From Pannonibacter indicus (lineage in GTDB: Bacteria > Pseudomonadota > Alphaproteobacteria > Rhizobiales > Stappiaceae): a stretch of 64,000 nt of DNA. The number at the start of each line of letters is the position of its first letter. Position 1 is the stretch's first letter. The stretch spans positions 1 to 64,000 of the forward strand of contig NZ_LIPT01000005.1 in the NCBI RefSeq assembly GCF_001418225.1, written 5' to 3'. Below the pieces are notes generated by a model. It saw nothing but the letters and a program-made list of their open reading frames with translations, had not been told where the DNA came from and did no database searches. Position numbers and translations under genes: made by a program. This document shows, one piece after another, positions 1 through 64,000 of the stretch.

Positions 1-349
1 GAGGGGCTCAGAAGTTTCCCCGCGCAGCCTCCGTCAGGATCAGCTTGTCCAGCGTCAGATCCGCCACCGCCTTGCGAAGCCGTTCGTTCTCCTTCTGGAG
101 ATCCTTCAACTGCCGAAGCTGGTCACGGCTCATGCCGCCATATTGCTTACGCCACCGGTAGAACGTCAGCTCGGAAACGCCGATCTGGCGAACGGCATCC
201 GCCATCGCCATGCCTTGGCCGCGCAAAACCTCAACCTGCCGAAGCTTCGTGACGATCTCGTCGGGCTTGTGTCGCTTGTTTGCCATTGTGGTCCTCCTTC
301 AGGGTCAAAACCATACTTCAAGGTGGACCCGTTCAATGGGGGTGGATCA
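1..349 (-). mobile_element. IS3-family insertion sequence, 5' end with orfA; continues beyond the window start
   Basis: The stretch holds a complete orfA on the minus strand; orfB would lie before base 1. The element boundary is placed near 349 because the minus strand begins there with TGATCCACCCCC, a TG-initiated G/C-rich end of the kind seen at IS3-family termini, about 63 bases before the orfA start. The other terminal repeat and any target duplication lie outside the window, so the boundary is approximate. Confidence 0.7.
8..286 (-). CDS. IS3-family transposase OrfA (helix-turn-helix subunit)
   Basis: This 92-residue protein is the DNA-binding half of an IS3-family transposase, which recognises the element ends and is joined to the catalytic OrfB by programmed frameshifting. 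It has the usual OrfA architecture: an N-terminal HTH_Tnp_1 helix-turn-helix (residues 8-50, with AVRQIGVSELTFYRWRKQYG) followed by a leucine-zipper-like coiled coil (residues 55-85, LKDLQKENERLRKAV). Length is normal for the family. It stops at 8-10, so the frameshift region and orfB lie outside the window. The start is an ATG preceded on the minus strand by GAAGGAGGACCACA, a strong ribosome binding site. It is the only mobile-element gene seen in the window. Confidence 0.93.
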   Translation of the reverse strand: MANKRHKPDEIVTKLRQVEVLRGQGMAMADAVRQIGVSELTFYRWRKQYGGMSRDQLRQLKDLQKENERLRKAVADLTLDKLILTEAARGNF

Positions 350-682
350 GGTGCAGCACTCAACCTGTCAGGGCGCAATTGTTTGACTTGTATAAACAAT
401 CACTCGCTCGCTTGCGTTGCCTCCAAGTCAGCAAAAGCTAAACTTTTAACTGAACGCCATTATTTGGACGTCTTTTCATGGACGCAACAGTTGGGGTACT
501 ACATTGGCGCAGCCATACGCAATCGTAAATATGGCCACCATTTGGACGTGTGAAAGGTTCTCAAGCCATTTTTTCGCCGATCTGGCACCTCAAGATCGAT
601 CACGAAACAGCGAGGGTTGCGCTAAGGTGCAGTTGCGAATATATGCTCACCACTTGAATTTCAGAACATATGGAGAAGTCCT
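350..682. other. gene-free gap between the IS end and rpoZ
   Basis: There is no convincing gene here. The stretch is more AT-rich than its neighbours and carries a GGAGAA ribosome binding site just before rpoZ. It must hold the rpoZ promoter unless transcription comes out of the IS. I recognise no remnant of another gene. Confidence 0.5.
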
Positions 683-1081
683 ATGGCGCGCGTGACCGTC
701 GAGGATTGCATCGACAAGGTTAATAACCGGTTCGAGCTGGTGCTGCTGGCAGCACATCGCGCCCGGATGATCTCAAGCGGTTCGCCGCTGACCATCGATC
801 GCGACAACGACAAGAATCCGGTCGTCGCCCTGCGAGAAATCGCAGATGAGACTGTGAGCCCGGAAGATCTTAAGGAAGACCTCATTCATTCTCTGCAGAA
901 ATATGTGGAAGTGGATGAGCCGGAGGCGGAAGCCGTACCGCTCGTTCCGTCCAGCAATTCTGGCGGCACCCAGGTCAATGCGGTAGACGATTCGAACGTT
1001 GAGTTCGACCGCATGTCGGAAGAAGATCTGCTGCGCGGTCTGGAAGGCCTTGTGCCGCCGGAGCGTTCGGACGACATCTGA
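683..1081 (+). CDS. rpoZ: DNA-directed RNA polymerase omega subunit
   Basis: Omega helps fold and assemble the beta-prime subunit of RNA polymerase and contributes to the ppGpp site in proteobacteria. The 132-residue product opens with the family hallmark [20 protein letters not shown], followed by [10 protein letters not shown] and the conserved helix ending in [12 protein letters not shown] (residues 1-60). The C-terminal half is an acidic, Pro/Glu/Asp-rich tail typical of alphaproteobacterial omega subunits. An upstream GGAGAA supports the ATG. It is followed 77 bases later by the (p)ppGpp synthetase gene, the usual alphaproteobacterial pairing of an effector enzyme and a subunit that takes part in its binding. 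Confidence 0.96.
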
Positions 1082-1158
1082 TTTCCGGCATGAGGCGGGT
1101 CATCTGAGTTGGCAAGCCCTGGTGCTGCAATCTGTGTCCAAGGGTGTCTGCTGCGGCC

Positions 1159-3369
1159 ATGATGCGCCAATACGAGCTTGTCGAACGGGTTACCCGCTAT
1201 AATCCGAATGCCGATGAAGGCCTTTTGAACAAGGCCTATGTCTATGCCATGAAGAAGCACGGGTCCCAGACCCGCGCTTCCGGCGATCCTTATTTTTCCC
1301 ATCCGCTCGAAGTGGCTGCTATCCTGACCGATCTCAGGCTGGATGACGCGACCGTTGCCGTCGCGCTGCTGCATGACACCATCGAGGACACGGATGCCAC
1401 CCGCGCGGAGATCGACACGGTCTTCGGCGAGGAAATCGGCAAGCTTGTCGAAGGCCTGACCAAGATCAAGCGCCTCGACCTCGTCTCCCAGAAGACCAAG
1501 CAGGCGGAGAATTTCCGCAAGCTGCTGCTCGCCATCGCCGATGATGTGCGTGTACTGCTGGTGAAGCTGGCGGACCGGCTTCACAATATGCGCACGCTCC
1601 ATCACATGCCGGAGCACAAGCGCGGCCGCATCGCCGAAGAGACGATGGAGATCTATGCCCCGCTCGCCGGGCGCATGGGCATGCAGGACATGCGCGAGGA
1701 GCTGGAGGACCTGTCCTTCCAGGTGCTCAATCCGGAAGCCTATGCCACGATTGCCGAGCGGCTCACGGGCCTGCGCGAGCGCAACGGCGGGCTGATCGGC
1801 GAGATCGAAAGCCTGCTGACCGCCCAGATCGCCGAGCGCGGCATCGCTGCCCGGGTCAAGGGCCGTGAGAAGCGCCCCTACTCCATCTTCCGCAAGATGC
1901 AGCAGAAGTCGCTGGGCTTCGAGCAGCTTTCCGACATTTACGGCTTCCGCGTCATCGTCGGCACCACCGAGGCCTGCTACCGGGTTCTGGGCATCATCCA
2001 CACCACCTGGCCGACCGTCCCGGGGCGGTTCAAGGATTACATCTCGACGCCGAAGCAGAACGACTACCGCTCGATCCACACCACGATCGTCGGCCCCAGC
2101 CGCCAGCGCGTGGAACTGCAGATCCGCACCGAGGCGATGGACCGGGTGGCCGAATACGGTATTGCCGCGCACGCCCTCTACAAGGACGGGCAGACGGGCG
2201 GGCGCAACATTGCCCGGCACACGGATGAAAGCCGCGCCTATGAATGGCTGCGGCGCACCATCGACCTCTTGTCGCAGGGCGACACGCCGGAAGAATTCCT
2301 TGAAAACACAAAGCTGGAACTGTTCCACGATCAGGTGTTCTGCTTCACCCCCAAGGGCCGCCTGATCGCCCTGCCGCGCGGGGCGACACCCATCGACTTT
2401 GCCTATGCGGTGCATACGGGCATCGGCAACACCTGCGTCGGCTGCAAGATCAACGGCAAGATCATGCCGCTGGTGACCGAACTGCGGAACGGCGACGAGG
2501 TGGAAGTCATCCGTTCGCAGGCACAGACGCCGCCGCCCGCCTGGGAATCAATTGCCGTGACCGGCAAGGCCAAGGCCGCGATCCGCCGGGCCACGCGCGA
2601 ATCCATCCGCAAGCAGTACGGCGCCCTTGGCGAGCACGTGCTGCAGCGCGCCTTCAACCGTGCGGGCAAGCCTTATTCGGAAGGCCTGCTGGACGGCGTG
2701 CTCGGCCTGCTCAATCAGGAAACCGTTGCCGATCTGCTGGCCAGCGTCGGGCGCGGCGAGTTGAGCGCGCAACAGGTGGTCAAGGCAGTCCACCCGGACT
2801 ATCAGGACGAGCGCACGGCTCATCTGAAGCCGGAGCCTGGTGAAGGCTGGTTCGATCTTGAGAAAGGCCAGGGCCTGAAGTTCCGCATTCCCGATGCCGC
2901 GCAGGGTACCGATGGCATGGCGCTGCCGATCCGCGGCCTGACCGGTGACATTCCGGTGAGCTTTGCCCCCAATGGCGGCGCCGTGCCCGGAGACCGGATC
3001 GTCGGCATCCTGACGCCTTCGGAAGGGCTGACGATCTATCCGATCCAGTCGCCGGCACTGAAGGAATTCGACGACCAGAGCGACCGCTGGATCGACGTGC
3101 GCTGGGACATCGACGTGGACAACCCGGAGCGCTTCCCGGCGCGCATCAACGTGTCAGCGCTGAATGAGCCCGGCTCACTCGCCGCCATCGCCCAGGTGAT
3201 CGGCGACAATGGCGGCAACATCGACAATCTGAAGATGGTCCGCAAGGTGGCCGATTTCCATCAGATGATCATCGATCTCGAGGTATGGGATCTGAAACAC
3301 CTGAATCGTATCATCAACCAGCTGCGGGCCAAGCCGAACGTGTCGAGCGTGACACGTGTCAACGGCTGA
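1159..3369 (+). CDS. rsh: bifunctional (p)ppGpp synthetase/hydrolase (RelA/SpoT homologue)
   Basis: This enzyme makes and degrades the stringent-response alarmone (p)ppGpp in the cytoplasm. The 736-residue protein shows the full long-RSH layout: an HD hydrolase domain (about 25-180, with the HD pair in LLHDTIEDTD at 72-73, so hydrolase is probably active), a synthetase domain (about 235-350, with KRPYSIFRKM and DIYGFRVIV), a TGS domain (about 390-450, ATPIDFAYAVHTGIGN), and a C-terminal ACT domain (about 660-735, MNEPGSLAAIAQVIGDNGGNIDNL-type). The start is placed at the ATG-ATG giving MMRQYELVERV, which matches relatives; an in-frame upstream codon at 1144 would add five residues. Being the only RSH here and intact in both domains fits the single Rsh of Rhizobiales. 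Confidence 0.96.
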   Translation: MMRQYELVERVTRYNPNADEGLLNKAYVYAMKKHGSQTRASGDPYFSHPLEVAAILTDLRLDDATVAVALLHDTIEDTDATRAEIDTVFGEEIGKLVEGLTKIKRLDLVSQKTKQAENFRKLLLAIADDVRVLLVKLADRLHNMRTLHHMPEHKRGRIAEETMEIYAPLAGRMGMQDMREELEDLSFQVLNPEAYATIAERLTGLRERNGGLIGEIESLLTAQIAERGIAARVKGREKRPYSIFRKMQQKSLGFEQLSDIYGFRVIVGTTEACYRVLGIIHTTWPTVPGRFKDYISTPKQNDYRSIHTTIVGPSRQRVELQIRTEAMDRVAEYGIAAHALYKDGQTGGRNIARHTDESRAYEWLRRTIDLLSQGDTPEEFLENTKLELFHDQVFCFTPKGRLIALPRGATPIDFAYAVHTGIGNTCVGCKINGKIMPLVTELRNGDEVEVIRSQAQTPPPAWESIAVTGKAKAAIRRATRESIRKQYGALGEHVLQRAFNRAGKPYSEGLLDGVLGLLNQETVADLLASVGRGELSAQQVVKAVHPDYQDERTAHLKPEPGEGWFDLEKGQGLKFRIPDAAQGTDGMALPIRGLTGDIPVSFAPNGGAVPGDRIVGILTPSEGLTIYPIQSPALKEFDDQSDRWIDVRWDIDVDNPERFPARINVSALNEPGSLAAIAQVIGDNGGNIDNLKMVRKVADFHQMIIDLEVWDLKHLNRIINQLRAKPNVSSVTRVNG

Positions 3370-3396
3370 CCCGGCACAAGACGGAGACTTTGGACG

Positions 3397-3978
3397 ATGA
3401 CGCAGGACGAAGTCCTGGCCGTTTTCCGCGAGGCGGGGGCCATTCTGGAAGGGCATTTCATTCTTTCCTCCGGGCTGCGCAGCCCGGTCTTCCTGCAGAA
3501 GGCCCGCGTCTTCATGTATCCGGAGAAGACCGAACGCCTGTGCAAGGCGCTAGCGCGGAAGATCGAGGCAGCCGGCCTTGGCAAGATCGATGCCGTCGTC
3601 TCTCCTGCCCTTGGTGGCCTGATCCCCGGTTATGAAACGGCCCGCCACCTCGGCGTTCCGGCCATGTGGGTGGAGCGTGAGGGAGGCGAGTTCCGCCTGC
3701 GCCGCTTCGAGATGGAAAAGGGCGCGCGCGTCGTCATCGTTGAAGATATCGTCACCACGGGCCTGTCCAGCCGCGAGACGGTGGAGGCCCTGCGGGCCAT
3801 CGGCGCAGACGTTCTGGCCGTGGCCTGCCTGATTGACCGCTCTGCCGGAGAGGCGGACACAACCGTGCCACTTGTATCGCTGACACAGTACAAGGTGCCG
3901 GCCTATGAGCCGGACAAGCTGCCGCCGGAACTGGCGGCGCTGCCAGCCGTGAAGCCGGGAAGCCGCAACCTCGCCTGA
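3397..3978 (+). CDS. pyrE: orotate phosphoribosyltransferase
   Basis: PyrE transfers the ribose-phosphate of PRPP to orotate to give OMP in de novo pyrimidine synthesis. The 193-residue product carries the PRPP-binding signature [14 protein letters not shown] (from about residue 112) and the N-terminal substrate region [22 protein letters not shown]. It follows rsh by 27 bases on the same strand and precedes a DUF2062 gene by 32 bases, so the three are probably cotranscribed. Length and motif spacing are normal, and nothing suggests a truncated or chimaeric gene. Confidence 0.96.
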
Positions 3979-4010
3979 GCGGGCAAAACGGGAAAGGGAG
4001 ACAGGACCGC

Positions 4011-4583
4011 ATGCTGTTTCAGCGCAGAACACCGCCAACCCGGCTTCAAAAGATGCGCGTCGCCGTGTGGCCGCGGGCGAGCTGGTCCCGGTCGTTCCGC
4101 TATTATGGCAAGCGTGTCCTGCGCCTGACCGCCAGTCCCGATGCCGTCGCCAGAGGTTTCGCGGCAGGCGCCTTCGCCTCCTTTACCCCCTTTATGGGCT
4201 TTCATTTCCTGCTGGCGGCCGCCTGCGCCTTCGCGATCCGGGGCAACATAATTGCTTCGGCTCTTGGCACCGCTGTCGGCAATCCGCTGACTTTTCCCTT
4301 CATCTGGGCCGCGACCTACAAACTGGGTCACCTGATCCTCGGGTCGAGCCAGCATGAGATTGCCCGCCGCGAAGGCGCCACCCGCTATGGCTTCAACCTG
4401 ATGGAGCAGTCTTTAGATACGCTCTGGCCGGTGATCAAGCCCATGCTGATCGGCGGCATTCCCCTTGGCCTGGTCTGCGGTGCACTGTGCTATGTCATTG
4501 TTTTTCAGAGCGTGCGCACCTATCAGGAAGCCAAGCGCCTGCGCCTTGAAAAGCGGCGGGACGCAAGCCGCAAGGCCGAATAG
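4011..4583 (+). CDS. DUF2062 domain membrane protein
   Basis: This 190-residue protein belongs to the DUF2062 family of small inner-membrane proteins of unknown biochemical role. Residues about 50-115 form two hydrophobic segments around the hallmark FAAGAFASFTPFMGFHFLLA and GTAVGNPLTFPFIW, and a third hydrophobic segment (PLGLVCGALCYVIVF) lies near residue 150. The C-terminus is a short, highly charged helix (EAKRLRLEKRRDASRK). In Rhizobiales this gene regularly sits between pyrE and acpS, as here, but its job is not established. The start follows AAAGGGAGA at a suitable distance. Confidence 0.85.
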   Translation: MLFQRRTPPTRLQKMRVAVWPRASWSRSFRYYGKRVLRLTASPDAVARGFAAGAFASFTPFMGFHFLLAAACAFAIRGNIIASALGTAVGNPLTFPFIWAATYKLGHLILGSSQHEIARREGATRYGFNLMEQSLDTLWPVIKPMLIGGIPLGLVCGALCYVIVFQSVRTYQEAKRLRLEKRRDASRKAE

Positions 4584-4652
4584 CTTGAAGATGCCTGTCC
4601 GGCATCCTAATTGCATGTCTTGCGCGTTCTGACGGGCCCGGGAAAGGCAGCC

Positions 4653-5093
4653 ATGATTCTTGGCATCGGCAGCGATCTGATCGACATACGCCGCATCGAG
4701 CAGACACTGGAACGGTTCGGCGAGCGCTTCACCAACCGCGTCTTCACCGAAAGGGAGCGCCAGCGCTCCGACCGGCGCGCCGAGCGGGCAGCCTCCTATG
4801 CCAAACGCTTTGCCGCAAAGGAGGCCTGTTCCAAGGCACTTGGCACCGGCATCCGTATGGGCGTTGCCTGGCGGGAGATGGGGGTGGTGAACCTGCCCAG
4901 CGGCCGTCCGACACTGGAACTCACAGGCAGCGCCGCCGGGCGGCTTGCCCGGCTGACGCCCGAAGGCTTCAAGGCCCGCATTGACCTGACCATTACCGAT
5001 GACTACCCGCTGGCGCAGGCCTTCGTGGTGATTTCCGCCTGGCCGCAGGACTGGCCGGAGCCCCCTGCCCTGCCCGTGCGCGAGCAGGCCTGA
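4653..5093 (+). CDS. acpS: holo-[acyl-carrier-protein] synthase
   Basis: AcpS transfers 4'-phosphopantetheine from CoA to acyl carrier protein, activating it for fatty acid synthesis. The 146-residue product begins with [17 protein letters not shown], with the magnesium-binding Asp at residue 8, and has the second signature [14 protein letters not shown] around residues 50-65, including the metal-binding Glu. The start at 4653 is chosen because homologues begin at MILGIGSD; the longer reading frame upstream adds 14 unlike residues. It lies between DUF2062 and lepB. The C-terminal 20 or so residues ([16 protein letters not shown]) are a Pro-rich extension beyond the usual end. Confidence 0.95.
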
Positions 5094-5230
5094 GGCTTTC
5101 TCAAACGGCCATAAAGCCACGTTTGCATGCCTTGCCGCAGACCTTGCGCCAAGCCTTGCGTTGCCAGCCCCGGCATGAACGGCTAAAAGTCGCAGCAACA
5201 GACTGAGGCCGATGGCGCCTCACGGCACGA

Positions 5231-6004
5231 ATGAAGGACGACATGAGCGTGACGGACAAGAAAAAAGCCAAGGAAGGCAGCCTTGGCGAAACGGTCAAGG
5301 TGATCGTTCAAGCCCTGCTGATCGCGCTGGTCGTGCGCACGTTCCTGTTTCAGCCGTTCAACATCCCCTCAGGGTCCATGATGAACACGCTGCTGATCGG
5401 CGATTACCTGTTTGTGTCGAAATACAGCTACGGCTATTCGCGCTACTCCTTCCCCTTCGGCATGCCGCCCTTCTCCGGCCGCTTGCTGAGCTCGGATCCG
5501 CAGCGTGGGGACGTGGCCGTGTTCAAGACGCCGCACGATAATTCCACCGACTACATCAAGCGGGTCATCGGCCTGCCGGGCGATGAGATCCAGATGATCG
5601 ATGGAGTGCTGCATATCAACGGCGAGGCCGTCCCGCGTGAGCGCATCGAGGACTTCATCGACAAGGACAGCTTCGGTAACGAACGCCGTGTCGCCCGCTA
5701 CCGTGAAACCCTGCCCAATGGCGTCAGCTACGACACGCTGGACCTGACCCCGCGCGGACAGTCCGACAACACCCGCCCGTTCAAGGTGCCGGCCGGCCAT
5801 TACTTCATGATGGGCGACAACCGTGACAATTCCACCGACAGCCGCGTGCCGGTGGAACTGGGCGGTGTCGGTTATGTGCCGCTCGACAACTTTGTCGGCC
5901 GCGCCGAAGTGATCTTCTTTTCGGTGGATGGCGGTCACCCTGCCTGGCAGTTCTGGTACTGGCCCTGGTCCATACGCTGGGACCGGCTGTTCCAGTCGAT
6001 CTGA
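5231..6004 (+). CDS. lepB: signal peptidase I
   Basis: LepB is the membrane-anchored Ser/Lys protease that removes signal peptides from secreted proteins. The 257-residue product has one N-terminal transmembrane segment (about 21-40, VKVIVQALLIALVVRTFLF), then the catalytic serine motif IPSGSMMNTL (Ser49) and the catalytic lysine in DYIKRVIGLPGDEIQ (Lys110), and the conserved box GDNRDNSTDSR near residue 195. The start could be 5231 or the in-frame ATG at 5243; both leave the protein intact. The gene is followed after 13 bases by rnc, the conserved lepB-rnc-era arrangement. Confidence 0.96.
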   Translation: MKDDMSVTDKKKAKEGSLGETVKVIVQALLIALVVRTFLFQPFNIPSGSMMNTLLIGDYLFVSKYSYGYSRYSFPFGMPPFSGRLLSSDPQRGDVAVFKTPHDNSTDYIKRVIGLPGDEIQMIDGVLHINGEAVPRERIEDFIDKDSFGNERRVARYRETLPNGVSYDTLDLTPRGQSDNTRPFKVPAGHYFMMGDNRDNSTDSRVPVELGGVGYVPLDNFVGRAEVIFFSVDGGHPAWQFWYWPWSIRWDRLFQSI

Positions 6005-6017
6005 GGCAGGAGACGGC

Positions 6018-6725
6018 ATGACCATTTCCCGCAAGACAGACATGCTTGCCGCCGTCGAGGCGCGCATCGGCCACAAGTTTACCGACCGCAGCCTGCTGCA
6101 GCAGGCGCTGACCCATGCCAGCGCCCTGTCCGGGGCCGATACGTCCGGCGGCAGCTACCAGCGGCTTGAGTTCCTCGGCGACCGGGTGCTCGGGCTTGCT
6201 GTTGCCAGCATGCTGCACCGGCACTATCCGCGTGCCGATGAAGGCGAAATGGCGCGGCGTCTGAACCACATGGTCAAGCGCGAGACCTGCGCCGAGATCG
6301 CCATCGAGCTGAAGCTGGGCGATGACATGCGCATCAGCCAGAGCGAGGCGCAAACCGGCGGGCGCCAGAAAACGGCGCTGCTGGCCGATATCTGCGAGGC
6401 TGTAATTGCCGCCATCTATCTGGACGCAGGCTTCGAGACGGCGGAAGATTTCGTGCGCCGCCTGTGGGAGCCACGCATGCTGACCTTCTCCGGCCCCTTG
6501 CGCGATGCCAAGACCACCCTGCAGGAGTGGGTGCAGGCCAAGAGCCTGCCGGCCCCGGTCTACAAGGTGGTGGACCGCACCGGCCCAGACCATGCGCCGG
6601 AATTCATCGTTGCCGTGCAGGTGGAAAAATTCCCCAGCGCCGAAGGGCGCGGCAACTCCAAGCGCGTGGCCGAACAGGCTGCCGCCGAAACCATGCTGCG
6701 GCGGGAAGGCGTCTGGAGCGACTGA
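6018..6725 (+). CDS. rnc: ribonuclease III
   Basis: RNase III cleaves double-stranded RNA and processes the rRNA precursor. The 235-residue product has the catalytic signature YQRLEFLGDRVLGLAVA (about residues 50-66), the second acidic cluster ADICEAVIAAIYLDAG (about 118-133), and a C-terminal double-stranded-RNA-binding domain (about 158-232, starting DAKTTLQEWVQAK and ending with the Lys/Ala-rich helix). The start at 6018 follows CAGGAGACGGC and gives the family's usual length; an upstream reading through the lepB end is rejected. It sits in the lepB-rnc-era-recO run. Confidence 0.96.
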   Translation: MTISRKTDMLAAVEARIGHKFTDRSLLQQALTHASALSGADTSGGSYQRLEFLGDRVLGLAVASMLHRHYPRADEGEMARRLNHMVKRETCAEIAIELKLGDDMRISQSEAQTGGRQKTALLADICEAVIAAIYLDAGFETAEDFVRRLWEPRMLTFSGPLRDAKTTLQEWVQAKSLPAPVYKVVDRTGPDHAPEFIVAVQVEKFPSAEGRGNSKRVAEQAAAETMLRREGVWSD

Positions 6726-6840
6726 CGCCCGGGGCCCATGCACGGGATGCTTCGCCTCATCCAACAAACCCGCTATGATTGACCCGCCGGGGCCGGACCG
6801 CTGTCCGCCACACCGGTTGACACCTTGAAAGACGACAGAT

Positions 6841-7794
6841 TTGACCGATCAGGACCTGCCCGGCACCGCCGGGACCGACATGGACGCCCTTCATACCGCA
6901 GACGGCACCCGTGCGGGCTTCGTTGCCCTCATCGGCGCGCCGAACGCCGGCAAATCGACGCTGATCAACCAGCTCGTCGGCACCAAGGTTTCCATCGTCA
7001 CGCACAAGGTCCAGACGACACGCGCCATCGTGCGCGGCATCGCCATGCATGGCGCGTCGCAGATCATCTTCGTGGACACCCCCGGCATCTTCAAACCCAA
7101 GCGCCGGCTGGACCGGGCGATGGTCGACACCGCCTGGGGCGGCGCACGCGACGCGGATGTGACCGCCCTGCTGATCGACGCCCGCAAGGGCCTGACGGAA
7201 GAAGTGGAAGCCATTCTTGGCCGGCTTGCTGACATGCCCGGCAAGAAAGTGCTGATCCTCAACAAGACAGACGTGGCCAACCGTGAGAAGCTGCTGAAAG
7301 TCGCTTCCACCGCGAACGAAACCGTTGCTTTCGAGCGCACCTTCATGGTCTCGGCCCTGACCGGCGATGGCGTTTCGGACATTCTCACCTATTTCGCCGG
7401 AGAAGTGCGCCCCGGACCCTGGCTTTATCCGGAGGATCAGGTTTCCGATGCCCCCATGCGCATGCTGGCGGCGGAAATCACCCGCGAGAAGCTGTTCGAG
7501 CGCCTGCACGAGGAAATCCCCTACGTCTCCACCGTCGAGACCGAACTGTGGGAAGAGCGCAAGGATGGCTCCGTGCGCATCGAGCAGACGATCTATGTGG
7601 AGCGTGACAGCCAGAAGGCCATCGTGCTGGGCAAGAAGGGCCAGACCATCAAGATCATCTCGCAGGCCGCCCGCACCGAACTGACGGAAATCGTGGAACG
7701 GCCCGTGCATCTGTTCCTCTTCGTCAAGGTGCGCGAGAACTGGGCCGATGATCCGGAGCGCTACCGCGAAATGGGGCTGGAATTCCCGCGCTGA
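6841..7794 (+). CDS. era: GTPase Era
   Basis: Era is an essential GTPase that binds the 3' end of 16S rRNA and helps 30S maturation. The 317-residue product shows the G1 loop GAPNAGKST, G3 DTPGIF, G4 NKTD and the C-terminal KH RNA-binding domain (about residues 215-300, with IVLGKKGQTIKIISQAAR). The reading frame opens with a TTG at 6841. An ATG at 6880 would remove 13 non-conserved residues, so the exact start is uncertain. It lies between rnc and recO on the same strand. Confidence 0.95.
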   Translation: MTDQDLPGTAGTDMDALHTADGTRAGFVALIGAPNAGKSTLINQLVGTKVSIVTHKVQTTRAIVRGIAMHGASQIIFVDTPGIFKPKRRLDRAMVDTAWGGARDADVTALLIDARKGLTEEVEAILGRLADMPGKKVLILNKTDVANREKLLKVASTANETVAFERTFMVSALTGDGVSDILTYFAGEVRPGPWLYPEDQVSDAPMRMLAAEITREKLFERLHEEIPYVSTVETELWEERKDGSVRIEQTIYVERDSQKAIVLGKKGQTIKIISQAARTELTEIVERPVHLFLFVKVRENWADDPERYREMGLEFPR

Positions 7795-7836
7795 TCCGGC
7801 GCGGGACACAGAACAGGGAAACCGTGTGGCACGCCG

Positions 7837-8601
7837 ATGGAATGGACAGATGACGGCGTTCTCCTTTCCTGCCGCCCGCAAGGGGAAAGCGCGGCTGTCG
7901 CCGAGGTGATGACCCGCCATCAGGGCCGGTATCTCGGCCTTGTCCGCTCCGCCCGCTCCTCCCGCATGACGCCGCTGTTGCAGCCCGGCAACACGCTGCG
8001 CCTTACCTGGCGCGCCCGGCTGCCCGGCCAGCTCGGCCTTTTCTCCGTTGAGGGCCTGTCATTACGCGCCGGTTTCCTGATGCAGGAAGCATGCGCTCTT
8101 TATGGCGTGCAGCATCTGGCCGCCCTCACCCGCCTGCTGCCGGAGCGCGCCGCACATGAGGGGCTGTTTCAGGCCCTCACCGTGGTGCTGGACCACCTGC
8201 ATGAGCCGCTGATCGCGGGCCCCCTGATTGTGCGCTATGAACTGGCGCTGCTGACAGAACTCGGCTACGGCCTTGACCTCAGCCGCTGCGCAGCTACCGG
8301 CCAGGCATGGGATCTGGCCTATGTGTCGCCGAAAAGCGCGCGTGCCGTCAGCCGCGATGCCGGAGCCCCCTACCGGGACAAACTGCTGCCCCTGCCTGCC
8401 TTTCTGGTCGAGGGCGAGCGCCAGCCGGGCACGGAAATCAACTTCGCCGACCTCTCCGGCGGCTTCACGCTCACTGCCTTCTTCCTCGACCGGCACGTCA
8501 CCGGCCCCGCCGGCCTTGACCTCTCCACCACCCGGACCGGCATGACGGCGGCCTTCGCCAAGGCCTACGAGCAGGCAGGGCTGATGGGGTTTGGCGGATA
8601 G
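7837..8601 (+). CDS. recO: DNA repair protein RecO
   Basis: RecO works with RecF and RecR to load RecA onto SSB-coated single-stranded DNA. The 254-residue product has the N-terminal OB-fold (about 1-80, MEWTDDGVLLSCRPQGE, then HQGRYLGLVRSARSS) and the helical C-terminal domain with the alphaproteobacterial RecO block CAATGQAWDLAYVSPKSAR and AGAPYRDKLLPLP. It follows era by 42 bases and closes the housekeeping run; parC begins about 90 bases further on. Confidence 0.94.
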   Translation: MEWTDDGVLLSCRPQGESAAVAEVMTRHQGRYLGLVRSARSSRMTPLLQPGNTLRLTWRARLPGQLGLFSVEGLSLRAGFLMQEACALYGVQHLAALTRLLPERAAHEGLFQALTVVLDHLHEPLIAGPLIVRYELALLTELGYGLDLSRCAATGQAWDLAYVSPKSARAVSRDAGAPYRDKLLPLPAFLVEGERQPGTEINFADLSGGFTLTAFFLDRHVTGPAGLDLSTTRTGMTAAFAKAYEQAGLMGFGG

Positions 8602-8694
8602 ACCGCTCAAGACCGGGGAAAAACCTGCAGAATTCTGCCATTTCCACCCCCGCAGAATTGTGTGAATGGGCCAATCCGGGCTATGGCTCGCCTC

Positions 8695-10944
8695 ATGGGA
8701 AACGAGCTGATTCCACCAAGCGGCATTGAAGGCGTCAACCTGCGCGAAGCGCTGGAAGAACGGTACCTTGCCTATGCCCTCTCCACCATCATGCACCGGG
8801 CGCTGCCCGATGTGCGCGACGGCCTGAAGCCGGTTCACCGGCGCCTGCTCTACGCCATGCGCCTCCTGAAGCTGGACCCCGGTGCCGGCTTCAAGAAATG
8901 CGCCCGCGTGGTCGGCGACGTGATCGGTAAGTATCACCCGCATGGCGATCAGGCGGTCTATGACGCCCTTGTGCGCCTCGCTCAGGACTTCGCGCAGCGC
9001 TATCCGCTGATCGAGGGCCAGGGCAACTTCGGCAACATCGACGGCGATAATGCGGCGGCGATGCGTTACACCGAAGCGCGCCTGACCGACACGGCCAAGC
9101 GTCTGCTCGACGGGCTCGACGAGGACGCAGTCGATTTCCGCGAGACCTATGACGGCGAAGAGCGCGAACCGCTGGTTCTGCCAGGCGGCTTCCCGAATCT
9201 GCTCGCCAACGGCTCTTCCGGTATTGCCGTGGGCATGGCGACGTCCATCCCGCCGCACAATGCCCATGAGCTGTGCCTTGCCGCCCAGCACCTGATCAAG
9301 CACCCGGAAGCCGAGACGCGGGATCTGCTGGCCTATCTCAAGGGCCCGGACTTCCCCACCGGCGGTATTCTCGTGGATGATCCCAAGGGGCTGCTGGAGG
9401 CCTATGAGACCGGCCGGGGCAGCTTCCGCGTCCGCGCCCGCTGGGCCGTGGAGGATCTGGGGCGCGGCCAGTGGGTCGTCGTCGTCACCGAGATCCCCTA
9501 TCAGGTGCAGAAGTCGCGCCTGATCGAGAAGATCGCCGAGCTGCTGACCGCCCGCAAGCTGCCGCTGCTGGACGATGTGCGTGACGAATCCGCCGAAGAC
9601 GTGCGCGTTGTTCTGGTGCCGCGCTCGCGCAACGTCGACCCTGCCCTTCTGATGGAATCCCTGTTCAAGCTCAGTGAGCTTGAAACCCGCTTCCCGCTGA
9701 ACCTCAACGTCTTGTCCATGGGCAAGGTGCCCATGGTGATGGGCCTGAAGCAGGTTCTGCGCGAGTGGCTGGACCACCGCAAGGAAGTGCTGGTGCGCCG
9801 CTCGCAGCACCGTCTGGCGCAGATCCTGCACCGGCTTGAGGTGCTGGAAGGCTATCTGATCGCCTATCTCAACCTCGACGAGGTAATCCGCATCATCCGT
9901 GAGGAGGATGAGCCGAAGGTGGAGCTGATGCGCGCTTTCAGCCTCTCCGACGTGCAGGCCGAAGCCATTCTCAACATGCGCCTGCGTTCGCTGCGCAAGC
10001 TTGAGGAAATGGAAATCCGCAAGGAGCACGAGAAGCTCAGCGCCGAGCGTGACGCTATCAATGCACTGCTGGTCTCTGACGCCAAGCAGTGGGCGCATCT
10101 GGCCAAGGAAACGGCGGAAATCGCCAAGGCCTATGGCCCGGAGACCGAACTCGGCAAGCGCCGCACCGATGTGGCCGAAGCGCCGGACCATGACATCGGC
10201 GACATCCAGCAGGCGATGATCGAGAAGGAGCCTGTCACGGTCATCATCTCGGAGAAGGGCTGGATCCGTGCGCTCAAGGGCCATCAGCAGGATCTTTCGA
10301 CGGTCGCCTTCAAGCAGGGCGACAAGCTGAAGTTTTCGTTCCATGGCGAGACAACGGACAAGATTCTGCTGCTGACCACAGCCGGCAAGTTCTTCACCCT
10401 TTCCGCCGCCACCCTGCCGGGCGGGCGCGGGCATGGCGAGCCGGTGCGCCTGATGGTGGACATGGACGAGGGCCAGGACATCGTCTGCGCCTTCATCCAC
10501 AAGCCGGGCCGCAAACTGATGGTGATCAGCGACGAGGCACGCGGCTTCATCGTGCCGGAGGCCGATGTCATCGCCAACACCCGCAAGGGCAAGCAGGTGC
10601 TGAACGTCACCGCGCCGAATGAGGCCGTGCTCTGCATTCCGGTGGAAGGCGATCAGGTCGCCATCATCGGCCAGAACCGCAAGCTGCTGGTCTTCCCGCT
10701 GGCGCAGGTGCCGGAAATGGGCCGCGGACGCGGCGTGCGCCTGCAGCGCTACCGGGATGGCAGCGTCGCCGATGCGGTGGTCTTCTCAGGCGAAGCCGGT
10801 CTTGTCTGGGTTGACAGCTCGGGCCGCAGCTTCAACCGCTCCATGGACGATCTCGCCGACTGGCGCGGCGACCGGGGCCAGGCAGGCCGCCTGCCCCCCA
10901 CCGGCTTCCCCCGCACCAACAAGTTCGGCACGGGCAAGCTTTGA
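8695..10944 (+). CDS. parC: DNA topoisomerase IV subunit A
   Basis: ParC is the DNA-breaking subunit of topoisomerase IV, which with ParE decatenates daughter chromosomes. The product (749 residues from this start) has the breakage-reunion core with [39 protein letters not shown], and the catalytic tyrosine in [10 protein letters not shown] (Tyr125), followed by a C-terminal beta-pinwheel with degenerate blades. The motif spacing and the lack of a full GyrA-box tail favour ParC over GyrA. The start is uncertain: 8695 gives [10 protein letters not shown], close to rhizobial ParC, but ATG 8683 and GTG 8662 are in frame and no good ribosome binding site decides between them. Confidence 0.94.
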
Positions 10945-10950
10945 TAGCAT

Positions 10951-10992
10951 GAGCAGTTTCAAGGCGTGATGCGTCAGCATCGAAAGCCTTGG
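10951..10992 (-). repeat. dispersed intergenic repeat, copy A (partial)
   Basis: On the minus strand this reads CCAAGGCTTTCGATGCTGAC followed by GCATCACGCCTTGAAA and CTGCTC. The core TGACGCATCACGCCTTGAAA recurs at 14178-14238 and, with one change, at 62446-62506, both on the plus strand. It starts seven bases past the parC stop codon. Confidence 0.75.
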
Positions 10993-11005
10993 TGTGAAAC
11001 GGCAC

Positions 11006-11031
11006 AGGGAGAAGCTGCAAGGCTTCTCCCT
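11006..11031 (+). terminator. hairpin downstream of parC
   Basis: AGGGAGAAGC and GCTTCTCCCT form a perfect 10-base-pair stem around the loop TGCAAG, 61 bases past the parC stop. There is no T run after it, so it is only a candidate terminator. Confidence 0.45.
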
Positions 11032-11069
11032 GATGCATTAGAGCTCCCCAGCATCATAACCACACACTC

Positions 11070-11206
11070 CGTCATGCCATGACTTGATCATGGCATTCAT
11101 TCCATTGCCGTCAACGGATAAAGACCTTCCGCATCGCACTGGAATGGCACAAGGTGCAAGCTGAAACGGAACGGCATGGATCCCATGATCAAGTCATGGG
11201 ATGACG
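11070..11206. repeat. MITE-like element with long imperfect inverted repeats
   Basis: The left arm (11070-11093, CGTCATGCCATGACTTGATC and on) matches the reverse complement of the right arm (11183-11206) at 23 of 24 positions. The arms bracket about 90 non-coding bases. Structure and position between two stop codons are those of a palindromic intergenic repeat. No transposase is encoded. Confidence 0.7.
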
Positions 11207-11372
11207 AATACGGTGTGGTCCGTCACAGGTGGCGGCGTCTTGCCCATGCTCTTGAACGTGCCGCATATGAGCTTTACCCACAATATATACACAGCCTGCC
11301 AACAGCTCTTTCACAAGCTGTCAACAGACTTGGGCACAGGGTTTTCCGGAAGGTTTCAACACGTCTGGCAAG

Positions 11373-11849
11373 TCAGCCGCCGGACTTCAGCAGACGGCCC
11401 TTTTCGCGGGCCCAGTCGCGGGCCTTCTCGGTTTCGCGCTTGTCATGCAGTTTCTTGCCGCGGGCAAGGGCGAGCTCCAGCTTGGCGCGGCCCTGCTCGT
11501 TGAAATAGATCTTCAGCGGCACCAGCGTCTTGCCTTCCTTGGCCACGGCTGCTGCCAGCTTGGCGATCTGGCGCTTGTGCAGCAGCAGGCGGCGCGGGCG
11601 GCGCGGCTCGTGGTTGAAGCGGTTGGCCTGAAGGTATTCCGGCAGATAGGAATTATAGAGCCAGATCTGACCGTCTTTCTCCGCCGCGTAGGATTCCTGA
11701 ATGTTGGCCTTGCCGCCGCGCAGGGCTTTAACTTCCGTGCCGCGCAGCTCAATGCCGACTTCCAGAACGTCCTCGATCTCGTAGTTGAACCGCGCCTTCC
11801 TGTTGTCCGAAACAACCGTCCGGGCGGGGCCGCCAGACTTGGGCGCCAT
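11373..11849 (-). CDS. smpB: SsrA-binding protein SmpB
   Basis: SmpB binds tmRNA and delivers it to stalled ribosomes for trans-translation. The 158-residue protein has the core fold blocks [39 protein letters not shown] and YNSYLPEY, and the basic C-terminal tail ([20 protein letters not shown]) that inserts into the mRNA channel. The start at 11849 is used because MAPKSGG matches relatives; 12 extra codons upstream are unlike the family. dapA lies upstream on the same strand with a palindromic repeat between them (11932-12060). The tmRNA gene itself is not in this window. Confidence 0.96.
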
Positions 11850-11931
11850 GGTCACATCTTCCCTGCATGGACGCGGAAGGGCCACATCCCGGCCCTTCCG
11901 GTCAGTTTGTCAACACAACCTACCCCTCTTT

Positions 11932-12060
11932 CGTCATCCGGCCAAGCGCAGCGCAAGCCGGGACCGGTGAGCCGGAGGGCAAGTTGTTTTCTCCAGAGCC
12001 ATAACCGGTGCGCCTTGGCTCACCGGTCCCGGATCTCCGCTTCGCTGCGTCCGGGATGAC
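11932..12060. repeat. palindromic intergenic element between dapA and smpB
   Basis: The left arm (11932-11973) runs CGTCATCCGG to CCGGGACCGGTGAGCC and the right arm (12017-12060) runs GGCTCACCGGTCCCGG to CCGGGATGAC, so the two ends can fold into a long imperfect hairpin. GTCATCCCGG-type ends bordering a Rhizobiales gene gap are typical of the abundant palindromic repeats of this order. Confidence 0.75.
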
Positions 12061-12122
12061 TAGAGAGGTTTTGCCATAAATCAGACCGAAGGGGCGGTCC
12101 AGGCCCTTCCGGTCACGCTATT

Positions 12123-13001
12123 TCAGTTGATCAGGCCCGCGTGCACCATGGCATCGCGGATCTGGGCCTGCGTTTCCGGCGAAACCGGCACCAGCGGCAG
12201 ACGGACTTCGTTCCCGATCTTGCCGAGGAGCGACAGGGCATATTTCACGCCGGTCGGGTTCGGCTCGATGAAGAGCGCGTTGTGGAGCGGGCCCAGCCGG
12301 TCCTGAATGGCGAGCGCGGCGGCATAGTCACCGCGCAGCGTTGCCGCCTGGAACTCGGCGCAGAGCTTCGGTGCCACGTTGGCCGTCACCGAAATGCAGC
12401 CCTGCCCGCCGTGGGCGTTGAAGCCGAGCGCCGTGATATCCTCGCCCGAGAGCTGGAGGAAGTCCGGGCCGCAGGCCTTGCGCTGCATGGTGACGCGCGC
12501 CATGTTCGCGGTCGCGTCCTTGACACCCTTGATGTTGCGGCAGGTGCTGAACAGCTCTGCCATGGTCTCCGGCGTCATGTCGATGACCGAGCGGCCCGGA
12601 ATATTATACATGATGATGGGGATGCCCACAGCATCATCAATCGCCCGGAAATGCGCCTTGAGGCCCGCCTGGTTCGGCTTGTTGTAGTAAGGCGTCACCA
12701 CCAGCAGCGCATCTGCGCCAGCCTTTTCCGCATGGCGGGCGAAATCGATCGCCTCAGTGGTGTTGTTGGAACCGGCACCGGCAATCACCGGCACGCGGCC
12801 AGCCGTCACCTCGATGCAGAGTTCGATCACGCGCTTGTGCTCGTCGTGAGTCAGCGTCGGGCTTTCGCCCGTGGTGCCCACCGGAACGAGGCCGGAGCTG
12901 CCCTCTTTGATCTGCCAGTCCACAAAATCCTGAAAGCGTTTCTCATCGACCGCGCCATTCCGGAACGGAGTGATCAGCGCTGGTATCGATCCCTTGAACA
13001 T
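12123..13001 (-). CDS. dapA: 4-hydroxy-tetrahydrodipicolinate synthase
   Basis: DapA condenses pyruvate with aspartate semialdehyde, the first committed step of lysine and diaminopimelate synthesis. The 292-residue TIM-barrel protein shows the pyruvate-binding [14 protein letters not shown], the catalytic tyrosine in [13 protein letters not shown], and the Schiff-base lysine in [11 protein letters not shown]. These are exactly the residues that the second DHDPS-family protein at 33542-34558 lacks or changes. The gene stands upstream of smpB, a common Rhizobiales order. A plus-strand reading frame over the same region is a shadow. Confidence 0.96.
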
Positions 13002-13226
13002 TTTCAGAATTCCTTGTTCGACTTTGTTTTCCCGCAGATTTCAGGCGGGAATGGTCCGGCACAATAATGTGCAAGCGGCCCTGCGGCAATGGCTTAGACG
13101 GCATCAGATTGCGCTTGCGGACAGGCCTTGCACACCTGTTGCAGCAAGGTAGCATGGCTGCTCCTGCGGCATCCGGAAATGGTGGCTGCAAACCGGCAGC
13201 AAGAGCCGGGCAGCCGGGGAGAGATC

Positions 13227-14108
13227 ATGAGCATTACGGCAGAAGACTTTCACTGGACGGCCGCCGACGGGCTCAGGCTTGCCGGATGCGTCTGGCATCC
13301 GCCCGTTGAGGTGCCCGGTGCCGTGCCGCTGATCTGCCTTCCGGGCCTCAGCCGCAACACCCGGGATTTTGCGGATGTGGGGCAGGCTCTCGCCGCCAAT
13401 GGCCGCAAGGTCTATGCGCTCGACTATCGCGGGCGCGGGCGAAGCGGATGGGATCAGAACTGGACCAACTACAGCCTGCCCGTAGAAGCCTCTGACATTG
13501 CGCTGTTTCTGGCTCAGGCCGCCCTGCCCCGCTTTGCGGTGCTGGGCACCTCCCGCGGCGGGCTGCATGCCATGATGATGGCAGCGCAAATCCCGCGTGA
13601 GATCTTCTGCGCGGCGATCCTGAACGATGTGGGGCCGCGAATCGAGCTCGGCGCGCTCCTCGAGATCCGTGACAGCTTTGCCGCGCGCCGGGTCTATGCC
13701 AGCTTCGAGGACGTGGCAGCCACACTGAAGAGCGCCCTCGCCCGTGATTTTCTGAAGATCGACGATGCCGGCTGGCTGAAATTCGCCAGACAGGCCGGAA
13801 GGGCAACCCAAGAAGGCGTCATCTTTGACCACGACCCCGCGCTGGACAAGCCGATGGAAGCCATCACCGCTGATACGCCCTGGCCCGAACTCTGGCCCCT
13901 GTTCGCCCCGTTGCTGGACAGGCCGGTACTCGTGCTGCGCGGCGCCAATTCCCGTTTGCTGACGCAGGAGACCCTGCAGGAGATGGCCGCCACACATCCG
14001 GACCTCTCAAGCCTGACCATCCCGGACGAAGGCCACGCGCCGCTCCTGTGGGACAGCCTCAGCCAGAGGGCGATAGAGGACTTTCTGCGGGCAAGGGTGG
14101 ACGGTTGA
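13227..14108 (+). CDS. alpha/beta-fold hydrolase
   Basis: This 293-residue protein is an alpha/beta hydrolase of unknown substrate. The order of motifs is clear: LPGLSRNTRDF near the oxyanion loop (about residue 37), YRGRGRSGWDQNW (about 68), the nucleophile elbow LGTSRGGLHAM with the serine near residue 109, a late Asp region in VLVLRGANSRLL, and the catalytic histidine in IPDEGHAPLLWD (about 271). The start at 13227 follows GGGGAGAGATC, and the longer frame upstream is not conserved-looking. It stands alone, divergent from dapA, so context gives no substrate. Esterase, lactonase or haloalkane dehalogenase-like activity are all possible. Confidence 0.85.
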   Translation: MSITAEDFHWTAADGLRLAGCVWHPPVEVPGAVPLICLPGLSRNTRDFADVGQALAANGRKVYALDYRGRGRSGWDQNWTNYSLPVEASDIALFLAQAALPRFAVLGTSRGGLHAMMMAAQIPREIFCAAILNDVGPRIELGALLEIRDSFAARRVYASFEDVAATLKSALARDFLKIDDAGWLKFARQAGRATQEGVIFDHDPALDKPMEAITADTPWPELWPLFAPLLDRPVLVLRGANSRLLTQETLQEMAATHPDLSSLTIPDEGHAPLLWDSLSQRAIEDFLRARVDG

Positions 14109-14177
14109 TCGGGCCGCTCCCGGCAGGAAGTCTTCCGCTTGAAGCCCGCCTCCACCAAAGACCGGCAGAGCTTATAC

Positions 14178-14238
14178 CAAGGCGCTGAGATGCTGACGCA
14201 TCACGCCTTGAAAGTGCTCAGGTGCCGCACGGGCTTGA
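14178..14238 (+). repeat. dispersed intergenic repeat, copy B
   Basis: This 61-base stretch contains CAAGGC, then TGACGCATCACGCCTTGAAA, then GCCGCACGGGCTTGA. The same three blocks appear in the same order at 62446-62506, also about 61 bases long, and the first two at 10951-10992. It abuts a perfect hairpin at its right end. Confidence 0.8.
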
Positions 14239-14275
14239 CCAACTCTCGATGAGTTAAGCTCATCGAGAGTTGGTC
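14237..14275. terminator. perfect 17-base-pair hairpin between the hydrolase and porin genes
   Basis: GACCAACTCTCGATGAG and CTCATCGAGAGTTGGTC pair without mismatch around the five-base loop TTAAG. It lies about 130 bases past the hydrolase stop and has only TTAGTC after it. It may act as a terminator without a T tract or be the end of the adjacent repeat. Confidence 0.45.
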
Positions 14276-14360
14276 TTAGTCATGCCACAGCCACAGGCAG
14301 AGACTGGACGAGACCACGACAAAACGACCGCTGTAATCGCACAGCATCTTGAACAAAGAA

Positions 14361-14388
14361 AAACCCCGCAGCTTTCGCTGCGGGGTTT
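14361..14388 (-). terminator. rho-independent terminator of the porin gene
   Basis: AAACCCCGCAGC and GCTGCGGGGTTT form a perfect 12-base-pair stem with the loop GAAA on the minus strand, and the minus strand continues TTCTTTG after the run of T. It sits 23 bases beyond the porin stop codon. Confidence 0.88.
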
Positions 14389-14410
14389 CCATCAAATCCA
14401 GAGGATCTGA

Positions 14411-15574
14411 TTAGAACGTGCGCTGAACGCGGAACATGCCAGCGATGGAGTCCTTGTCAGCAGCGTTCTTGATCGAACGGTTGCGGTACTCGAGCTCGCC
14501 ACCGAAGATGAGACCGGAGACCGGCTCCCAAACCAGGTTACCCGAAACGCCCCACTGGGTCGCATCGTTGAAGCCGAACGGCAGATCGATCTTCGCGTAG
14601 GAAGCGTCGATGTTCGTCGACCACTGCGAGGTCCAGTAGTGGGTCAGACCGCCGCTGACGGACCAAGCCTTGGTGGTCTTGGTCGTGCCGCCGAAGAAGT
14701 ATGCGTCCTGCAGGCCGGTGATGCTCGGAGCACCAACGTAGGAGGTAGCGCCGTCAGCATACTGAGCCTGGAAGGAGATGGAGTCCTTGGCTGCGATCAT
14801 CGGCAGCTTGAAGGTCACGCCAGCGCCGATTGCGTAGCCAACCTTGGTCTTGGAAGCGGTCTGAGCAAGGCGTGCTTCGTGCAGAGCACCCATGATCTGA
14901 GCCGAACCCCAACCCTGGTCGACGCGCAGGTTTGCGACGAGGTCCGGAGCGCGGTGACCAGTGGTACCGATCTGGCGGTAGGTGCCATCTTCAACCGAGA
15001 GAGTGGCGCTGATGCCGTTGCCGAAAGCAGCGGTGTAAGCAGCAACCCAGGTCGAGCCCTTATCAGACCAGACGTGACCGATCGGGCCGTTGAAGGCGCC
15101 ACCGGTGAAGTAGTCGAAGAAGGACGTGGTACGGCCGAAGGTGAAGCTGCCGAACTGGATGAACGCCTTGTCGAGCGTGGTGCCCGTCGAGGAAGTGTCA
15201 CCAACGCCAGAGTTGGCAGTGAAGTAGGTGTCGATGTAGGCGCGAACCAGGCCGTACTCGGTGTTGGTGCGTGCATCCAGACGGATGTAGCCACGAGCAC
15301 GGGTCGAGGTGCCGGCATCGGTGCGCTCGTCCCAAGCGTTGGAACCGGAAGCGTTGCTGTCGCCGAAGTCGTTGAAGTAGAAGTCAGCGCGGACGCGGCC
15401 GCCAACGCGGAGGCAGGTCTCGGTGCCCGGGATGTAGAAGAAGCCCGTGCCGAAAGCGTCGCAAACGCGAACGTAGTCAACCGGCTCCGGAGCGACCGGC
15501 AGATCAGCGGCCTGTGCGGTGGTGGCAGCAGCAGCGGCAGCAGCCGCGCCGAGCAGAATGCTCTTAAGGTTCAT
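14411..15574 (-). CDS. outer-membrane porin, Rhizobiales type (RopA/Omp2 family)
   Basis: This 387-residue protein is a general diffusion porin of the outer membrane. It opens with an Ala-rich signal peptide (residues 1-22, MNLKSILLGAAAAAAAATTA, cleaved after AQA), followed by DLPVAPEPVDYVRVCDAFG and then FYIPGTETCLRVGGRVRADF, the two-cysteine N-terminal block typical of Rhizobiales porins. The rest is alternating beta-strand sequence ending in phenylalanine (FRVQRTF), the usual outer-membrane C-terminal signature. The ribosome binding site on the minus strand is GGAGGTCAGAAA. A strong terminator follows, consistent with an abundant single-gene transcript. Confidence 0.94.
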   Translation of the reverse strand: MNLKSILLGAAAAAAAATTAQAADLPVAPEPVDYVRVCDAFGTGFFYIPGTETCLRVGGRVRADFYFNDFGDSNASGSNAWDERTDAGTSTRARGYIRLDARTNTEYGLVRAYIDTYFTANSGVGDTSSTGTTLDKAFIQFGSFTFGRTTSFFDYFTGGAFNGPIGHVWSDKGSTWVAAYTAAFGNGISATLSVEDGTYRQIGTTGHRAPDLVANLRVDQGWGSAQIMGALHEARLAQTASKTKVGYAIGAGVTFKLPMIAAKDSISFQAQYADGATSYVGAPSITGLQDAYFFGGTTKTTKAWSVSGGLTHYWTSQWSTNIDASYAKIDLPFGFNDATQWGVSGNLVWEPVSGLIFGGELEYRNRSIKNAADKDSIAGMFRVQRTF

Positions 15575-16041
15575 TTTCTGACCTCCAAATCAGTCAATCA
15601 ATGGTGTTCATCGCCGCCGCCCTCTTGGGCTACAATCGAATTCCACCGATCCCCGCGAATTGTTCTGATATTGCCACCGGCCGGAGGTATGATCCTTGGA
15701 CGGCAATCCAGTGCGACCCGGAGGCCGCTCGCACAGTGACCATACCCATCCGCGTTTTTCGTTCAACCTCGAAACACCCTCTCCCCCCGGCTCGGGGCCG
15801 CTTTCAAAATGCGGTGTTGCACGAAAGTCACGACTTTGGGGGCGATCTTAAGGTTCTCGTAACCAGTGAGGCCGGATCTGGGCGGAAAAACCCTTACGAA
15901 TCCGTTTCTTCCCTGGTTAATCTGCAGCTGCGTCCCTGTTGAAAGATTGTCTCGCAGAGCGGATTCGGCGCGGCACAGCGGCAACAGCGGGCGGTTTCCG
16001 CCGTCCGTGGCTGCAAGGCAAGCGCTGAAGATCAGCCGGGT
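15575..16041. promoter_or_regulatory. long leader/promoter region of the porin gene
   Basis: This 467-base stretch separates the porin start from the 3' end of pbpC (also minus strand). No gene with codon bias like the neighbours is visible. It must contain the porin promoter and probably an untranslated leader. I could not single out one promoter with confidence, nor a clear terminator for an upstream gene. Confidence 0.5.
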
Positions 16042-18249
16042 TCAGTGCAGGCGGACACTGATCCGGTCGCTGCGGCCATCCGCATCCACGACTGTGATGA
16101 CAGAATCGCCCGGACCGTCGGGCGCCCAGGCCAGGCTGGTCATGAACTGGCCGGTTCCGACGGGACGCCCGTTGGCAAACCAGGCATAAGGCCCGCGGCC
16201 GCCCTGAAGTTTCACCACCAGCGCCGCATTCCGGTCCGATGCAAGGCCAAGTTCGACCTCTGCACCATCGGGCGGATAGGCGATTCGCAGTGCTGCACTC
16301 TTCTGGGCGGGCTGTGTTCCAGCAGAATGCGTTGCTACTGGTCCTCCGCTGTCGAGCGAACGGACACGTGCTTCCTTCAGCGGCAGAGGCAATCCGGCAT
16401 TGGCGCTCTGCAGCACACCGGCAGGCGGCTGCGGCAGGGGAATGCGCTTGGCCCCGAGCCGCTGGAACGCCTCAAACAGAATCGGTGCGGCAGAATTGAT
16501 GCCGGTCATGCCCGGCACCGGCGTGCCATCCGGCCGCCCGGTCCAGACGGCGACCACGTGGCGGCCGTCGAATCCGGCCGCCACCGCATCCCGGTAGCCA
16601 TAGGCCGTGCCGGTCTTGAAGGCGATTTCGCCCTCACCGCTCGAATCGGGGCGCGGCACGCCGAGAAGGACATCGCCGACATACCAGGCCGCCGCAGGCT
16701 CCAACAGCGGCAGGGAAGACGGCCGGGCGCTTGCCTTCATGTCAAAGCGCAGCGGCATCGCCTTGCCGCCGTTGGCAAGGTCCGCATAAAGCGTTGCGAG
16801 GTCCTTGAGGCTGAGGCCAACGCCGCCAAGGCCGATGGCCAGCCCCGGCGCAATGCCTGAGGGCAGAACCGGCTCGACGCCCGCGCGGCGCATGCGAGCC
16901 GTCAGCTGGGCAGGCCCCACAGCATCCAGCAGCCGGACAGCGGGAATGTTGAGCGAAAGCTGCAAGGCTTCGCGTACGGTCACAGTGCCCTGAAAGGACA
17001 TGTCGAAGTTTGTCGGCGTGTAGCCGCCAATGCGAACGGGCCGGTCCTCGATGTAGCTTTCCGGGTGGGCGATGCCCTCCTCGAAGGCCAGCCCATAGAT
17101 GAAGGGCTTCAGCGCCGAGCCGGGGGAACGCACGGCGGTGACCATGTCCACGTGCCCCTGACGGCTTTCTTCCTCAAGGCCGGGCGAGCCGACCCAGGCC
17201 AGAATCTCGCCCGTGGTGTGGTCGGCCACAAGGGCCGCAGCGGAAAGGCGGGAATTGCCGCCCCGCACTTTCGAGGCCAGCAGGGCTTCGAGCGACTGCT
17301 GCAGATTGCGGTCAAGGGTCAGGCGCTGCTCCAGGGCCTGAGGATTGGCGCTCACCACCTGGCGGGTCAGGTGCGGGGCGATCATCGGCATGGCGCGGCG
17401 AACGGAAGGAACAGATTCGCCCTTGGCGGCGGCTGCTTCTTCTTCATCCAGAACACCGGCCTCTACGGCCCTGTCCAGCACCCGGTCCCGCGCCACACGG
17501 GCAGCATCCGGCGAGCGGTCAGGCCTGCGAGCTTCCGGCGCCTGCGGCAGGGCGACGAGCAGAGCAGCCTCTGCCGGCGTCAGACGGCCCGGCTCCTTGC
17601 CGAACCAGACGAGGCTTGCCGCCCGCACGCCTTCCAGATTACCGCCGAAGGGCGCACGCAGAAGATAGAGCCGGAGAATCTCGTCCTTGGACAGATCCCG
17701 CTCCATGGCCAGTGCGGCCACCATCTGCTGATATTTGCCGGAAAGGCTGCGCGTGTCCGCCTCGCGGGCAAGACGCGCGGTCTGCATGGTGAGGGTGGAA
17801 CCACCGGAGATGATGCGCCCCGCCATCAGCATCTGGCCAAGAGAGCGGGCCAGCGCCAGAGGATCCACGCCGCCATGGTCCCGGAAGCGCCTGTCCTCGA
17901 AGGCGATGAGCATCCTTATATAGAGAGGATCGACGGCGGTGACGTCCACCGGCAGGCGCCAGCGCTCGTCAGAGGCGGTGAAGGCGCGCAGCAGATCGCC
18001 ATTGCGGTCGAGCACAGTCCGGGAAACGGACAGATCATCATATTTGCGGGCGGACGGCACCGCCGCCACATCGAGCGCAACCTGCAAGGCCCCAGCCCCG
18101 GCAGCGGCAAGAACCAGCCCGGCAACACAGCCCATTAGCCAAAAGCGGCGGCGCCTGATGCGCATGCGCGGCGGTTTGCTGTCCGGGCAGGAGGCCTCCC
18201 GCCCGGACAGTTCAGATGATTGAACCAGCTTGTCTTCGCCATCGGTCAT
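16042..18249 (-). CDS. pbpC: penicillin-binding protein 1C (bifunctional peptidoglycan synthase)
   Basis: PBP1C polymerises glycan strands and carries a penicillin-binding transpeptidase-like domain in the periplasm. The 735-residue protein has an N-terminal cytoplasmic tail and one transmembrane anchor (about 33-55), a GT51 glycosyltransferase domain (about 85-250, with FEDRRFRDHGGVDPLALARS and GGSTLTMQTARL), a transpeptidase domain with SALK (Ser378), SLN and KTGTAYG, and the C-terminal BiPBP_C domain (about 640-735, ending DGRSDRISVRL). It lies just downstream of the alpha-2-macroglobulin gene on the same strand. That pairing (yfhM-pbpC in E. coli) is conserved and thought to link envelope defence to cell-wall repair. 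Confidence 0.95.
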   Translation of the reverse strand: MTDGEDKLVQSSELSGREASCPDSKPPRMRIRRRRFWLMGCVAGLVLAAAGAGALQVALDVAAVPSARKYDDLSVSRTVLDRNGDLLRAFTASDERWRLPVDVTAVDPLYIRMLIAFEDRRFRDHGGVDPLALARSLGQMLMAGRIISGGSTLTMQTARLAREADTRSLSGKYQQMVAALAMERDLSKDEILRLYLLRAPFGGNLEGVRAASLVWFGKEPGRLTPAEAALLVALPQAPEARRPDRSPDAARVARDRVLDRAVEAGVLDEEEAAAAKGESVPSVRRAMPMIAPHLTRQVVSANPQALEQRLTLDRNLQQSLEALLASKVRGGNSRLSAAALVADHTTGEILAWVGSPGLEEESRQGHVDMVTAVRSPGSALKPFIYGLAFEEGIAHPESYIEDRPVRIGGYTPTNFDMSFQGTVTVREALQLSLNIPAVRLLDAVGPAQLTARMRRAGVEPVLPSGIAPGLAIGLGGVGLSLKDLATLYADLANGGKAMPLRFDMKASARPSSLPLLEPAAAWYVGDVLLGVPRPDSSGEGEIAFKTGTAYGYRDAVAAGFDGRHVVAVWTGRPDGTPVPGMTGINSAAPILFEAFQRLGAKRIPLPQPPAGVLQSANAGLPLPLKEARVRSLDSGGPVATHSAGTQPAQKSAALRIAYPPDGAEVELGLASDRNAALVVKLQGGRGPYAWFANGRPVGTGQFMTSLAWAPDGPGDSVITVVDADGRSDRISVRLH

Positions 18250-18310
18250 GACTGGCTCATCCCGTTTCAGCAGGCAGTGTTTACAACAGACTGCCAGTCA
18301 GGCTCCAGCT

Positions 18311-18460
18311 CCTCTCCCCCCTTGAGGGGGAGATGCCCCCGGCAGGGGGCAGAGGGGGGTATGCAGCCTGTCCGGTTGCAAGAGGGGGCCTGCCGTATTG
18401 AGGCGCAGCTACCCCCCTCTGTCAGCTTGCGCTGACATCTCCCCCTCAAGGGGGGAGAGG
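18311..18460. repeat. palindromic G/C-rich intergenic repeat between the A2M and pbpC genes
   Basis: The left arm begins CCTCTCCCCCCTTGAGGGGG at 18311 and the right arm ends with CCCCCTCAAGGGGGGAGAGG at 18460, so the ends are complementary over more than 18 bases, each arm itself also being partly palindromic. Inner parts also match (AGGGGGGTA against TACCCCCCT). No coding sequence lies inside. Confidence 0.8.
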
Positions 18461-18553
18461 GGTGCTGCGGCAAAAGGAAGGCCCAATCCTTCTCCGTGCG
18501 TCCAAAGTGAACAGTGCCGTTTCAGCAGGGAAGAGAGGCCTCCCCTCCCCCGC

Positions 18554-21500
18554 TCAGCGTACCGGCCCGAGGATCTCGAACCGGCCTGTGGCCGTCACGC
18601 CGTAACGGCTGGTGACATACATGTCCTCCACCGTTGCAGGCGGATGGGCATAGGAGCCCGGCGTCACCGCCCGCGCCAGATAGGCGAAGGTCAGCACCGG
18701 ATCGCCGAAGCGGCGCTGGTCCACGGACACCACGAAGCGGTCCTGACGGAACTCCACATGGTCGGGCATGTCGATGGTGTTCAGCCAGGACAGTGCCCCC
18801 AGATCGCCGGAGCGGACGAGGCGCGGGTTGTCGATGACAAGGCCGCCGGGCAGACGGTCCACCACGATCAGCCGGCCGTTGTTTTCCGTCAGAGGCTCCA
18901 CCTCGATCACCACCACCAGGCGGCTGTTGTAGGGCACAGCGGCAGGATCAACCTCAGCCCCGTCCAGATCATAGATCTTGCGGGAGATGGCAAAGCCCTC
19001 GCCGCCTTCCGGCAGCGGCTCGGTCGTCTGGCCGGTCACGGTCAGCATGACGCGCTGCGGCCTGCCGCTGGTGTTGGCAAAGGTCACCGCTTCGTCCGAG
19101 ACGTCCTCGCCGGTGAAACGCCAGCCCAGACGGCCCGTCTGTTCCTGCCCGTCCACGGAGAAGGTGGACTTGCGGGCATCTTCATTTGCCTGACGGGCGG
19201 CCATCAGCATCCAGGCCATTTCCTGTGTGGAGTTATAGGCGCTGACATCCTGCTTGGCGGCGATGAAGTCAGCCACCGTGCTGCTGGCCTTGCTCTGCCC
19301 GGCTTCCGACATATAGGTCAGAATGCCCGCAGCATCACGCACCGGCGAGCCGTAGTCCTCGCGGAAGATGCCGGTCCGCTCCAGCGGCAGGCCATCGGCA
19401 GCCTTTTCGAAGCCACGGGCCGAACGCTGCTGTTCGCCGTAGAGGGCGAGAGCGGCGGAGACCTGTGCCTTGGCCAGCGGGGTCGAGAAATCCTCGAACT
19501 TCACATCCATGTAGTAGCGCAGGTCACCGATGGAGGCGCGGCCCGTCCGGGACAGGACATAGAGCGCATAGGCAATGCCCTCCCCGCCCGACGAGAAGTC
19601 ATTGGCGTAGGAAACGCGGTTCTGCAGGCTGTCCAGCGCCGCCGCATAGGCCACGTCCGGCACGTCATAGCCCTTTTCACGGGCACGCACGAGGAAGTCC
19701 GTTACATAGGCGTCGAGCCAGGTGTCGCTTTCGCCATAGCTGTTCCACATGCCGAAGGAACCGGAAGAGTTCTGGTTCGCCAGCACCCGGGCGATGGCAT
19801 TGACGACCCGTTCACGCAGTTCGGGATCCGTGCCAAGCCCCGCATCCTCTGCCACTTCGTTCAGATACAGCAGCGGCAGGGCGCGGCTTGTCGTCTGTTC
19901 GGTGCAGCCATAGGGATAGCGGTCCAGCGCGTCGAGCAGCCCGGTCACGTCAATATTTGCCTTACCGCCAATGGCAAGGCTGACAGACGCGGTGTCTGCA
20001 TGGAACCCCTCGAGGGTGGAGCTGTCCAACACCAGTTCCTCGCCGGCCCCAAGTTCGATCGTCTCCGTCTGGGTGGAATAGGGCTGGGTATCGCGCACGC
20101 CAAGCTTCAGGGACTTGGATGCCGTGGTGCCTTCCGGTCCGGACATGGCCAGATCAATGGCGGCATCACCCACTGCCTCCACGGCCTTCACCGGCAGGCG
20201 CAGTTCCAGCTTGCCGCCCTTGGCGAGCTCCACCACACGGGTGGCCTGGCCGTCTTCCAGCTCCACCGGCCCGTCGATGCTGGTCACCAGCTCGTAGGAG
20301 CCGGCAGGACCATCCACATTGCCGATCTCGATCAGGATGCGCGACGTATCGCCCGGCGCCATGAAGGCCGGCAGGCTGGTGCTCATCACGACCGGATCGC
20401 GCACCTGCACGTCACGGCTGGCTTCGCCCACGCCACTGGCGGACCAGGCAACGGCCATCAGCTTCAGGGTTCCGTTGAAGTCCGGCACGTTGAAGGTCAC
20501 AGCCGCCGTGCCGTCATCGCTGACTTCAACGATGCCGGAGAACAGCGCCACCGGCTCCTCGTCGGGCGGCGGGGCCTTGAGGCCGGAGCCGCCGTCACCA
20601 CCGGAGCGTACCGTGCCGCGTGTGCCGGCCGTGCGGTCAATCAGCTGGCCGTAAAGGTCACGGATCTCGATGCCGAGGCGGCGCTGGCCGAAGTACCAGG
20701 AGCTGGGCTCCGGTGCCTTGTAGCCCGTGAGGTTGAGGATGCCCACATCCACGGCAGCCAGCGTCACATAGGCCTTGTCGCCAGCAGGCAGGTTGGCAAG
20801 CTTCAGGGTTGCGGTCAGTTCCTGACGCGGGCGCATGGTGTCCGGCGCGGTGATTTCCACCGCCAGCTTGCGCTCGCCCGGCTCCACCTTGCCCCAGGCA
20901 AGGCCGATGCTGCGGGCGGGCATGCGCTTGGCATCGATGTCCATCGGGCGCAGCAGGGTGGCAGTCACATAGGCCCCTGCCCCCCAGTCATCCGTCACCG
21001 TCAGGCTGACTTCGGTTTCCGAACCATCCACTTCGACGGTTTTGGTTTCCAGCAGGCCCTCGCCAAAGACATTGATCACGGCCACGCCTTCCGTCTTCGG
21101 CTTCAGGCGCAGGATGGCCGTTTCGCCGGGGCGGTAGGCGGACTTGTCGAGGCCCACTTCCAGGCGGTCAGGCGTATCGGAAGAGCCGCCTGCCGAGTAC
21201 CAGCCGGCCGAGAAGGTGTCGCTGGTTTCCGCCGGCTGACTGCCGCCGAGCGAGACTTCCAGCTTGTACTCACCCCAGTTCACAGGCAGGGAGAGCCGTG
21301 CCGGACCATCGGAGGGAATGTCGATCTTGCCGGAGGACACCCGTTCGCTGGAGGTCACCGGTTCGAAGTTCCACTGGCCGTCGCTGCGGTACCACTGATA
21401 GCGGCGGTCGATGCGCGACAGGGTCCAGGTGATGCCCTTGCCTGCAATCTGCTTGCCGTTTTCATTGACGAGCACGATCTCGTAATCCGCCGGGCCGCCT

Positions 21501-24091
21501 TCATCGACACCGCCGGAGAACAGCGGCTTCACGCCGATACGCGGACCGCCGGGCAGAACCGGCAGATCAAGGCTGCGCTCCACATAGCGTCCGCCGGCTT
21601 CCACCAGACGGGTGATCAGCGTCGAGGTGTAAAGCCCCGACGTGGGTTGCAGCTGCGGCAGGGAGAGCGGGAACGTCACCACACCATTTTCGTCGGTCGC
21701 AAGGCCCTCGGGCAGGCTGGCGCGTTCCGGATAGATACCCTCGTCCGCAAGGCCGAAGACATAGCCGGGGAAGCCCGAAAGGTTGCGCACCGGGGCAGCG
21801 ATGATCTCGCCCTCAAGCGTCTGATTGGCCGCCGGGGCGCCATAGAGGAACCGCCCCTCCACCGTCACGTCCACCGGACGGGCAAGGCTCAGCGCATCGG
21901 CCGATGCCTTCAGCGTGTAATCAACGCGTTCCGGCTGATAGTCCTCCACGAGGAAGGTCTTTTCGGCCAGCGCGTTGCCTTTGGGGTCCAGATGGACACG
22001 CAGCGTCCAGGAGCCCTGCTGCACGCCGGCCGGCAGGGACAGGTCCTGAAGATAGCCGCCCAGACCGCCATCATTGATCACGGTACGGGAATATTCGACG
22101 CCATCGGGACGGATGAAGATGAAGGTCAGCGGCAGATCCGTCTGGGCGTCGGCCTTGGCCGTGCGCAGCAGCGCCTGGGCGTGCACCGTCTCACCCGAGC
22201 GGTAGATGCCCTTGTCGGTCCAGCTGAACACATCCAGCGGCCCGGGAGCCGGACGGCCCTCGACGCCACGGTCGGACAGATCGAAGGCCGGCTTGCGCAG
22301 GTCAAGGAAGGAGTAGTCGCCCTGCTCTGTTTCAGCAACGACCAGCGCCGGAGCCCGGCCGCCACGGCCTCGCGACAGGCCGGCCGCAAAACTGGCAAGG
22401 CCGTTGGCATCGGAGAGGGTCTCGCCCAGCACCTCATTGTTGACGGCAACGAGGCGGACTTTCACGCCTGCCATCGGCTTGGCATCGGAGAGCGAGCGCA
22501 GGGAGGCAATCACCCCTTCCGTGCCCGAGTAGGAGCTGAGGCCGATTTCGGAGACGATGAACCACTGGGTGGCCTTGCTGCTCCACTCGTCGGTCTTGTC
22601 GAGCTTCGACTTGGCCGACATGGCATACACGCCCGGCTTCAGCTCAAGGCCCATGTCCTCCAGCGGGATCGCCGTCGTCACGTCCTCGTTCAGCGGGCTT
22701 GCCGTCTCAACGACGCCGGACCAGACCTTTTCGCCCAGCTCGTCTTCAAGCTGGTTGCTGTCATAGTAAGACAGCTGGCGCATGAAACGCTCGTCGCGCA
22801 CCACGTCCACAAGGCCGCGGTCGCCGACGCGGAAGATTTCCAGCGCCACTTCCTTGCTGTTGACGGAAACAACCGGGATCGTCGCGTCCTTGCCCTTCGG
22901 CAGCACATAGGCCCGGCCGAGGAAGTGGACGGACGGCGCGCGGTCGCGGATGTAAAGCGTCAGATTGGCGGTCTTCTCCAGCTTTTCGCCATCATTGGCG
23001 GGCACACCGGCGCGCAGTTGCATGTCATAGCGCTGGCCATGGCGCACACCGGTGACGCAAAGCTGCGAGCCTTCGGAGGTGACCGCCGTACCGTTGCCGC
23101 CCTGCACTTTCACGAAATCAGAGAAATCCCTGTTCTTTTCCAGCTCATCGGAGAAAATGACGCAGATACGCGGTTCGGCCGCATCCGCGTCCACCCGGTG
23201 ATCGAGAATGCGGAAGCCGTGGTCCGCGACCATCTTTTCATAGCGCTGAGTCAGGGACGGATCGGACGGATTGAGATCGCGCGCCTTGCGCAGGCTGCGG
23301 ATCGCCGGCTTCCACTCCTGCGACAGGGCAAAGGCTTTTGACAGCGCGTCAAGCGCAGCACCCTGCTGGGCGCTGTCAGCGGCGTTGAGGTAACCATTTA
23401 CCGCCGCCGAAATGCTGTTGCGGCGCAGGGCCATGCGCTGCTCCCAGTCGTCCGGCTGCTGGTTGACCTGCGCCAGAGACAGACCGGTCCATGCGGCACT
23501 GTTGGCCGTATCCACGGCCAGAAGCGAGCTGAAGGCCGCCTGCGCCTGGGTATAGGAACTCATCAACAGGTCCTGTTCGGCCTGCTGCAACTGGGTCTCG
23601 GCAGGGGTGCTGGCCGGTGTGCTGGTCCGCGTCACCTGCGAGGCATAACGCTGGGCTTCTTCCATGTAGTAGTTGGAAACGAAGCTCAGCTCGGCCCGCC
23701 GCTCGGCAATGGTGGCCTTGGAAGAGGCCCGGACCTCGACCACACGGCCGGCAATGGCACCGTTGAAGGCCTGAAGCTCGCCCTGCACATTCTTCAGGAA
23801 GCACCAGCGGGCTGAGGTGTTGTAGGTGAAGACCTTGCACTGGCGGTCATCAAGGCAGGCACTTTCGCAGGTGGCGATGTCCACATCCTTGACCGTGCGG
23901 TAGTCGCCGCCGAAGTAATCGGCATTGGGCACCTGCACGATACGCTTCTGCTGGGCTGCCGACGGGGCCACTCCGGCCAGCGGCAGAATCACCGATGCCG
24001 CCAGAAGGGCTGCGAAGCCGTGCCGAACGAAGGCCGGAACCGGAGCCGCGGTCCATCCCTCCGGCGTGAACATCCGCTTCAAAATCCGCAT
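18554..24091 (-). CDS. bacterial alpha-2-macroglobulin with N-terminal PAN/Apple-like domain
   Basis: Bacterial alpha-2-macroglobulins are envelope proteins that trap proteases through a reactive thioester. The 1845-residue product has a long N-region with a hydrophobic signal segment (about 28-48), a Cys-rich PAN/Apple-like block (about 65-105, CESACLDDRQCKVFTYNTSARW), a helical stretch with repeat-like character (about 140-310), and then successive MG and A2M domains. The thioester motif is intact in YPYGCTEQTTSRA (Cys1396 and Gln1399). There is no lipobox Cys, so it is probably periplasmic and soluble rather than a lipoprotein. The start at 24091 is chosen because MRILKRMF precedes the signal sequence; the ATG-like start 28 codons earlier is unsupported. 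pbpC follows downstream. A long plus-strand open frame over this gene is a shadow. Confidence 0.94.
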   Translation of the reverse strand: MRILKRMFTPEGWTAAPVPAFVRHGFAALLAASVILPLAGVAPSAAQQKRIVQVPNADYFGGDYRTVKDVDIATCESACLDDRQCKVFTYNTSARWCFLKNVQGELQAFNGAIAGRVVEVRASSKATIAERRAELSFVSNYYMEEAQRYASQVTRTSTPASTPAETQLQQAEQDLLMSSYTQAQAAFSSLLAVDTANSAAWTGLSLAQVNQQPDDWEQRMALRRNSISAAVNGYLNAADSAQQGAALDALSKAFALSQEWKPAIRSLRKARDLNPSDPSLTQRYEKMVADHGFRILDHRVDADAAEPRICVIFSDELEKNRDFSDFVKVQGGNGTAVTSEGSQLCVTGVRHGQRYDMQLRAGVPANDGEKLEKTANLTLYIRDRAPSVHFLGRAYVLPKGKDATIPVVSVNSKEVALEIFRVGDRGLVDVVRDERFMRQLSYYDSNQLEDELGEKVWSGVVETASPLNEDVTTAIPLEDMGLELKPGVYAMSAKSKLDKTDEWSSKATQWFIVSEIGLSSYSGTEGVIASLRSLSDAKPMAGVKVRLVAVNNEVLGETLSDANGLASFAAGLSRGRGGRAPALVVAETEQGDYSFLDLRKPAFDLSDRGVEGRPAPGPLDVFSWTDKGIYRSGETVHAQALLRTAKADAQTDLPLTFIFIRPDGVEYSRTVINDGGLGGYLQDLSLPAGVQQGSWTLRVHLDPKGNALAEKTFLVEDYQPERVDYTLKASADALSLARPVDVTVEGRFLYGAPAANQTLEGEIIAAPVRNLSGFPGYVFGLADEGIYPERASLPEGLATDENGVVTFPLSLPQLQPTSGLYTSTLITRLVEAGGRYVERSLDLPVLPGGPRIGVKPLFSGGVDEGGPADYEIVLVNENGKQIAGKGITWTLSRIDRRYQWYRSDGQWNFEPVTSSERVSSGKIDIPSDGPARLSLPVNWGEYKLEVSLGGSQPAETSDTFSAGWYSAGGSSDTPDRLEVGLDKSAYRPGETAILRLKPKTEGVAVINVFGEGLLETKTVEVDGSETEVSLTVTDDWGAGAYVTATLLRPMDIDAKRMPARSIGLAWGKVEPGERKLAVEITAPDTMRPRQELTATLKLANLPAGDKAYVTLAAVDVGILNLTGYKAPEPSSWYFGQRRLGIEIRDLYGQLIDRTAGTRGTVRSGGDGGSGLKAPPPDEEPVALFSGIVEVSDDGTAAVTFNVPDFNGTLKLMAVAWSASGVGEASRDVQVRDPVVMSTSLPAFMAPGDTSRILIEIGNVDGPAGSYELVTSIDGPVELEDGQATRVVELAKGGKLELRLPVKAVEAVGDAAIDLAMSGPEGTTASKSLKLGVRDTQPYSTQTETIELGAGEELVLDSSTLEGFHADTASVSLAIGGKANIDVTGLLDALDRYPYGCTEQTTSRALPLLYLNEVAEDAGLGTDPELRERVVNAIARVLANQNSSGSFGMWNSYGESDTWLDAYVTDFLVRAREKGYDVPDVAYAAALDSLQNRVSYANDFSSGGEGIAYALYVLSRTGRASIGDLRYYMDVKFEDFSTPLAKAQVSAALALYGEQQRSARGFEKAADGLPLERTGIFREDYGSPVRDAAGILTYMSEAGQSKASSTVADFIAAKQDVSAYNSTQEMAWMLMAARQANEDARKSTFSVDGQEQTGRLGWRFTGEDVSDEAVTFANTSGRPQRVMLTVTGQTTEPLPEGGEGFAISRKIYDLDGAEVDPAAVPYNSRLVVVIEVEPLTENNGRLIVVDRLPGGLVIDNPRLVRSGDLGALSWLNTIDMPDHVEFRQDRFVVSVDQRRFGDPVLTFAYLARAVTPGSYAHPPATVEDMYVTSRYGVTATGRFEILGPVR

Positions 24092-24337
24092 GATAGTGCC
24101 TCCCGGGCGGTTTCTGACGGTTTCAGGCCGTTCGAACCGCCGCAACATTGCCTGCCGGCCAAAACCTGCCGGCACAGCAAAACCTCAGACGCCCCAGGCG
24201 GGGCAAAATGACCTCAAAAAATCCATCGGGAGCATCGCGGCAGGACGCCCTCCACGTCAAGCGATGCAGATCACATTTTGGGCGATGGCATGGCTGATGT
24301 GAGACACTCGAAGAGCGCGGCTGAACGGGTCCGTCCG

Positions 24338-25009
24338 TTAGTCGGCCTTCGGACCAAGCAGCGCAGCGATGGCCTGCATCAGGCTGGCAGCTTCCGCGGC
24401 CGCCTTGCCGCGCGGATCGGTCTCGAACACGGTCAGCCCCTCGCCCATGGAAGCAGCAAAACCGGTGCGGTTGCCGAGCATCGGCGCCAGCCGCTCCAGC
24501 CCCTGCGCCCGGATCGCCTCTTCCACATCCACCGTCAGGGCCGCACGCGGCGGCACCCGGTTGAGGATCAGGAAGGCCGGTGTATCCTCGCGCTTTGCCA
24601 TCTGAAAGGTCTGGCCCGTGGCCCAAAGGTCCACCGGGGTCGGCTGCACCGGCACAAGCACCAGTTCGGCCGCATCAATGGCCGGCCTTGCGTCCACATC
24701 CGTCTTCGGCGGCGTGTCGATGATGACGAAATCATGGTCGCGGGCGAGCGCCTTGGCCTCACGCCGCGCGCCCCAGCCGCTGGCGGTGCGCAGGGTGATG
24801 CCGGTCGTCTCCTCACCCAGCTTGCGCTCACGCGCTTCATACCAGGTGCCGAGCGAGCCCTGCGGGTCCACATCCAGAATGGCGACCCTCAGCCCCTTGG
24901 GCAGTCCCGTGACGATGCCGTTCAGGAACCCGGATGCCACATGCGCGGTCAGGGTGGTCTTGCCCGATCCACCCTTCTGCTGGGCGACTGTCAGAATATG
25001 TCCGGTCAT
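24338..25009 (-). CDS. ParA-family ATPase
   Basis: This 223-residue protein is a deviant-Walker P-loop ATPase. It has QQKGGSGKTTL (residues 10-20), the Walker A' Asp in VAILDVDPQGSLGTWYEAR, and the Walker B-like DFVIIDTPPKTD. Length and layout suit the short orphan ParA group rather than chromosome-partition ParA, which would have parB next to it; there is no parB here. It lies upstream of the A2M gene in the same orientation and downstream of an MltB-type transglycosylase gene by 31 bases, so the two may be cotranscribed. Its cargo is unknown. Confidence 0.88.
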   Translation of the reverse strand: MTGHILTVAQQKGGSGKTTLTAHVASGFLNGIVTGLPKGLRVAILDVDPQGSLGTWYEARERKLGEETTGITLRTASGWGARREAKALARDHDFVIIDTPPKTDVDARPAIDAAELVLVPVQPTPVDLWATGQTFQMAKREDTPAFLILNRVPPRAALTVDVEEAIRAQGLERLAPMLGNRTGFAASMGEGLTVFETDPRGKAAAEAASLMQAIAALLGPKAD

Positions 25010-25040
25010 TCCTGCCCCCGCACAAGCAATCTACGGCAAC

Positions 25041-26291
25041 CTACTGGCCGCCAAGCGCCTGATAGATGCGGTAACCCGGTCTGCCCGTCACAGGCAAGCC
25101 AAAGTTTTGTTCCGCCTTCTTGATACTCTCACGGGTTGCCGGGCCAACGCGGCCGTCAACTTCGCCGTCATAGAACCCGCCGCGCGCAAGAAGCTTCTGC
25201 AATTCCAATCGCTTGGCCCGTGAGAGACCCGGATCATCCGTTGGCCAGGCTGCCATGAAGGGCTCTCCGCCCGAGATCAGCTGCGACAAAAGCGCAATCG
25301 CAAGGCCATAGGATTGCGAGGCGTTGTAGGAGAACAGCGCATCGAAATTACGGGTGACGAGGAAGGCCGGGCCATTGGCACCTGCGGGCCGGATCAGCCC
25401 CGCCTCTGTGCTGCCGGACAGGGGCTTGCCATCGAGGCGGCGGATGCCGCGCCGGGCCCAGTTGTCGAGGCTCGCCTTTTCCTGGCGGCCAACGGGTCCC
25501 TTGTAGTCCTTCGGCAGGCGCACCTCATAGCCCCAGGGCCGTCCCTGCTGCCAGCCCGCATCCTTGAGGAAATTGGCAGTGGACGCCAGCGCATCGGCGG
25601 TCGTGCCAACCAGATCCTTGCGGCCATCGCCGTCAAAATCCACGGCAAGGCGGATATAGGTGGTGGGCATGAACTGGGTCTGGCCGAAGGCCCCGGCCCA
25701 GGAGCCGATGAACTTCTCCGGCGGCACATCGCCCCGGCTGGCAATCTGCAGCGTCTTGATCAGCTCGTCGCGGAAATATTTGGAGCGGCGGCTGCCGGCA
25801 CAGGCAAGGTTCGCCAAGGCGTGAGGCGTGTAGAAATCGCCCATGGACTTGCCGAAGTCGCTCTCGATGCCCCAGACGGCGACGACCACATGCGCCTCGA
25901 CGCCATAGGCCTTTTCAACGGCAGCCAGCACTGTCTTATGCTGCTGCAGCAGGGCCTTGCCGTCACGGATGCGCTCTTCATCCACCAGGGTCGCCATATA
26001 GTCCCAGATCGGCGTTTCATATTCCGGCTGGCTGGTGGAGAAGCGCAGGACGCGCTCGTCCGTCTTGGCTCCGTCGAGCATGCGGGAGGCGATCTCGGGG
26101 CGCACACCGGCTGCCACTGCATCACTCTTCAGCCGCTCCAGACAGCTGCCGAGCGCGCGGGCTTCGCCCATGCCGGCAAAGCCGCCGAGCATCGCAGCCG
26201 CAACGGCGCCGCAGGCCGCACGCCCCGTCCCTGCCAGAAATCCGCTTTTCAGAAACCCACCCGCCAGAACCTGACTCAGCCGCACCGTCAT
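25041..26291 (-). CDS. lytic murein transglycosylase, MltB type with peptidoglycan-binding domain
   Basis: The enzyme cleaves peptidoglycan glycan strands with formation of 1,6-anhydromuramic acid. The 416-residue protein has a signal-type N-terminus (about 10-45), an SLT_2/MltB domain (about 47-345, with the catalytic Glu in VWGIESDFGKSMGDF and the block GSWAGAFGQTQFMPTTY), and a C-terminal PG_binding_1 domain (about 355-412, LQKLLARGGFYDGEVDGRVG). The start at 26291 (MTVRLSQVLAGG) is preferred to a longer frame because it puts the signal sequence at the terminus. A second gene of the same architecture lies at 58877-60082. Confidence 0.93.
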   Translation of the reverse strand: MTVRLSQVLAGGFLKSGFLAGTGRAACGAVAAAMLGGFAGMGEARALGSCLERLKSDAVAAGVRPEIASRMLDGAKTDERVLRFSTSQPEYETPIWDYMATLVDEERIRDGKALLQQHKTVLAAVEKAYGVEAHVVVAVWGIESDFGKSMGDFYTPHALANLACAGSRRSKYFRDELIKTLQIASRGDVPPEKFIGSWAGAFGQTQFMPTTYIRLAVDFDGDGRKDLVGTTADALASTANFLKDAGWQQGRPWGYEVRLPKDYKGPVGRQEKASLDNWARRGIRRLDGKPLSGSTEAGLIRPAGANGPAFLVTRNFDALFSYNASQSYGLAIALLSQLISGGEPFMAAWPTDDPGLSRAKRLELQKLLARGGFYDGEVDGRVGPATRESIKKAEQNFGLPVTGRPGYRIYQALGGQ

Positions 26292-26432
26292 TCTCCTCGC
26301 CTGACGCCGGATGCCCCCACCCTGCGCCGTGCCGCAAATCACCTGCCCGCATCACCTGCAATTGCAAACTGTAGCGGATTTGTGGCGGCTTCGTGAGATG
26401 CTGCGGTGCAAATTGGCCAAAAGAAGTAGAGG

Positions 26433-27308
26433 CTACCGCAACAGGCGCATCATTGCGGCGGAAAGGCCGCTCGCCGGATCGCACAGATCAAAGACGATGT
26501 CGAAATGATTGCGGCCCTGCACCACCAGTTCCGGAGCACCGAGCGCCGTGGCATAGGCGCGGGTCTGGCGGTGGAAACCGGAAACCTCGTGCTCTGCCAC
26601 CGCAATCACCGAGGCAGGCGCGCCTGCCGGTGCGCGCAAGGGGCTGAGGGCTTCAACCTCCTGCGGCGTCAGGCTCATCCAGTCCTGCACATGGCTTCCG
26701 GCAATGGGCGCCAGCTCGAACAGGCCGCTGAGCGGCAGCGCGCCTTTCAGCACCTGCCCCGGCAGATCAAAATCCTGCTGCCAGCCGTTCATCATCAGGG
26801 TTCCGGCCAGATGCCCGCCGGCGGAGCTGCCGGTGACCACAATGCGGTTGCGGTCGATGCCGAGGCTTTCCGCCTGATGCCAGAGCCAGGCAAGGGCCGC
26901 GCGCATCTGGCGGGTGATTTCGGTGAGCGAAACGGCGGGAGCGAGTGTGTAATCCGGCACGGCGGTGGCAATGCCAAGGCCGGCCAGCAACGGTGCCATG
27001 AAGGCCGACTGGTCCTTCGACAGTGCCCGCCAGTAGCCGCCATGGATGAAGATCAGCAGAGGCCGCAGTTCACCCGCACGGGTGCCGTAAAGATCGAGCT
27101 TTTCCCCGCTCTGCCCGTCATAGACCAGATCGAGCCTTGCCCCAGCCATGGCCTTGGCCGGGCGGGAGCGGTTGCCGTACTCCGCGATGATCTGCGCAAA
27201 CCGCTCGGGTGTGACGCAGTTTTTCGCGGTGTAATCCGCGTCCAGCCGGTCGCGCGGCCAGGCGCCTTCGGCAATCAAAGTCGTGGCAGTAGCAGGAACG
27301 TCGGACAT
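26433..27308 (-). CDS. alpha/beta hydrolase, kynurenine formamidase-like
   Basis: This 291-residue alpha/beta hydrolase looks like an arylformamidase, the enzyme that hydrolyses N-formyl-L-kynurenine to L-kynurenine. It carries the oxyanion motif HGGYW (about residues 89-93), which defines the eukaryotic-type kynurenine formamidase family, the nucleophile elbow TGSSAGGHLAG (about 160), and the catalytic His in GRNHFDIVFDL (about 266). It is the last gene of the transporter operon, 40 bases after the aspartate-dehydrogenase-like gene. Neighbouring 3-hydroxyanthranilate dioxygenase and anthranilate-degradation genes support the kynurenine assignment. HGGYW alone also occurs in other carboxylesterases, so the substrate is an inference. 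Confidence 0.78.
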   Translation of the reverse strand: MSDVPATATTLIAEGAWPRDRLDADYTAKNCVTPERFAQIIAEYGNRSRPAKAMAGARLDLVYDGQSGEKLDLYGTRAGELRPLLIFIHGGYWRALSKDQSAFMAPLLAGLGIATAVPDYTLAPAVSLTEITRQMRAALAWLWHQAESLGIDRNRIVVTGSSAGGHLAGTLMMNGWQQDFDLPGQVLKGALPLSGLFELAPIAGSHVQDWMSLTPQEVEALSPLRAPAGAPASVIAVAEHEVSGFHRQTRAYATALGAPELVVQGRNHFDIVFDLCDPASGLSAAMMRLLR

Positions 27309-27348
27309 GGCTCAACTCCTTCAAGCAGAAGCTGCGGCACCGCTCGCG

Positions 27349-28167
27349 TCAGAGCACCAGCGCGCCCGCGCGGTTCTCGATCAGGCGCACCAGCGACAGG
27401 GCGGTCATTTCGGAGGATTTCGGATTGGAGGCGAGCGGCTTGTTGGTCAGCATCAGCTCCATGCTGCCGAAGGCACCGCTGGCCGTGAGGCGGTGAGCAT
27501 TGCCGGCAGCCGCCGGGTCTGCCACCAGCGCCACTTCCGTCCGGTCGAGGCCGAGCCCGGCCATGGCGGAGATGACGGCAACATTGGCATTTTGCGGGTA
27601 GGCGGCAGCCGCTTGCCGGGCGGTGCCGGTGAAGAAGGTGTGGGCCGAGGTGAGGTTATTGAGATCACAGACCGCCACGGCGGACGTGCCCTGCCAGGCG
27701 GCCGGGGGCTTGATGATCTCGTGGCGCACATGATCCAGTCCCAGCCGGGAAGCTGCGGCCAGCGCATCAATGCCGCCGAGTGCGCCGGGGGGCACGAGGA
27801 CCTGGGCACCGGTGCCTGCGGCCAGCGCCAGCAGTTCGTCCAGCAGAGCCCCCTCCACGAAGGCCGATGTCGAGGACACGGCAAAGTCCATTCCGGCAGC
27901 AAGGGCAGCGCGGCCAAACGGGGCGACACTCTCCCGCCCTGCGGCTTCCAGCACGAGGCCCGGCCTCTGCCCTGCCCTGTCCGCCAGTTCTTCCGGGGAA
28001 CTGATGTGGCGGCATCCGTCCGGCAGCCCCGCAAGATCTGCAGCGGCATCACGGGTCGCAACCGCAACAATGCGGACTGGCGCCTTGCGCTCAGCCAGAA
28101 CCGCCGCCACCCGGCGGGCGATGGCGCCCCAGCCGATGAGGGCAACGGCGAGCTCAGAGCCCTGCAT
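27349..28167 (-). CDS. aspartate dehydrogenase-like oxidoreductase
   Basis: The 272-residue protein matches the DUF108/aspartate dehydrogenase family, which uses NAD(P) to convert aspartate reversibly to iminoaspartate. Seen are a Rossmann start ALIGWGAIARRVAAVL (residues 8-23), the SSTSAFVEGALL and VPPGALGGIDAL blocks, and the family C-terminus SGAFGSMEL and NPKSSEMTALSLVRLIEN. The start at 28167 (MQGSELAV) overlaps the end of livF by 14 bases, so it is translationally coupled; the longer frame would run deep into livF. Its position within a transporter operon beside kynurenine-type genes is unusual: it may supply or consume a nitrogen-bearing intermediate rather than aspartate. Confidence 0.82.
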   Translation of the reverse strand: MQGSELAVALIGWGAIARRVAAVLAERKAPVRIVAVATRDAAADLAGLPDGCRHISSPEELADRAGQRPGLVLEAAGRESVAPFGRAALAAGMDFAVSSTSAFVEGALLDELLALAAGTGAQVLVPPGALGGIDALAAASRLGLDHVRHEIIKPPAAWQGTSAVAVCDLNNLTSAHTFFTGTARQAAAAYPQNANVAVISAMAGLGLDRTEVALVADPAAAGNAHRLTASGAFGSMELMLTNKPLASNPKSSEMTALSLVRLIENRAGALVL

Positions 28168-28855
28168 AGGCCTGCACCTGTTCTGCGTCCCGGTCCATGT
28201 CCTCTCCCGTCCCGCTCCAGACCGTACGGCCTTTCTCGACCACATAGTGCCGGTCGGCAAGGCGCTTGAGAACCGACAGGTTCTTGTCGATCAGCAGGAT
28301 CGACTGCCCCTCGCGCTTCAGGTGCTCGATGCAGTGCCAGATTTCCGTGCGGATGACCGGAGCAAGCCCTTCGGTCGCCTCGTCAAGGATCAGAAGGCGC
28401 GGATTGGTCATCAGCGCGCGGCCCACGGCCAGCATCTGCTGCTCGCCACCGGACAGGGTGGCTGCCATCTGATGCGCCCGTTCCCTGAGGCGGGGAAACA
28501 GGTCATAGACCCGCTCCAGCGTCCACGGGTCCTTGCGCTTCAGCCGGTTGGAGGCGGTGGCGACAAGGTTCTCGCGCACATTCAGCGTGGGGAAGATCTG
28601 GCGCCCTTCCGGCACCAGGCCTGCCCCCAGCCGGGCAATGCGCTCCGGTGCAAGGCCTGCGGTGGCCACGCCCTCGAACTGGATGGCGCCGCCGCGCGGG
28701 GCCAGAAGCCCCATGATGCAGCGGACGGTGGTGGTCTTGCCCATGCCGTTGCGGCCCATGAGCGTCACCACCTCGCCCTCGCGGATCTCAAGGTTGATGT
28801 CGAACAGAACCTGGCTCTTGCCATAGGCGGCCTGAAGGTTGGAGACGCTCAGCAC
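28154..28855 (-). CDS. livF: branched-chain-type ABC transporter ATP-binding protein LivF
   Basis: LivF is the second ATPase of a high-affinity ABC importer of the LIV/HAAT class. The 233-residue protein has Walker A GRNGMGKTTTV, the signature LSGGEQQMLAVGRAL, Walker B PRLLILDEATEGLAP and the LivF-type end. It overlaps livG by seven bases and the next gene by 14, so the operon is tightly coupled. Transport specificity cannot be read from the ATPase. Confidence 0.94.
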   Translation of the reverse strand: MLSVSNLQAAYGKSQVLFDINLEIREGEVVTLMGRNGMGKTTTVRCIMGLLAPRGGAIQFEGVATAGLAPERIARLGAGLVPEGRQIFPTLNVRENLVATASNRLKRKDPWTLERVYDLFPRLRERAHQMAATLSGGEQQMLAVGRALMTNPRLLILDEATEGLAPVIRTEIWHCIEHLKREGQSILLIDKNLSVLKRLADRHYVVEKGRTVWSGTGEDMDRDAEQVQAYAGL

Positions 28856-29604
28856 AGTTCGTCCTCCGCTCCGAGATAGGCCTCACGCACGGCCGGATTG
28901 TTGCGGATCCCGTCCACCGTGCCGCTGGCGATGATGCGGCCATAGACGAGCACAGAGATACGGTCGGCAAGCGCAAAGACCGCCTCCATGTCATGCTCAA
29001 CCAGCAGCATCGCAGCGCTCTTGCGGGTCTCGTTCAGCATGCCGATCATGGCCTGACTTTCCACATGGCCGAGACCAGCCATAGGTTCGTCCAAGAGCAA
29101 GAGGCGCGGCTTCATGGCAAGGGCCACCAGCAGTTCCAGCTGCTTCTTCTCGCCATGGGAGAGGTCCGACACGCGCACCCTGCCCCGCCCGGCAAGGCCG
29201 CTGGATGCCACCCGCTCCTCCGCTTCGGCCCAGACGGAACGGCGGCCGCGGACGAGATCGAAGATGCGGAAATTGTGGCCCTCGCGCACCTGGACCGCCA
29301 TGCCGATGTTCTCGAGCACGGTCATCTCGTCGAGCAGGCTGGTGATCTGGAAGGTGCGGCCAAGGCCGAGAGCCACGCGCTCCGGCACCTTGAGACCAGA
29401 AATTTCCTGCCCCGCCAGCCTGATGGAGCCCTCATCGGAGACAAGTTCGCCGCAGAGCTGGTTGATCAGGGTGGACTTGCCCGCCCCGTTCGGGCCGATG
29501 AGGGCGTGGATCTCGCCCTCGCGCACATCAAGGCTGACGTGATCGGTGGCAATCAGGCCGCCGAAGGTTTTCACCAGCCCATCGATGGACAGGATGACGC
29601 TCAT
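28849..29604 (-). CDS. livG: branched-chain-type ABC transporter ATP-binding protein LivG
   Basis: LivG is the first ATPase of the importer. The 251-residue product starts MSVILSIDGLVKTFGG and has Walker A IGPNGAGKSTLINQL, signature LSHGEKKQLELLVALA (HG instead of GG, a common LivG variant), Walker B PRLLLLDEPMAGLGHVE and the H-loop in LLVEHDMEAVFALADR. The start at 29604 overlaps the livM stop by four bases. A much longer frame that continues upstream is a shadow over livM and is ignored. Confidence 0.94.
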   Translation of the reverse strand: MSVILSIDGLVKTFGGLIATDHVSLDVREGEIHALIGPNGAGKSTLINQLCGELVSDEGSIRLAGQEISGLKVPERVALGLGRTFQITSLLDEMTVLENIGMAVQVREGHNFRIFDLVRGRRSVWAEAEERVASSGLAGRGRVRVSDLSHGEKKQLELLVALAMKPRLLLLDEPMAGLGHVESQAMIGMLNETRKSAAMLLVEHDMEAVFALADRISVLVYGRIIASGTVDGIRNNPAVREAYLGAEDELC

Positions 29605-30587
29605 TGGCCGCCTCCCCGGACAAGACGTGACACGCGGGCGATGAGGGCCTGCAGGCCGCCGCGCGTGCCCAGCACCAGCAGCAGAAGGATCAGGCCGAGC
29701 GCCAGAGGCCAATGCTCGGACCATTGCGCGAGGAATGTTTCCAGCACCAGGAAGGCGCCTGCACCGAGGAAGGGGCCGAACAGGGTGCCGGTGCCGCCGA
29801 GGATGACCATGATCATCAGCTCGCCCGATTTGGTCCAGTGCATCATGTCCGGCGAGGCAAAGCGCAGGAAATTGGCCATCAGCGCCCCGGCAAGCCCCGC
29901 ACCCATGCCCGACAGCACGAAGGCGTAGAGCTTGTAACGGTAGGCCGGAATACCGAGGGCAGCCATGCGCCGCTCGTTCTGGCGGATGCCGGAGATCACC
30001 GCACCGAAGCTCGACTGCGTCAGGCGGCGCAGGCCGAAGAAGAACAGGACGGTTATGGCCAGCACCACGTAATAGAAGGTGGCCCTGTCGCGCATGTTGA
30101 GCCCCGGCAGCTCGTTGCTGCGGCGGATGATGATGCCGTCCTCGCCGCCATAGGCCTTCAGCGAAACGAACAGGAAGAACAGCATCTGCGCAAAGGCGAG
30201 CGTGATCATGATGAACTGCACGCCGCCGGTACGCAGCGACAGCGAGCCGATGACCGCCGCGAAGAGCCCGGCCACCAGAACCGCCAGAGGCAGGGTGATC
30301 AGCATCTGGTCTGTGCCGGGAATGAAGCCGAACAGCGGCTCGCCGCTGGAATGGTGGGTGGCGAGAATGCCCACCACATAGGCGCCGATGCCGAAGAAGG
30401 CGGCGTGTCCGAAACTGACCATGCCACCATAGCCGAGCACGAAGTTGAGGCTGGCAGCGGCCATGCCATAGATGAGAATGCGTGTTGCCAGCGCCAGCAG
30501 CGAGGCCTGGCCGAATTCGGCCGTGAGCGTGGGAATGGCAGCAAGAAAGACGATGAGCAGAAGGGCAAGGATAGGCTTGCGCATCAC
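29601..30587 (-). CDS. livM: branched-chain-type ABC transporter permease LivM
   Basis: LivM is one of the two inner-membrane permeases of the importer. The 328-residue protein has about nine hydrophobic segments and the family blocks LNFVLGYGGMVSFGHAAFFGIG (here broken for brevity: YGGMVSFGHAAFFGIGAY) and ILGGTGTLFGPFLGAGAF in the last third. It overlaps livH by four bases and livG by four, so all are one transcript. Confidence 0.94.
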   Translation of the reverse strand: MMRKPILALLLIVFLAAIPTLTAEFGQASLLALATRILIYGMAAASLNFVLGYGGMVSFGHAAFFGIGAYVVGILATHHSSGEPLFGFIPGTDQMLITLPLAVLVAGLFAAVIGSLSLRTGGVQFIMITLAFAQMLFFLFVSLKAYGGEDGIIIRRSNELPGLNMRDRATFYYVVLAITVLFFFGLRRLTQSSFGAVISGIRQNERRMAALGIPAYRYKLYAFVLSGMGAGLAGALMANFLRFASPDMMHWTKSGELMIMVILGGTGTLFGPFLGAGAFLVLETFLAQWSEHWPLALGLILLLLVLGTRGGLQALIARVSRLVRGGGQ

Positions 30588-31498
30588 GACCCCGCTGCAA
30601 ACAGGCCCTTGGGCCGGACAAGAAGGACAAGGGCCATCAGCAGGTAGATCCCCATCGACGAGATGCCGGTGCCGAGCGCATCGGCTTCCGGCCCGGCCAT
30701 GAAATTGCGCAGAAGGCCCGGCAGGAAGGCGCGCAGGCAGGTGTCGATAACACCAAGACTGATGCCCGCCACGAATGCGCCCCGGATCGATCCGACCCCG
30801 CCGATGACGACCACAACAAAGGTCGCCAGCAGGATCTGCTCGCCCATGCCCACCTGAACGGCCAGGATCGGCCCGGCCATATAGCCGGCGAGCCCCGCCA
30901 GCAGCGCACCGAGGCCGAAGACCACCGTGTAGAGCAGGCGGATATCAACGCCGAGCGCCCGCACCATCTCGCGGTTTGTCGAGCCAGCCCGGACCAGCAT
31001 GCCGATGCGGGTGCGGTTGATGAGGAAATAGAGCCCCACCGCCACCAGAAGCCCCGTGCCGATGATCAGCAGCCGGTACGGTGGATAGTAAAGCCCCGGC
31101 AGCAGTTCCACCGATCCATCGAAGCCGGAGGGAAGCAGCGTGAAGACCGGCGAGCGGCCGAACAGCATGACGATGATCTGGTTGAACATCAGAATGAGCG
31201 CGAAGGTCGCCAGCACCTGGTCCAGATGATCGCGGCTGTAGAGCTTGCGGATCACCAGCGCCTCGATGGCAAGGCCGGTGAGGGCAGCGGCGCCAAGGGC
31301 TGCGGGAATGCCGAGCCAGAAGCTGCCCGTCTCCCCCGCGACCCAGGTGCCCGCATAGGCGCCCACCATGTAGAGCGACCCATGGGCGAGGTTGATCACC
31401 CCCATGATGCCAAAAATCAGCGTCAGCCCGGCCGCCAGCAGAAACAGCATGACGCCGTACTGAAGGCCGTTCAACAATTGCTCGAGTACTAGGATCAT
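30584..31498 (-). CDS. livH: branched-chain-type ABC transporter permease LivH
   Basis: LivH is the second permease. The 304-residue product has the LivH hallmarks LEQLLNGLQYGVMLFLLAAG, GIMGVINLAHGSLYMVGAY and VVVIGGVGSIRGAFVAG, with about eight membrane segments. It comes 185 bases after the substrate-binding protein gene, a gap containing a strong hairpin (31646-31671). That spacing is common where the binding protein must be made in excess over the membrane parts. Confidence 0.94.
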   Translation of the reverse strand: MILVLEQLLNGLQYGVMLFLLAAGLTLIFGIMGVINLAHGSLYMVGAYAGTWVAGETGSFWLGIPAALGAAALTGLAIEALVIRKLYSRDHLDQVLATFALILMFNQIIVMLFGRSPVFTLLPSGFDGSVELLPGLYYPPYRLLIIGTGLLVAVGLYFLINRTRIGMLVRAGSTNREMVRALGVDIRLLYTVVFGLGALLAGLAGYMAGPILAVQVGMGEQILLATFVVVVIGGVGSIRGAFVAGISLGVIDTCLRAFLPGLLRNFMAGPEADALGTGISSMGIYLLMALVLLVRPKGLFAAGS

Positions 31499-31645
31499 CC
31501 GCCCGTCCGGTGATTGTCAGAACTATGACTGGCAAGGCACAGAGGTGCACTCCGGCGCCCATGGCGGACGTCCGGCTGGCTGCACCCGGCAGGCCTGAGG
31601 GTCAGGCCAGGAACCGGATGCGCGCTTGCGCCGTGAAACAGATCC

Positions 31646-31671
31646 GGCGCGGCGGAGCCCCCCGCCGCGCC
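31646..31671 (-). terminator. intercistronic hairpin between the binding-protein and livH genes
   Basis: GGCGCGGCGG and CCGCCGCGCC form a perfect 10-base-pair stem around AGCCCC, 13 bases after the binding-protein stop codon. No T tract follows on the minus strand, so it more likely stabilises the upstream mRNA or acts as a partial terminator than ends transcription. Confidence 0.6.
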
Positions 31672-31683
31672 CAACCTGTCAGC

Positions 31684-32850
31684 TTACATCTTGCACTGAT
31701 CAGCGTAGGCGTCGCCATAGTCTTCAAGGAGCTTGTCCTTGGTGACGGCCACTGGCTTGCCATCCGGACCGGCAACGATGTCCAGCAGATACCAGTCATG
31801 CACCGGATGCTGGTTCGGGCCGAACTTGAACTCGCCGCGCACGCTCTTGAAGTCCGCAGCGCGGACAGCTTCGCGGAACTTGCCGATATCGTCCAGGCCG
31901 CCGGTCTTGGCCAAAGCGGAGGAAATCAGCTTGGCCGTGTCATACCCCTGAGAGGCGTAATAGGTGATGGGACGGTTATATTTCTTATCCCAGGCCTCAA
32001 CGAACTCAAGGTTTGCGTCGTTGGTGAAGTCACGGTTCCAGTGGGCCGTCGCAAAGATGCCAATGGCAGCGTCGCCCACCGCGTTCAGCACCACCGCGTC
32101 GGTGGAAGGCTCGGACAGAACCATCGGGATCTGGCCGTTCAGGCCAGCCTGCGCATACTGCTTCAGGAAGGCGATGCCGAGGCCGCCCGGATGGAACTGG
32201 AACACCACTTCCGGATCGGCCGCGCGGATCTGGGCCATTTCCGAGGCGAAATCGGTCTGGTCGAGCTGGGTGTAGACCTCGCCAACGATCTCACCGCCGA
32301 AGGTGCGCTTGAAGCCGTTGATGGCGTCCTTGCCCGCCTGATAGTTCGGCGCCAGCACGAAAGCCTTGTTGAAACCGAGCTTCTTGGCTGCGGCACCGGC
32401 TGCCTCGTGCAGGGCATCATTCTGCCAGGACACGACGAAATAGTTCTCGTGGCACTCAGCACCGGCAAGGTTGGACGGGCCGGCGTTCGGGGAAATATAA
32501 ATCGCGTCATTGTTGACGATATCGGGCACGGTGGCGCCGGCGACGTTGGAGAAGACAATGCCGGTGAGCAGCTTCATGCCGTCGTCGTTCATGAACTTTT
32601 CGGCGATCTGGCGGCCGTTACCCGGCTTCAGGCCATCATCCTCGACAACCAGCTCGACCGGAACGCCTCCCAGCTTGCCGCCTTCCATTTCGATGGCCAG
32701 TAGCATGCCGTCGCGGATGTCCTGACCGAGATAGCCGCCGGGGCCGGACAGGGTCGTGATCATGCCGATCTTCAACGGATCCTGCGCCAGGGCAGTGCCG
32801 CTCATCAGCGCAGCGATGCCCGCTGCGGCCAGAAACAGTCTCTTCTTCAT
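31684..32850 (-). CDS. ABC transporter substrate-binding protein, LIV/HAAT class
   Basis: The 388-residue protein is the periplasmic receptor of the importer. It has a signal peptide (residues 1-22, MKKRLFLAAAGIAALMSGTA, cleaved after ALA) and the periplasmic-binding fold starting DPLKIGMITTLSGPGGYLGQ, with the SBP_bac_6/Peripla_BP family core. The start at 32850 follows GAGGGTGAAGAC on the minus strand; the longer frame above it is unsupported. Ligand is inferred from context only: kynurenine, anthranilate or a related aromatic amino compound is more likely than leucine, because every enzyme gene around it handles such compounds. Confidence 0.92.
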   Translation of the reverse strand: MKKRLFLAAAGIAALMSGTALAQDPLKIGMITTLSGPGGYLGQDIRDGMLLAIEMEGGKLGGVPVELVVEDDGLKPGNGRQIAEKFMNDDGMKLLTGIVFSNVAGATVPDIVNNDAIYISPNAGPSNLAGAECHENYFVVSWQNDALHEAAGAAAKKLGFNKAFVLAPNYQAGKDAINGFKRTFGGEIVGEVYTQLDQTDFASEMAQIRAADPEVVFQFHPGGLGIAFLKQYAQAGLNGQIPMVLSEPSTDAVVLNAVGDAAIGIFATAHWNRDFTNDANLEFVEAWDKKYNRPITYYASQGYDTAKLISSALAKTGGLDDIGKFREAVRAADFKSVRGEFKFGPNQHPVHDWYLLDIVAGPDGKPVAVTKDKLLEDYGDAYADQCKM

Positions 32851-32959
32851 GTCTTCACCCTCTGTTGTCGCCTTGCGGCAGCCAGCCGGATGCTGCCATC
32901 TTTGGTCAGCTCCAGTCTTGATCTTTTTTCCGGGACCCAGCTTGCACAGGGTCCAGAAA

Positions 32960-32977
32960 TATTTCAAGCCTAAAACA
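32960..32977. promoter_or_regulatory. imperfect palindrome upstream of the transporter operon (candidate MarR operator)
   Basis: TATTTCAAGCCTAAAACA matches the site before the anthranilate operon (44968-44985) at 16 of 18 positions. It lies about 110 bases upstream of the binding-protein start, immediately after the stop of the dioxygenase gene. Confidence 0.6.
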
Positions 32978-32978
32978 T

Positions 32979-34558
<1,580 letters not shown>

Positions 34559-34623
34559 CCTCATTGCCTTTCGGGCAGATGCCCGCCGAGGGGCAAAGTT
34601 GCGAAGGACGGCTGCTTTGGCCG

Positions 34624-36057
34624 TCAGATCTCCATGCGGTGGGAAACGGTCTTCACCACCGTGTAATGCAGGATGCCTTCCGCCCCGCCCTCACGGCCAA
34701 AGCCGCTTTCCTTGACCCCGCCGAAGGGCGTCGCAGCCACCGAGGCTTCCAGCGTGTTGATGGACACATTGCCCGCCTCCACCTCATCGGTGATGCGGTC
34801 CACGTTGGCGGCGGAGTGGGTGAAGGCATAGGCGGCAAGGCCGTAGGGCACGCTGTTTGCCCGGGCAATCGCCTCATCCAGCGAGCGGACGGGATTGATC
34901 ACCGCCAGCGGGCCGAAAGGCTCTTCCTGCATGACACGGGCATCATCGGGCACTTCCGAAAGGACCGTGACCGGATAGAAGTAACCTGGCCCCTTGGGCC
35001 GCTCTCCGCCGCACAGAAGCTTCGCCCCCTTGGCCAGCGCATCGGCCACCAGCATTTCCATCGCCTCTACCCGGCGGTGATTGGCGGTTGGGCCCATTTC
35101 CGTCTCCGGAGCAAGGCCATTGCCCATCTTCACCGCCCTGGCGCGGGCAACGAAGGCGTCGCGATAGGCGCCAAATACACTTTCATGCGCAAAGAAACGG
35201 GTGGGCGAGGTGCAGACCTGACCGGCATTGCGGGCCTTGCGGATGGCGGAAACGGTGCCCGCCTTCTGCGCATCCGCATCCTCGCAGACGATCACCGGCG
35301 CATGGCCGCCCAGTTCCATCAGCACCGGCTTGGCGTGGCGGGCGGCGATGCCCGTCAGATGCTTGCCCACCACCGTGGAGCCGGTGAAGGCGACAAGGCG
35401 CACCTGCGGCTTGGGAATGAGATACTCGGAAATCTGCGCCGGAACGCCGAATACAAGATTCAGCACACCCGCAGGCAGGCCCGCATCGTGGAAGGCGCGG
35501 GCGATGTGCCAGGCACCGGCGGGCGTTTCCTCTGCCGCCTTCAGGATGATGGAGCAGCCGGAAGCGAGCGCACCTGCCACTTTGCGTGCAGGCTGGCTGA
35601 GCGGAAAATTCCAGGGCGAGAAGGCCGCCACCGTGCCGATGGGCTGGTGGTGGACGATATAGCGGATGCCCGGCTCACTTGGGATAACCCGGCCATAGAG
35701 CCGTTCGGCCTCGCCGGCATCCCACTCGAAGAACTCCGCGCCGCGGATCACTTCCAGCTTCGCCTGCTGCAACGGCTTGCCATGTTCGCGGGTGATATCG
35801 GCAGCGATTGTCCCGATCCGCTCGCGCAGCAGAGCGGCCGCCGTGCGGATGATCCGCGCCCGCTCCATCGGCGCGGTGCGCCGCCACACGGCAAAGCCTT
35901 TTGCTGCCGCCTCCAGCGCGTCATCCAGATCTGCCGTGGCCGCAACGGGCAGCCTGCCGGTCTCTTGTCCGGTTGCCGGGTTGATCACGCGCAAGGTCTC
36001 GCCGGTCTTGCGCCATGCGCCGCCGATATAGAGCTGGAGGTCCGGATAGTCTTGCAT
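34624..36057 (-). CDS. NAD(P)-dependent aldehyde dehydrogenase
   Basis: The 477-residue enzyme oxidises an aldehyde to its acid. It carries the ALDH signatures FSPWNFPLSQPARKVAGAL, the catalytic glutamate in LMELGGHAPVIV, and the catalytic cysteine in NAGQVCTSPTRFF. The overall sequence is closest to succinate-semialdehyde dehydrogenase and the related 2-aminomuconate semialdehyde group. First in the operon that ends with 3-hydroxyanthranilate dioxygenase and divergent from a LysR gene, it is likely to oxidise an aminomuconate-type semialdehyde. The start at 36057 (MQDYPDLQLYIGGAW) is the natural one; the extra frame upstream has no support. Confidence 0.9.
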   Translation of the reverse strand: MQDYPDLQLYIGGAWRKTGETLRVINPATGQETGRLPVAATADLDDALEAAAKGFAVWRRTAPMERARIIRTAAALLRERIGTIAADITREHGKPLQQAKLEVIRGAEFFEWDAGEAERLYGRVIPSEPGIRYIVHHQPIGTVAAFSPWNFPLSQPARKVAGALASGCSIILKAAEETPAGAWHIARAFHDAGLPAGVLNLVFGVPAQISEYLIPKPQVRLVAFTGSTVVGKHLTGIAARHAKPVLMELGGHAPVIVCEDADAQKAGTVSAIRKARNAGQVCTSPTRFFAHESVFGAYRDAFVARARAVKMGNGLAPETEMGPTANHRRVEAMEMLVADALAKGAKLLCGGERPKGPGYFYPVTVLSEVPDDARVMQEEPFGPLAVINPVRSLDEAIARANSVPYGLAAYAFTHSAANVDRITDEVEAGNVSINTLEASVAATPFGGVKESGFGREGGAEGILHYTVVKTVSHRMEI

Positions 36058-36168
36058 GATGGGGCCTTCTGTTCCTTGGCTCTTTCGCCCTCGCCCACAG
36101 ACCGTGAGGCCAAAGGGCAAAGCGTGTTGAAGGCAGGATCGGCGAAAGCTGAATTATCATCAAGACAG

Positions 36169-36183
36169 ATTTATCTGATAAAT
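36169..36183. promoter_or_regulatory. LysR-type operator between divergent ALDH and LysR genes
   Basis: ATTTATCTGATAAAT is a perfect 15-base palindrome with the LysR-type T-N11-A pattern, in the 171-base gap between the aldehyde dehydrogenase start (36057, minus) and the LysR start (36229, plus). Confidence 0.7.
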
Positions 36184-36228
36184 TTATACTGGATTTCATA
36201 TCAATCAGACCGGTGGCGGAGTGCCTCC

Positions 36229-37131
36229 ATGAAAATCACCCTGAAGCAGATCCAGAGCTTTCTCGCCGTGGCGGAGGCTGGCAGCTTCTCTCTCGCCGCC
36301 AAGCGCCTCAACACCGCCCAGCCGGCATTGTCTCAGTCCGTCAAGGATCTGGAGGCCGATCTTGGCGTGCGCCTGTTCGACCGCACGACCCGGCGGGTGG
36401 AGCTGACGGCCGCAGGCGAAGAGTTCCGCCATTCGTCCGCCAAGGTGCTGGAAGATCTGGAACATGCGGTTGAGGGCCTGCACATGCTGGCAGACCGGCG
36501 GCGCGGCAAGCTGCGCGTGGCGGCCCCACCGCTTCTCGCCAGCTTCGTGCTGCCGCAGGTGATCGCCAGCTTTCAGGCATCCTCTCCCGGCATTGCCGTG
36601 CAATTGTCCGATGTGGGCACCGAGCAGATCCTGGAGGCCGTGCGCAGCGGCAGGGCCGACTGCGCCGTCGGAACGTTTCCCCCGGCAGGCGATGACATCG
36701 AGCGCCAGCCGCTGGTGCGGGACAGCCTGATGCTGTTCTGCCGGGAGGACAGTGCTTTTGCCGCAAGGGACAGTGCGGTCTGGTCCGGCCTTGCCGAGGC
36801 GCCGCTGGTGACGCTGACGCGGGACTCCGGCATCCGCCTGCTGGTGGAAGTGGGCTATGAAAGTGTGCGGATCGAGCCCCGGATCAGCTTCGAGGTAACG
36901 CAGATCACCACCGCTCTGGCGCTGGTGGAGGCAGGGCTTGGCGTTGCCGTCCTGCCCGCCTATGCGCGCGCCGCCGTGCGCGGGCCCGGCATTCGCGCCC
37001 TGCCCCTGGAAGAGCCGGTCATCACCCGCGAGATCATGCTGCTGAAATCCCGCGACCGCATGCCCACCCCTGCCGCACAGGCCTTCATCGAGCACCTGAC
37101 CCGCGCCCTCAGACGTCTGGCGGCGGGATAA
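36229..37131 (+). CDS. LysR-family transcriptional regulator
   Basis: The 300-residue protein has the LysR layout: a winged helix-turn-helix at residues 1-60 (MKITLKQIQSFLAVAEAGSF, then AAKRLNTAQPALSQSVKDLE) and a LysR_substrate effector domain from about residue 90 (RRGKLRVAAPPLLASFVLPQ). It is divergent from the aldehyde dehydrogenase gene across a palindrome with T-N11-A form, so it most likely regulates that operon, perhaps responding to 3-hydroxyanthranilate or a product. The start at 36229 is preceded by GCGGAGTGCCTCC. The much longer frame upstream is a shadow of the ALDH gene. Confidence 0.92.
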   Translation: MKITLKQIQSFLAVAEAGSFSLAAKRLNTAQPALSQSVKDLEADLGVRLFDRTTRRVELTAAGEEFRHSSAKVLEDLEHAVEGLHMLADRRRGKLRVAAPPLLASFVLPQVIASFQASSPGIAVQLSDVGTEQILEAVRSGRADCAVGTFPPAGDDIERQPLVRDSLMLFCREDSAFAARDSAVWSGLAEAPLVTLTRDSGIRLLVEVGYESVRIEPRISFEVTQITTALALVEAGLGVAVLPAYARAAVRGPGIRALPLEEPVITREIMLLKSRDRMPTPAAQAFIEHLTRALRRLAAG

Positions 37132-37155
37132 GGGGCTGGCCTCAGCCCCTTCCCT

Positions 37156-38790
37156 TCAGCTCGCCTCCTTCAGCCGGAACCGCTGGATCTTGCCGGTCTG
37201 CGTCTTGGGCAGGGCATCGGTGAAGAGGATCCGGCGGGGGTATTTGTAGGGCGCGATGGTTGCCTTCACGTGGTCCTGCAGGCGCTTGACGGTGGCTGCA
37301 TCCGGCTCGACGCCGGCGCTCAGCACCACATGGGCTTCAACGATCTGCCCGCGCTCCTCGTCCGGTGCGCCGATGACGGCGCATTCCAGCACGTCGGGAT
37401 GGGACAGAAGCGCCGCTTCCACATCGGGACCTGCGATGTTGTAACCGGCGGAAATGATCATGTCGTCGTTGCGGGCGGCAAAGTGGAAGTAGCCCTGCTC
37501 GTCCTGCCAGAAGGCATCCCCGGTGATATTCCAGCCCTCGTGCACGTAGCCGGCCTGGCGGCTGTCGGAGAGATAGCGGCACCCGGTCGGACCGCGCACA
37601 GCCAGACGCCCCACCTCGCCACGCGGCATCTCACAGCCCAGATCATCAACGATCCGCGCCTCGTAGCCGGTGACGGGGCGGCCGGTGCAGGCCGGGTGGC
37701 TGTCGCCGAAGCGGTTGGAAATGAAGATATGCAGCATTTCCGTGGCGCCGATGCCGTCCAGCATCGGCTTGCCGGTCTTGGCCATCCACTCCTCATAGAC
37801 TGGTGCCGGCAGCGTTTCGCCCGCCGAGACGGCGGCACGCAGGCTGGAGAGGTCCGCGCCCTCGTCCATCGCCTTCAGCATCACCCGGTAGGCGGTGGGT
37901 GCCGTGAAGCAGACCGTGGCGCGGTATTTCTGGATGATCTCGATGAGGTTCGGCGGCGAGGCGGTCTCCAGCAGCGCAGCAGCCGCCCCAAAGCGCAGCG
38001 GGAACACGGCAAGGCCGCCAAGGCCGAAGGTGAAGGCGAGCGGCGGGGAGCCGACGAACACGTCGTCCGGCGTCACGCCCAGAACCTCGCGGGCATAGCC
38101 GTCCGCGATGATCAGGATGTCCCGGTGGAAGTGCATGGTCGCCTTGGGATCACCCGTGGTTCCCGAGGTGAAACCCAGCAGCGCCACGTCATCGCGGCCC
38201 GTCTTCACGGCTTCAAAGCGCACCGGCTTGCCCAGCGCGGCCCGGTCCAGCTCCGCATCATGATTGGCGGTGCCGTCAAAGCCGATCACGGTCTTGAGGT
38301 AGGCAGAATCCTTGGCGCAGGCGGCCATCTCGTCCATCAGCCGCGTGTCGCACAGGGCCACCGTGATCTCAGCCTTGTCGACAATCTTGGCCAGTTCCCC
38401 CGCCCGCAGCATCGGCATGGTGTTGACCACCACGGCACCGGCCTTGGTCGCCGCCAGCCAGCAGGCCACCATGGCCGGATTGTTGGCCGAGCGGATCAGC
38501 ACCCGGTTGCCCGGCTTCACGCCATAATCCTCGACCAGCGCATGGGCGATGCGGCTCGTCCAGTCGGCCAGTTCCTTGTAGGTGCGCTGGCGGCCATTGC
38601 CGATCAGCGCCACATGGTCGCCGAAGCCCTTTTCCACCATGCGGTCGGTCAGCTCGACGCCCGCGTTGAGGTAGTCCGGGTAGTCGAAGCCCTCAAGCTT
38701 CAGCTCCGGCCACAGTTCCACGGGCGGCAGGTTGTCCCGGGTGAATGTATCCACATGGGCACTCGGGCCCAGTTTCAGCACAGCTGTCAT
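37156..38790 (-). CDS. 2-aminobenzoate (anthranilate)-CoA ligase / benzoate-CoA ligase family
   Basis: This adenylate-forming enzyme activates an aromatic acid to its CoA thioester. The 544-residue protein has the AMP-binding signature LGFTSGTTGDPKATMH, the TGE-like DGIGATEMLHIF block, NITGDAFWQDEQGYFHF and the catalytic C-terminal lysine in LPKTQTGKIQRFRL. It groups by sequence with 2-aminobenzoate-CoA ligases and benzoate-CoA ligases. It is the last gene of the operon led by the 2-aminobenzoyl-CoA monooxygenase/reductase, so 2-aminobenzoate is the likely substrate. The start is one of TTG-ATG-ATG at 38796/38793/38790; 38790 has the best spacing from AGGGGA. Confidence 0.9.
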   Translation of the reverse strand: MTAVLKLGPSAHVDTFTRDNLPPVELWPELKLEGFDYPDYLNAGVELTDRMVEKGFGDHVALIGNGRQRTYKELADWTSRIAHALVEDYGVKPGNRVLIRSANNPAMVACWLAATKAGAVVVNTMPMLRAGELAKIVDKAEITVALCDTRLMDEMAACAKDSAYLKTVIGFDGTANHDAELDRAALGKPVRFEAVKTGRDDVALLGFTSGTTGDPKATMHFHRDILIIADGYAREVLGVTPDDVFVGSPPLAFTFGLGGLAVFPLRFGAAAALLETASPPNLIEIIQKYRATVCFTAPTAYRVMLKAMDEGADLSSLRAAVSAGETLPAPVYEEWMAKTGKPMLDGIGATEMLHIFISNRFGDSHPACTGRPVTGYEARIVDDLGCEMPRGEVGRLAVRGPTGCRYLSDSRQAGYVHEGWNITGDAFWQDEQGYFHFAARNDDMIISAGYNIAGPDVEAALLSHPDVLECAVIGAPDEERGQIVEAHVVLSAGVEPDAATVKRLQDHVKATIAPYKYPRRILFTDALPKTQTGKIQRFRLKEAS

Positions 38791-38925
38791 CATCAATCCC
38801 CTGGATGGTTGCCCGCTGTCGCGGACCTGCGGCTCTTCCTTTTTGCGGAAGCGGGTTTTCCCTTGAGCCGCCTTGTCTTGTTCCTGAGCGTCGTCTTCCC
38901 GAATTTCACGATCCGCGCATGCGGA

Positions 38926-39360
38926 TCACTCCGGCACCACGGCGGTTGCCTCGATCTCCACCAGCGCCTCGTCTTCCACGAGGCCGGCCACCTGCACCAG
39001 CGCCATGGCCGGAAAGTGCTTGCCGAGCACCTTGCGGTAGACGGCGCCCACATCGCGCAGGCTGGCGAGATAAAGCTGCTTGTCGGTGACGTACCAGGTC
39101 ATCCGCACCAGATGCTCCGGCCCGGCCCCGCCCTCGCGCAGCACCTCGACGATGTTCTTCAGCGTCTGTTCCACCTGTCCGGTGAAGTCCTTCGCCTCGA
39201 ATTCCTGCTGGCCGTTCCAGCCGATGAGCCCGCCAAGGAAAAGAATGCGGCCGCTCGCGGCGACGCCGTTGGAATAGCCCTTGGCGGGCTTCCAGTTGCG
39301 CGGGTTCAAGAACGCGTGCGGACTTTCGCCGGTGGAGGCATCTGCCGTTGTCTGTGTCAT
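38926..39360 (-). CDS. RidA (YjgF/YER057c/UK114) family deaminase
   Basis: RidA-family enzymes hydrolyse enamines and imines, releasing ammonia; some members are 2-aminomuconate deaminases. The 144-residue product has the core block SGRILFLGGLIGWNGQQEFE (about 32-51) and LVRMTWYVTDKQLYLAS. The family catalytic arginine region LVRMTWYV is present. Placed between the CoA ligase and the acyl-CoA dehydrogenase, it fits either release of the ring amino group as ammonia after ring cleavage in the anthranilate route or deamination of 2-aminomuconate from the 3-hydroxyanthranilate route. Confidence 0.88.
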   Translation of the reverse strand: MTQTTADASTGESPHAFLNPRNWKPAKGYSNGVAASGRILFLGGLIGWNGQQEFEAKDFTGQVEQTLKNIVEVLREGGAGPEHLVRMTWYVTDKQLYLASLRDVGAVYRKVLGKHFPAMALVQVAGLVEDEALVEIEATAVVPE

Positions 39361-39423
39361 GTGGCCTTCCCGTCTTCCTGCGGGGCCATCCGCCCCGCCG
39401 ATTGCATTCCAATTCCGGTTCGC

Positions 39424-40569
39424 TCAGCGCGCCTCGCCCAGCGCGGCGCGGGCGATGACGATCTTCTGCACGTCGCTGGCGCCCTCATAGATGCGCAGGG
39501 CGCGGATCTCGCGGTAAAGGCTTTCCACGGCAAAGCCCTTGCGCACGCCGTCGCCGCCATGCAGCTGCAGGGCCGTGTCGATGACGCGCTGGGCCGCTTC
39601 CGTCGCATGCAGCTTGGCCATCGCCGCCTCGCGGCTGACGCGGGCTGCGCCCATGTCCTTGGTCCAGGCAGCGCGGTAGACCAGCAGCGCCGAGGCATCC
39701 ACATCCAGAGCCATATCGGCGATATGCCCTTGCACCATCTGCAGTTCGGACAGAGGCGCGCCGAAAAGCTGGCGCTGGCGCACGCGCGCCAAAGCCTCTT
39801 CCAGTGCACGGCGGGCAAAGCCCAGCGCCGCTGCACCGACAGTGGAGCGGAACACGTCCAGCACCGACATGGCGATCTTGAAGCCGTCCCCGCGCTTGCC
39901 GATCAGTGCCGTCTCCGGCAGGCGGATGCTGTTGAAACGCAGATGCGCCAGCGGATGGGGGGCCATCACCGCGATGCGCTCGACGATCTCCAGCCCCGGC
40001 GTGTCCGCAGGCAGCAGGAAGGCGGAAAGCCCCTTGGCCCCCGGCGCTTCGCCGGTGCGGGCAAACACGACGTAGAGATCGGCAATGCCGCCGTTGGAGA
40101 TGTAGGTCTTCTCGCCGGTCAGGATGAAGCCGCCCGGAACGGCCTCTGCCGCTGCGGTGCTGTTGGCCACATCCGAACCGGAGCCCGGCTCCGTCAGGGC
40201 AAAGGCGCTGATCACAGTGCCGGCACGGGTACGCTCCAGCCACTTGCGCTGCTCCGCCGTGCCGAACAGGGACACTGCCCCCATGCCCAGCCCCTGCATC
40301 GCAAAGGCAAAATCGGCCAGGCCATCATGCCGGGCCAGCGTTTCGCGGATGAGGCAGAGGCTGCGCACATCCAGCGTCTCGCCCTCGCCTGCCCCTGAGT
40401 GGCGCAGCCAGCCGGCCTGCCCCAGATCGCGCACCAGCGTGCGGCAGGCCTCGTCCGTGTCGGCATGGTCCACATGCAGATGGGCGGCGCACCAGGCATC
40501 CAGCGCCTCGGCCAGCTCGCGGTGGCGGGTCTCAAAAAAGGGCCAGGAGAGGAAAGAGCGGTCGGCCAT
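39424..40569 (-). CDS. acyl-CoA dehydrogenase
   Basis: The 381-residue flavoenzyme has the family signatures [20 protein letters not shown], the FAD/ETF region [18 protein letters not shown], and the C-terminal block [20 protein letters not shown], with conserved [19 protein letters not shown]. It would oxidise a CoA thioester in the ring-opening or beta-oxidation part of the 2-aminobenzoyl-CoA pathway. The start at 40569 ([19 protein letters not shown]) lies one base past the stop of the enoyl-CoA hydratase gene, so the two are translationally linked. Relatives of this gene occur in other anthranilate-CoA clusters. Confidence 0.92.
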
Positions 40570-40570
40570 C

Positions 40571-41383
40571 TCAGTTGCCCTCGAAAACCGGCTTCTGCTT
40601 GGCGACGAAGGCATGGTAGGCGCGGGCGAAATCCTGCGTCTGCATGCAGATCGCCTGTGCCTGCGCTTCCGCCTCGATGGCCTGTTCCAGCCCCATGTTC
40701 CATTCCTGGTTCAGCTGGGTCTTGGTGATGCCATGGGCAAACACAGGCCCGGAGGCAAGCCTTGCTGCCAGCGCCATGGCTTCCTCTTCCAGCTTGTCCG
40801 CCTCGTGCAAGGCATTGAAGAAGCCCCAGCGCTCGCCCTCGGCTGCGCTCATGGTGCGGCCGGTGTAGAGCAGTTCCGCCGCCCGGCCCTGTCCGATGAT
40901 GCGCGGCAGCATGGCGCAGGCGCCCATGTCGCAGCCCGCAAGGCCAACGCGGGTGAAGAGGAAAGCTGTCTTGGCCTCCAGCGTTGCCAGCCGCAGGTCG
41001 CTGGCCATGGCAATGATCGCCCCGGCCCCAACGCACACACCATCCACCGCCGCGATGATGGGCTTGCCGCAGCCTATCATGGCCTTCACCAGATCACCGG
41101 TCATGCGGGTGAAGGCGAGCAGGCCCTTCATGTCGAGCCCGACCAGCGGGCCGATGATATCATGCACATCCCCGCCGGAGCAGAAGTTGCCCCCATTGGA
41201 GGTGAAGACCACCACATCCACGTCCTCGGCATAGACGAGGGCGCGGAAGGTGTCGCGCAGCTCGGCATAGCTGTCGAAGGTCAGCGGGTTCTTGCGGTCG
41301 GGACGGTTGAGGCTGACGCGGGCGATGCGGTCCTTCACCTGCCAGAGAAAGTGCCGGGGCTTCAGATCAGCCAGAGCGGTCAT
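40571..41383 (-). CDS. enoyl-CoA hydratase/isomerase family protein
   Basis: The 270-residue crotonase-fold protein has the oxyanion-hole segment [17 protein letters not shown] (about residues 57-73) and the second loop [19 protein letters not shown]. It may hydrate or hydrolyse a ring-derived CoA ester in the 2-aminobenzoyl-CoA route. It overlaps the MarR gene by four bases upstream and is followed one base later by the acyl-CoA dehydrogenase. Glutamates at the usual hydratase positions are not both obvious, so hydrolase or isomerase activity is also possible. Confidence 0.9.
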
Positions 41384-41862
41384 TGCGCGTCCTTCCCGAG
41401 TTTCTTCAATATGTCCTTGAGCGCGTCCAGGTCCGCGTCCGTCAGCCTGGCGAAGAGCTGATCCACCTCCCGCTCGTGATCGGCGGCCAGCTTTTCGAAC
41501 TGCGCCAGCCCCTCGTCCGTCAGCGACACATGCACCGTGCGCCGGTCCGCCTCGAAGGGCACACGGCGGACGAGGCCGTCCTTTTCCAGCCGGTCCACCA
41601 CCGTGGTGGCATTGCCGTTGGAGACGAGCAGCAGGCGCGACAGTTCGCTCATGCTCAGCGGCACGCGGCGGCGGTAGAGCGCGGCCATCACATCGAAGCG
41701 CGGCAGTGTCGTGTCATGCTCCACCCGCAGAAATTCACGCAGATGCGCTTCCGCCATGCGGGTGACACCGAGAATACGGATCCAGGTCTTCAGCCGGCGC
41801 TTGGAGAGCGGCACGGAGGCTGCTTCCGTTTCCTGCAAGGCGGTTCCCTTCTCTGCGCTCAT
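41380..41862 (-). CDS. MarR-family transcriptional regulator of the anthranilate operon
   Basis: The 160-residue protein has a MarR winged helix (about residues 45-115, [20 protein letters not shown] and the wing region [18 protein letters not shown]). It is encoded inside the catabolic operon, overlapping the SDR gene before it and the hydratase gene after it by four bases each. MarR proteins in aromatic-CoA clusters are usually repressors relieved by a pathway CoA ester. The palindrome TATTTCAAGCTTAAAATA in the operon's promoter region is the natural candidate operator. Confidence 0.9.
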
Positions 41863-42599
41863 ACCTCGCCTCCCGAAATGGCCATTGCCTGCCCGTTCAC
41901 CCCGTCAGATCCGGCAGCGCACAGATAAAGGGCCATGGCCGTCACCTCCTGCGGGGTGATGAGGCGCTTCTGCGGATTGGTGTCCGCAAGGGCGGCCATG
42001 GCATCGTCCCGGCTCTTGCCGGTCTTGGCCATGATGTTCTGCACGGAGCGTTCCGTCATCTCCGTGTCGAGGAAGCCGGGGCAAATGGCGTTGACCGTCA
42101 CCGGACGGCGGGCCACCTCCAGCGCCAGCGCCTTTACAAGGCCGACAACCCCGTGCTTGGCCGCCACATAGGGCGCGACATAGGGATAGCCTTTCAGCCC
42201 GGCGGTGGACGCAATGGCGATGAGCCGCCCCCAGCCGTCCATCCGGGCGAGCCCCTCGCGGAAGGTGAGGAACACGCCGGTCAGGTTCACCGCCAGCATG
42301 GCATTCCACTGATCCAGCGACGTGCGCCCAAACGGGGCGCTTTCGGCAGCGCCCGCATTGGCAATCACCACATCCACCGGGCCTGCAGCCTCGAACAGCA
42401 CCTTCACGGAAGCTTCATCTGTCACGTCCGCCGTCAGCGCCCGCACGCCCGGCAGCGAAGCCGCCACCGCCCGCAGCGGCTCTGCCCGCCGGCCGGTGAT
42501 GATGACCTGCGCTCCGGCAGCATGGAAGCCGCGGGCCAGATCTGCCCCTGCGCCCGTACCACCGCCCGTGATGAGAACACGCCGTCCTGCTACCGTCAT
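41859..42599 (-). CDS. short-chain dehydrogenase/reductase
   Basis: The 246-residue SDR has the NAD(P) motif [18 protein letters not shown] (residues about 7-24), the NAG element in [11 protein letters not shown], and the catalytic Ser/Tyr/Lys pattern in [23 protein letters not shown], of which YVAAK supplies Tyr and Lys. It probably works as a beta-hydroxyacyl-CoA dehydrogenase in the 2-aminobenzoyl-CoA route. It overlaps the monooxygenase/reductase gene by four bases and the MarR gene by four. Confidence 0.9.
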
Positions 42600-44911
42600 G
42601 CCCGGATCACCTCTCCTGCTGCCTTGGCGCCGTCCTTCTTCGCTTTTGCCTGCTCGGCAAGGCGAAGGGCCTGGTCACGCCCGGCGAGATACGGCAGCGG
42701 CCAGCTGGCCTTGCGGTCGCCCTGCTCCACCGCCGCATGCAGCGTCCAGTAGGGATCGGACAGATGCGGACGGGCAAGGCAGACAAGATCGGCACGGCCT
42801 GCCATCAGAATCGAGTTCACCTGATCGGCCTCTGTGATATTGCCCACCGCCATGGTCGCCAGCCCTGCCTCGTTGCGGATGCGGTCGGAGAACGGGGTCT
42901 GGAACATGCGGCCATAGATGGGGCGCGCGTCCGTCGTCGTCTGACCGGCGGAGACGTCGATGATGTCGGCACCGGCTTCAGAGAAGGCCCGGGCGATTTC
43001 CACCGCCTCGTCCGGCGTCACACCAGCCTCACCCACCCAGTCATTGGCCGAGATGCGCACGGACATGGGCTTATGCTCCGGCCAGACGCCACGCATGGCG
43101 CGGAAGACTTCCAGCGGATAGCGCAGGCGGTTTTCAAGGCTGCCGCCATATTCATCGGTCCGAACGTTCGACACCGGCGAGATGAAGGAGGACAGGAGAT
43201 AGCCGTGGGCGGCATGCAGCTCGATCATGTCGAACCCGGCGCGCTCTGCCATCTTCGCCGCCTCGACGAACTGGCCGAGCACCAGATCCATGTCGGCCCG
43301 GTCCATCGCCTTCGGCACCGCATTGCCCTTGGACCAGGCAATGGCGGAAGCGGACAGCAGCGGCCAGTTGCCGTCCGGCAGCGGCGCGTCCATCCCTTCC
43401 CAGCCAACCTGCGTCGAGCCCTTGCGGCCCGAATGGCCGATCTGGCAGCAGATCTTGGCTGCCGTTTCCGTATGGACGAAATCCGTCAGCCGCTTCCAGC
43501 CAGCCTCATGCTCCGGCGCATAGAGGCCGGGGCAGCCGGGAGTGATGCGCCCTTCCGCCGACACGCAGGTCATTTCGGTGAAGACAAGCCCTGCCCCGCC
43601 CTTGGCCCGCTCGGCATAATGGATCAGATGCCAGTCGCCCGGCACCCCGTCCACCGCCTTGTACTGGGCCATGGGCGAAACGACGATGCGGTTCTCCAGC
43701 CGCATGCCGCGCAGCGTGAAGGGAGCGAACATCGGCGTGCGGCCAGGCTGGCCGCCGGCCTGCTTCTGGAACCAGTCTTCAGCGGAGCGCAGCCACTCCG
43801 GATCACGCAGGCGCAGGTTCTCGTGGGAAATGCGCTGGGAGCGGGTGAGCAGCGAATAGTTGAACTGCACCGGATCAAGGTCCAGATAGCGCTCCACCTG
43901 CTCGAACCATTCCAGCGAGTTGCGGGCGGCAGACTGCAGGCGCAGCACCTCGATGCGGCGCTCTTCCTGATAGCGCTCGAAGGCCGCTTCCATATTGTCT
44001 TCGCTGTGGAGATAGGTGGCCAGCGCAATGGCACTGTCAAAGGCCAGACGCGTGCCGGAGCCGATGGAGAAATGCCCAGTCGCCGCTGCATCGCCCATCA
44101 GCACCACATTGCCGTTATACCACTTCTCGCAGATCACCCGCGGGAAGTTCATCCAGACGGCAGAGCCGCGCAGATGCGCCGCATTGGACATGAGCTTGTG
44201 GCCACCGAGATGTGCGGCGAACACCTTTTCGCAGGTCTCGATGGTCTCTTCCTTGGACATGTGCTCGAACCCGAAGCGGTCCCAGGTCTCCTGCGTGCAT
44301 TCCACGATCACCGTCGCCGTGTCGGCATCGAACTGATAGGCATGCACCCACATCCAGCCGTGCTCGGTCTTCTCGAAGATGAAGGTGAAGGCGTCATCGA
44401 ACTTCTGGTGCGTGCCGAGCCAGATGAACTTGCACAGGCGCAGATCCACATCGGGCTTGAACACATCGGCATATTCGCGCCGCACCAGCGAGTTGATGCC
44501 GTCGCTGGCGACCACGAGGTCATAATCCTTGCGGTAATCTTCAGCGGTCTTGAACTCCTGCTGGAATTCGAGCTTGATACCCAGCTCCCGCGCCCGCTCC
44601 TGCAGGATAATCAGCAGCTTCTTGCGGCCGATGCCGGCAAAGCCGTGGCCGCCAGAGACGGTGCGCACACCGTTGTGCACGACGGCGATGTCATCCCAGT
44701 AGGAGAAGTTGGCGCGGATCTCTTCCGTGCTCTTGGGGTCATTGCGGGCCATGTTGCCCAGTGCATCATCCGACAACACCACACCCCAGCCGAACGTGTC
44801 GTTCGCCTTGTTGCGCTCCAGCACCGTGATGTCATGGGCCGCATCACGCAGCTTCATCGAGATCGCAAAATAGAGCCCCGCAGGCCCGCCCCCCAGGCAC
44901 AGGATCTTCAT
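42596..44911 (-). CDS. 2-aminobenzoyl-CoA monooxygenase/reductase (salicylyl-CoA 5-hydroxylase-like fusion)
   Basis: This 771-residue two-domain flavoprotein hydroxylates and then reduces the ring of 2-aminobenzoyl-CoA, giving a non-aromatic CoA ester for beta-oxidation-like cleavage. The N-terminal half (about 1-390) is a PHBH-type FAD monooxygenase, with [20 protein letters not shown], the [14 protein letters not shown] block and [14 protein letters not shown]. The C-terminal half (about 405-760) is an old-yellow-enzyme domain ([20 protein letters not shown], then [17 protein letters not shown]). The fusion is the hallmark of ACMR; salicylyl-CoA 5-hydroxylases of the same build are the alternative. 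First gene of the operon. Start at 44911 follows AAGGGACTGCGGCA. Confidence 0.93.
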
Positions 44912-44967
44912 TGCCGCAGTCCCTTCCGTTTGTCTTGTTGAGCATGAGCCTGCCACCAGCTGAAAAT

Positions 44968-44985
44968 TATTTCAAGCTTAAAATA
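44968..44985. promoter_or_regulatory. imperfect palindrome in the promoter region of the anthranilate operon (candidate MarR operator)
   Basis: TATTTCAAGCTTAAAATA is a palindrome with a single mismatched pair, 57 bases upstream of the monooxygenase start. Nearly the same sequence stands before the transporter operon (32960-32977), and the half-site AAGCTTGAA recurs before trpL (46248-46259). Confidence 0.65.
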
Positions 44986-45069
44986 TTGGCGTGCAAAAGG
45001 AAACTTCAGGGGCGGAGTGAGCAGGCCGATATGCGGATCCGGGAGCCGTTTCAGCATGGCACCTTGCCA

Positions 45070-45100
45070 TTTGGCATTAAATATCTTATTTTTTGCCAAA
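45070..45100. promoter_or_regulatory. inverted repeat in the toxin-antitoxin promoter
   Basis: TTTGGCA (45070-45076) and TGCCAAA (45094-45100) flank 17 AT-rich bases directly before the antitoxin ribosome binding site AAAGGAGCTG. An antitoxin of this kind usually represses its own operon from such a site. Confidence 0.6.
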
Positions 45101-45111
45101 AGGAGCTGATC

Positions 45112-45522
45112 ATGCTGCAGGAAATCCCCCGCACCCGGGCTGTGCCGGACGTGCCGCAGATCACCGCCGAAGAAGCGGCAGCGATGGCGCGGGCGGTGAT
45201 CCGGCTGTTCGAACGCTGGCAGTTGTCCGATGCGCAGGCGCGGGAGATCCTCGGCGGCCTCCCGGCCCGCACCCATGCGCGCTGGAAGGCGGGTGAGCCG
45301 GGGCGTATCGACCGTGACCTTGCCACCCGCCTCTCCCTGCTGATGGGCATCCACAAGGGCCTGCGTTATCTCTTCACCGAGGCGGAGCGCGGTTATGCCT
45401 GGGTGCGCAAACCCAATCCGGTGTTCGGCGGGCGTTCGCCGGCCGAGGTGATGGTGCAGGGCGACATATTCTCGCTGGCCCGCGTGCGCGCCTATCTCGA
45501 TGCAGAGCGCGGCGGCTTCTGA
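45112..45522 (+). CDS. Xre/MbcA/ParS-type antitoxin of a RES toxin-antitoxin pair
   Basis: The 136-residue antitoxin has an N-terminal Xre-like helix-turn-helix part (about 15-75, with ITAEEAAAMARAVIRLFERW and LSDAQAREILGGLP) and the C-terminal MbcA/ParS/Xre toxin-binding domain (about 80-136, with LSLLMGIHKGLRYLF and WVRKPNPVFGGRSPAEVMVQ). The GGRSPAEVM motif is the usual marker. Its stop codon TGA overlaps the toxin ATG by one base, so the pair is translationally coupled. The start at 45112 follows AAAGGAGCTGATC; the open frame upstream is ignored. Confidence 0.92.
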   Translation: MLQEIPRTRAVPDVPQITAEEAAAMARAVIRLFERWQLSDAQAREILGGLPARTHARWKAGEPGRIDRDLATRLSLLMGIHKGLRYLFTEAERGYAWVRKPNPVFGGRSPAEVMVQGDIFSLARVRAYLDAERGGF

Positions 45523-46211
45523 TGAGCGCCCTGCCCCTGACACGGGTGGAGTGGCAGAGCGCCTTCCGCCTCATCCGTTCCATCCATCCGCCGGTTGATC
45601 TGTTCGAGGACATTGCCGACCCGCAGGACTGGGAAGCGCTTGCCTCGGCCGAATCGAAAACCAATCCGCGTATCTGGGAGCATCTCGGGCAACTGGATCT
45701 GGTGCCGCCGCACCGGCGGGTGAGCGGCCCCGGCGCCAGCTATGTGATGGCGCCTTTCGTCCATGTCAGCACAGACCGGCCGGGCCGCTTCACCGATGGC
45801 ACCTATGGCGTCTACAGCGCGGGCAATGCCGAGGAAGTGGCAATCCGGGAAGTCGCCCATCATCACGGCCGCACCATGCGGGCCACGCAGGAAGCGCCGG
45901 GCTGGACCTCCCAGTTCCGCATGCTCACCTGCCGCCTCGATCTTGAGCTGCATGATGCAAGACCGGACATCCGCTATCACCACCCGGATGACTATGCCCC
46001 CTCGCAGGCGCTGGGCCGGGAACTCAGAGCCTCAGGTTCCAACGGCGTCATCTACCGCAGCGTCCGCTGCGAAGGCGGAGAATGTGCCGCCATCTTCTGG
46101 CCGGACCTCATCCCCGTTCCCCTGCAAGCCGATCACTTCGACTTCCACTGGAACGGCACCACCGCCGACAAGGTGCGCAACTGCCGGACGGGAGCGATTT
46201 TCGGGCTGTGA
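45522..46211 (+). CDS. RES-domain toxin (NAD+-targeting)
   Basis: RES toxins degrade NAD+ (by phosphorolysis or hydrolysis in characterised members) and stop growth when the antitoxin is lost. The 229-residue product contains the RES core (about 60-210): FVHVSTDRPGRFTDGTYGVY with the conserved Arg and Tyr, then AIREVAHHHGRTM with the Glu, and ASGSNGVIYRSVRCEGGECA with the Ser. These give the Arg-Glu-Ser pattern after which the family is named. It is fused by overlap to the antitoxin gene. The pair lies between the anthranilate operon and trp, an unusual address. Confidence 0.93.
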   Translation: MSALPLTRVEWQSAFRLIRSIHPPVDLFEDIADPQDWEALASAESKTNPRIWEHLGQLDLVPPHRRVSGPGASYVMAPFVHVSTDRPGRFTDGTYGVYSAGNAEEVAIREVAHHHGRTMRATQEAPGWTSQFRMLTCRLDLELHDARPDIRYHHPDDYAPSQALGRELRASGSNGVIYRSVRCEGGECAAIFWPDLIPVPLQADHFDFHWNGTTADKVRNCRTGAIFGL

Positions 46212-46247
46212 AAGATGAAAAGAGCCGTCCCGTAAGGACACAAATAA

Positions 46248-46259
46248 TTCAAGCTTGAA
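46248..46259. promoter_or_regulatory. TTCAAGCTTGAA palindrome upstream of trpL
   Basis: A perfect 12-base palindrome whose half AAGCTTGAA is shared with the sites at 32960 and 44968. It overlaps a possible -35 (TTCAAG, 46248-46253) with TATTTT at 46270-46275 as -10 at 16-base spacing. Whether this is a regulator site or chance is open. Confidence 0.4.
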
Positions 46260-46364
46260 GCGACTGGTCTATTTTGCAACAGGGGTCAGGCAAGTGGCGC
46301 TGGGGTGGTCTTTACGCCATTTCCCCGGTTGCCTGCCGCCTGTGGCTGCGCTAGGCAAACAGGC

Positions 46365-46412
46365 ATGAACACGCAGATGATCCGCATGGGCTGGTGGTGG
46401 CAGGACGCTTGA
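46365..46412 (+). CDS. trpL: trp operon leader peptide
   Basis: A 15-residue open frame, [15 protein letters not shown], contains three consecutive tryptophan codons. Stalling of the ribosome there when Trp-tRNA is scarce decides whether the downstream RNA folds as antiterminator or terminator. It lies 140 bases before trpE(G), with the regulatory hairpins between. Rhizobial trpE(G) genes have an equivalent Trp-rich leader. It is too short for routine gene finders. Confidence 0.9.
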
Positions 46413-46414
46413 TT

Positions 46415-46497
46415 GGCGGCCTTGCGATTTCTCATGTTCTGACGTGATCGAAGTTGACCCAAAGGCCGCCGCGGCAAGACCCGCAGGCGGCCTTTGG
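46415..46497 (+). terminator. trp attenuator with alternative antiterminator
   Basis: Terminator: CCAAAGGCCGCC (46459-46470) pairs with GGCGGCCTTTGG (46486-46497). Antiterminator: GGCGGCCTT (46415-46423), just past the leader stop codon, can pair instead with AAGGCCGCC (46462-46470). The two structures use the same strand and exclude each other, the classic attenuator design. Confidence 0.85.
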
Positions 46498-46551
46498 TCT
46501 GTCTGGGGTCTGGCCGGAGGAAGGCCTGGACCTGAACTGGAGGATGGACGA

Positions 46552-48720
46552 ATGCCGGTACCGGCTGAGCAGACTTTCAAGACCAAGGGCGGCATTGCCG
46601 TCACGCGCGGCGCACGCCCGGCAGACTATGCGGAAGGAACCTCCCGCTGGATCGACAGGCTGGATGCAGAGCGCGGCGCGGTCCTCTCCTCCTCCTATGA
46701 ATATCCGGGCCGCTACACCCGCTGGGACATGGCGCTGGTCAATCCGCCGCTGGTGCTGGAATCGGCAGGGCGCAACGTGGAAATCCGCGCCCTCAATGCC
46801 CGTGGCCTTATCCTGCTGCCCGCCATTTCCGGGGTGCTCGCCGCCCATCCGGACGTGGAAGACTTTACCGCCACCGAAGGCCGCATGACCCTGACGGTGC
46901 GCAAGCCCGCCGCCCCCTTCCGCGAGGAAGACCGCTCACGTCAGGCCTCCACCTTCTCCATCGTGCGTGCCATCAAGGAACTGTTTGCCTGTGATGACGA
47001 TCAGCTCGGCCTTTACGGTGCCTTCGGCTACGACCTTGCCTTCCAGTTCGAGCCGATCGAGCTGAAGCTGAAGCGCCCGGCGGACCAGCGCGATCTGGTG
47101 CTGTTCCTGCCCGACGAAATCCTCATCGTCGACCACCATGGCCGCCGCGCCTATGTGCTGGAATATGACTTCGAGGTCGATGGCAAGCGCACCCATGGCC
47201 TGCCGCGTGATGGAGAGAAGCGGCCCTATCAGCCGGCCAATGAAGATCCGGGCCGGGGCGACCATGAGCCGGGGGAGTATGCGAAGATCGTGGACCGGGC
47301 CAAGGAATACTTCCGCCGGGGCGACCTGTTCGAGACCGTGCCGGGTCAGACCTTCTTCGAGCCCTGCGCCAACCCGCCCTCGGCCGTCTCCCGCCGCCTG
47401 CAGCAGATCAACCCCTCGCCCTATTCCTTCTTCATCAACCTCGGCAATGCGGAATATCTCGTCGGCGCCTCGCCGGAGATGTATGTGCGCGTCACCGGCG
47501 GGCGGCGGGTGGAAACCTGCCCCATCTCCGGCACCATCCGGCGCGGCAAGAATGCCATCGAGGATGAGGCGCAGATCCGCAAGCTGCTGAATTCCGCCAA
47601 GGATGAGGCGGAGCTGACCATGTGCTCGGACGTGGACCGCAACGACAAGAGCCGCGTCTGCGTGCCCGGCTCGGTCAAGGTCATCGGCCGGCGCCAGATC
47701 GAGATGTATTCCCGCCTGATCCACACGGTGGACCATATCGAAGGCATCCTGCGCGAGGACATGGACGCGCTCGACGCCTTCCTTTCCCATGCCTGGGCCG
47801 TCACCGTCACCGGTGCGCCGAAGCGCTGGGCGATGGAATTCATCGAGAACAACGAAAAAAGCTCCCGCGCCTGGTATGGCGGGGCCATCGGCGCCGTGCT
47901 GTTCAACGGCGACATGAACACCGGCCTCACCCTGCGCACCGTGCGCATCAAGGATGGTGTCGCGCAGATCCGCGCCGGTGCCACGCTGCTCTATGACAGC
48001 ATTCCGGAAGAGGAAGAGGCCGAGACCGAGCTGAAGGCCGAAGCCATGCGCGCCGCCGTGCGCGAGGCGGGGCTGGCCGTGAAGGCCACGGAAACCGTGC
48101 GCGAGAAGAAGCCAGGTGCGGGCCTCAAGATCCTGCTGGTAGACCATGAGGACAGTTTCGTCCATACGCTGGCCAACTACTTCCGCCAGACAGGGGCCGA
48201 TGTGGTCACCTACCGCACGCCTGTTGCAGACCACGTGTTCCATGACGTGAACCCGGATCTGGTGGTGCTCTCCCCCGGTCCCGGCAGCCCGAAGGACTTC
48301 GACTGCGCCGCCACCATCGGCCGCGCGCGCGCGCGCGGACTGCCGCTATTCGGCGTCTGCCTCGGCCTTCAGGCTCTGGCCGAAGGGCTGGGCGGAGAAC
48401 TTGGCCAGCTGGACGTGCCGATGCACGGCAAGCCCTCGCCCATCAGCCTCACCGGCAATTCGGTTCTGTTCGAGGGCTTGAGTTCGCCGGTCACGGTCGG
48501 CCGCTACCACTCGCTGTTTGCGAAGAAGGACAAGCTGCCCGCTGATTTCCGCATCACGGCGGAGACGGAAGACGGGGTGATCATGGCCATCGAGCACACC
48601 AGCGAGCCGATCGCCGCCGTCCAGTTCCACCCGGAAAGCATCATGTCCCTCGATCAGGACGCCGGCCACCGCATCATCGAGAACGTGGTGACCCGCCTGG
48701 TGAAGACGCGCCGGGCGTAA
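46552..48720 (+). CDS. trpE(G): anthranilate synthase, fused TrpE-TrpG
   Basis: The fused enzyme makes anthranilate from chorismate and glutamine, the first step of tryptophan synthesis. The 722-residue product has TrpE first (about 1-515), with the Trp feedback LVLESAGR block near the N-terminus and the catalytic segment [13 protein letters not shown], then a class I glutamine amidotransferase (about 525-720) with the catalytic cysteine in [12 protein letters not shown] (Cys603) and [10 protein letters not shown]. This fusion is typical of Rhizobiales. The start at 46552 lies eight bases after GGAGG. Leader peptide and attenuator are directly upstream. It makes the very compound that the preceding operon destroys. 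Confidence 0.96.
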
Positions 48721-48743
48721 GGCGCTACAGCAACAGGAAACAA

Positions 48744-48769
48744 GCCCGGCAGGCACCACCCTGCCGGGC
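48744..48769. terminator. terminator between convergent trpE(G) and lrp genes
   Basis: GCCCGGCAGG and CCTGCCGGGC form a perfect 10-base-pair stem around CACCAC, 23 bases past the trpE(G) stop, followed by CCTCTTGCATT. It could serve both convergent genes. Confidence 0.7.
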
Positions 48770-48790
48770 CCTCTTGCATTCCGGCGGTCC

Positions 48791-49225
48791 TCACCGCCGC
48801 CAGGTCTTCACCGCTGACAGCATCAGGCTGGTTTCGGTGGCGGAGACGCCTTCTATGAGGCGGATGCGGTGGAGGGCGGCGTCGAAGGAGGCGAGATCCG
48901 GGGTGGCGAGCTCGATCACCAGATCCCAGCGGCCATTGGTGGTGTGGATCGAGCGGGCTTCCGGCATGCCGCTGAGGCGGCGGATCACCGTATCGGCCCG
49001 CTTGCCCTCGATGGCCAGCATCATCATGGCGCGGATCGGCAGGTCCTGCCCCTCATTGCGCAGAACGGCGGTGAAGCCCTGGATCTCGCCGCTTTCCACC
49101 AGCCGCGACAGGCGTGCCCGCACGGTGGCGCGGGAAAGCTTCAGGTCCAGCGCCAGATCCGAGATCGAGCGGCGTCCATCAGCCCTGAGCGCAGCAATCA
49201 GCGCAAGATCCGTATCGTCCAGCAT
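48791..49225 (-). CDS. Lrp/AsnC-family transcriptional regulator
   Basis: The 144-residue protein has the AsnC helix-turn-helix at residues 1-60 (MLDDTDLALIAALRADGRRS, then DLALDLKLSRATVRARLSRL) and the RAM/ASNC ligand domain from about 70. It is divergent from arginase, with CACTCTGG half-sites between them. It therefore most likely activates arginine/ornithine catabolism in response to one of these amino acids, as Lrp-type activators do in Agrobacterium-type arginine operons. Confidence 0.93.
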   Translation of the reverse strand: MLDDTDLALIAALRADGRRSISDLALDLKLSRATVRARLSRLVESGEIQGFTAVLRNEGQDLPIRAMMMLAIEGKRADTVIRRLSGMPEARSIHTTNGRWDLVIELATPDLASFDAALHRIRLIEGVSATETSLMLSAVKTWRR

Positions 49226-49259
49226 GCGGCATCCTTCCAGTTTGGGAAGTTCAGCTTAT

Positions 49260-49332
49260 CACTCTGGATAGTCTGCTGCCCAGAGTGCGCAATTTTTTGT
49301 CTTCAGGCTGCCATCTGATGGCTGCACTCTGG
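49260..49332. promoter_or_regulatory. repeated CACTCTGG sites in the lrp-arginase gap
   Basis: CACTCTGG (49260-49267) and CCAGAGTG (49280-49287) form an inverted pair 20 bases apart, and a third CACTCTGG stands at 49325-49332. Spacing by one to several helical turns is what octameric Lrp proteins favour. Confidence 0.6.
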
Positions 49333-49367
49333 AAGAGATGCAGATCCGCAGTGAAGGAGGCCGAGGG

Positions 49368-50297
49368 ATGACGCAGATTGCGCTTGTGGGAGCACCGGTG
49401 GAAGCAGGCGCAGGGCGCAGGGGCTGTCTGATGGGACCGGCCGCCTATCGCACCGCCGGTCTTCAGCAGGAACTGGAAGCGCTTGGCCTTGTTGTAGAGG
49501 ACCACGGCGACGTTGCGCCGGATCAGGCGCTCGACGTTCCGGACACGGACCCGAAGCTGAAGAACCTGCGCGCCGTTGCCGGCTGGACGCGGGCGCTTTA
49601 CCGCAAGGCCCGGTCTCTGGCGGCGGGGCCGCAGATGCCCATCTACATGGGCGGCGACCATGCGCTGGCTCTTGGCACCCTCGCCGGGCACGCAGCCCAT
49701 GCGGCCGGTGCCGGGCGGCCGCAATTCGTGCTGTGGCTCGACGCCCATTCCGACATCAACACCTTCGAAAGCACGGTCAGCGGCAATCTGCACGGCACGC
49801 CTGTTGCCTTTGCCTGCGGCCTGCCGGGCTTTGACGTGCTGCTGGGTGAGAAGCTGGACACGCCTATATCGCCGGGCAACCTCTGCCTGCTGGGTCTGCG
49901 CTCGGTCGATCCGCCGGAGCGGGCGCTGATCCGGGAACTCGGCATCACCGCCCATGACATGCGCGCCATTGACGAGAACGGCATCGCCCGCCTGCTGGAG
50001 CCGTTTCTGGAGCGCTGCGCCCGCGCCAACGGCTTCCTGCATGTGAGCCTTGATGTGGATTTCATCGACCCGGACATCGCTCCGGCGGTCGGCACCACCG
50101 TGCCGGGGGGAGTCACCTTCCGCGAAGCGCATCTGGTGATGGAGATGCTGCATGACAGCGGCCTCGTCACCTCGCTGGACCTGGTGGAACTGAACCCCTT
50201 TCTCGATGACCGGGGCCGCACCGCCCGGCTGATGGTGGACCTGACCGCGAGCCTCTTTGGACGGCGCGTCATGGACCGCCCGACCCGCAGCTACTGA
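49368..50297 (+). CDS. rocF: arginase
   Basis: Arginase splits L-arginine into ornithine and urea. The 309-residue protein has all four manganese motifs: MGGDHALALGT, LDAHSDINT, the S-L-D-V-D-F-I-D-P block SLDVDFIDPDIAPAVGT, and the final ELNPFLDDRG. The start at 49368 follows GAAGGAGG at seven bases; ten further in-frame codons upstream are rejected. The next gene, ornithine cyclodeaminase, uses its product, so the pair turns arginine into proline plus urea and ammonia. Confidence 0.95.
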   Translation: MTQIALVGAPVEAGAGRRGCLMGPAAYRTAGLQQELEALGLVVEDHGDVAPDQALDVPDTDPKLKNLRAVAGWTRALYRKARSLAAGPQMPIYMGGDHALALGTLAGHAAHAAGAGRPQFVLWLDAHSDINTFESTVSGNLHGTPVAFACGLPGFDVLLGEKLDTPISPGNLCLLGLRSVDPPERALIRELGITAHDMRAIDENGIARLLEPFLERCARANGFLHVSLDVDFIDPDIAPAVGTTVPGGVTFREAHLVMEMLHDSGLVTSLDLVELNPFLDDRGRTARLMVDLTASLFGRRVMDRPTRSY

Positions 50298-50311
50298 ACG
50301 GGAGCCAGAAA

Positions 50312-51391
50312 ATGACCACCACCGCCAGCCATCCGGCACAGGATGCCCCCTCGCCTCTCGCACTGGTACCCTTCGTCAGCGTCGGTAACATGATGCGCAT
50401 TCTGAATGCAGTTGGCGTCGAGGCCTTCATCGAGGGGCTTGCGGCTGTGATCGAGGAGGATTTCCGCCGCTGGACGCTGTTCGACAAGACGCCGCGCGTC
50501 GCCTCCCATTCGAGGGAAGGCGTCATCGAGCTGATGCCTGCGTCGGACGGCGTTGCCTATGGCTTCAAATATGTGAACGGACATCCGAAGAACACCCGCA
50601 CCGGCCGCCAGACGGTGACGGCCTTTGGCGTGCTGGCAGAGGTGGAGACAGGCTATCCGGTGCTTCTGTCGGAGATGACGATCCTCACCGCCCTGCGCAC
50701 CGCCGCCATGTCGGCACTGGCGGCAAAATATCTGGCCCCGGCGGATGCCCGGTCCATGGCGATCATCGGCAATGGCGCACAGTCGGAGTTTCAGGCTCTC
50801 GCCTTCCGCAAGCTTCTGGGTTTGGACCGCTTGCGGCTCTATGATATCGACCCGGCGGCCAGCCGCCGCTGCGCCCGCAATCTTGAAGGTTTCGGCTTCG
50901 ACATCACCGTCTGCTCCAGCGCCGAAGAAGCAGTTGAAGGTGTTGCCATCATCACCACGGTGACGGCGGACAAGCAGCGGGCGACCATCCTCACTGACAA
51001 CATGGTGGCCAGCGGCCAGCACATCAACGCGGTGGGCGGCGACTGCCCCGGCAAGACGGAACTCCACCGGGATATCCTGCTGCGCTCGTCCATCTTTGTC
51101 GAATACACGCCCCAGACCCGCATCGAGGGCGAGATCCAGCAGCTTGCGGCAGATCATCCGGTCACGGAACTGTGGCAGGTGATTGCCGGAGACGCGCCGG
51201 GCCGCCGGTCGGCGCTGGAAACGACGCTGTTCGATTCCGTCGGCTTTGCGGTGGAGGATTTCTCTGCCCTGCGTTATCTGCGCGGGCTTTTGAAGGATCT
51301 GCCTTATTGCGAAATGCTCGATCTTCTGGCGGACCCGGATGATCCGCGGGATCTGTTCGGCATGGTCCTGCGCGCCAGTTCCTCTGGCTGA
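50312..51391 (+). CDS. ocd: ornithine cyclodeaminase
   Basis: OCD converts ornithine to proline and ammonia with bound NAD. The 359-residue protein matches the family with LVPFVSVGNMMRILNAVGVE at the N-terminus, the substrate region SEMTILTALRTAAMSALAAKY, and the NAD motif MAIIGNGAQSEFQALAF. Length matches the long Rhizobiales-type OCD (about 350 residues) rather than shorter mu-crystallin relatives. It follows arginase by 14 bases. Confidence 0.95.
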   Translation: MTTTASHPAQDAPSPLALVPFVSVGNMMRILNAVGVEAFIEGLAAVIEEDFRRWTLFDKTPRVASHSREGVIELMPASDGVAYGFKYVNGHPKNTRTGRQTVTAFGVLAEVETGYPVLLSEMTILTALRTAAMSALAAKYLAPADARSMAIIGNGAQSEFQALAFRKLLGLDRLRLYDIDPAASRRCARNLEGFGFDITVCSSAEEAVEGVAIITTVTADKQRATILTDNMVASGQHINAVGGDCPGKTELHRDILLRSSIFVEYTPQTRIEGEIQQLAADHPVTELWQVIAGDAPGRRSALETTLFDSVGFAVEDFSALRYLRGLLKDLPYCEMLDLLADPDDPRDLFGMVLRASSSG

Positions 51392-51740
51392 CGGATCCAG
51401 CGCGGGAACTATCATGCAACGGGACAAGGGAGTCAGATCCGGTCAGCACTGAATCGGATCGGCATCCGTATCACGCCCGTTGCTACACCTTGCGATCAAC
51501 CTGGGCGCGATATTTTTCAGATAAAATTTCAAATTCAAGAAACAAACTTCTCATGAGGTGAACATCATTTCGCATTAGGCAATTCAAACATTGATCACCC
51601 TTAGTAATACAATTCAAAAAACGATATTTCCTTCTCTCTCAAAGATTTTTACGTGACAAGAGTGCAGCCTATGACATACCAAAGTTGCGTATCAGAGACA
51701 TAGGTGTTTACCAGTCCTGCAGGAGCCGGCGGAAGCCCGC
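51392..51740. other. AT-rich intergenic region without a recognisable gene
   Basis: About 350 bases, strongly AT-rich from 51510 to 51660 (for example ATAAAATTTCAAATTC), in contrast to the GC-rich neighbours. No open frame with native codon bias is seen. It must contain the promoter for the small membrane protein at 51741. I see no tRNA or terminator in it. Confidence 0.5.
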
Positions 51741-51929
51741 ATGCAACGCAACGTGATTATTGAATTGATGAGCATGATCGCCGGCTTCTTCGGCGGCATC
51801 GTTATTTCTTACATTTTCGGCTGGAGCCTTCTGTTCGGCATGCTTGTGACGGTGAGCCTCGGCGTTTTTGGCGATTGGCTTTACGGCCGCAAGGCGCGGG
51901 GGCGCGAGGCGCACAGCCGCCGGAACTGA
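51741..51929 (+). CDS. small membrane protein of unknown function
   Basis: This 62-residue protein has two hydrophobic segments (about 7-26, IELMSMIAGFFGGIVISYIF, and 28-47, WSLLFGMLVTVSLGVFGDWL) and a basic tail (YGRKARGREAHSRRN). It is preceded by GGAGCCGGCGGAAGCC, a mediocre ribosome binding site. It stands alone between an AT-rich gap and the ilvD terminator. I do not recognise a family, and the codon usage of the hydrophobic part resembles a real gene. Confidence 0.65.
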   Translation: MQRNVIIELMSMIAGFFGGIVISYIFGWSLLFGMLVTVSLGVFGDWLYGRKARGREAHSRRN

Positions 51930-51960
51930 AGGCCGGCGCCTTGAACTGGCCAAAAGAAAA

Positions 51961-51983
51961 AGCCGCCGGCAGAACCGGCGGCT
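51961..51983 (-). terminator. rho-independent terminator of ilvD
   Basis: AGCCGCCGG and CCGGCGGCT form a perfect nine-base-pair stem with a five-base loop. On the minus strand it is followed by TTTTTCTTTTGG, a good T tract, 27 bases after the ilvD stop codon. Confidence 0.85.
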
Positions 51984-52009
51984 CTTTGATTTTGCACCTT
52001 CCGAAAAGG

Positions 52010-53872
52010 TTACTTGCGTGTCAGCTGGTCCACGTCACGCACGGCGCCGCGGGCGGCGGAGGTCGTGAGGGCGGCATAGGCCTTGAGAGCTGCCGAAACC
52101 TTGCGGGTACGCGGCTTTTCCGGCTTCCAGGCGTCAGCGCCTTTGGCTTCCATCTTCGCGCGGCGTTCGGCCAGCACCTCGTCGCTCACATCCACACGGA
52201 TGATGCGGTTCGGGATGTCGATGACGATGGGGTCGCCATGCTCCACCAGACCGATGGCGCCACCTTCAGCCGCTTCCGGGGAAGCGTGGCCGATGGACAG
52301 GCCCGAGGTGCCGCCGGAGAAGCGGCCATCGGTGACAAGCGCACAGGCCTTGCCGAGGCCCTTGGACTTCAGGTAGCTTGTCGGATAGAGCATTTCCTGC
52401 ATGCCGGGGCCGCCCTTCGGGCCTTCATAGCGGATGACCACCACATCGCCTGCCTTGACCTTACCGGTGAGAATGTCGCTCACCGCCTGATCCTGGCTTT
52501 CGCAGATATAGGCCGGGCCAGAGAACTTCAGGATGCTCTCGTCCACGCCCGCCGTTTTTACGATGCAGCCATCCAGCGCGATGTTGCCGAAGAGCACGGC
52601 GAGGCCGCCGTCCTTGGAGAAAGCATGCTCCGCCGAGCGGATGACGCCGTTCTTGCGGTCGGTATCGACGCCTTCGCTATAGCGGCGCGACTGGGAGAAG
52701 GCTTCCTGCGTCGGCACGCCGCCAGGGGCTGCCGAGTAGAAGGTGTGAACGGCTTCGCTCTTGGTGCGCACAACGTCCCAGCGGTCCAGCGCGTCCTTCA
52801 GGCTGGGAGCATGAACGACCGGCAGCGAGGTGTCGATGAGACCGGCGCGGTCCAGCTCGCCCAGAATGCCCATGATGCCGCCAGCGCGGTGCACGTCTTC
52901 CATGTGCACATCCGGCACGGAAGGCGCGACCTTGCAGAGCACCGGCACGCGGCGCGACAGCCGGTCGATATCGGCCATGGTGAAATTCACCTCGCCCTCA
53001 TAGGCGGCGGCGAGAAGATGCAGAACCGTGTTGGTGGACCCGCCCATGGCGATGTCCAGCGTCATGGCGTTCTCGAAGGCCTTGAACGAGGCGATGCTAC
53101 GCGGCAGCACGCTTTCGTCGTCCTGCTCGTAGTAGCGGCGGGCGAGATCGACGATCAGGTGGCCGGCTTCCACGAACAGGCGCTTGCGGTCGGCGTGGGT
53201 GGCCAGCGTCGAGCCATTGCCCGGCAGGGCAAGGCCCAGCGCTTCGGTGAGGCAGTTCATCGAATTAGCGGTGAACATGCCCGAGCAGGAGCCACAGGTG
53301 GGGCATGCGGAGCGCTCGATCACCTTCACGTCCTCTTCGGACACGCGGTCATCGGCTGCTGCCACCATGGCATCCACCAGATCCAGCGCCTTGGTGGTGC
53401 CGTCAGCCAGCACCGCCTTGCCCGCTTCCATCGGGCCGCCAGAGACGAAGACCACCGGGATATTCAGGCGCATGGCCGCCATCAGCATGCCCGGCGTGAT
53501 CTTGTCGCAGTTGGAAATGCAGACCAGCGCATCGGCGCAATGGGCATTGACCATGTACTCGACCGCATCGGCGATGATCTCGCGCGAGGGGAGCGAATAG
53601 AGCATGCCGTCATGGCCCATGGCGATGCCGTCATCCACCGCGATGGTATTGAATTCCTTGGCTACACCGCCAGCCTTCTCGACTTCACGGGCGACAAGCT
53701 GGCCAAGGTCCTTCAGGTGCACATGGCCCGGAACGAACTGGGTGAAGGAGTTGGCAATGGCGATGATCGGCTTGCCGAAATCGCCGTCCTTCATGCCCGT
53801 GGCGCGCCACAGGCCGCGCGCACCGGCCATGTTGCGGCCATGGGTGGAGGTTCTGGAACGATAGGCGGGCAT
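52010..53872 (-). CDS. ilvD: dihydroxy-acid dehydratase
   Basis: IlvD dehydrates dihydroxy acids to the keto acids of valine and isoleucine synthesis using an iron-sulfur cluster. The 620-residue product begins [20 protein letters not shown] and shows the cluster cysteines [12 protein letters not shown] and [18 protein letters not shown], with the late Ser/Thr motif [20 protein letters not shown]. The length and motif set are those of the E. coli-type 4Fe-4S enzyme. Single gene with its own terminator. Confidence 0.96.
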
Positions 53873-53997
53873 CTGGAACTCCCTGGGATTGTCCTATTGG
53901 CGGCCTCTTTGTCCGCCTCACGCTTGCTGCGTGCTTCAGATGTAGGGTTTGGCAGGTTTTTCGGGAGAGCGAAAGGGCGGAAAACCCAAAAAGAGTA

Positions 53998-54038
53998 CGC
54001 TCCGGTACGGTTCCTTATCAAAGAACCGTACCGGAGCG
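53998..54038 (-). terminator. perfect 16-base-pair hairpin downstream of the OYE gene
   Basis: CGCTCCGGTACGGTTC and GAACCGTACCGGAGCG pair without mismatch around a nine-base loop. On the minus strand TACTCTTTTTGGG follows, so a T run begins six bases after the stem. It is 41 bases past the OYE stop codon and before the ilvD promoter. Confidence 0.65.
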
Positions 54039-54079
54039 CAGCTTCATGCCGTTCTCCGGCGAGTGAAGGCCGTCAGCCC

Positions 54080-55180
54080 TCAGGCAGCCGCACTATCTGC
54101 AAGGAACGGGTAGTCAGTGTAGCCCTTGGTGCCACCGCCATAGAGAGTGTCGCGGTCCAGCTCGTTGAGTGGAGCGTCCCGGCGCAGCCGTTCAACCAGA
54201 TCCGGGTTGGCAATGAAGGGCCGGCCAAAGGCAACCATGTCCGCGCGGCCGCTTTCCACCGCCTCGATGGCGCTGGCCCGGTCATAGCCGTTGTTGGCGA
54301 TATAGATGCCGTTGAAGCGGGCGCGCAGGGCGCCGATGTCCTCGCCGGGCTTCAGCTCGCGCGTGCCGCCGGTCTGGCCTTCCACCATGTGCAGATAGGC
54401 AAGGCCGTAGCCGTTGAGAATGTCCACGGCGCGGGAGAAGGTCTCGACCGGGTTGTCATCATGAATGCCATTGGCATTGGAGAAGGGGCTGAGGCGCACA
54501 CCCACCCGGTCCGCGCCGATGGCATCCACCACCGCGTCCATGACTTCCTTAAGGAAACGGGTGCGGTTTTCCAGGCTGCCGCCATAGGCATCCGTGCGGG
54601 TGTTGGAGCCGGTGCGCAGGAACTGGTCGATGAGATAGCCGTTGGCTGCGTGGATCTCGACCCCGTCGAACCCGGCGGCAATCGCATTGCGGGAAGCCTT
54701 CACATAGTCGGCGACGATGCCGGCGATCTCGGACGTCTCCAGCGCGCGCGGCTGCGGCGTATCGACAAAACCGGTACCGTCATAGACCTTGGACTGGGCA
54801 GCGATGGCGGAGGGGGCGACCGGCGCCGCGCCGCCCGGCTGCAGCACATTGTGCGAAATACGGCCGACGTGCCAGAGCTGGATCACGATCTTGCCACCCT
54901 TGGCGTGAACAGCATCCGTCACCTTCTTCCAGCCTTCCACCTGCGCCTCGGAATAGATGCCCGGTGTCCAGGCATAGCCCTTGCCCTGCGGGCTGATCTG
55001 CGAGGCTTCGGTGATGATCAGGCCGGCGCTGGCACGCTGGGCGTAATACTCCACGTGGATGTCATAGGGCGTGTCATCTTCGGCGCGTGCGCGGTTGCGG
55101 GTCAGCGGCGCCATGGCAATGCGGTTCGACAGCTTCATGCGGCCGGCCTGAACGGGAGAGAAAAGCTTTGCTTCCGTCAT
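54080..55180 (-). CDS. old yellow enzyme-family alkene reductase
   Basis: This FMN flavoprotein reduces activated C=C bonds such as those of N-ethylmaleimide, 2-cyclohexenone or nitroesters. The 366-residue barrel has the FMN/active-site blocks FSPVQAGRMKLSNRIAMAPLT, the paired His/Asn-type substrate motif VEIHAANGYLIDQFLR and the C-terminal FGRPFIANPDLVERL. The start at 55180 (MTEAKLFSP) follows GAAGGAAGACATC. A TetR gene lies upstream on the same strand, and half-sites TATGGACT occur before both, which points to NemR-like control. Confidence 0.93.
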   Translation of the reverse strand: MTEAKLFSPVQAGRMKLSNRIAMAPLTRNRARAEDDTPYDIHVEYYAQRASAGLIITEASQISPQGKGYAWTPGIYSEAQVEGWKKVTDAVHAKGGKIVIQLWHVGRISHNVLQPGGAAPVAPSAIAAQSKVYDGTGFVDTPQPRALETSEIAGIVADYVKASRNAIAAGFDGVEIHAANGYLIDQFLRTGSNTRTDAYGGSLENRTRFLKEVMDAVVDAIGADRVGVRLSPFSNANGIHDDNPVETFSRAVDILNGYGLAYLHMVEGQTGGTRELKPGEDIGALRARFNGIYIANNGYDRASAIEAVESGRADMVAFGRPFIANPDLVERLRRDAPLNELDRDTLYGGGTKGYTDYPFLADSAAA

Positions 55181-55219
55181 GATGTCTTCCTTCTTCAGAG
55201 TTGCTTTCCGCCCTTTCTG

Positions 55220-55238
55220 GATCAATCAGTCCATAATT
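55220..55238. promoter_or_regulatory. candidate TetR operator upstream of the OYE gene
   Basis: TCTGGATCAATCAGTCCATA contains TCAGTCCATAATT (to 55238), matching TCAGTCCGTAATT before the tetR gene at 12 of 13 positions. It lies about 40-60 bases upstream of the OYE start. Confidence 0.5.
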
Positions 55239-55275
55239 TGGCGGAATTTGAGATCCGGTTATGCGTGAGGGGGGG

Positions 55276-55908
55276 CTAGGCGGGGACGGCTTGCGGGGGC
55301 GCCAGAAGCCGGGCGAGCCCTTCGTCCAGCGCCGAGGTAATATAGGCCTCGTCCAGGCCGGACTTGCGCAGGGTCAGCGTGCCGATGGCGAGTGCTGCCA
55401 GCGCCCTTGCCCGGGCCCGCAGGGGCTCCGGCCCGTTTTCATCCAGTGCCTCGGCAATGATCGCCTCGATCCGCTCCAGATGATGGCGGCCAAGCGCGGC
55501 CACCTCCTCGTTCTGGGGCGCAAGTTCGGTGATGCAGTTGACCAGGAGGCAGCCATGCTTGCCGCCGGATGGGTCCGCCAGCGCCCGCAGCATGGCGGCC
55601 ACCGCCTCTGCCCTGTGTGCATGCGGCGCATCGCCGATGGATTTCAGCGCCTCAAGCGCCGTTGCCGAATAGCGGCGCAGCGCAGCGAGCAGCACATCCT
55701 GCTTGGAGCCAAAGGCGGCATAAAGTGACGAACGGCTGATGCCCATCGCCTGTGTCAGGTCATCCAGCGAAGTCGCCTCGAAGCCCTGACGGCGGAACAG
55801 CTCCAGCGCCGCGCGCAGAACCTCACCCTCGTCATAGGAACGCGGGCGGCCCGGACCGGCAGTTGCACCGGCAGCAGAGAGGCGTGGTTCGGCAGTCTTT
55901 TTCGTCAT
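55276..55908 (-). CDS. TetR/AcrR-family repressor
   Basis: The 210-residue protein has the TetR DNA-binding domain (about residues 18-80: [52 protein letters not shown]) and a C-terminal ligand domain with a single cysteine-bearing stretch [17 protein letters not shown]. Cys-rich TetR members next to OYE genes, such as NemR, sense electrophiles; two cysteines six residues apart fit that idea but are not proof. It is upstream of, and in the same direction as, the alkene reductase. Confidence 0.9.
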
Positions 55909-55917
55909 GGCCTTGAA

Positions 55918-55937
55918 TATGGACTACTCAGTCCGTA
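55918..55937. promoter_or_regulatory. candidate TetR operator upstream of tetR
   Basis: TATGGACTACTCAGTCCGTA is a palindrome with one mismatched pair, ten bases upstream of the tetR start. The half TATGGACT recurs before the OYE gene on the minus strand. Confidence 0.6.
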
Positions 55938-56008
55938 ATTCAAGGGGGAACAGAACAGGCCATCTCCGCCTGTCCACCCTTTGCACCGCAAACAGCACGG
56001 AGGCGCAT

Positions 56009-57025
<1,017 letters not shown>

Positions 57026-57088
57026 AAATCCGGCCATGGTGGGCGCCAGGGTCTGGATCGTGCTAGGATGAGGCCAAGGAGTTCCCCG

Positions 57089-57709
57089 ATGCCGGCTGCC
57101 CGTGCCTTGTTTCCTGTCTTCTGTCTCGCCGCCGGCCTTACGGCGGCGGGAGCCCTGCTGCCTGAAGCCGCTCAGGGGATGGACATGGCGTGCCATGCCT
57201 CGGCGCGGGACTTTGCCAATGCCCATGCCGGTGGCGGGCGGGACATGGGCATCAGCATTCTGGAAGGCGCTATGAATGGCACGGTGGCGGGTGGCGCCTG
57301 GGCTGGTCCTTCCGGCGCAGAGCGCGGCGCCCATGCGGGTGCAGCCCTTGGCGTGCTCGGCACCATGGCGCAGGACCCGCGCGTCTGGCAGGCGCTTTAC
57401 GACAGCGCCTACCGGACCTGCCTGACACAGAGATACAGTGCTCCGGGATACAGCGCTCCGGCTTACGGCCTGCCTGCCTATGGCCAGCCCGCTTACGGTG
57501 CTCCCTCTTACGTTGCGCCGGCACAGGGATCGCAAATGCCACCACTGCCGCCGCAGCAGGCTATGCCCCAGCAGCCTGCACCATCCGTGCCGCTGGAGGA
57601 GTTTCAGTCCTCGGGCGGGCCCTGCGGCTCCAGCGCCAGTTACCGCAAATTTGCGCCCGGCACCCAGCCCTCGACATTTACAGCAAGATCCGGCGGCAAC
57701 TGCCAGTAG
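57089..57709 (+). CDS. secreted protein of unknown function with Tyr/Pro/Ala repeats
   Basis: The 206-residue product starts with a signal peptide (MPAARALFPVFCLAAGLTAA, cleaved near AAQG). Residues about 30-100 contain Gly/Ala-rich stretches such as NAHAGGGRDMGISILEGAMN. Residues about 115-148 form a low-complexity repeat of the kind YSAPGYSAPAYGLPAYGQPAYG. The last third is Pro/Gln-rich and ends CGSSASYRKFAPGTQPS then GGNCQ, with four cysteines in all. The start at 57089 is preferred over 57068 because AAGGAG lies eight bases before it. I recognise no family. A periplasmic or surface protein of low structural order is likely. Confidence 0.72.
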   Translation: MPAARALFPVFCLAAGLTAAGALLPEAAQGMDMACHASARDFANAHAGGGRDMGISILEGAMNGTVAGGAWAGPSGAERGAHAGAALGVLGTMAQDPRVWQALYDSAYRTCLTQRYSAPGYSAPAYGLPAYGQPAYGAPSYVAPAQGSQMPPLPPQQAMPQQPAPSVPLEEFQSSGGPCGSSASYRKFAPGTQPSTFTARSGGNCQ

Positions 57710-57718
57710 GGCTGGCAT

Positions 57719-58201
57719 TCAGGCCGTGAGGCTTGCCGTGGCCTTTTCCAGCGCCTGCTGAAGCTCTCCGAGCCTGCGCTTCAGGTCGCGGATTTCCGCA
57801 AGATCCAGCCCGGTGGCCCCGCCAAGGCATTCCGGGATCGCCTGCCCGGCCTTGCGCATCTCCGCGCCCTTGTCCGTCAGCTTGACGCGTACCTGCCGCT
57901 CGTCTGCCGCATCACGGCGGCGGGCGACAAGCTCCATGGCCTCCAGACGCTTCACCAGCGGCGTCAGCGTGTTGGATTCCAGCCCCAGCCGCTGGCCGAG
58001 GCCGCCAACCGTCTGGTCATCTTCCTCCCACAGCACCATCATCACCAGAAACTGCGGATAGGTGAGGCCCAGCCCCTCCAGCAGCGGCTTGTAGGCACGG
58101 TTGAAGGCGTGATTGGCCGAATAGACGGAAAAGCACAGGAGATCCCCAAGCGTCAGCGGGCCGGAGGCGTCACTTTCAGGGGAACAGGTGGATGGGGTCA
58201 T
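57719..58201 (-). CDS. ohrR: OhrR-type MarR-family peroxide sensor
   Basis: OhrR represses ohr until organic hydroperoxides oxidise its N-terminal cysteine. The 160-residue protein has the characteristic LGDLLCFSVYSANHAFNRAY with that reactive cysteine (about residue 23), followed by LGLTYPQFLVMMVLWEEDDQ and the winged-helix region RLGLESNTLTPLVKRLEAME. It is divergent from ohr across a gap containing TGCGATTAAATCGCA palindromes. The divergent ohrR-ohr pair is a standard alphaproteobacterial arrangement. Confidence 0.94.
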   Translation of the reverse strand: MTPSTCSPESDASGPLTLGDLLCFSVYSANHAFNRAYKPLLEGLGLTYPQFLVMMVLWEEDDQTVGGLGQRLGLESNTLTPLVKRLEAMELVARRRDAADERQVRVKLTDKGAEMRKAGQAIPECLGGATGLDLAEIRDLKRRLGELQQALEKATASLTA

Positions 58202-58236
58202 GGGTTACTCCTTCAGGAGAGGAATTTAGTTCGCAC

Positions 58237-58303
58237 ACGATCAAATCGCAACGCTTGACAATCAGGCACAATCAGCCTATCTATCTCTTGCGATTAAATC
58301 GCA
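58237..58303. promoter_or_regulatory. OhrR operators in the ohrR-ohr gap
   Basis: TGCGATTAAATCGCA (58289-58303) is a 15-base palindrome, and ACGATCAAATCGCA (58237-58250) is a related site nearer ohrR. One lies close to each start, as expected for a repressor that controls both genes. Confidence 0.7.
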
Positions 58304-58328
58304 CACGACTTAAACACAGGAGACCGAA

Positions 58329-58754
58329 ATGCCCGTGAACGTTCTGTACACCACCGCAGCCCGCGCAACCGGTGGCCGTGACGGCTCCGCCGAGACTCTC
58401 GACGGCACCTTCAAGGTCAGCCTCTCCACCCCGAAGGAACTGGGCGGCGCGGGTGGTGATGCAGCCAACCCGGAAAAGCTGTTTGCCGCCGGCTACTCGG
58501 CCTGTTTTCTTGGCGCCATGAAGTTCGTGGGCGGCCAGACAGGCGTAAAGGTTCCCGCCGACACCACGGTCACCGCAACGGTGGGCATCGGCCCGCGTTC
58601 GGAAGGCGGCTTCGGCCTTGAGGTTTCCCTCGCCGTTTCCCTGCCGGGCCTGCCGCAGGAACAGGCACAGAAGCTGATCGAGGAAGCCCATCAGGTTTGC
58701 CCCTATTCCAACGCCACACGCAACAACATTGACGTCAAGCTCTCGCTCGCCTGA
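58329..58754 (+). CDS. ohr: organic hydroperoxide resistance protein
   Basis: Ohr reduces fatty-acid and other organic hydroperoxides with a lipoylated-enzyme electron donor. The 141-residue OsmC-fold protein has both catalytic cysteines: FAAGYSACFLGAMKF (about residue 60) and EAHQVCPYSNATRNN (about 125), and the usual beta-sheet core. Start ATG follows CAGGAGACCGAA. Divergent from its regulator. Confidence 0.96.
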   Translation: MPVNVLYTTAARATGGRDGSAETLDGTFKVSLSTPKELGGAGGDAANPEKLFAAGYSACFLGAMKFVGGQTGVKVPADTTVTATVGIGPRSEGGFGLEVSLAVSLPGLPQEQAQKLIEEAHQVCPYSNATRNNIDVKLSLA

Positions 58755-58876
58755 GCGAAAGCCCTGTCTGACGGACCGGCGGCAGGAGCCATCCTGCCGC
58801 CTCCCTTTTGCAGGCGGTTGACGGCTTCCCCCTGACGGGCCACCCTCTCGCAACCTTGGAGAGACGGAGTCGCCTG

Positions 58877-60082
58877 ATGAAAGCCCTTTCCCGCAGCAGT
58901 CTCATCCGCGCCGCTACACTTGCCCTTCTGACCGGCCTTACCGCCACGCCCGCCTTCGCGGCGCAGCAGAAATGCGGTGGCGATTTCAAAGCCTTTCTCG
59001 CAGGTGTGGAGCAGGAAGCCGTCGCCAGCGGTGTGCCGCAAGGCATCGCGGCGCGCGCTCTGGCCAATGCCCAGATCGACAAGAAAGTGCTCTCGCGCGA
59101 CCGGGGACAGGCTGTCTTCAAGCAGACCTTCACCGAGTTTTCCGCCCGGTCGGTCAGTTCCGCGCGCCTGCAGCACGGCGCCAACAATATGAAGAAATAT
59201 GCGCAGGTCTTTGCCCGCGCCGAGGCTGACTACGGCGTTCCTGCCGCTGTCATCACCGCCTTCTGGGGGCTGGAGACGGATTTCGGCGCCGTGCAGGGCG
59301 ACTTCAACACCTTCAACGCTCTCGCCACACTGGCGCATGACTGCCGCCGTCCGCACCTCTTCCGGCCGCAACTGATTGCCGCCCTGCATATGGTGGCCCA
59401 TGGCGACCTGGATCCCGCCACCACCACCGGCGCCTGGGCAGGCGAAATCGGCCAGGTGCAGATGCTGCCCGAAGACATCATCCGCTACGGCGTCGATGGC
59501 GATGGCGACAACCACGTGAACCTGAAGAACTCTGCGCCCGATGCCATCCTGACAGCGGCGCATTTCATCCAGTCTCTCGGCTGGCAGCGCGGCCAGCCCT
59601 GGCTCATTGAAGTGGAGACGCCGGACAACCTGCCTTGGGCAGACAGCAGCCTCGACAAGACCAAGCCCGTCTCCGAATGGGCGGGCCTTGGCGTCCGGGC
59701 CCGCAACGGCACGCTGCCCGCCGGTGGCCAGCCCGCCTCCCTCATTCTGCCGCAAGGGCGCAAGGGGCCGGCCTTCCTCGCCTTCCCCAATTTCGGCATT
59801 TACCTGAAATGGAATCAGTCCTTCATATACACGACGAGCGCCGCCTATTTCGCAACGCGCCTCGCCGGTGCGCCTGTTCTGGCCAAGACCTCGCCGGAGC
59901 CGGGGCTGGATGATGCCGGCATGCGCGCGCTTCAGACCAAGCTGCAGGCCCGCGGCCATGACGTGGGCAAGATCGACGGCATCCTCGGCTCCGGCACCCG
60001 CCGCGCCGTCCAGACCGAACAGCAGCGCCTCGGCATCCCCGCCGACGGCTGGCCGACACCGGCATTGCTGCAGAGGCTGTGA
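58877..60082 (+). CDS. lytic murein transglycosylase, MltB type (second copy)
   Basis: The 401-residue protein has the same architecture as the one at 25041-26291: signal peptide (MKALSRSSLIRAATLALLTG, ending in the AFA cleavage site), SLT_2/MltB domain (about 32-325, with FWGLETDFGAVQGDFNTFNA and TGAWAGEIGQVQMLPEDII, the catalytic Glu lying in WGLETDFG), and a C-terminal PG_binding_1 domain (about 338-400, LQTKLQARGHDVGKIDGILG). It differs from the other copy throughout, so this is an old paralogue, not a recent duplication. Start at 58877 rather than 58808, because it places the signal peptide at the terminus. Confidence 0.94.
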   Translation: MKALSRSSLIRAATLALLTGLTATPAFAAQQKCGGDFKAFLAGVEQEAVASGVPQGIAARALANAQIDKKVLSRDRGQAVFKQTFTEFSARSVSSARLQHGANNMKKYAQVFARAEADYGVPAAVITAFWGLETDFGAVQGDFNTFNALATLAHDCRRPHLFRPQLIAALHMVAHGDLDPATTTGAWAGEIGQVQMLPEDIIRYGVDGDGDNHVNLKNSAPDAILTAAHFIQSLGWQRGQPWLIEVETPDNLPWADSSLDKTKPVSEWAGLGVRARNGTLPAGGQPASLILPQGRKGPAFLAFPNFGIYLKWNQSFIYTTSAAYFATRLAGAPVLAKTSPEPGLDDAGMRALQTKLQARGHDVGKIDGILGSGTRRAVQTEQQRLGIPADGWPTPALLQRL

Positions 60083-60105
60083 GGGATAAAAGAACGAAAA
60101 TGGCC

Positions 60106-60123
60106 CGGAGCCGCTCGGCTCCG
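60106..60123 (+). terminator. terminator after the second MltB-type gene
   Basis: CGGAGCCG and CGGCTCCG form a perfect eight-base-pair stem with a two-base loop, 23 bases past the stop codon, followed by AACCATTCTTTTCCC. The stem may also serve the minus-strand gene that ends at 60153. Confidence 0.65.
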
Positions 60124-60152
60124 AACCATTCTTTTCCCTCAACAGAGCGCGG

Positions 60153-60584
60153 TTACTTCCAGCTCTGGTGATCGGCAGCGGTGCAGCCGTAGGGGGCGCG
60201 GTCGTGGCCGAAGCGGGCCTTCAGCTGGTCACAGCCCCAGCGGTTGAGCGGCTCGGGCATCATGTTGTTGATCTCCATGCCCGGCTGCTGGAACGCGGTG
60301 GACGAACTGGTCACGTACCAGACCCAGAAGCCAACCGCACCCACGATCATCAGCAGGATGATACCCACGAAAGCCTTCACACCGCGCATCACCACCTGAC
60401 TGGCCGACGGAGCGGGAGGACCCGCCATCGCCTGCGTGGCAGCCCCTTCATCGGACGGCACGTCGAGGCCGTCCAGTGGCCGCAGAGCGGTCTGGCGCTC
60501 TTCCTCCGTCATCACGATACGGGCAAGCTGATCATCCAGCAGCACCGGCAGGGCCGAATTGCCATGGCGCACGGCAAGAGACAC
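60153..60584 (-). CDS. C-terminal part of a DUF3592-type membrane protein (fragment of a broken gene)
   Basis: The frame encodes 143 residues when read from a GTG at 60584. It contains DDQLARIVMTEEERQTALRP, a linker, one transmembrane segment (about 68-90, GVKAFVGIILLMIVGAVGFW) and a C-terminal tail with two cysteines, CDQLKARFGHDRAPYGC. The frame continues upstream in register with only one stop, TAG at 60597-60599, before an ATG at 60641. The fragment looks like the missing second half of the protein encoded at 60647-61264; if so, the two pieces are one decayed gene. It could instead be a short independent gene starting at the GTG. Confidence 0.6.
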   Translation of the reverse strand: MSLAVRHGNSALPVLLDDQLARIVMTEEERQTALRPLDGLDVPSDEGAATQAMAGPPAPSASQVVMRGVKAFVGIILLMIVGAVGFWVWYVTSSSTAFQQPGMEINNMMPEPLNRWGCDQLKARFGHDRAPYGCTAADHQSWK

Positions 60585-60596
60585 CGCATGGCCATT

Positions 60597-60656
60597 CTAC
60601 TGGCCGGCAATCATCGGCAGCTGGCCGTTTTCCAGCCGCATATGGGTCACCTGCCC
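60597..60656 (-). other. apparent nonsense codon plus one-base deletion joining two ORFs
   Basis: Adding one G to the GGG run at 60654-60656 makes the upstream gene read on through KTGQVTHMRLENGQLPMIAG, and changing TAG (60597-60599) to TGG makes it run to the 60153 stop. The joined frame is exactly 371 codons. Two lesions within 60 bases suggest decay or sequencing error. Confidence 0.6.
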
Positions 60657-61264
60657 GTCTTGTCCTCGGCCAGATTGTCCGTATAGGAGATGAAGAGGCT
60701 GTCCTTCCTGGTCTCAAATCCGGTCACTTCGACCGGGATTTCCTTCAAGACGGCCGGATTGTGCAGGCGCTTCTGCACCCCAAGGGCGCGGATATACTGG
60801 AAGACATTGTAAAGGCAGATACCGAACAGCAGCAGGCAGAAGCCGCCAAGCGTCAGGATGCGGTTCAAGAGCTTGTCGAGGCCGAGCGTCAGCGTTGCCA
60901 GTTCCGGGTTGTCACGGGAGATGAAGACGCCCGCCTCATAGTCCCCCATGTGAATGCCGAGGAACATGATGCGCACATCGCTCTGATAGGCCTTGCCCTC
61001 GAAACTATAGGCAACCTGCGCCTTGCAGCCGGTGAAGACGCCGCGCCGGGTGGTGCACTGGCCGTTGCGCACATCCCCTTCCGCTTCAACCGGATTGAAG
61101 CTGATGCGGATGTCACGCCAAAGATCCGGCCCTTCCCATGCGAGAAGGGAAATGCCGGGCGCCAGCACGATGGGCACTACCCAGAACAGCGCCTTCGGCA
61201 TGGATACAACATCCCCCTTCAGGGAGAGGGGGCGTGCGGGTAAATCGGGCAATCGGGGTGCCAT
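60647..61264 (-). CDS. DUF3592 domain membrane protein, N-terminal part
   Basis: The 205-residue product has an N-terminal transmembrane segment (about 26-43, FWVVPIVLAPGISLLAW), a DUF3592-like extracytoplasmic region (about 45-130: ISFNPVEAEGDVRNGQCTTR, then GKAYQSDVRIMFL), a second transmembrane segment (about 138-160, ILTLGGFCLLLFGICLYNVF) and the end DNLAEDKTGR. The start at 61264 has AAGAGGT before it. The stop seems to be caused by a one-base loss in a GGG run, since the other frame continues sensibly. The function of DUF3592 is not established. Confidence 0.65.
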   Translation of the reverse strand: MAPRLPDLPARPLSLKGDVVSMPKALFWVVPIVLAPGISLLAWEGPDLWRDIRISFNPVEAEGDVRNGQCTTRRGVFTGCKAQVAYSFEGKAYQSDVRIMFLGIHMGDYEAGVFISRDNPELATLTLGLDKLLNRILTLGGFCLLLFGICLYNVFQYIRALGVQKRLHNPAVLKEIPVEVTGFETRKDSLFISYTDNLAEDKTGR

Positions 61265-61389
61265 GAGACCTCTTTCTTGCAACTAAAATTGCGGCCGCGT
61301 GAGCAGATTTCTTCATGGCTGCGGAAGAGGTCTATGGAAAAGCGCAAGAATGCGCGCTTCTGCCCGGCAGTGATACGCCGCCAAACAAA

Positions 61390-61416
61390 ACGCCGCATCA
61401 AGACCTGATGCGGCGT
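61390..61416 (-). terminator. terminator of the SDR gene at 61472
   Basis: ACGCCGCATCA and TGATGCGGCGT form a perfect 11-base-pair stem around AGACC. On the minus strand it is followed by TTTGTTTGG, 55 bases past the SDR stop codon. Confidence 0.75.
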
Positions 61417-61471
61417 CTTGCAAATTGCCCTTTGGGCATCAATGATTTGCTGTATCAGGCCAAAGCCGGCA

Positions 61472-62239
61472 TCAGCGCGGGGCCATACGGATGGCTCCAT
61501 CGAGACGGATGGTTTCGCCGTTGAGCATTTCGTTCTCGCATATGGCCTTCACCAGATGGGCATATTCGGCGGCCTTGCCGAGGCGCGAGGGGAACGGCAC
61601 CTGCTCGCCCAGCGACTTCTGCACGTCCGCCGGCAGTCCCAGAAGCATGGGCGTTTCAAAGATGCCGGGGGCAATGGTCATAACGCGGATGCCGGACTTC
61701 GACAGGTCACGGGCGATCGGCAGGGTCATGCCGGCAATCCCGGCCTTGGAAGCGGCATAGGCCACCTGCCCCACCTGCCCATCAAAGGCCGCGACAGAGG
61801 CGGTGGAAACGATGACGCCGCGCTCGCCGTCTGCGGTCAGCGGGTCCTGCGCCGACATGGCGGTGGCTGCATGGGCGATGCAGCGGAAGGTGCCGGTAAG
61901 ATTGACCGCGATCACCTTCTCGAACAGCTCCAGCGAATGCGGTTCACCGCGCGAGGTGGTTTTGGCGGCAGGGGCAATGCCCGCGCAGTTGACGAGGATG
62001 CGCTCCACGCCATGGGCGTTGCGGGCGGCGGCAAAACCGGCCTTGACGCTCTCCTCACTCGTCACGTCGACGCAGACGAACAGCCCGCCAATTTCCTTCG
62101 CAACCGCTTCGCCCTGCTCCGCATTGCGGTCGAACAGGGCCACCTTCACGCCGCTGGCGGCGAGAAGCCGGGCCGTCGCCGCGCCCAGGCCCGACGCACC
62201 ACCGGTGACAACAGCCGCAATGGCGGATGAGAGCTGCAT
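61472..62239 (-). CDS. short-chain dehydrogenase, 3-hydroxyacyl-CoA dehydrogenase type
   Basis: The 255-residue SDR has the NAD motif AAVVTGGASGLGAATARLLA (residues about 8-27), LVNCAGIAPAAKT, the catalytic Ser/Tyr/Lys in IVSTASVAAFDGQVGQVAYA and ASKAG, and ends ETIRLDGAIRMAPR. These are the features of the HSD17B10-like type II 3-hydroxyacyl-CoA dehydrogenases. The start at 62239 (MQLSSAIAAVVTGG) follows AGGAGGAACTC. It has its own terminator and an upstream inverted repeat, so it is probably a single-gene unit for fatty-acid or amino-acid beta-oxidation. Confidence 0.93.
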   Translation of the reverse strand: MQLSSAIAAVVTGGASGLGAATARLLAASGVKVALFDRNAEQGEAVAKEIGGLFVCVDVTSEESVKAGFAAARNAHGVERILVNCAGIAPAAKTTSRGEPHSLELFEKVIAVNLTGTFRCIAHAATAMSAQDPLTADGERGVIVSTASVAAFDGQVGQVAYAASKAGIAGMTLPIARDLSKSGIRVMTIAPGIFETPMLLGLPADVQKSLGEQVPFPSRLGKAAEYAHLVKAICENEMLNGETIRLDGAIRMAPR

Positions 62240-62264
62240 GAGTTCCTCCTGTTTATTTTGAATC

Positions 62265-62287
62265 AAGCCAATGATTTATATTGGCTT
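62265..62287. promoter_or_regulatory. inverted repeat upstream of the SDR gene
   Basis: AAGCCAAT (62265-62272) and ATTGGCTT (62280-62287) flank seven AT-rich bases, about 25-50 bases upstream of the SDR start. This is the right place and form for a repressor site, though no regulator gene is adjacent. Confidence 0.5.
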
Positions 62288-62445
62288 TTACGCATTCATT
62301 GACGGTTGCGTCATATAGAGGAGACTCTGCGCCGAAAGTCGCAGGCGGTCAAGCCGGACAGCCTTCGGCGAAAGAGGGGATGGCGCAGCAAACGTCCGTA
62401 CGGAAGTGGGAACGCGGAAAACAGGGGCATCCGCCCCGGTAAGAT

Positions 62446-62506
62446 CAAGGCTTCCGCTGCTCACGCATCACGCCTTGAAACGGCTCAAGCGCCGCACGGG
62501 CTTGAG
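62446..62506 (+). repeat. dispersed intergenic repeat, copy C
   Basis: CAAGGC, CACGCATCACGCCTTGAAA and GCCGCACGGGCTTGA occur in the same order and within about 61 bases, as at 14178-14238. It ends 20 bases before the stop codon of the metallo-beta-lactamase-fold gene. Confidence 0.8.
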
Positions 62507-62526
62507 AAATTCACCGCCTGCGCCCC

Positions 62527-63351
62527 TTATGGCCGCAGGATCATGCCTTCCATGGCGGTCAGGCAGCCGGGATAGGCGGCACTTGCGGCAGCGGCAATCT
62601 CGTCCATCCCGTCATCCATGCGGCGCGGGTCATGGTGGAAGAGGACGGGCGTCTTCACCCCGGCCTTCTGCGACAGCTCAACTGCCTTCTGCCAGGTGGA
62701 ATGGCCCCAGCCGCGATAGGTGGGATACTCCTCATCCGTGAACATGGCGTCGTAGATCATCACATCCGCACCAGCGACAAAGCGCTCCACATTGGCGTCG
62801 ATCTCAGGATCGCCATGCTCGTGGTCGGTGATGATGCAGATGGATTTGCCCTGAAAATCGAAGCGGTAGCCGCAGGCCCCGCCCGGATGATTGAGGCGGA
62901 TGGTGCGGATCGACAGGCCATCCTGCCGCGGCAGGTTTTCCCCGGCGCGGAAGCTGCGGAAGGTCACTGCCTTCAGCGTATTGGCGGCCACGGGGAAGAT
63001 CGGGGGCGACATGATACGGCAGATGATATCGGTAAGGTCCGTATCGTCCTGAAAATGACCGGCCCAGGCATTGATGGTGAAAGCCGGATCATAGGCGGGC
63101 TTGAAGAAGGGCAGGCCGCAGATGTGGTCGAGATGCGTATGGGTGAAGAGCAGGTCAAAGGACCGGCTTCCCTGCGTGCACAGGCCGGCGCCCAGCTTGC
63201 GGGCGCCAGAGCCGCAGTCAACCAGCACGAGCGCGTCTCCGGCCCTCAGTTCGAAGCAGGCCGTCTCGCCGCCATACTTCAAGGTGCCGGCCCCAGGAGT
63301 GGGGGTCGAACCACGCACGCCCCAGCACCGGAGCCAGAAATCTTCCGCCAC
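62527..63351 (-). CDS. metallo-beta-lactamase-fold hydrolase
   Basis: The 274-residue protein has the MBL-fold metal motif FTHTHLDHICGLPFF (HxHxDH-like, about residues 70-84), later metal ligands in ICIITDHEHGDPEI and LFHHDPRRMDD, and an N-terminal block RCWGVRGSTPTPGAGTLKYG common to phosphodiesterase-like MBL proteins. A cyclic-nucleotide phosphodiesterase-type role would fit with the cyclic-nucleotide-binding protein encoded 12 bases upstream, but the fold is used for many substrates. Same strand as, and probably cotranscribed with, the next two genes. Confidence 0.85.
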   Translation of the reverse strand: MAEDFWLRCWGVRGSTPTPGAGTLKYGGETACFELRAGDALVLVDCGSGARKLGAGLCTQGSRSFDLLFTHTHLDHICGLPFFKPAYDPAFTINAWAGHFQDDTDLTDIICRIMSPPIFPVAANTLKAVTFRSFRAGENLPRQDGLSIRTIRLNHPGGACGYRFDFQGKSICIITDHEHGDPEIDANVERFVAGADVMIYDAMFTDEEYPTYRGWGHSTWQKAVELSQKAGVKTPVLFHHDPRRMDDGMDEIAAAASAAYPGCLTAMEGMILRP

Positions 63352-63362
63352 GCGGCCTCTCC

Positions 63363-63821
63363 CTATGCTGCCGCTTCACCAGATCTGGCAGCGGCCAGAT
63401 CGCGGGTGGTGCGCTCAAGACGCTGGGCCAGAGTTCTCATCACTTCCAATGACATATCAGGAAATTCTTTCAAAAGTTTCAGGAAATCGTCCTTGCTGAC
63501 AGACAGCACATCCATATCGGTTCTGGCAACCAGCGTTGCGGTTCGCGGCACATCGCAGAGAATGGCGATCTCGCCGACAATGGAATGCTGGCGGGCGATG
63601 GCCACGGTCTGGTCCTGGCCGTTGCTGCGCACCCGCACATCCGCCTCGCCCTTCAGAATGATGAAGGCCGTATCGCCCTCCTCGCCCTGCTCGCACAGAT
63701 GCTCTCCCGGCTGAAAGCCGATCCGGTCACTGATAAATGCCAGAAGCCGCAACTTGGTTTCATCGATGCCCCGGAACAGGGGCACCTTGCGCAGGGCGTC
63801 GACTTCCAGATCGAGAGACAC
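63363..63821 (-). CDS. cyclic nucleotide-binding domain protein
   Basis: The 152-residue product is little more than one Crp-like cyclic nucleotide-binding domain (about 12-130), with VPLFRGIDETKLRLLAFISD, FIILKGEADVRVRSNGQ and the phosphate-binding cassette VGEIAILCDVPRTATL. There is no helix-turn-helix, so it is a stand-alone sensor, not a transcription factor. The start is placed at a GTG at 63821 because GGAGG lies six bases before it; a TTG at 63827 sits too close to that site. It lies between the MBL-fold gene and an ABC transporter gene on the same strand. Confidence 0.85.
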   Translation of the reverse strand: MSLDLEVDALRKVPLFRGIDETKLRLLAFISDRIGFQPGEHLCEQGEEGDTAFIILKGEADVRVRSNGQDQTVAIARQHSIVGEIAILCDVPRTATLVARTDMDVLSVSKDDFLKLLKEFPDMSLEVMRTLAQRLERTTRDLAAARSGEAAA

Positions 63822-63863
63822 GGCCAACCTCCATTACACCATTACTTGCAGCCAGAGCTTGTT

Positions 63864-64000
63864 TCAGGCTTGTTCTTCCCTGTTGTCCTGCCGGACGGTC
63901 CGGCCCTGATCCATTATCACGGCCTGATCGAATTCCGAGGCTATGTCAGCATGCGCCGTTCCGAACAGTACCGTACGGCCCGCAAGGATCTCCCGCAATA
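63864..64000 (-). CDS. ABC transporter ATP-binding protein, C-terminal end (partial)
   Basis: About 45 codons of a gene that begins beyond the window. The text ILAGRTVLFGTAHADIASEF followed by DQAVIMDQGRTVRQDNREEQ reads like the end of an ABC ATPase: a hydrophobic strand, the switch histidine (H-loop) in GTAHAD, and the VIMDQGR strand after it. The stop codon is at 63864-63866, and the following gene starts about 40 bases later. Which transporter it belongs to cannot be told. Confidence 0.65.
   Translation of the reverse strand, partial: LREILAGRTVLFGTAHADIASEFDQAVIMDQGRTVRQDNREEQA

Follow-up and report, generated by a model that had tools for sequence, protein, structure and literature searches.

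An autoregulated repressor of the MarR family, acting on the palindrome WATTTYAAGCTTRAAATW, very likely controls in Pannonibacter indicus both a putative anthranilate-degrading (catabolic) operon and a separate ABC transporter operon, and would respond to an inducer on the anthranilate side of the pathway, as judged from comparative sequence analysis of the window (the whole stretch of 64,000 nucleotides that was analysed), its genome and its relatives. A sequence-only reading of the window had proposed that one MarR regulon joins uptake and degradation, and the proposal gains support from the co-occurrence of motif, MarR gene and predicted targets, which spans Rhodobacterales and the window's own order. 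In the proposed mechanism, a MarR dimer would bind the palindrome and, since the latter covers the -35 hexamer at both operons, the bound repressor would exclude RNA polymerase, shutting its own operon (ABM/R, SDR, MarR, enoyl-CoA hydratase, acyl-CoA dehydrogenase, RidA and CoA ligase) as well as the ABC transporter operon. Once anthranilate had been taken up and activated, 2-aminobenzoyl-CoA (or anthranilate) would bind MarR and free the operators, import and degradation would rise together, and the added MarR production would reset the switch. We infer that this MarR is the binding protein, and that it represses and is autoregulated. The features concerned are collected in Table 1.

Table 1. 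Genes, candidate operators and promoter elements of the window
Feature	Positions	Strand	Remarks
LivF-like ATPase	28154..28855	-	
LivG-like ATPase	28849..29604	-	
LivM-like permease	29601..30587	-	
LivH-like permease	30584..31498	-	
ABC substrate-binding protein (SBP)	31684..32850	-	Peripla_BP_6; first gene of the transporter operon
-10-like hexamer, site A promoter	32939..32944	-	CAAGCT, 17-bp spacer
Site A	32960..32977	-	TATTTCAAGCCTAAAACA; minus-strand reading TGTTTTAGGCTTGAAATA; candidate MarR operator before the transporter operon
-35-like hexamer within site A	32962..32967	-	TTGAAA
AMP-binding ligase	37156..38796	-	benzoate-CoA-ligase-like (under that model's cut-off); proposed anthranilate-CoA ligase
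RidA/L-PSP family	38926..39360	-	PF01042
Acyl-CoA dehydrogenase	39424..40569	-	
Enoyl-CoA hydratase family	40571..41383	-	
MarR-family regulator	41380..41862	-	proposed repressor; recognition helix ~residues 82-94
SDR oxidoreductase	41859..42599	-	
ABM/R, bifunctional aryl-CoA monooxygenase/reductase	42596..44911	-	771 aa; FAD-binding and OYE-type domains
-10-like hexamer, site B promoter	44947..44952	-	CAGGCT, 17-bp spacer
Site B	44968..44985	-	TATTTCAAGCTTAAAATA; minus-strand reading TATTTTAAGCTTGAAATA; candidate MarR operator before the catabolic operon
-35-like hexamer within site B	44970..44975	-	TTGAAA
Xre/MbcA-ParS-type antitoxin and RES toxin pair	45112-46211		between ABM/R and trpE(G)
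Site C	46245..46262	+	palindrome TAATTCAAGCTTGAAGCG; the genome's only other exact 12-mer core besides site B
trp leader peptide	46365..46412	+	15 residues, attenuator type
Fused anthranilate synthase trpE(G)	46444..48720	+	TIGR01815; true start probably further in

Two palindromes at the transporter and catabolic promoters

The likeness claimed for sites A and B is real, with 16 of 18 bases identical by direct comparison; palindrome pairing, read directly, holds at 8 of 9 positions in site B and at only 6 of 9 in site A. Each site lies, as had been proposed, upstream of the first gene of an operon on the minus strand, A before the SBP gene (110 bp from site start to start codon) and B before ABM/R (57 bp), and site A sits one base past the HAAO (3-hydroxyanthranilate dioxygenase) stop codon. 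The MarR gene, which the same reading placed inside one of the operons, comes third in the catabolic operon, with a 4-bp overlap on either side. Neither two matches to site A at up to 2 mismatches (0/100, mean 0.00) nor two matches to the symmetrised motif at up to 3 mismatches (0/100, mean 0.03) were obtained in dinucleotide-preserving shuffles of the window. A scan of the whole genome, suggested earlier as a check and here based on mismatch counts, found matches to be rare and not randomly scattered. Besides sites A and B, the originally suggested motif has in the 4.17 Mb only two places, both at 3 mismatches (reversed control: 1), the symmetrised motif at up to 3 mismatches has 6 (reversed control: 0), and the genome has just two exact copies of the central 12-mer TTYAAGCTTRAA, one in site B and the other at 46248-46259, both within the window. 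With so few genome-wide matches and near-empty controls, the random scatter that would have told against the regulon is therefore not what the genome holds. The matches at up to 3 mismatches at C1:280628 (before an ORF) and at C26:16447 and C4:59484 (inside ORFs) were set aside as chance, family searches giving no name there.

At both window promoters the palindrome lies over the -35 hexamer, and a -10-like hexamer follows 17 bp further. These -10-like hexamers are far from the E. coli consensus and visible only through the comparison of loci; scanning for the sigma-70 consensus gave no promoter at any of the sites A, B and C. Among 73 ABM/R loci (described below), TTGAAA stands inside the palindrome in 67, and xAxxxT follows with a 17-bp spacer in 60 and a 16-bp spacer in 12, where some 3.4 would be expected for each spacing. 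The pattern is also present at the transporter sites of L006, G006, G062 and G064 (17 bp) and of G061 and G199 (16 bp); it is not clearly seen at the four sister-family transporter sites tried, nor at the kynU sites tried.

The proposed repressor has the winged-helix domain (PF01047, 4.6e-12) and the fold of the MarR family. Its structure model (mean pLDDT 83.7, pTM 0.71) comprises helices at residues 19-49, 53-65, 71-78, 82-94, 116-136 and 142-157 and strands at 98-102 and 110-114; 810 of 1000 chains compared with it reached Z>=8, and the best 50 of these 810 (Z 15.2-16.7) are nearly all named MarR-type regulators; neither CouR nor any other single MarR was singled out by the fold comparison. 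The PDB 7kfo series, which we take to be structures of MarR_73/IadR, is among the nearer solved sequences (42.2 bits). Both MarR and ABM/R are 98% identical to proteins of P. phragmitetus DSM 14782. As for the pathway, a CoA ligase and a bifunctional monooxygenase/OYE-type reductase, the combination by which the anthranilate-CoA route is recognised, are both present, as judged by domains only. The cargo of the transporter would be anthranilate or a close relative. The transporter operon seems to continue (26433-28260) into an aspartate-dehydrogenase-like gene and an alpha/beta hydrolase, and 32979-37131 holds a cluster of HAAO, a DHDPS-family aldolase and an aldehyde dehydrogenase with a divergent LysR gene (36229-37131); the aldolase and the aldehyde dehydrogenase are unusual partners for 3-hydroxyanthranilate dioxygenase.

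The motif and its neighbours in other genomes

Relatives of the MarR at 66-98% identity are located in the same operon in other Alphaproteobacteria, and 80 loci, mostly from Rhodobacterales, were retrieved through this gene. Once 7 of them had been dropped for lack of an ABM/R start in the retrieved sequence, the palindrome was found to start 61-96 bp upstream of ABM/R in all of the remaining 73, with 0, 1, 2 and 3 mismatches in 36, 23, 12 and 2 loci, respectively. Elsewhere in these loci it has 13 matches in 1,349,876 positions, five of which, in four loci (L005, L006, L056, L057), lie directly behind HAAO with the SBP gene next; the reversed motif has no match elsewhere, and at least one at up to 3 mismatches upstream of ABM/R in 2 of the 73. 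When 63,983 window positions were scored with a matrix of 29 distinct sites, none of them from Pannonibacter, the top three, and the only ones to score >=15 bits, were in this order site B (33.4 bits), site A (24.1) and the site at 46245 (19.0), and the information per base over the 73 ABM/R rows is 1.69 bits in the site columns against 0.43 and 0.40 in the 40-bp flanks; ranks and column conservation are partly circular, since the pattern was shaped after the window sites and first relatives had been seen and the rows were aligned on their best match, most strongly so for the 10 thinned transporter rows, which were chosen for having the site.

Among 61 relative genomes, 25 carry the motif at up to 1 mismatch, at 29 places (reversed control: 1 genome), and 26 of these places precede ABM/R or SBP; relatedness between genomes is ignored in these and the other genome tallies. 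The remaining three are L087 (G046), where the motif lies 22 kb from ABM/R, L095 (G026) and L096 (G023), the last of which carries two copies; at these three places the search identified no target gene. ABM/R itself is present by the cut-off in 24 of the 25 motif-bearing genomes, and beside a contig end in the 25th, G060. In eight genomes picked for known matches, 16 of the 20 places at up to 2 mismatches are at ABM/R, SBP or kynU, the other 4 falling outside these (reversed control: 2). When ABM/R loci were found without using MarR (30 of 36 matches examined), 27 of the 30, own genome included, had the motif at up to 3 mismatches within 400 bp, and L139, L143 and L144 did not. No MarR is nearby in L144; in L143 it has VTGGN, altered in the recognition region, VSNGN or VSAGN being kept in eight MarRs of 40-49% identity that have the motif in common; in L139 it is 50% identical and the absence of the motif is unaccounted for. 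Several sister genera have MarR-SDR and ABM/R transcribed divergently, with one site in common.

Two palindromes upstream of ABM/R, overlapping at a 14-bp offset, are present in L018, L031, L044, L065, L079, L319 and others, and this arrangement, found in many Rhodobacterales ABM/R promoters, suggests two repressor dimers side by side. Furthermore, the near-match TATTTTATGTTTGAAAGT recurs in L009, L015, L022, L034, L038 and L059, and with one base different in L029; at the four places inspected it stands upstream of one conserved gene, which is presumably flavin-monooxygenase-like.

On the transporter side, site A is kept in all five genomes of the genus (G000-G004), and an SBP homologue was examined in 41 of the 45 relatives with a match, many of these homologues being only 42-50% identical. 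Most relatives have either a separate palindrome at the transporter gene or that gene inside the operon: among the 33 with ABM/R and an examined SBP, 21 have a palindrome before the SBP gene (five of them from one genus), 10 have the SBP behind the CoA ligase within the operon, and G024 and G008 have neither. Among the 8 examined relatives without ABM/R by the cut-off, G060 alone has an SBP palindrome (0 of the 7 others), and the reversed motif gave 0 of 46 SBP loci. The association of SBP palindrome with ABM/R has a Fisher p, relatedness ignored, of 0.016 with G060 counted as lacking ABM/R and of 0.003 with G060 omitted. HAAO-linked transporters outside the genus have a palindrome in G006, G061, G062, G199 and G064 (not independent, because found through the motif) and none in G024, G053, G188 and G202; the other SBP copy of G053 has one, and G188 and G202 have it at ABM/R (1 mismatch). 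Within Rhodobacteraceae, 63 SBP matches were obtained in 149 genomes and 30 were examined, 5 of which have a palindrome within 400 bp, one weakly; most of the palindrome-less ones are ~50% identical, and some may be no orthologues or may come from genomes without ABM/R.

Some genomes extend the set to kynureninase. The gene kynU scores above the cut-off in 30 of 32 genomes, and 7 of the 30 loci (~4.1 kb each) have the motif at up to 3 mismatches (reversed control: 0), always within 150 bp upstream of kynU. Four sites have 2 mismatches (G026, G032, G062 and G065, the last first found through the motif) and one has 3 (G023, same genus as G026 and G032); those of Pannonibacter G003 and G004 are weak, with 3, and the own-genome kynU has no site at up to 3 mismatches. 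G062 has sites at all three of ABM/R, SBP and kynU. In Ruegeria pomeroyi, an alpha/beta hydrolase and tryptophan 2,3-dioxygenase are transcribed divergently from ABM/R, with a site in the intervening DNA. The kynU sites and this layout tie the regulon to tryptophan/kynurenine breakdown via anthranilate. A weak palindrome of 3 mismatches at C3:139973 of the own genome, ~170 bp upstream of the kynurenine formamidase gene kynB (TIGR03035), is a weak candidate for a further site; among 12 kynB loci it is found only in the own one and in G002 (4 mismatches). The same region (L310, C3:132000-146000) contains kynU, kynA, another gene, which we read as a GGDEF/EAL protein, and kynB, together with a second Liv-type ABC transporter.

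These distributions bear on who binds the palindromes, and where. They might belong to another regulator, such as the LysR-type protein at 36229-37131, whose gene is divergent from the ALDH-aldolase-HAAO genes adjoining site A, or an unlinked factor, with MarR controlling something else; that MarR is their binder is, after all, a prediction. We consider this very improbable: the motif accompanies MarR-bearing ABM/R operons at many loci without that LysR nearby, occupies the intergenic region of the divergent MarR-SDR and ABM/R in sister genera, and is not found at ABM/R loci whose MarR is absent (L144) or altered (L143), though neither is it at L139, and the LysR-ALDH interval has a best matrix score of -1.0. 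Were site B the only true MarR operator, site A would be no more than a degenerate copy, or one arisen by chance, in the AT-rich promoter of the transporter, in line with its 6/9 pairs, its 24.1 bits against the 33.4 of B, and the HAAO-linked transporters of G188, G202 and G024, which lack a site despite MarR and ABM/R. On the other hand, P. alkalilacus (G061) and G199 carry an identical site A despite SBPs at only 57-61% identity, equivalents of this site with diverged flanks precede distant SBP genes of other families, and site A scores above the weakest training site (21.4), all of which makes a chance copy quite improbable.

A MarR acting at both sites could also answer to salicylate or salicyloyl-CoA, as inducer and substrate, rather than to anthranilate or 2-aminobenzoyl-CoA. 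NCBIfam indeed names ABM/R a salicylyl-CoA 5-hydroxylase/oxidoreductase (1300.8 bits, cut-off 1078), whereas its genomic context points to anthranilate/2-aminobenzoyl-CoA as the substrate: the catabolic operon includes a RidA-family gene, presumably an enamine/imine deaminase, HAAO adjoins the transporter, and palindromes stand upstream of kynureninase in five genomes and beside the tryptophan 2,3-dioxygenase of Ruegeria pomeroyi. Salicylate is thus unlikely, and for Arthrobacter the part of the source drawn on here describes an anthranilate pathway that employs a CoA ligase and a monooxygenase/reductase (PMC3534580), the likeness being one of enzyme description.

Site C before the anthranilate synthase gene

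A third palindrome, site C, was absent from the sequence-only reading, as were the kynureninase sites of other genomes. It lies ~100 bp upstream of the trp leader, and its core is present in 7 of 7 Pannonibacter sequences (probably 5 genomes, because L005/G002 and L006/G004 look alike here) and in 0 of 17 other trpE(G) loci with upstream sequence. A short ORF with WW or WWW is found upstream in all 22 trpE(G) loci having upstream sequence, one of the 23 (L344) being left out for having none. Rfam gave no leader RNA near trpE(G), its only match being on the other strand (E 0.26), and the fold of the trp leader is not unusual (z -1.13). In four of the seven Pannonibacter sequences, site C and the ABM/R site are ~160-210 bp apart; in the window the Xre/RES toxin-antitoxin pair parts the two by ~1.28 kb, a spacing shared by L005 and G002. 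The four other Pannonibacter sequences have no room for this pair between ABM/R and trpE(G).

From its sequence and place, site C may serve trpE(G) as an operator or ABM/R as an auxiliary one; no convincing -10 was found at the promoter spacing in either direction. Its occurrence before trpE(G) in all Pannonibacter sequences examined means that the making and breaking of anthranilate may have one repressor, and we regard it as a tentative, rather doubtful possibility that in Pannonibacter a single MarR governs anthranilate import, degradation and, through site C, trpE(G), whose product catalyses the first committed step towards tryptophan. While the ligase drained anthranilate, the same signal would then raise anthranilate synthase, so that tryptophan synthesis would not be starved, and site C would form a transcription-factor layer over the trp leader attenuator.

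Known regulators and significance

The nearest parallel in mechanism is CouR of Rhodococcus jostii RHA1, a MarR-family repressor which, in the parts of the paper drawn on here, controls an aromatic-acid catabolic regulon whose pathway runs through CoA thioesters, uses as operator an inverted repeat lying on the -35 box at several promoters, its own among them, and is released by aryl-CoA and not by the free acid (PMC4737184). By analogy with this release by aryl-CoA, the inducer in Pannonibacter would be 2-aminobenzoyl-CoA, or anthranilate itself. The window has, by sequence only, a CouR-like layout, with a putative operator over the -35 of the repressor's own and of a further operon. CouR (5cyv) and the MarR model share the same fold (Z 15.8, rmsd 2.9 over 141 residues, tied with many MarRs), but are 16% identical in the structural alignment and serve different pathways, and the CouR box, given there as cATTGA-N5-TCAATg (PMC4737184), is not the window motif WATTTYAAGCTTRAAATW. 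MarR_73/IadR of Variovorax is likewise a MarR repressor of an indole-derived aromatic catabolic locus; it binds the free acid indole-3-acetate and its locus differs from that of the window, as far as the source was drawn upon (PMC9613470). KynR controls the bacterial kynurenine genes kynABU, but it is described in the sections used as a kynurenine-responsive Lrp/AsnC protein (PMC4349456), unlike the MarR of the window, whose motif precedes kynU only in some genera. The attenuation of trpLE(G) in S. meliloti likewise involves a WWW leader peptide before trpE(G), while Pannonibacter has in addition a MarR-type palindrome before the leader, a possible second layer with respect to what the consulted part of that work presents (PMC7298713). 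Among the regulators of aromatic amino-acid metabolism, only HmgS is named as a MarR one in the parts consulted of PMC5343134, and the consulted parts of PMC6221969 name the anthranilate pathway and no regulator.

The type of mechanism is ordinary; within open-licence PubMed Central, RegPrecise lying outside the search, no description was found of the regulation of anthranilate-CoA catabolism, nor of this regulon. For the anthranilate-CoA catabolism of a large group of Alphaproteobacteria, the analysis puts forward a regulator, a candidate operator and a list of genes, and it links an ABC transporter, and in some genera kynureninase, to the anthranilate-CoA pathway. If site C works, one repressor would balance the making and the breaking of one metabolite.
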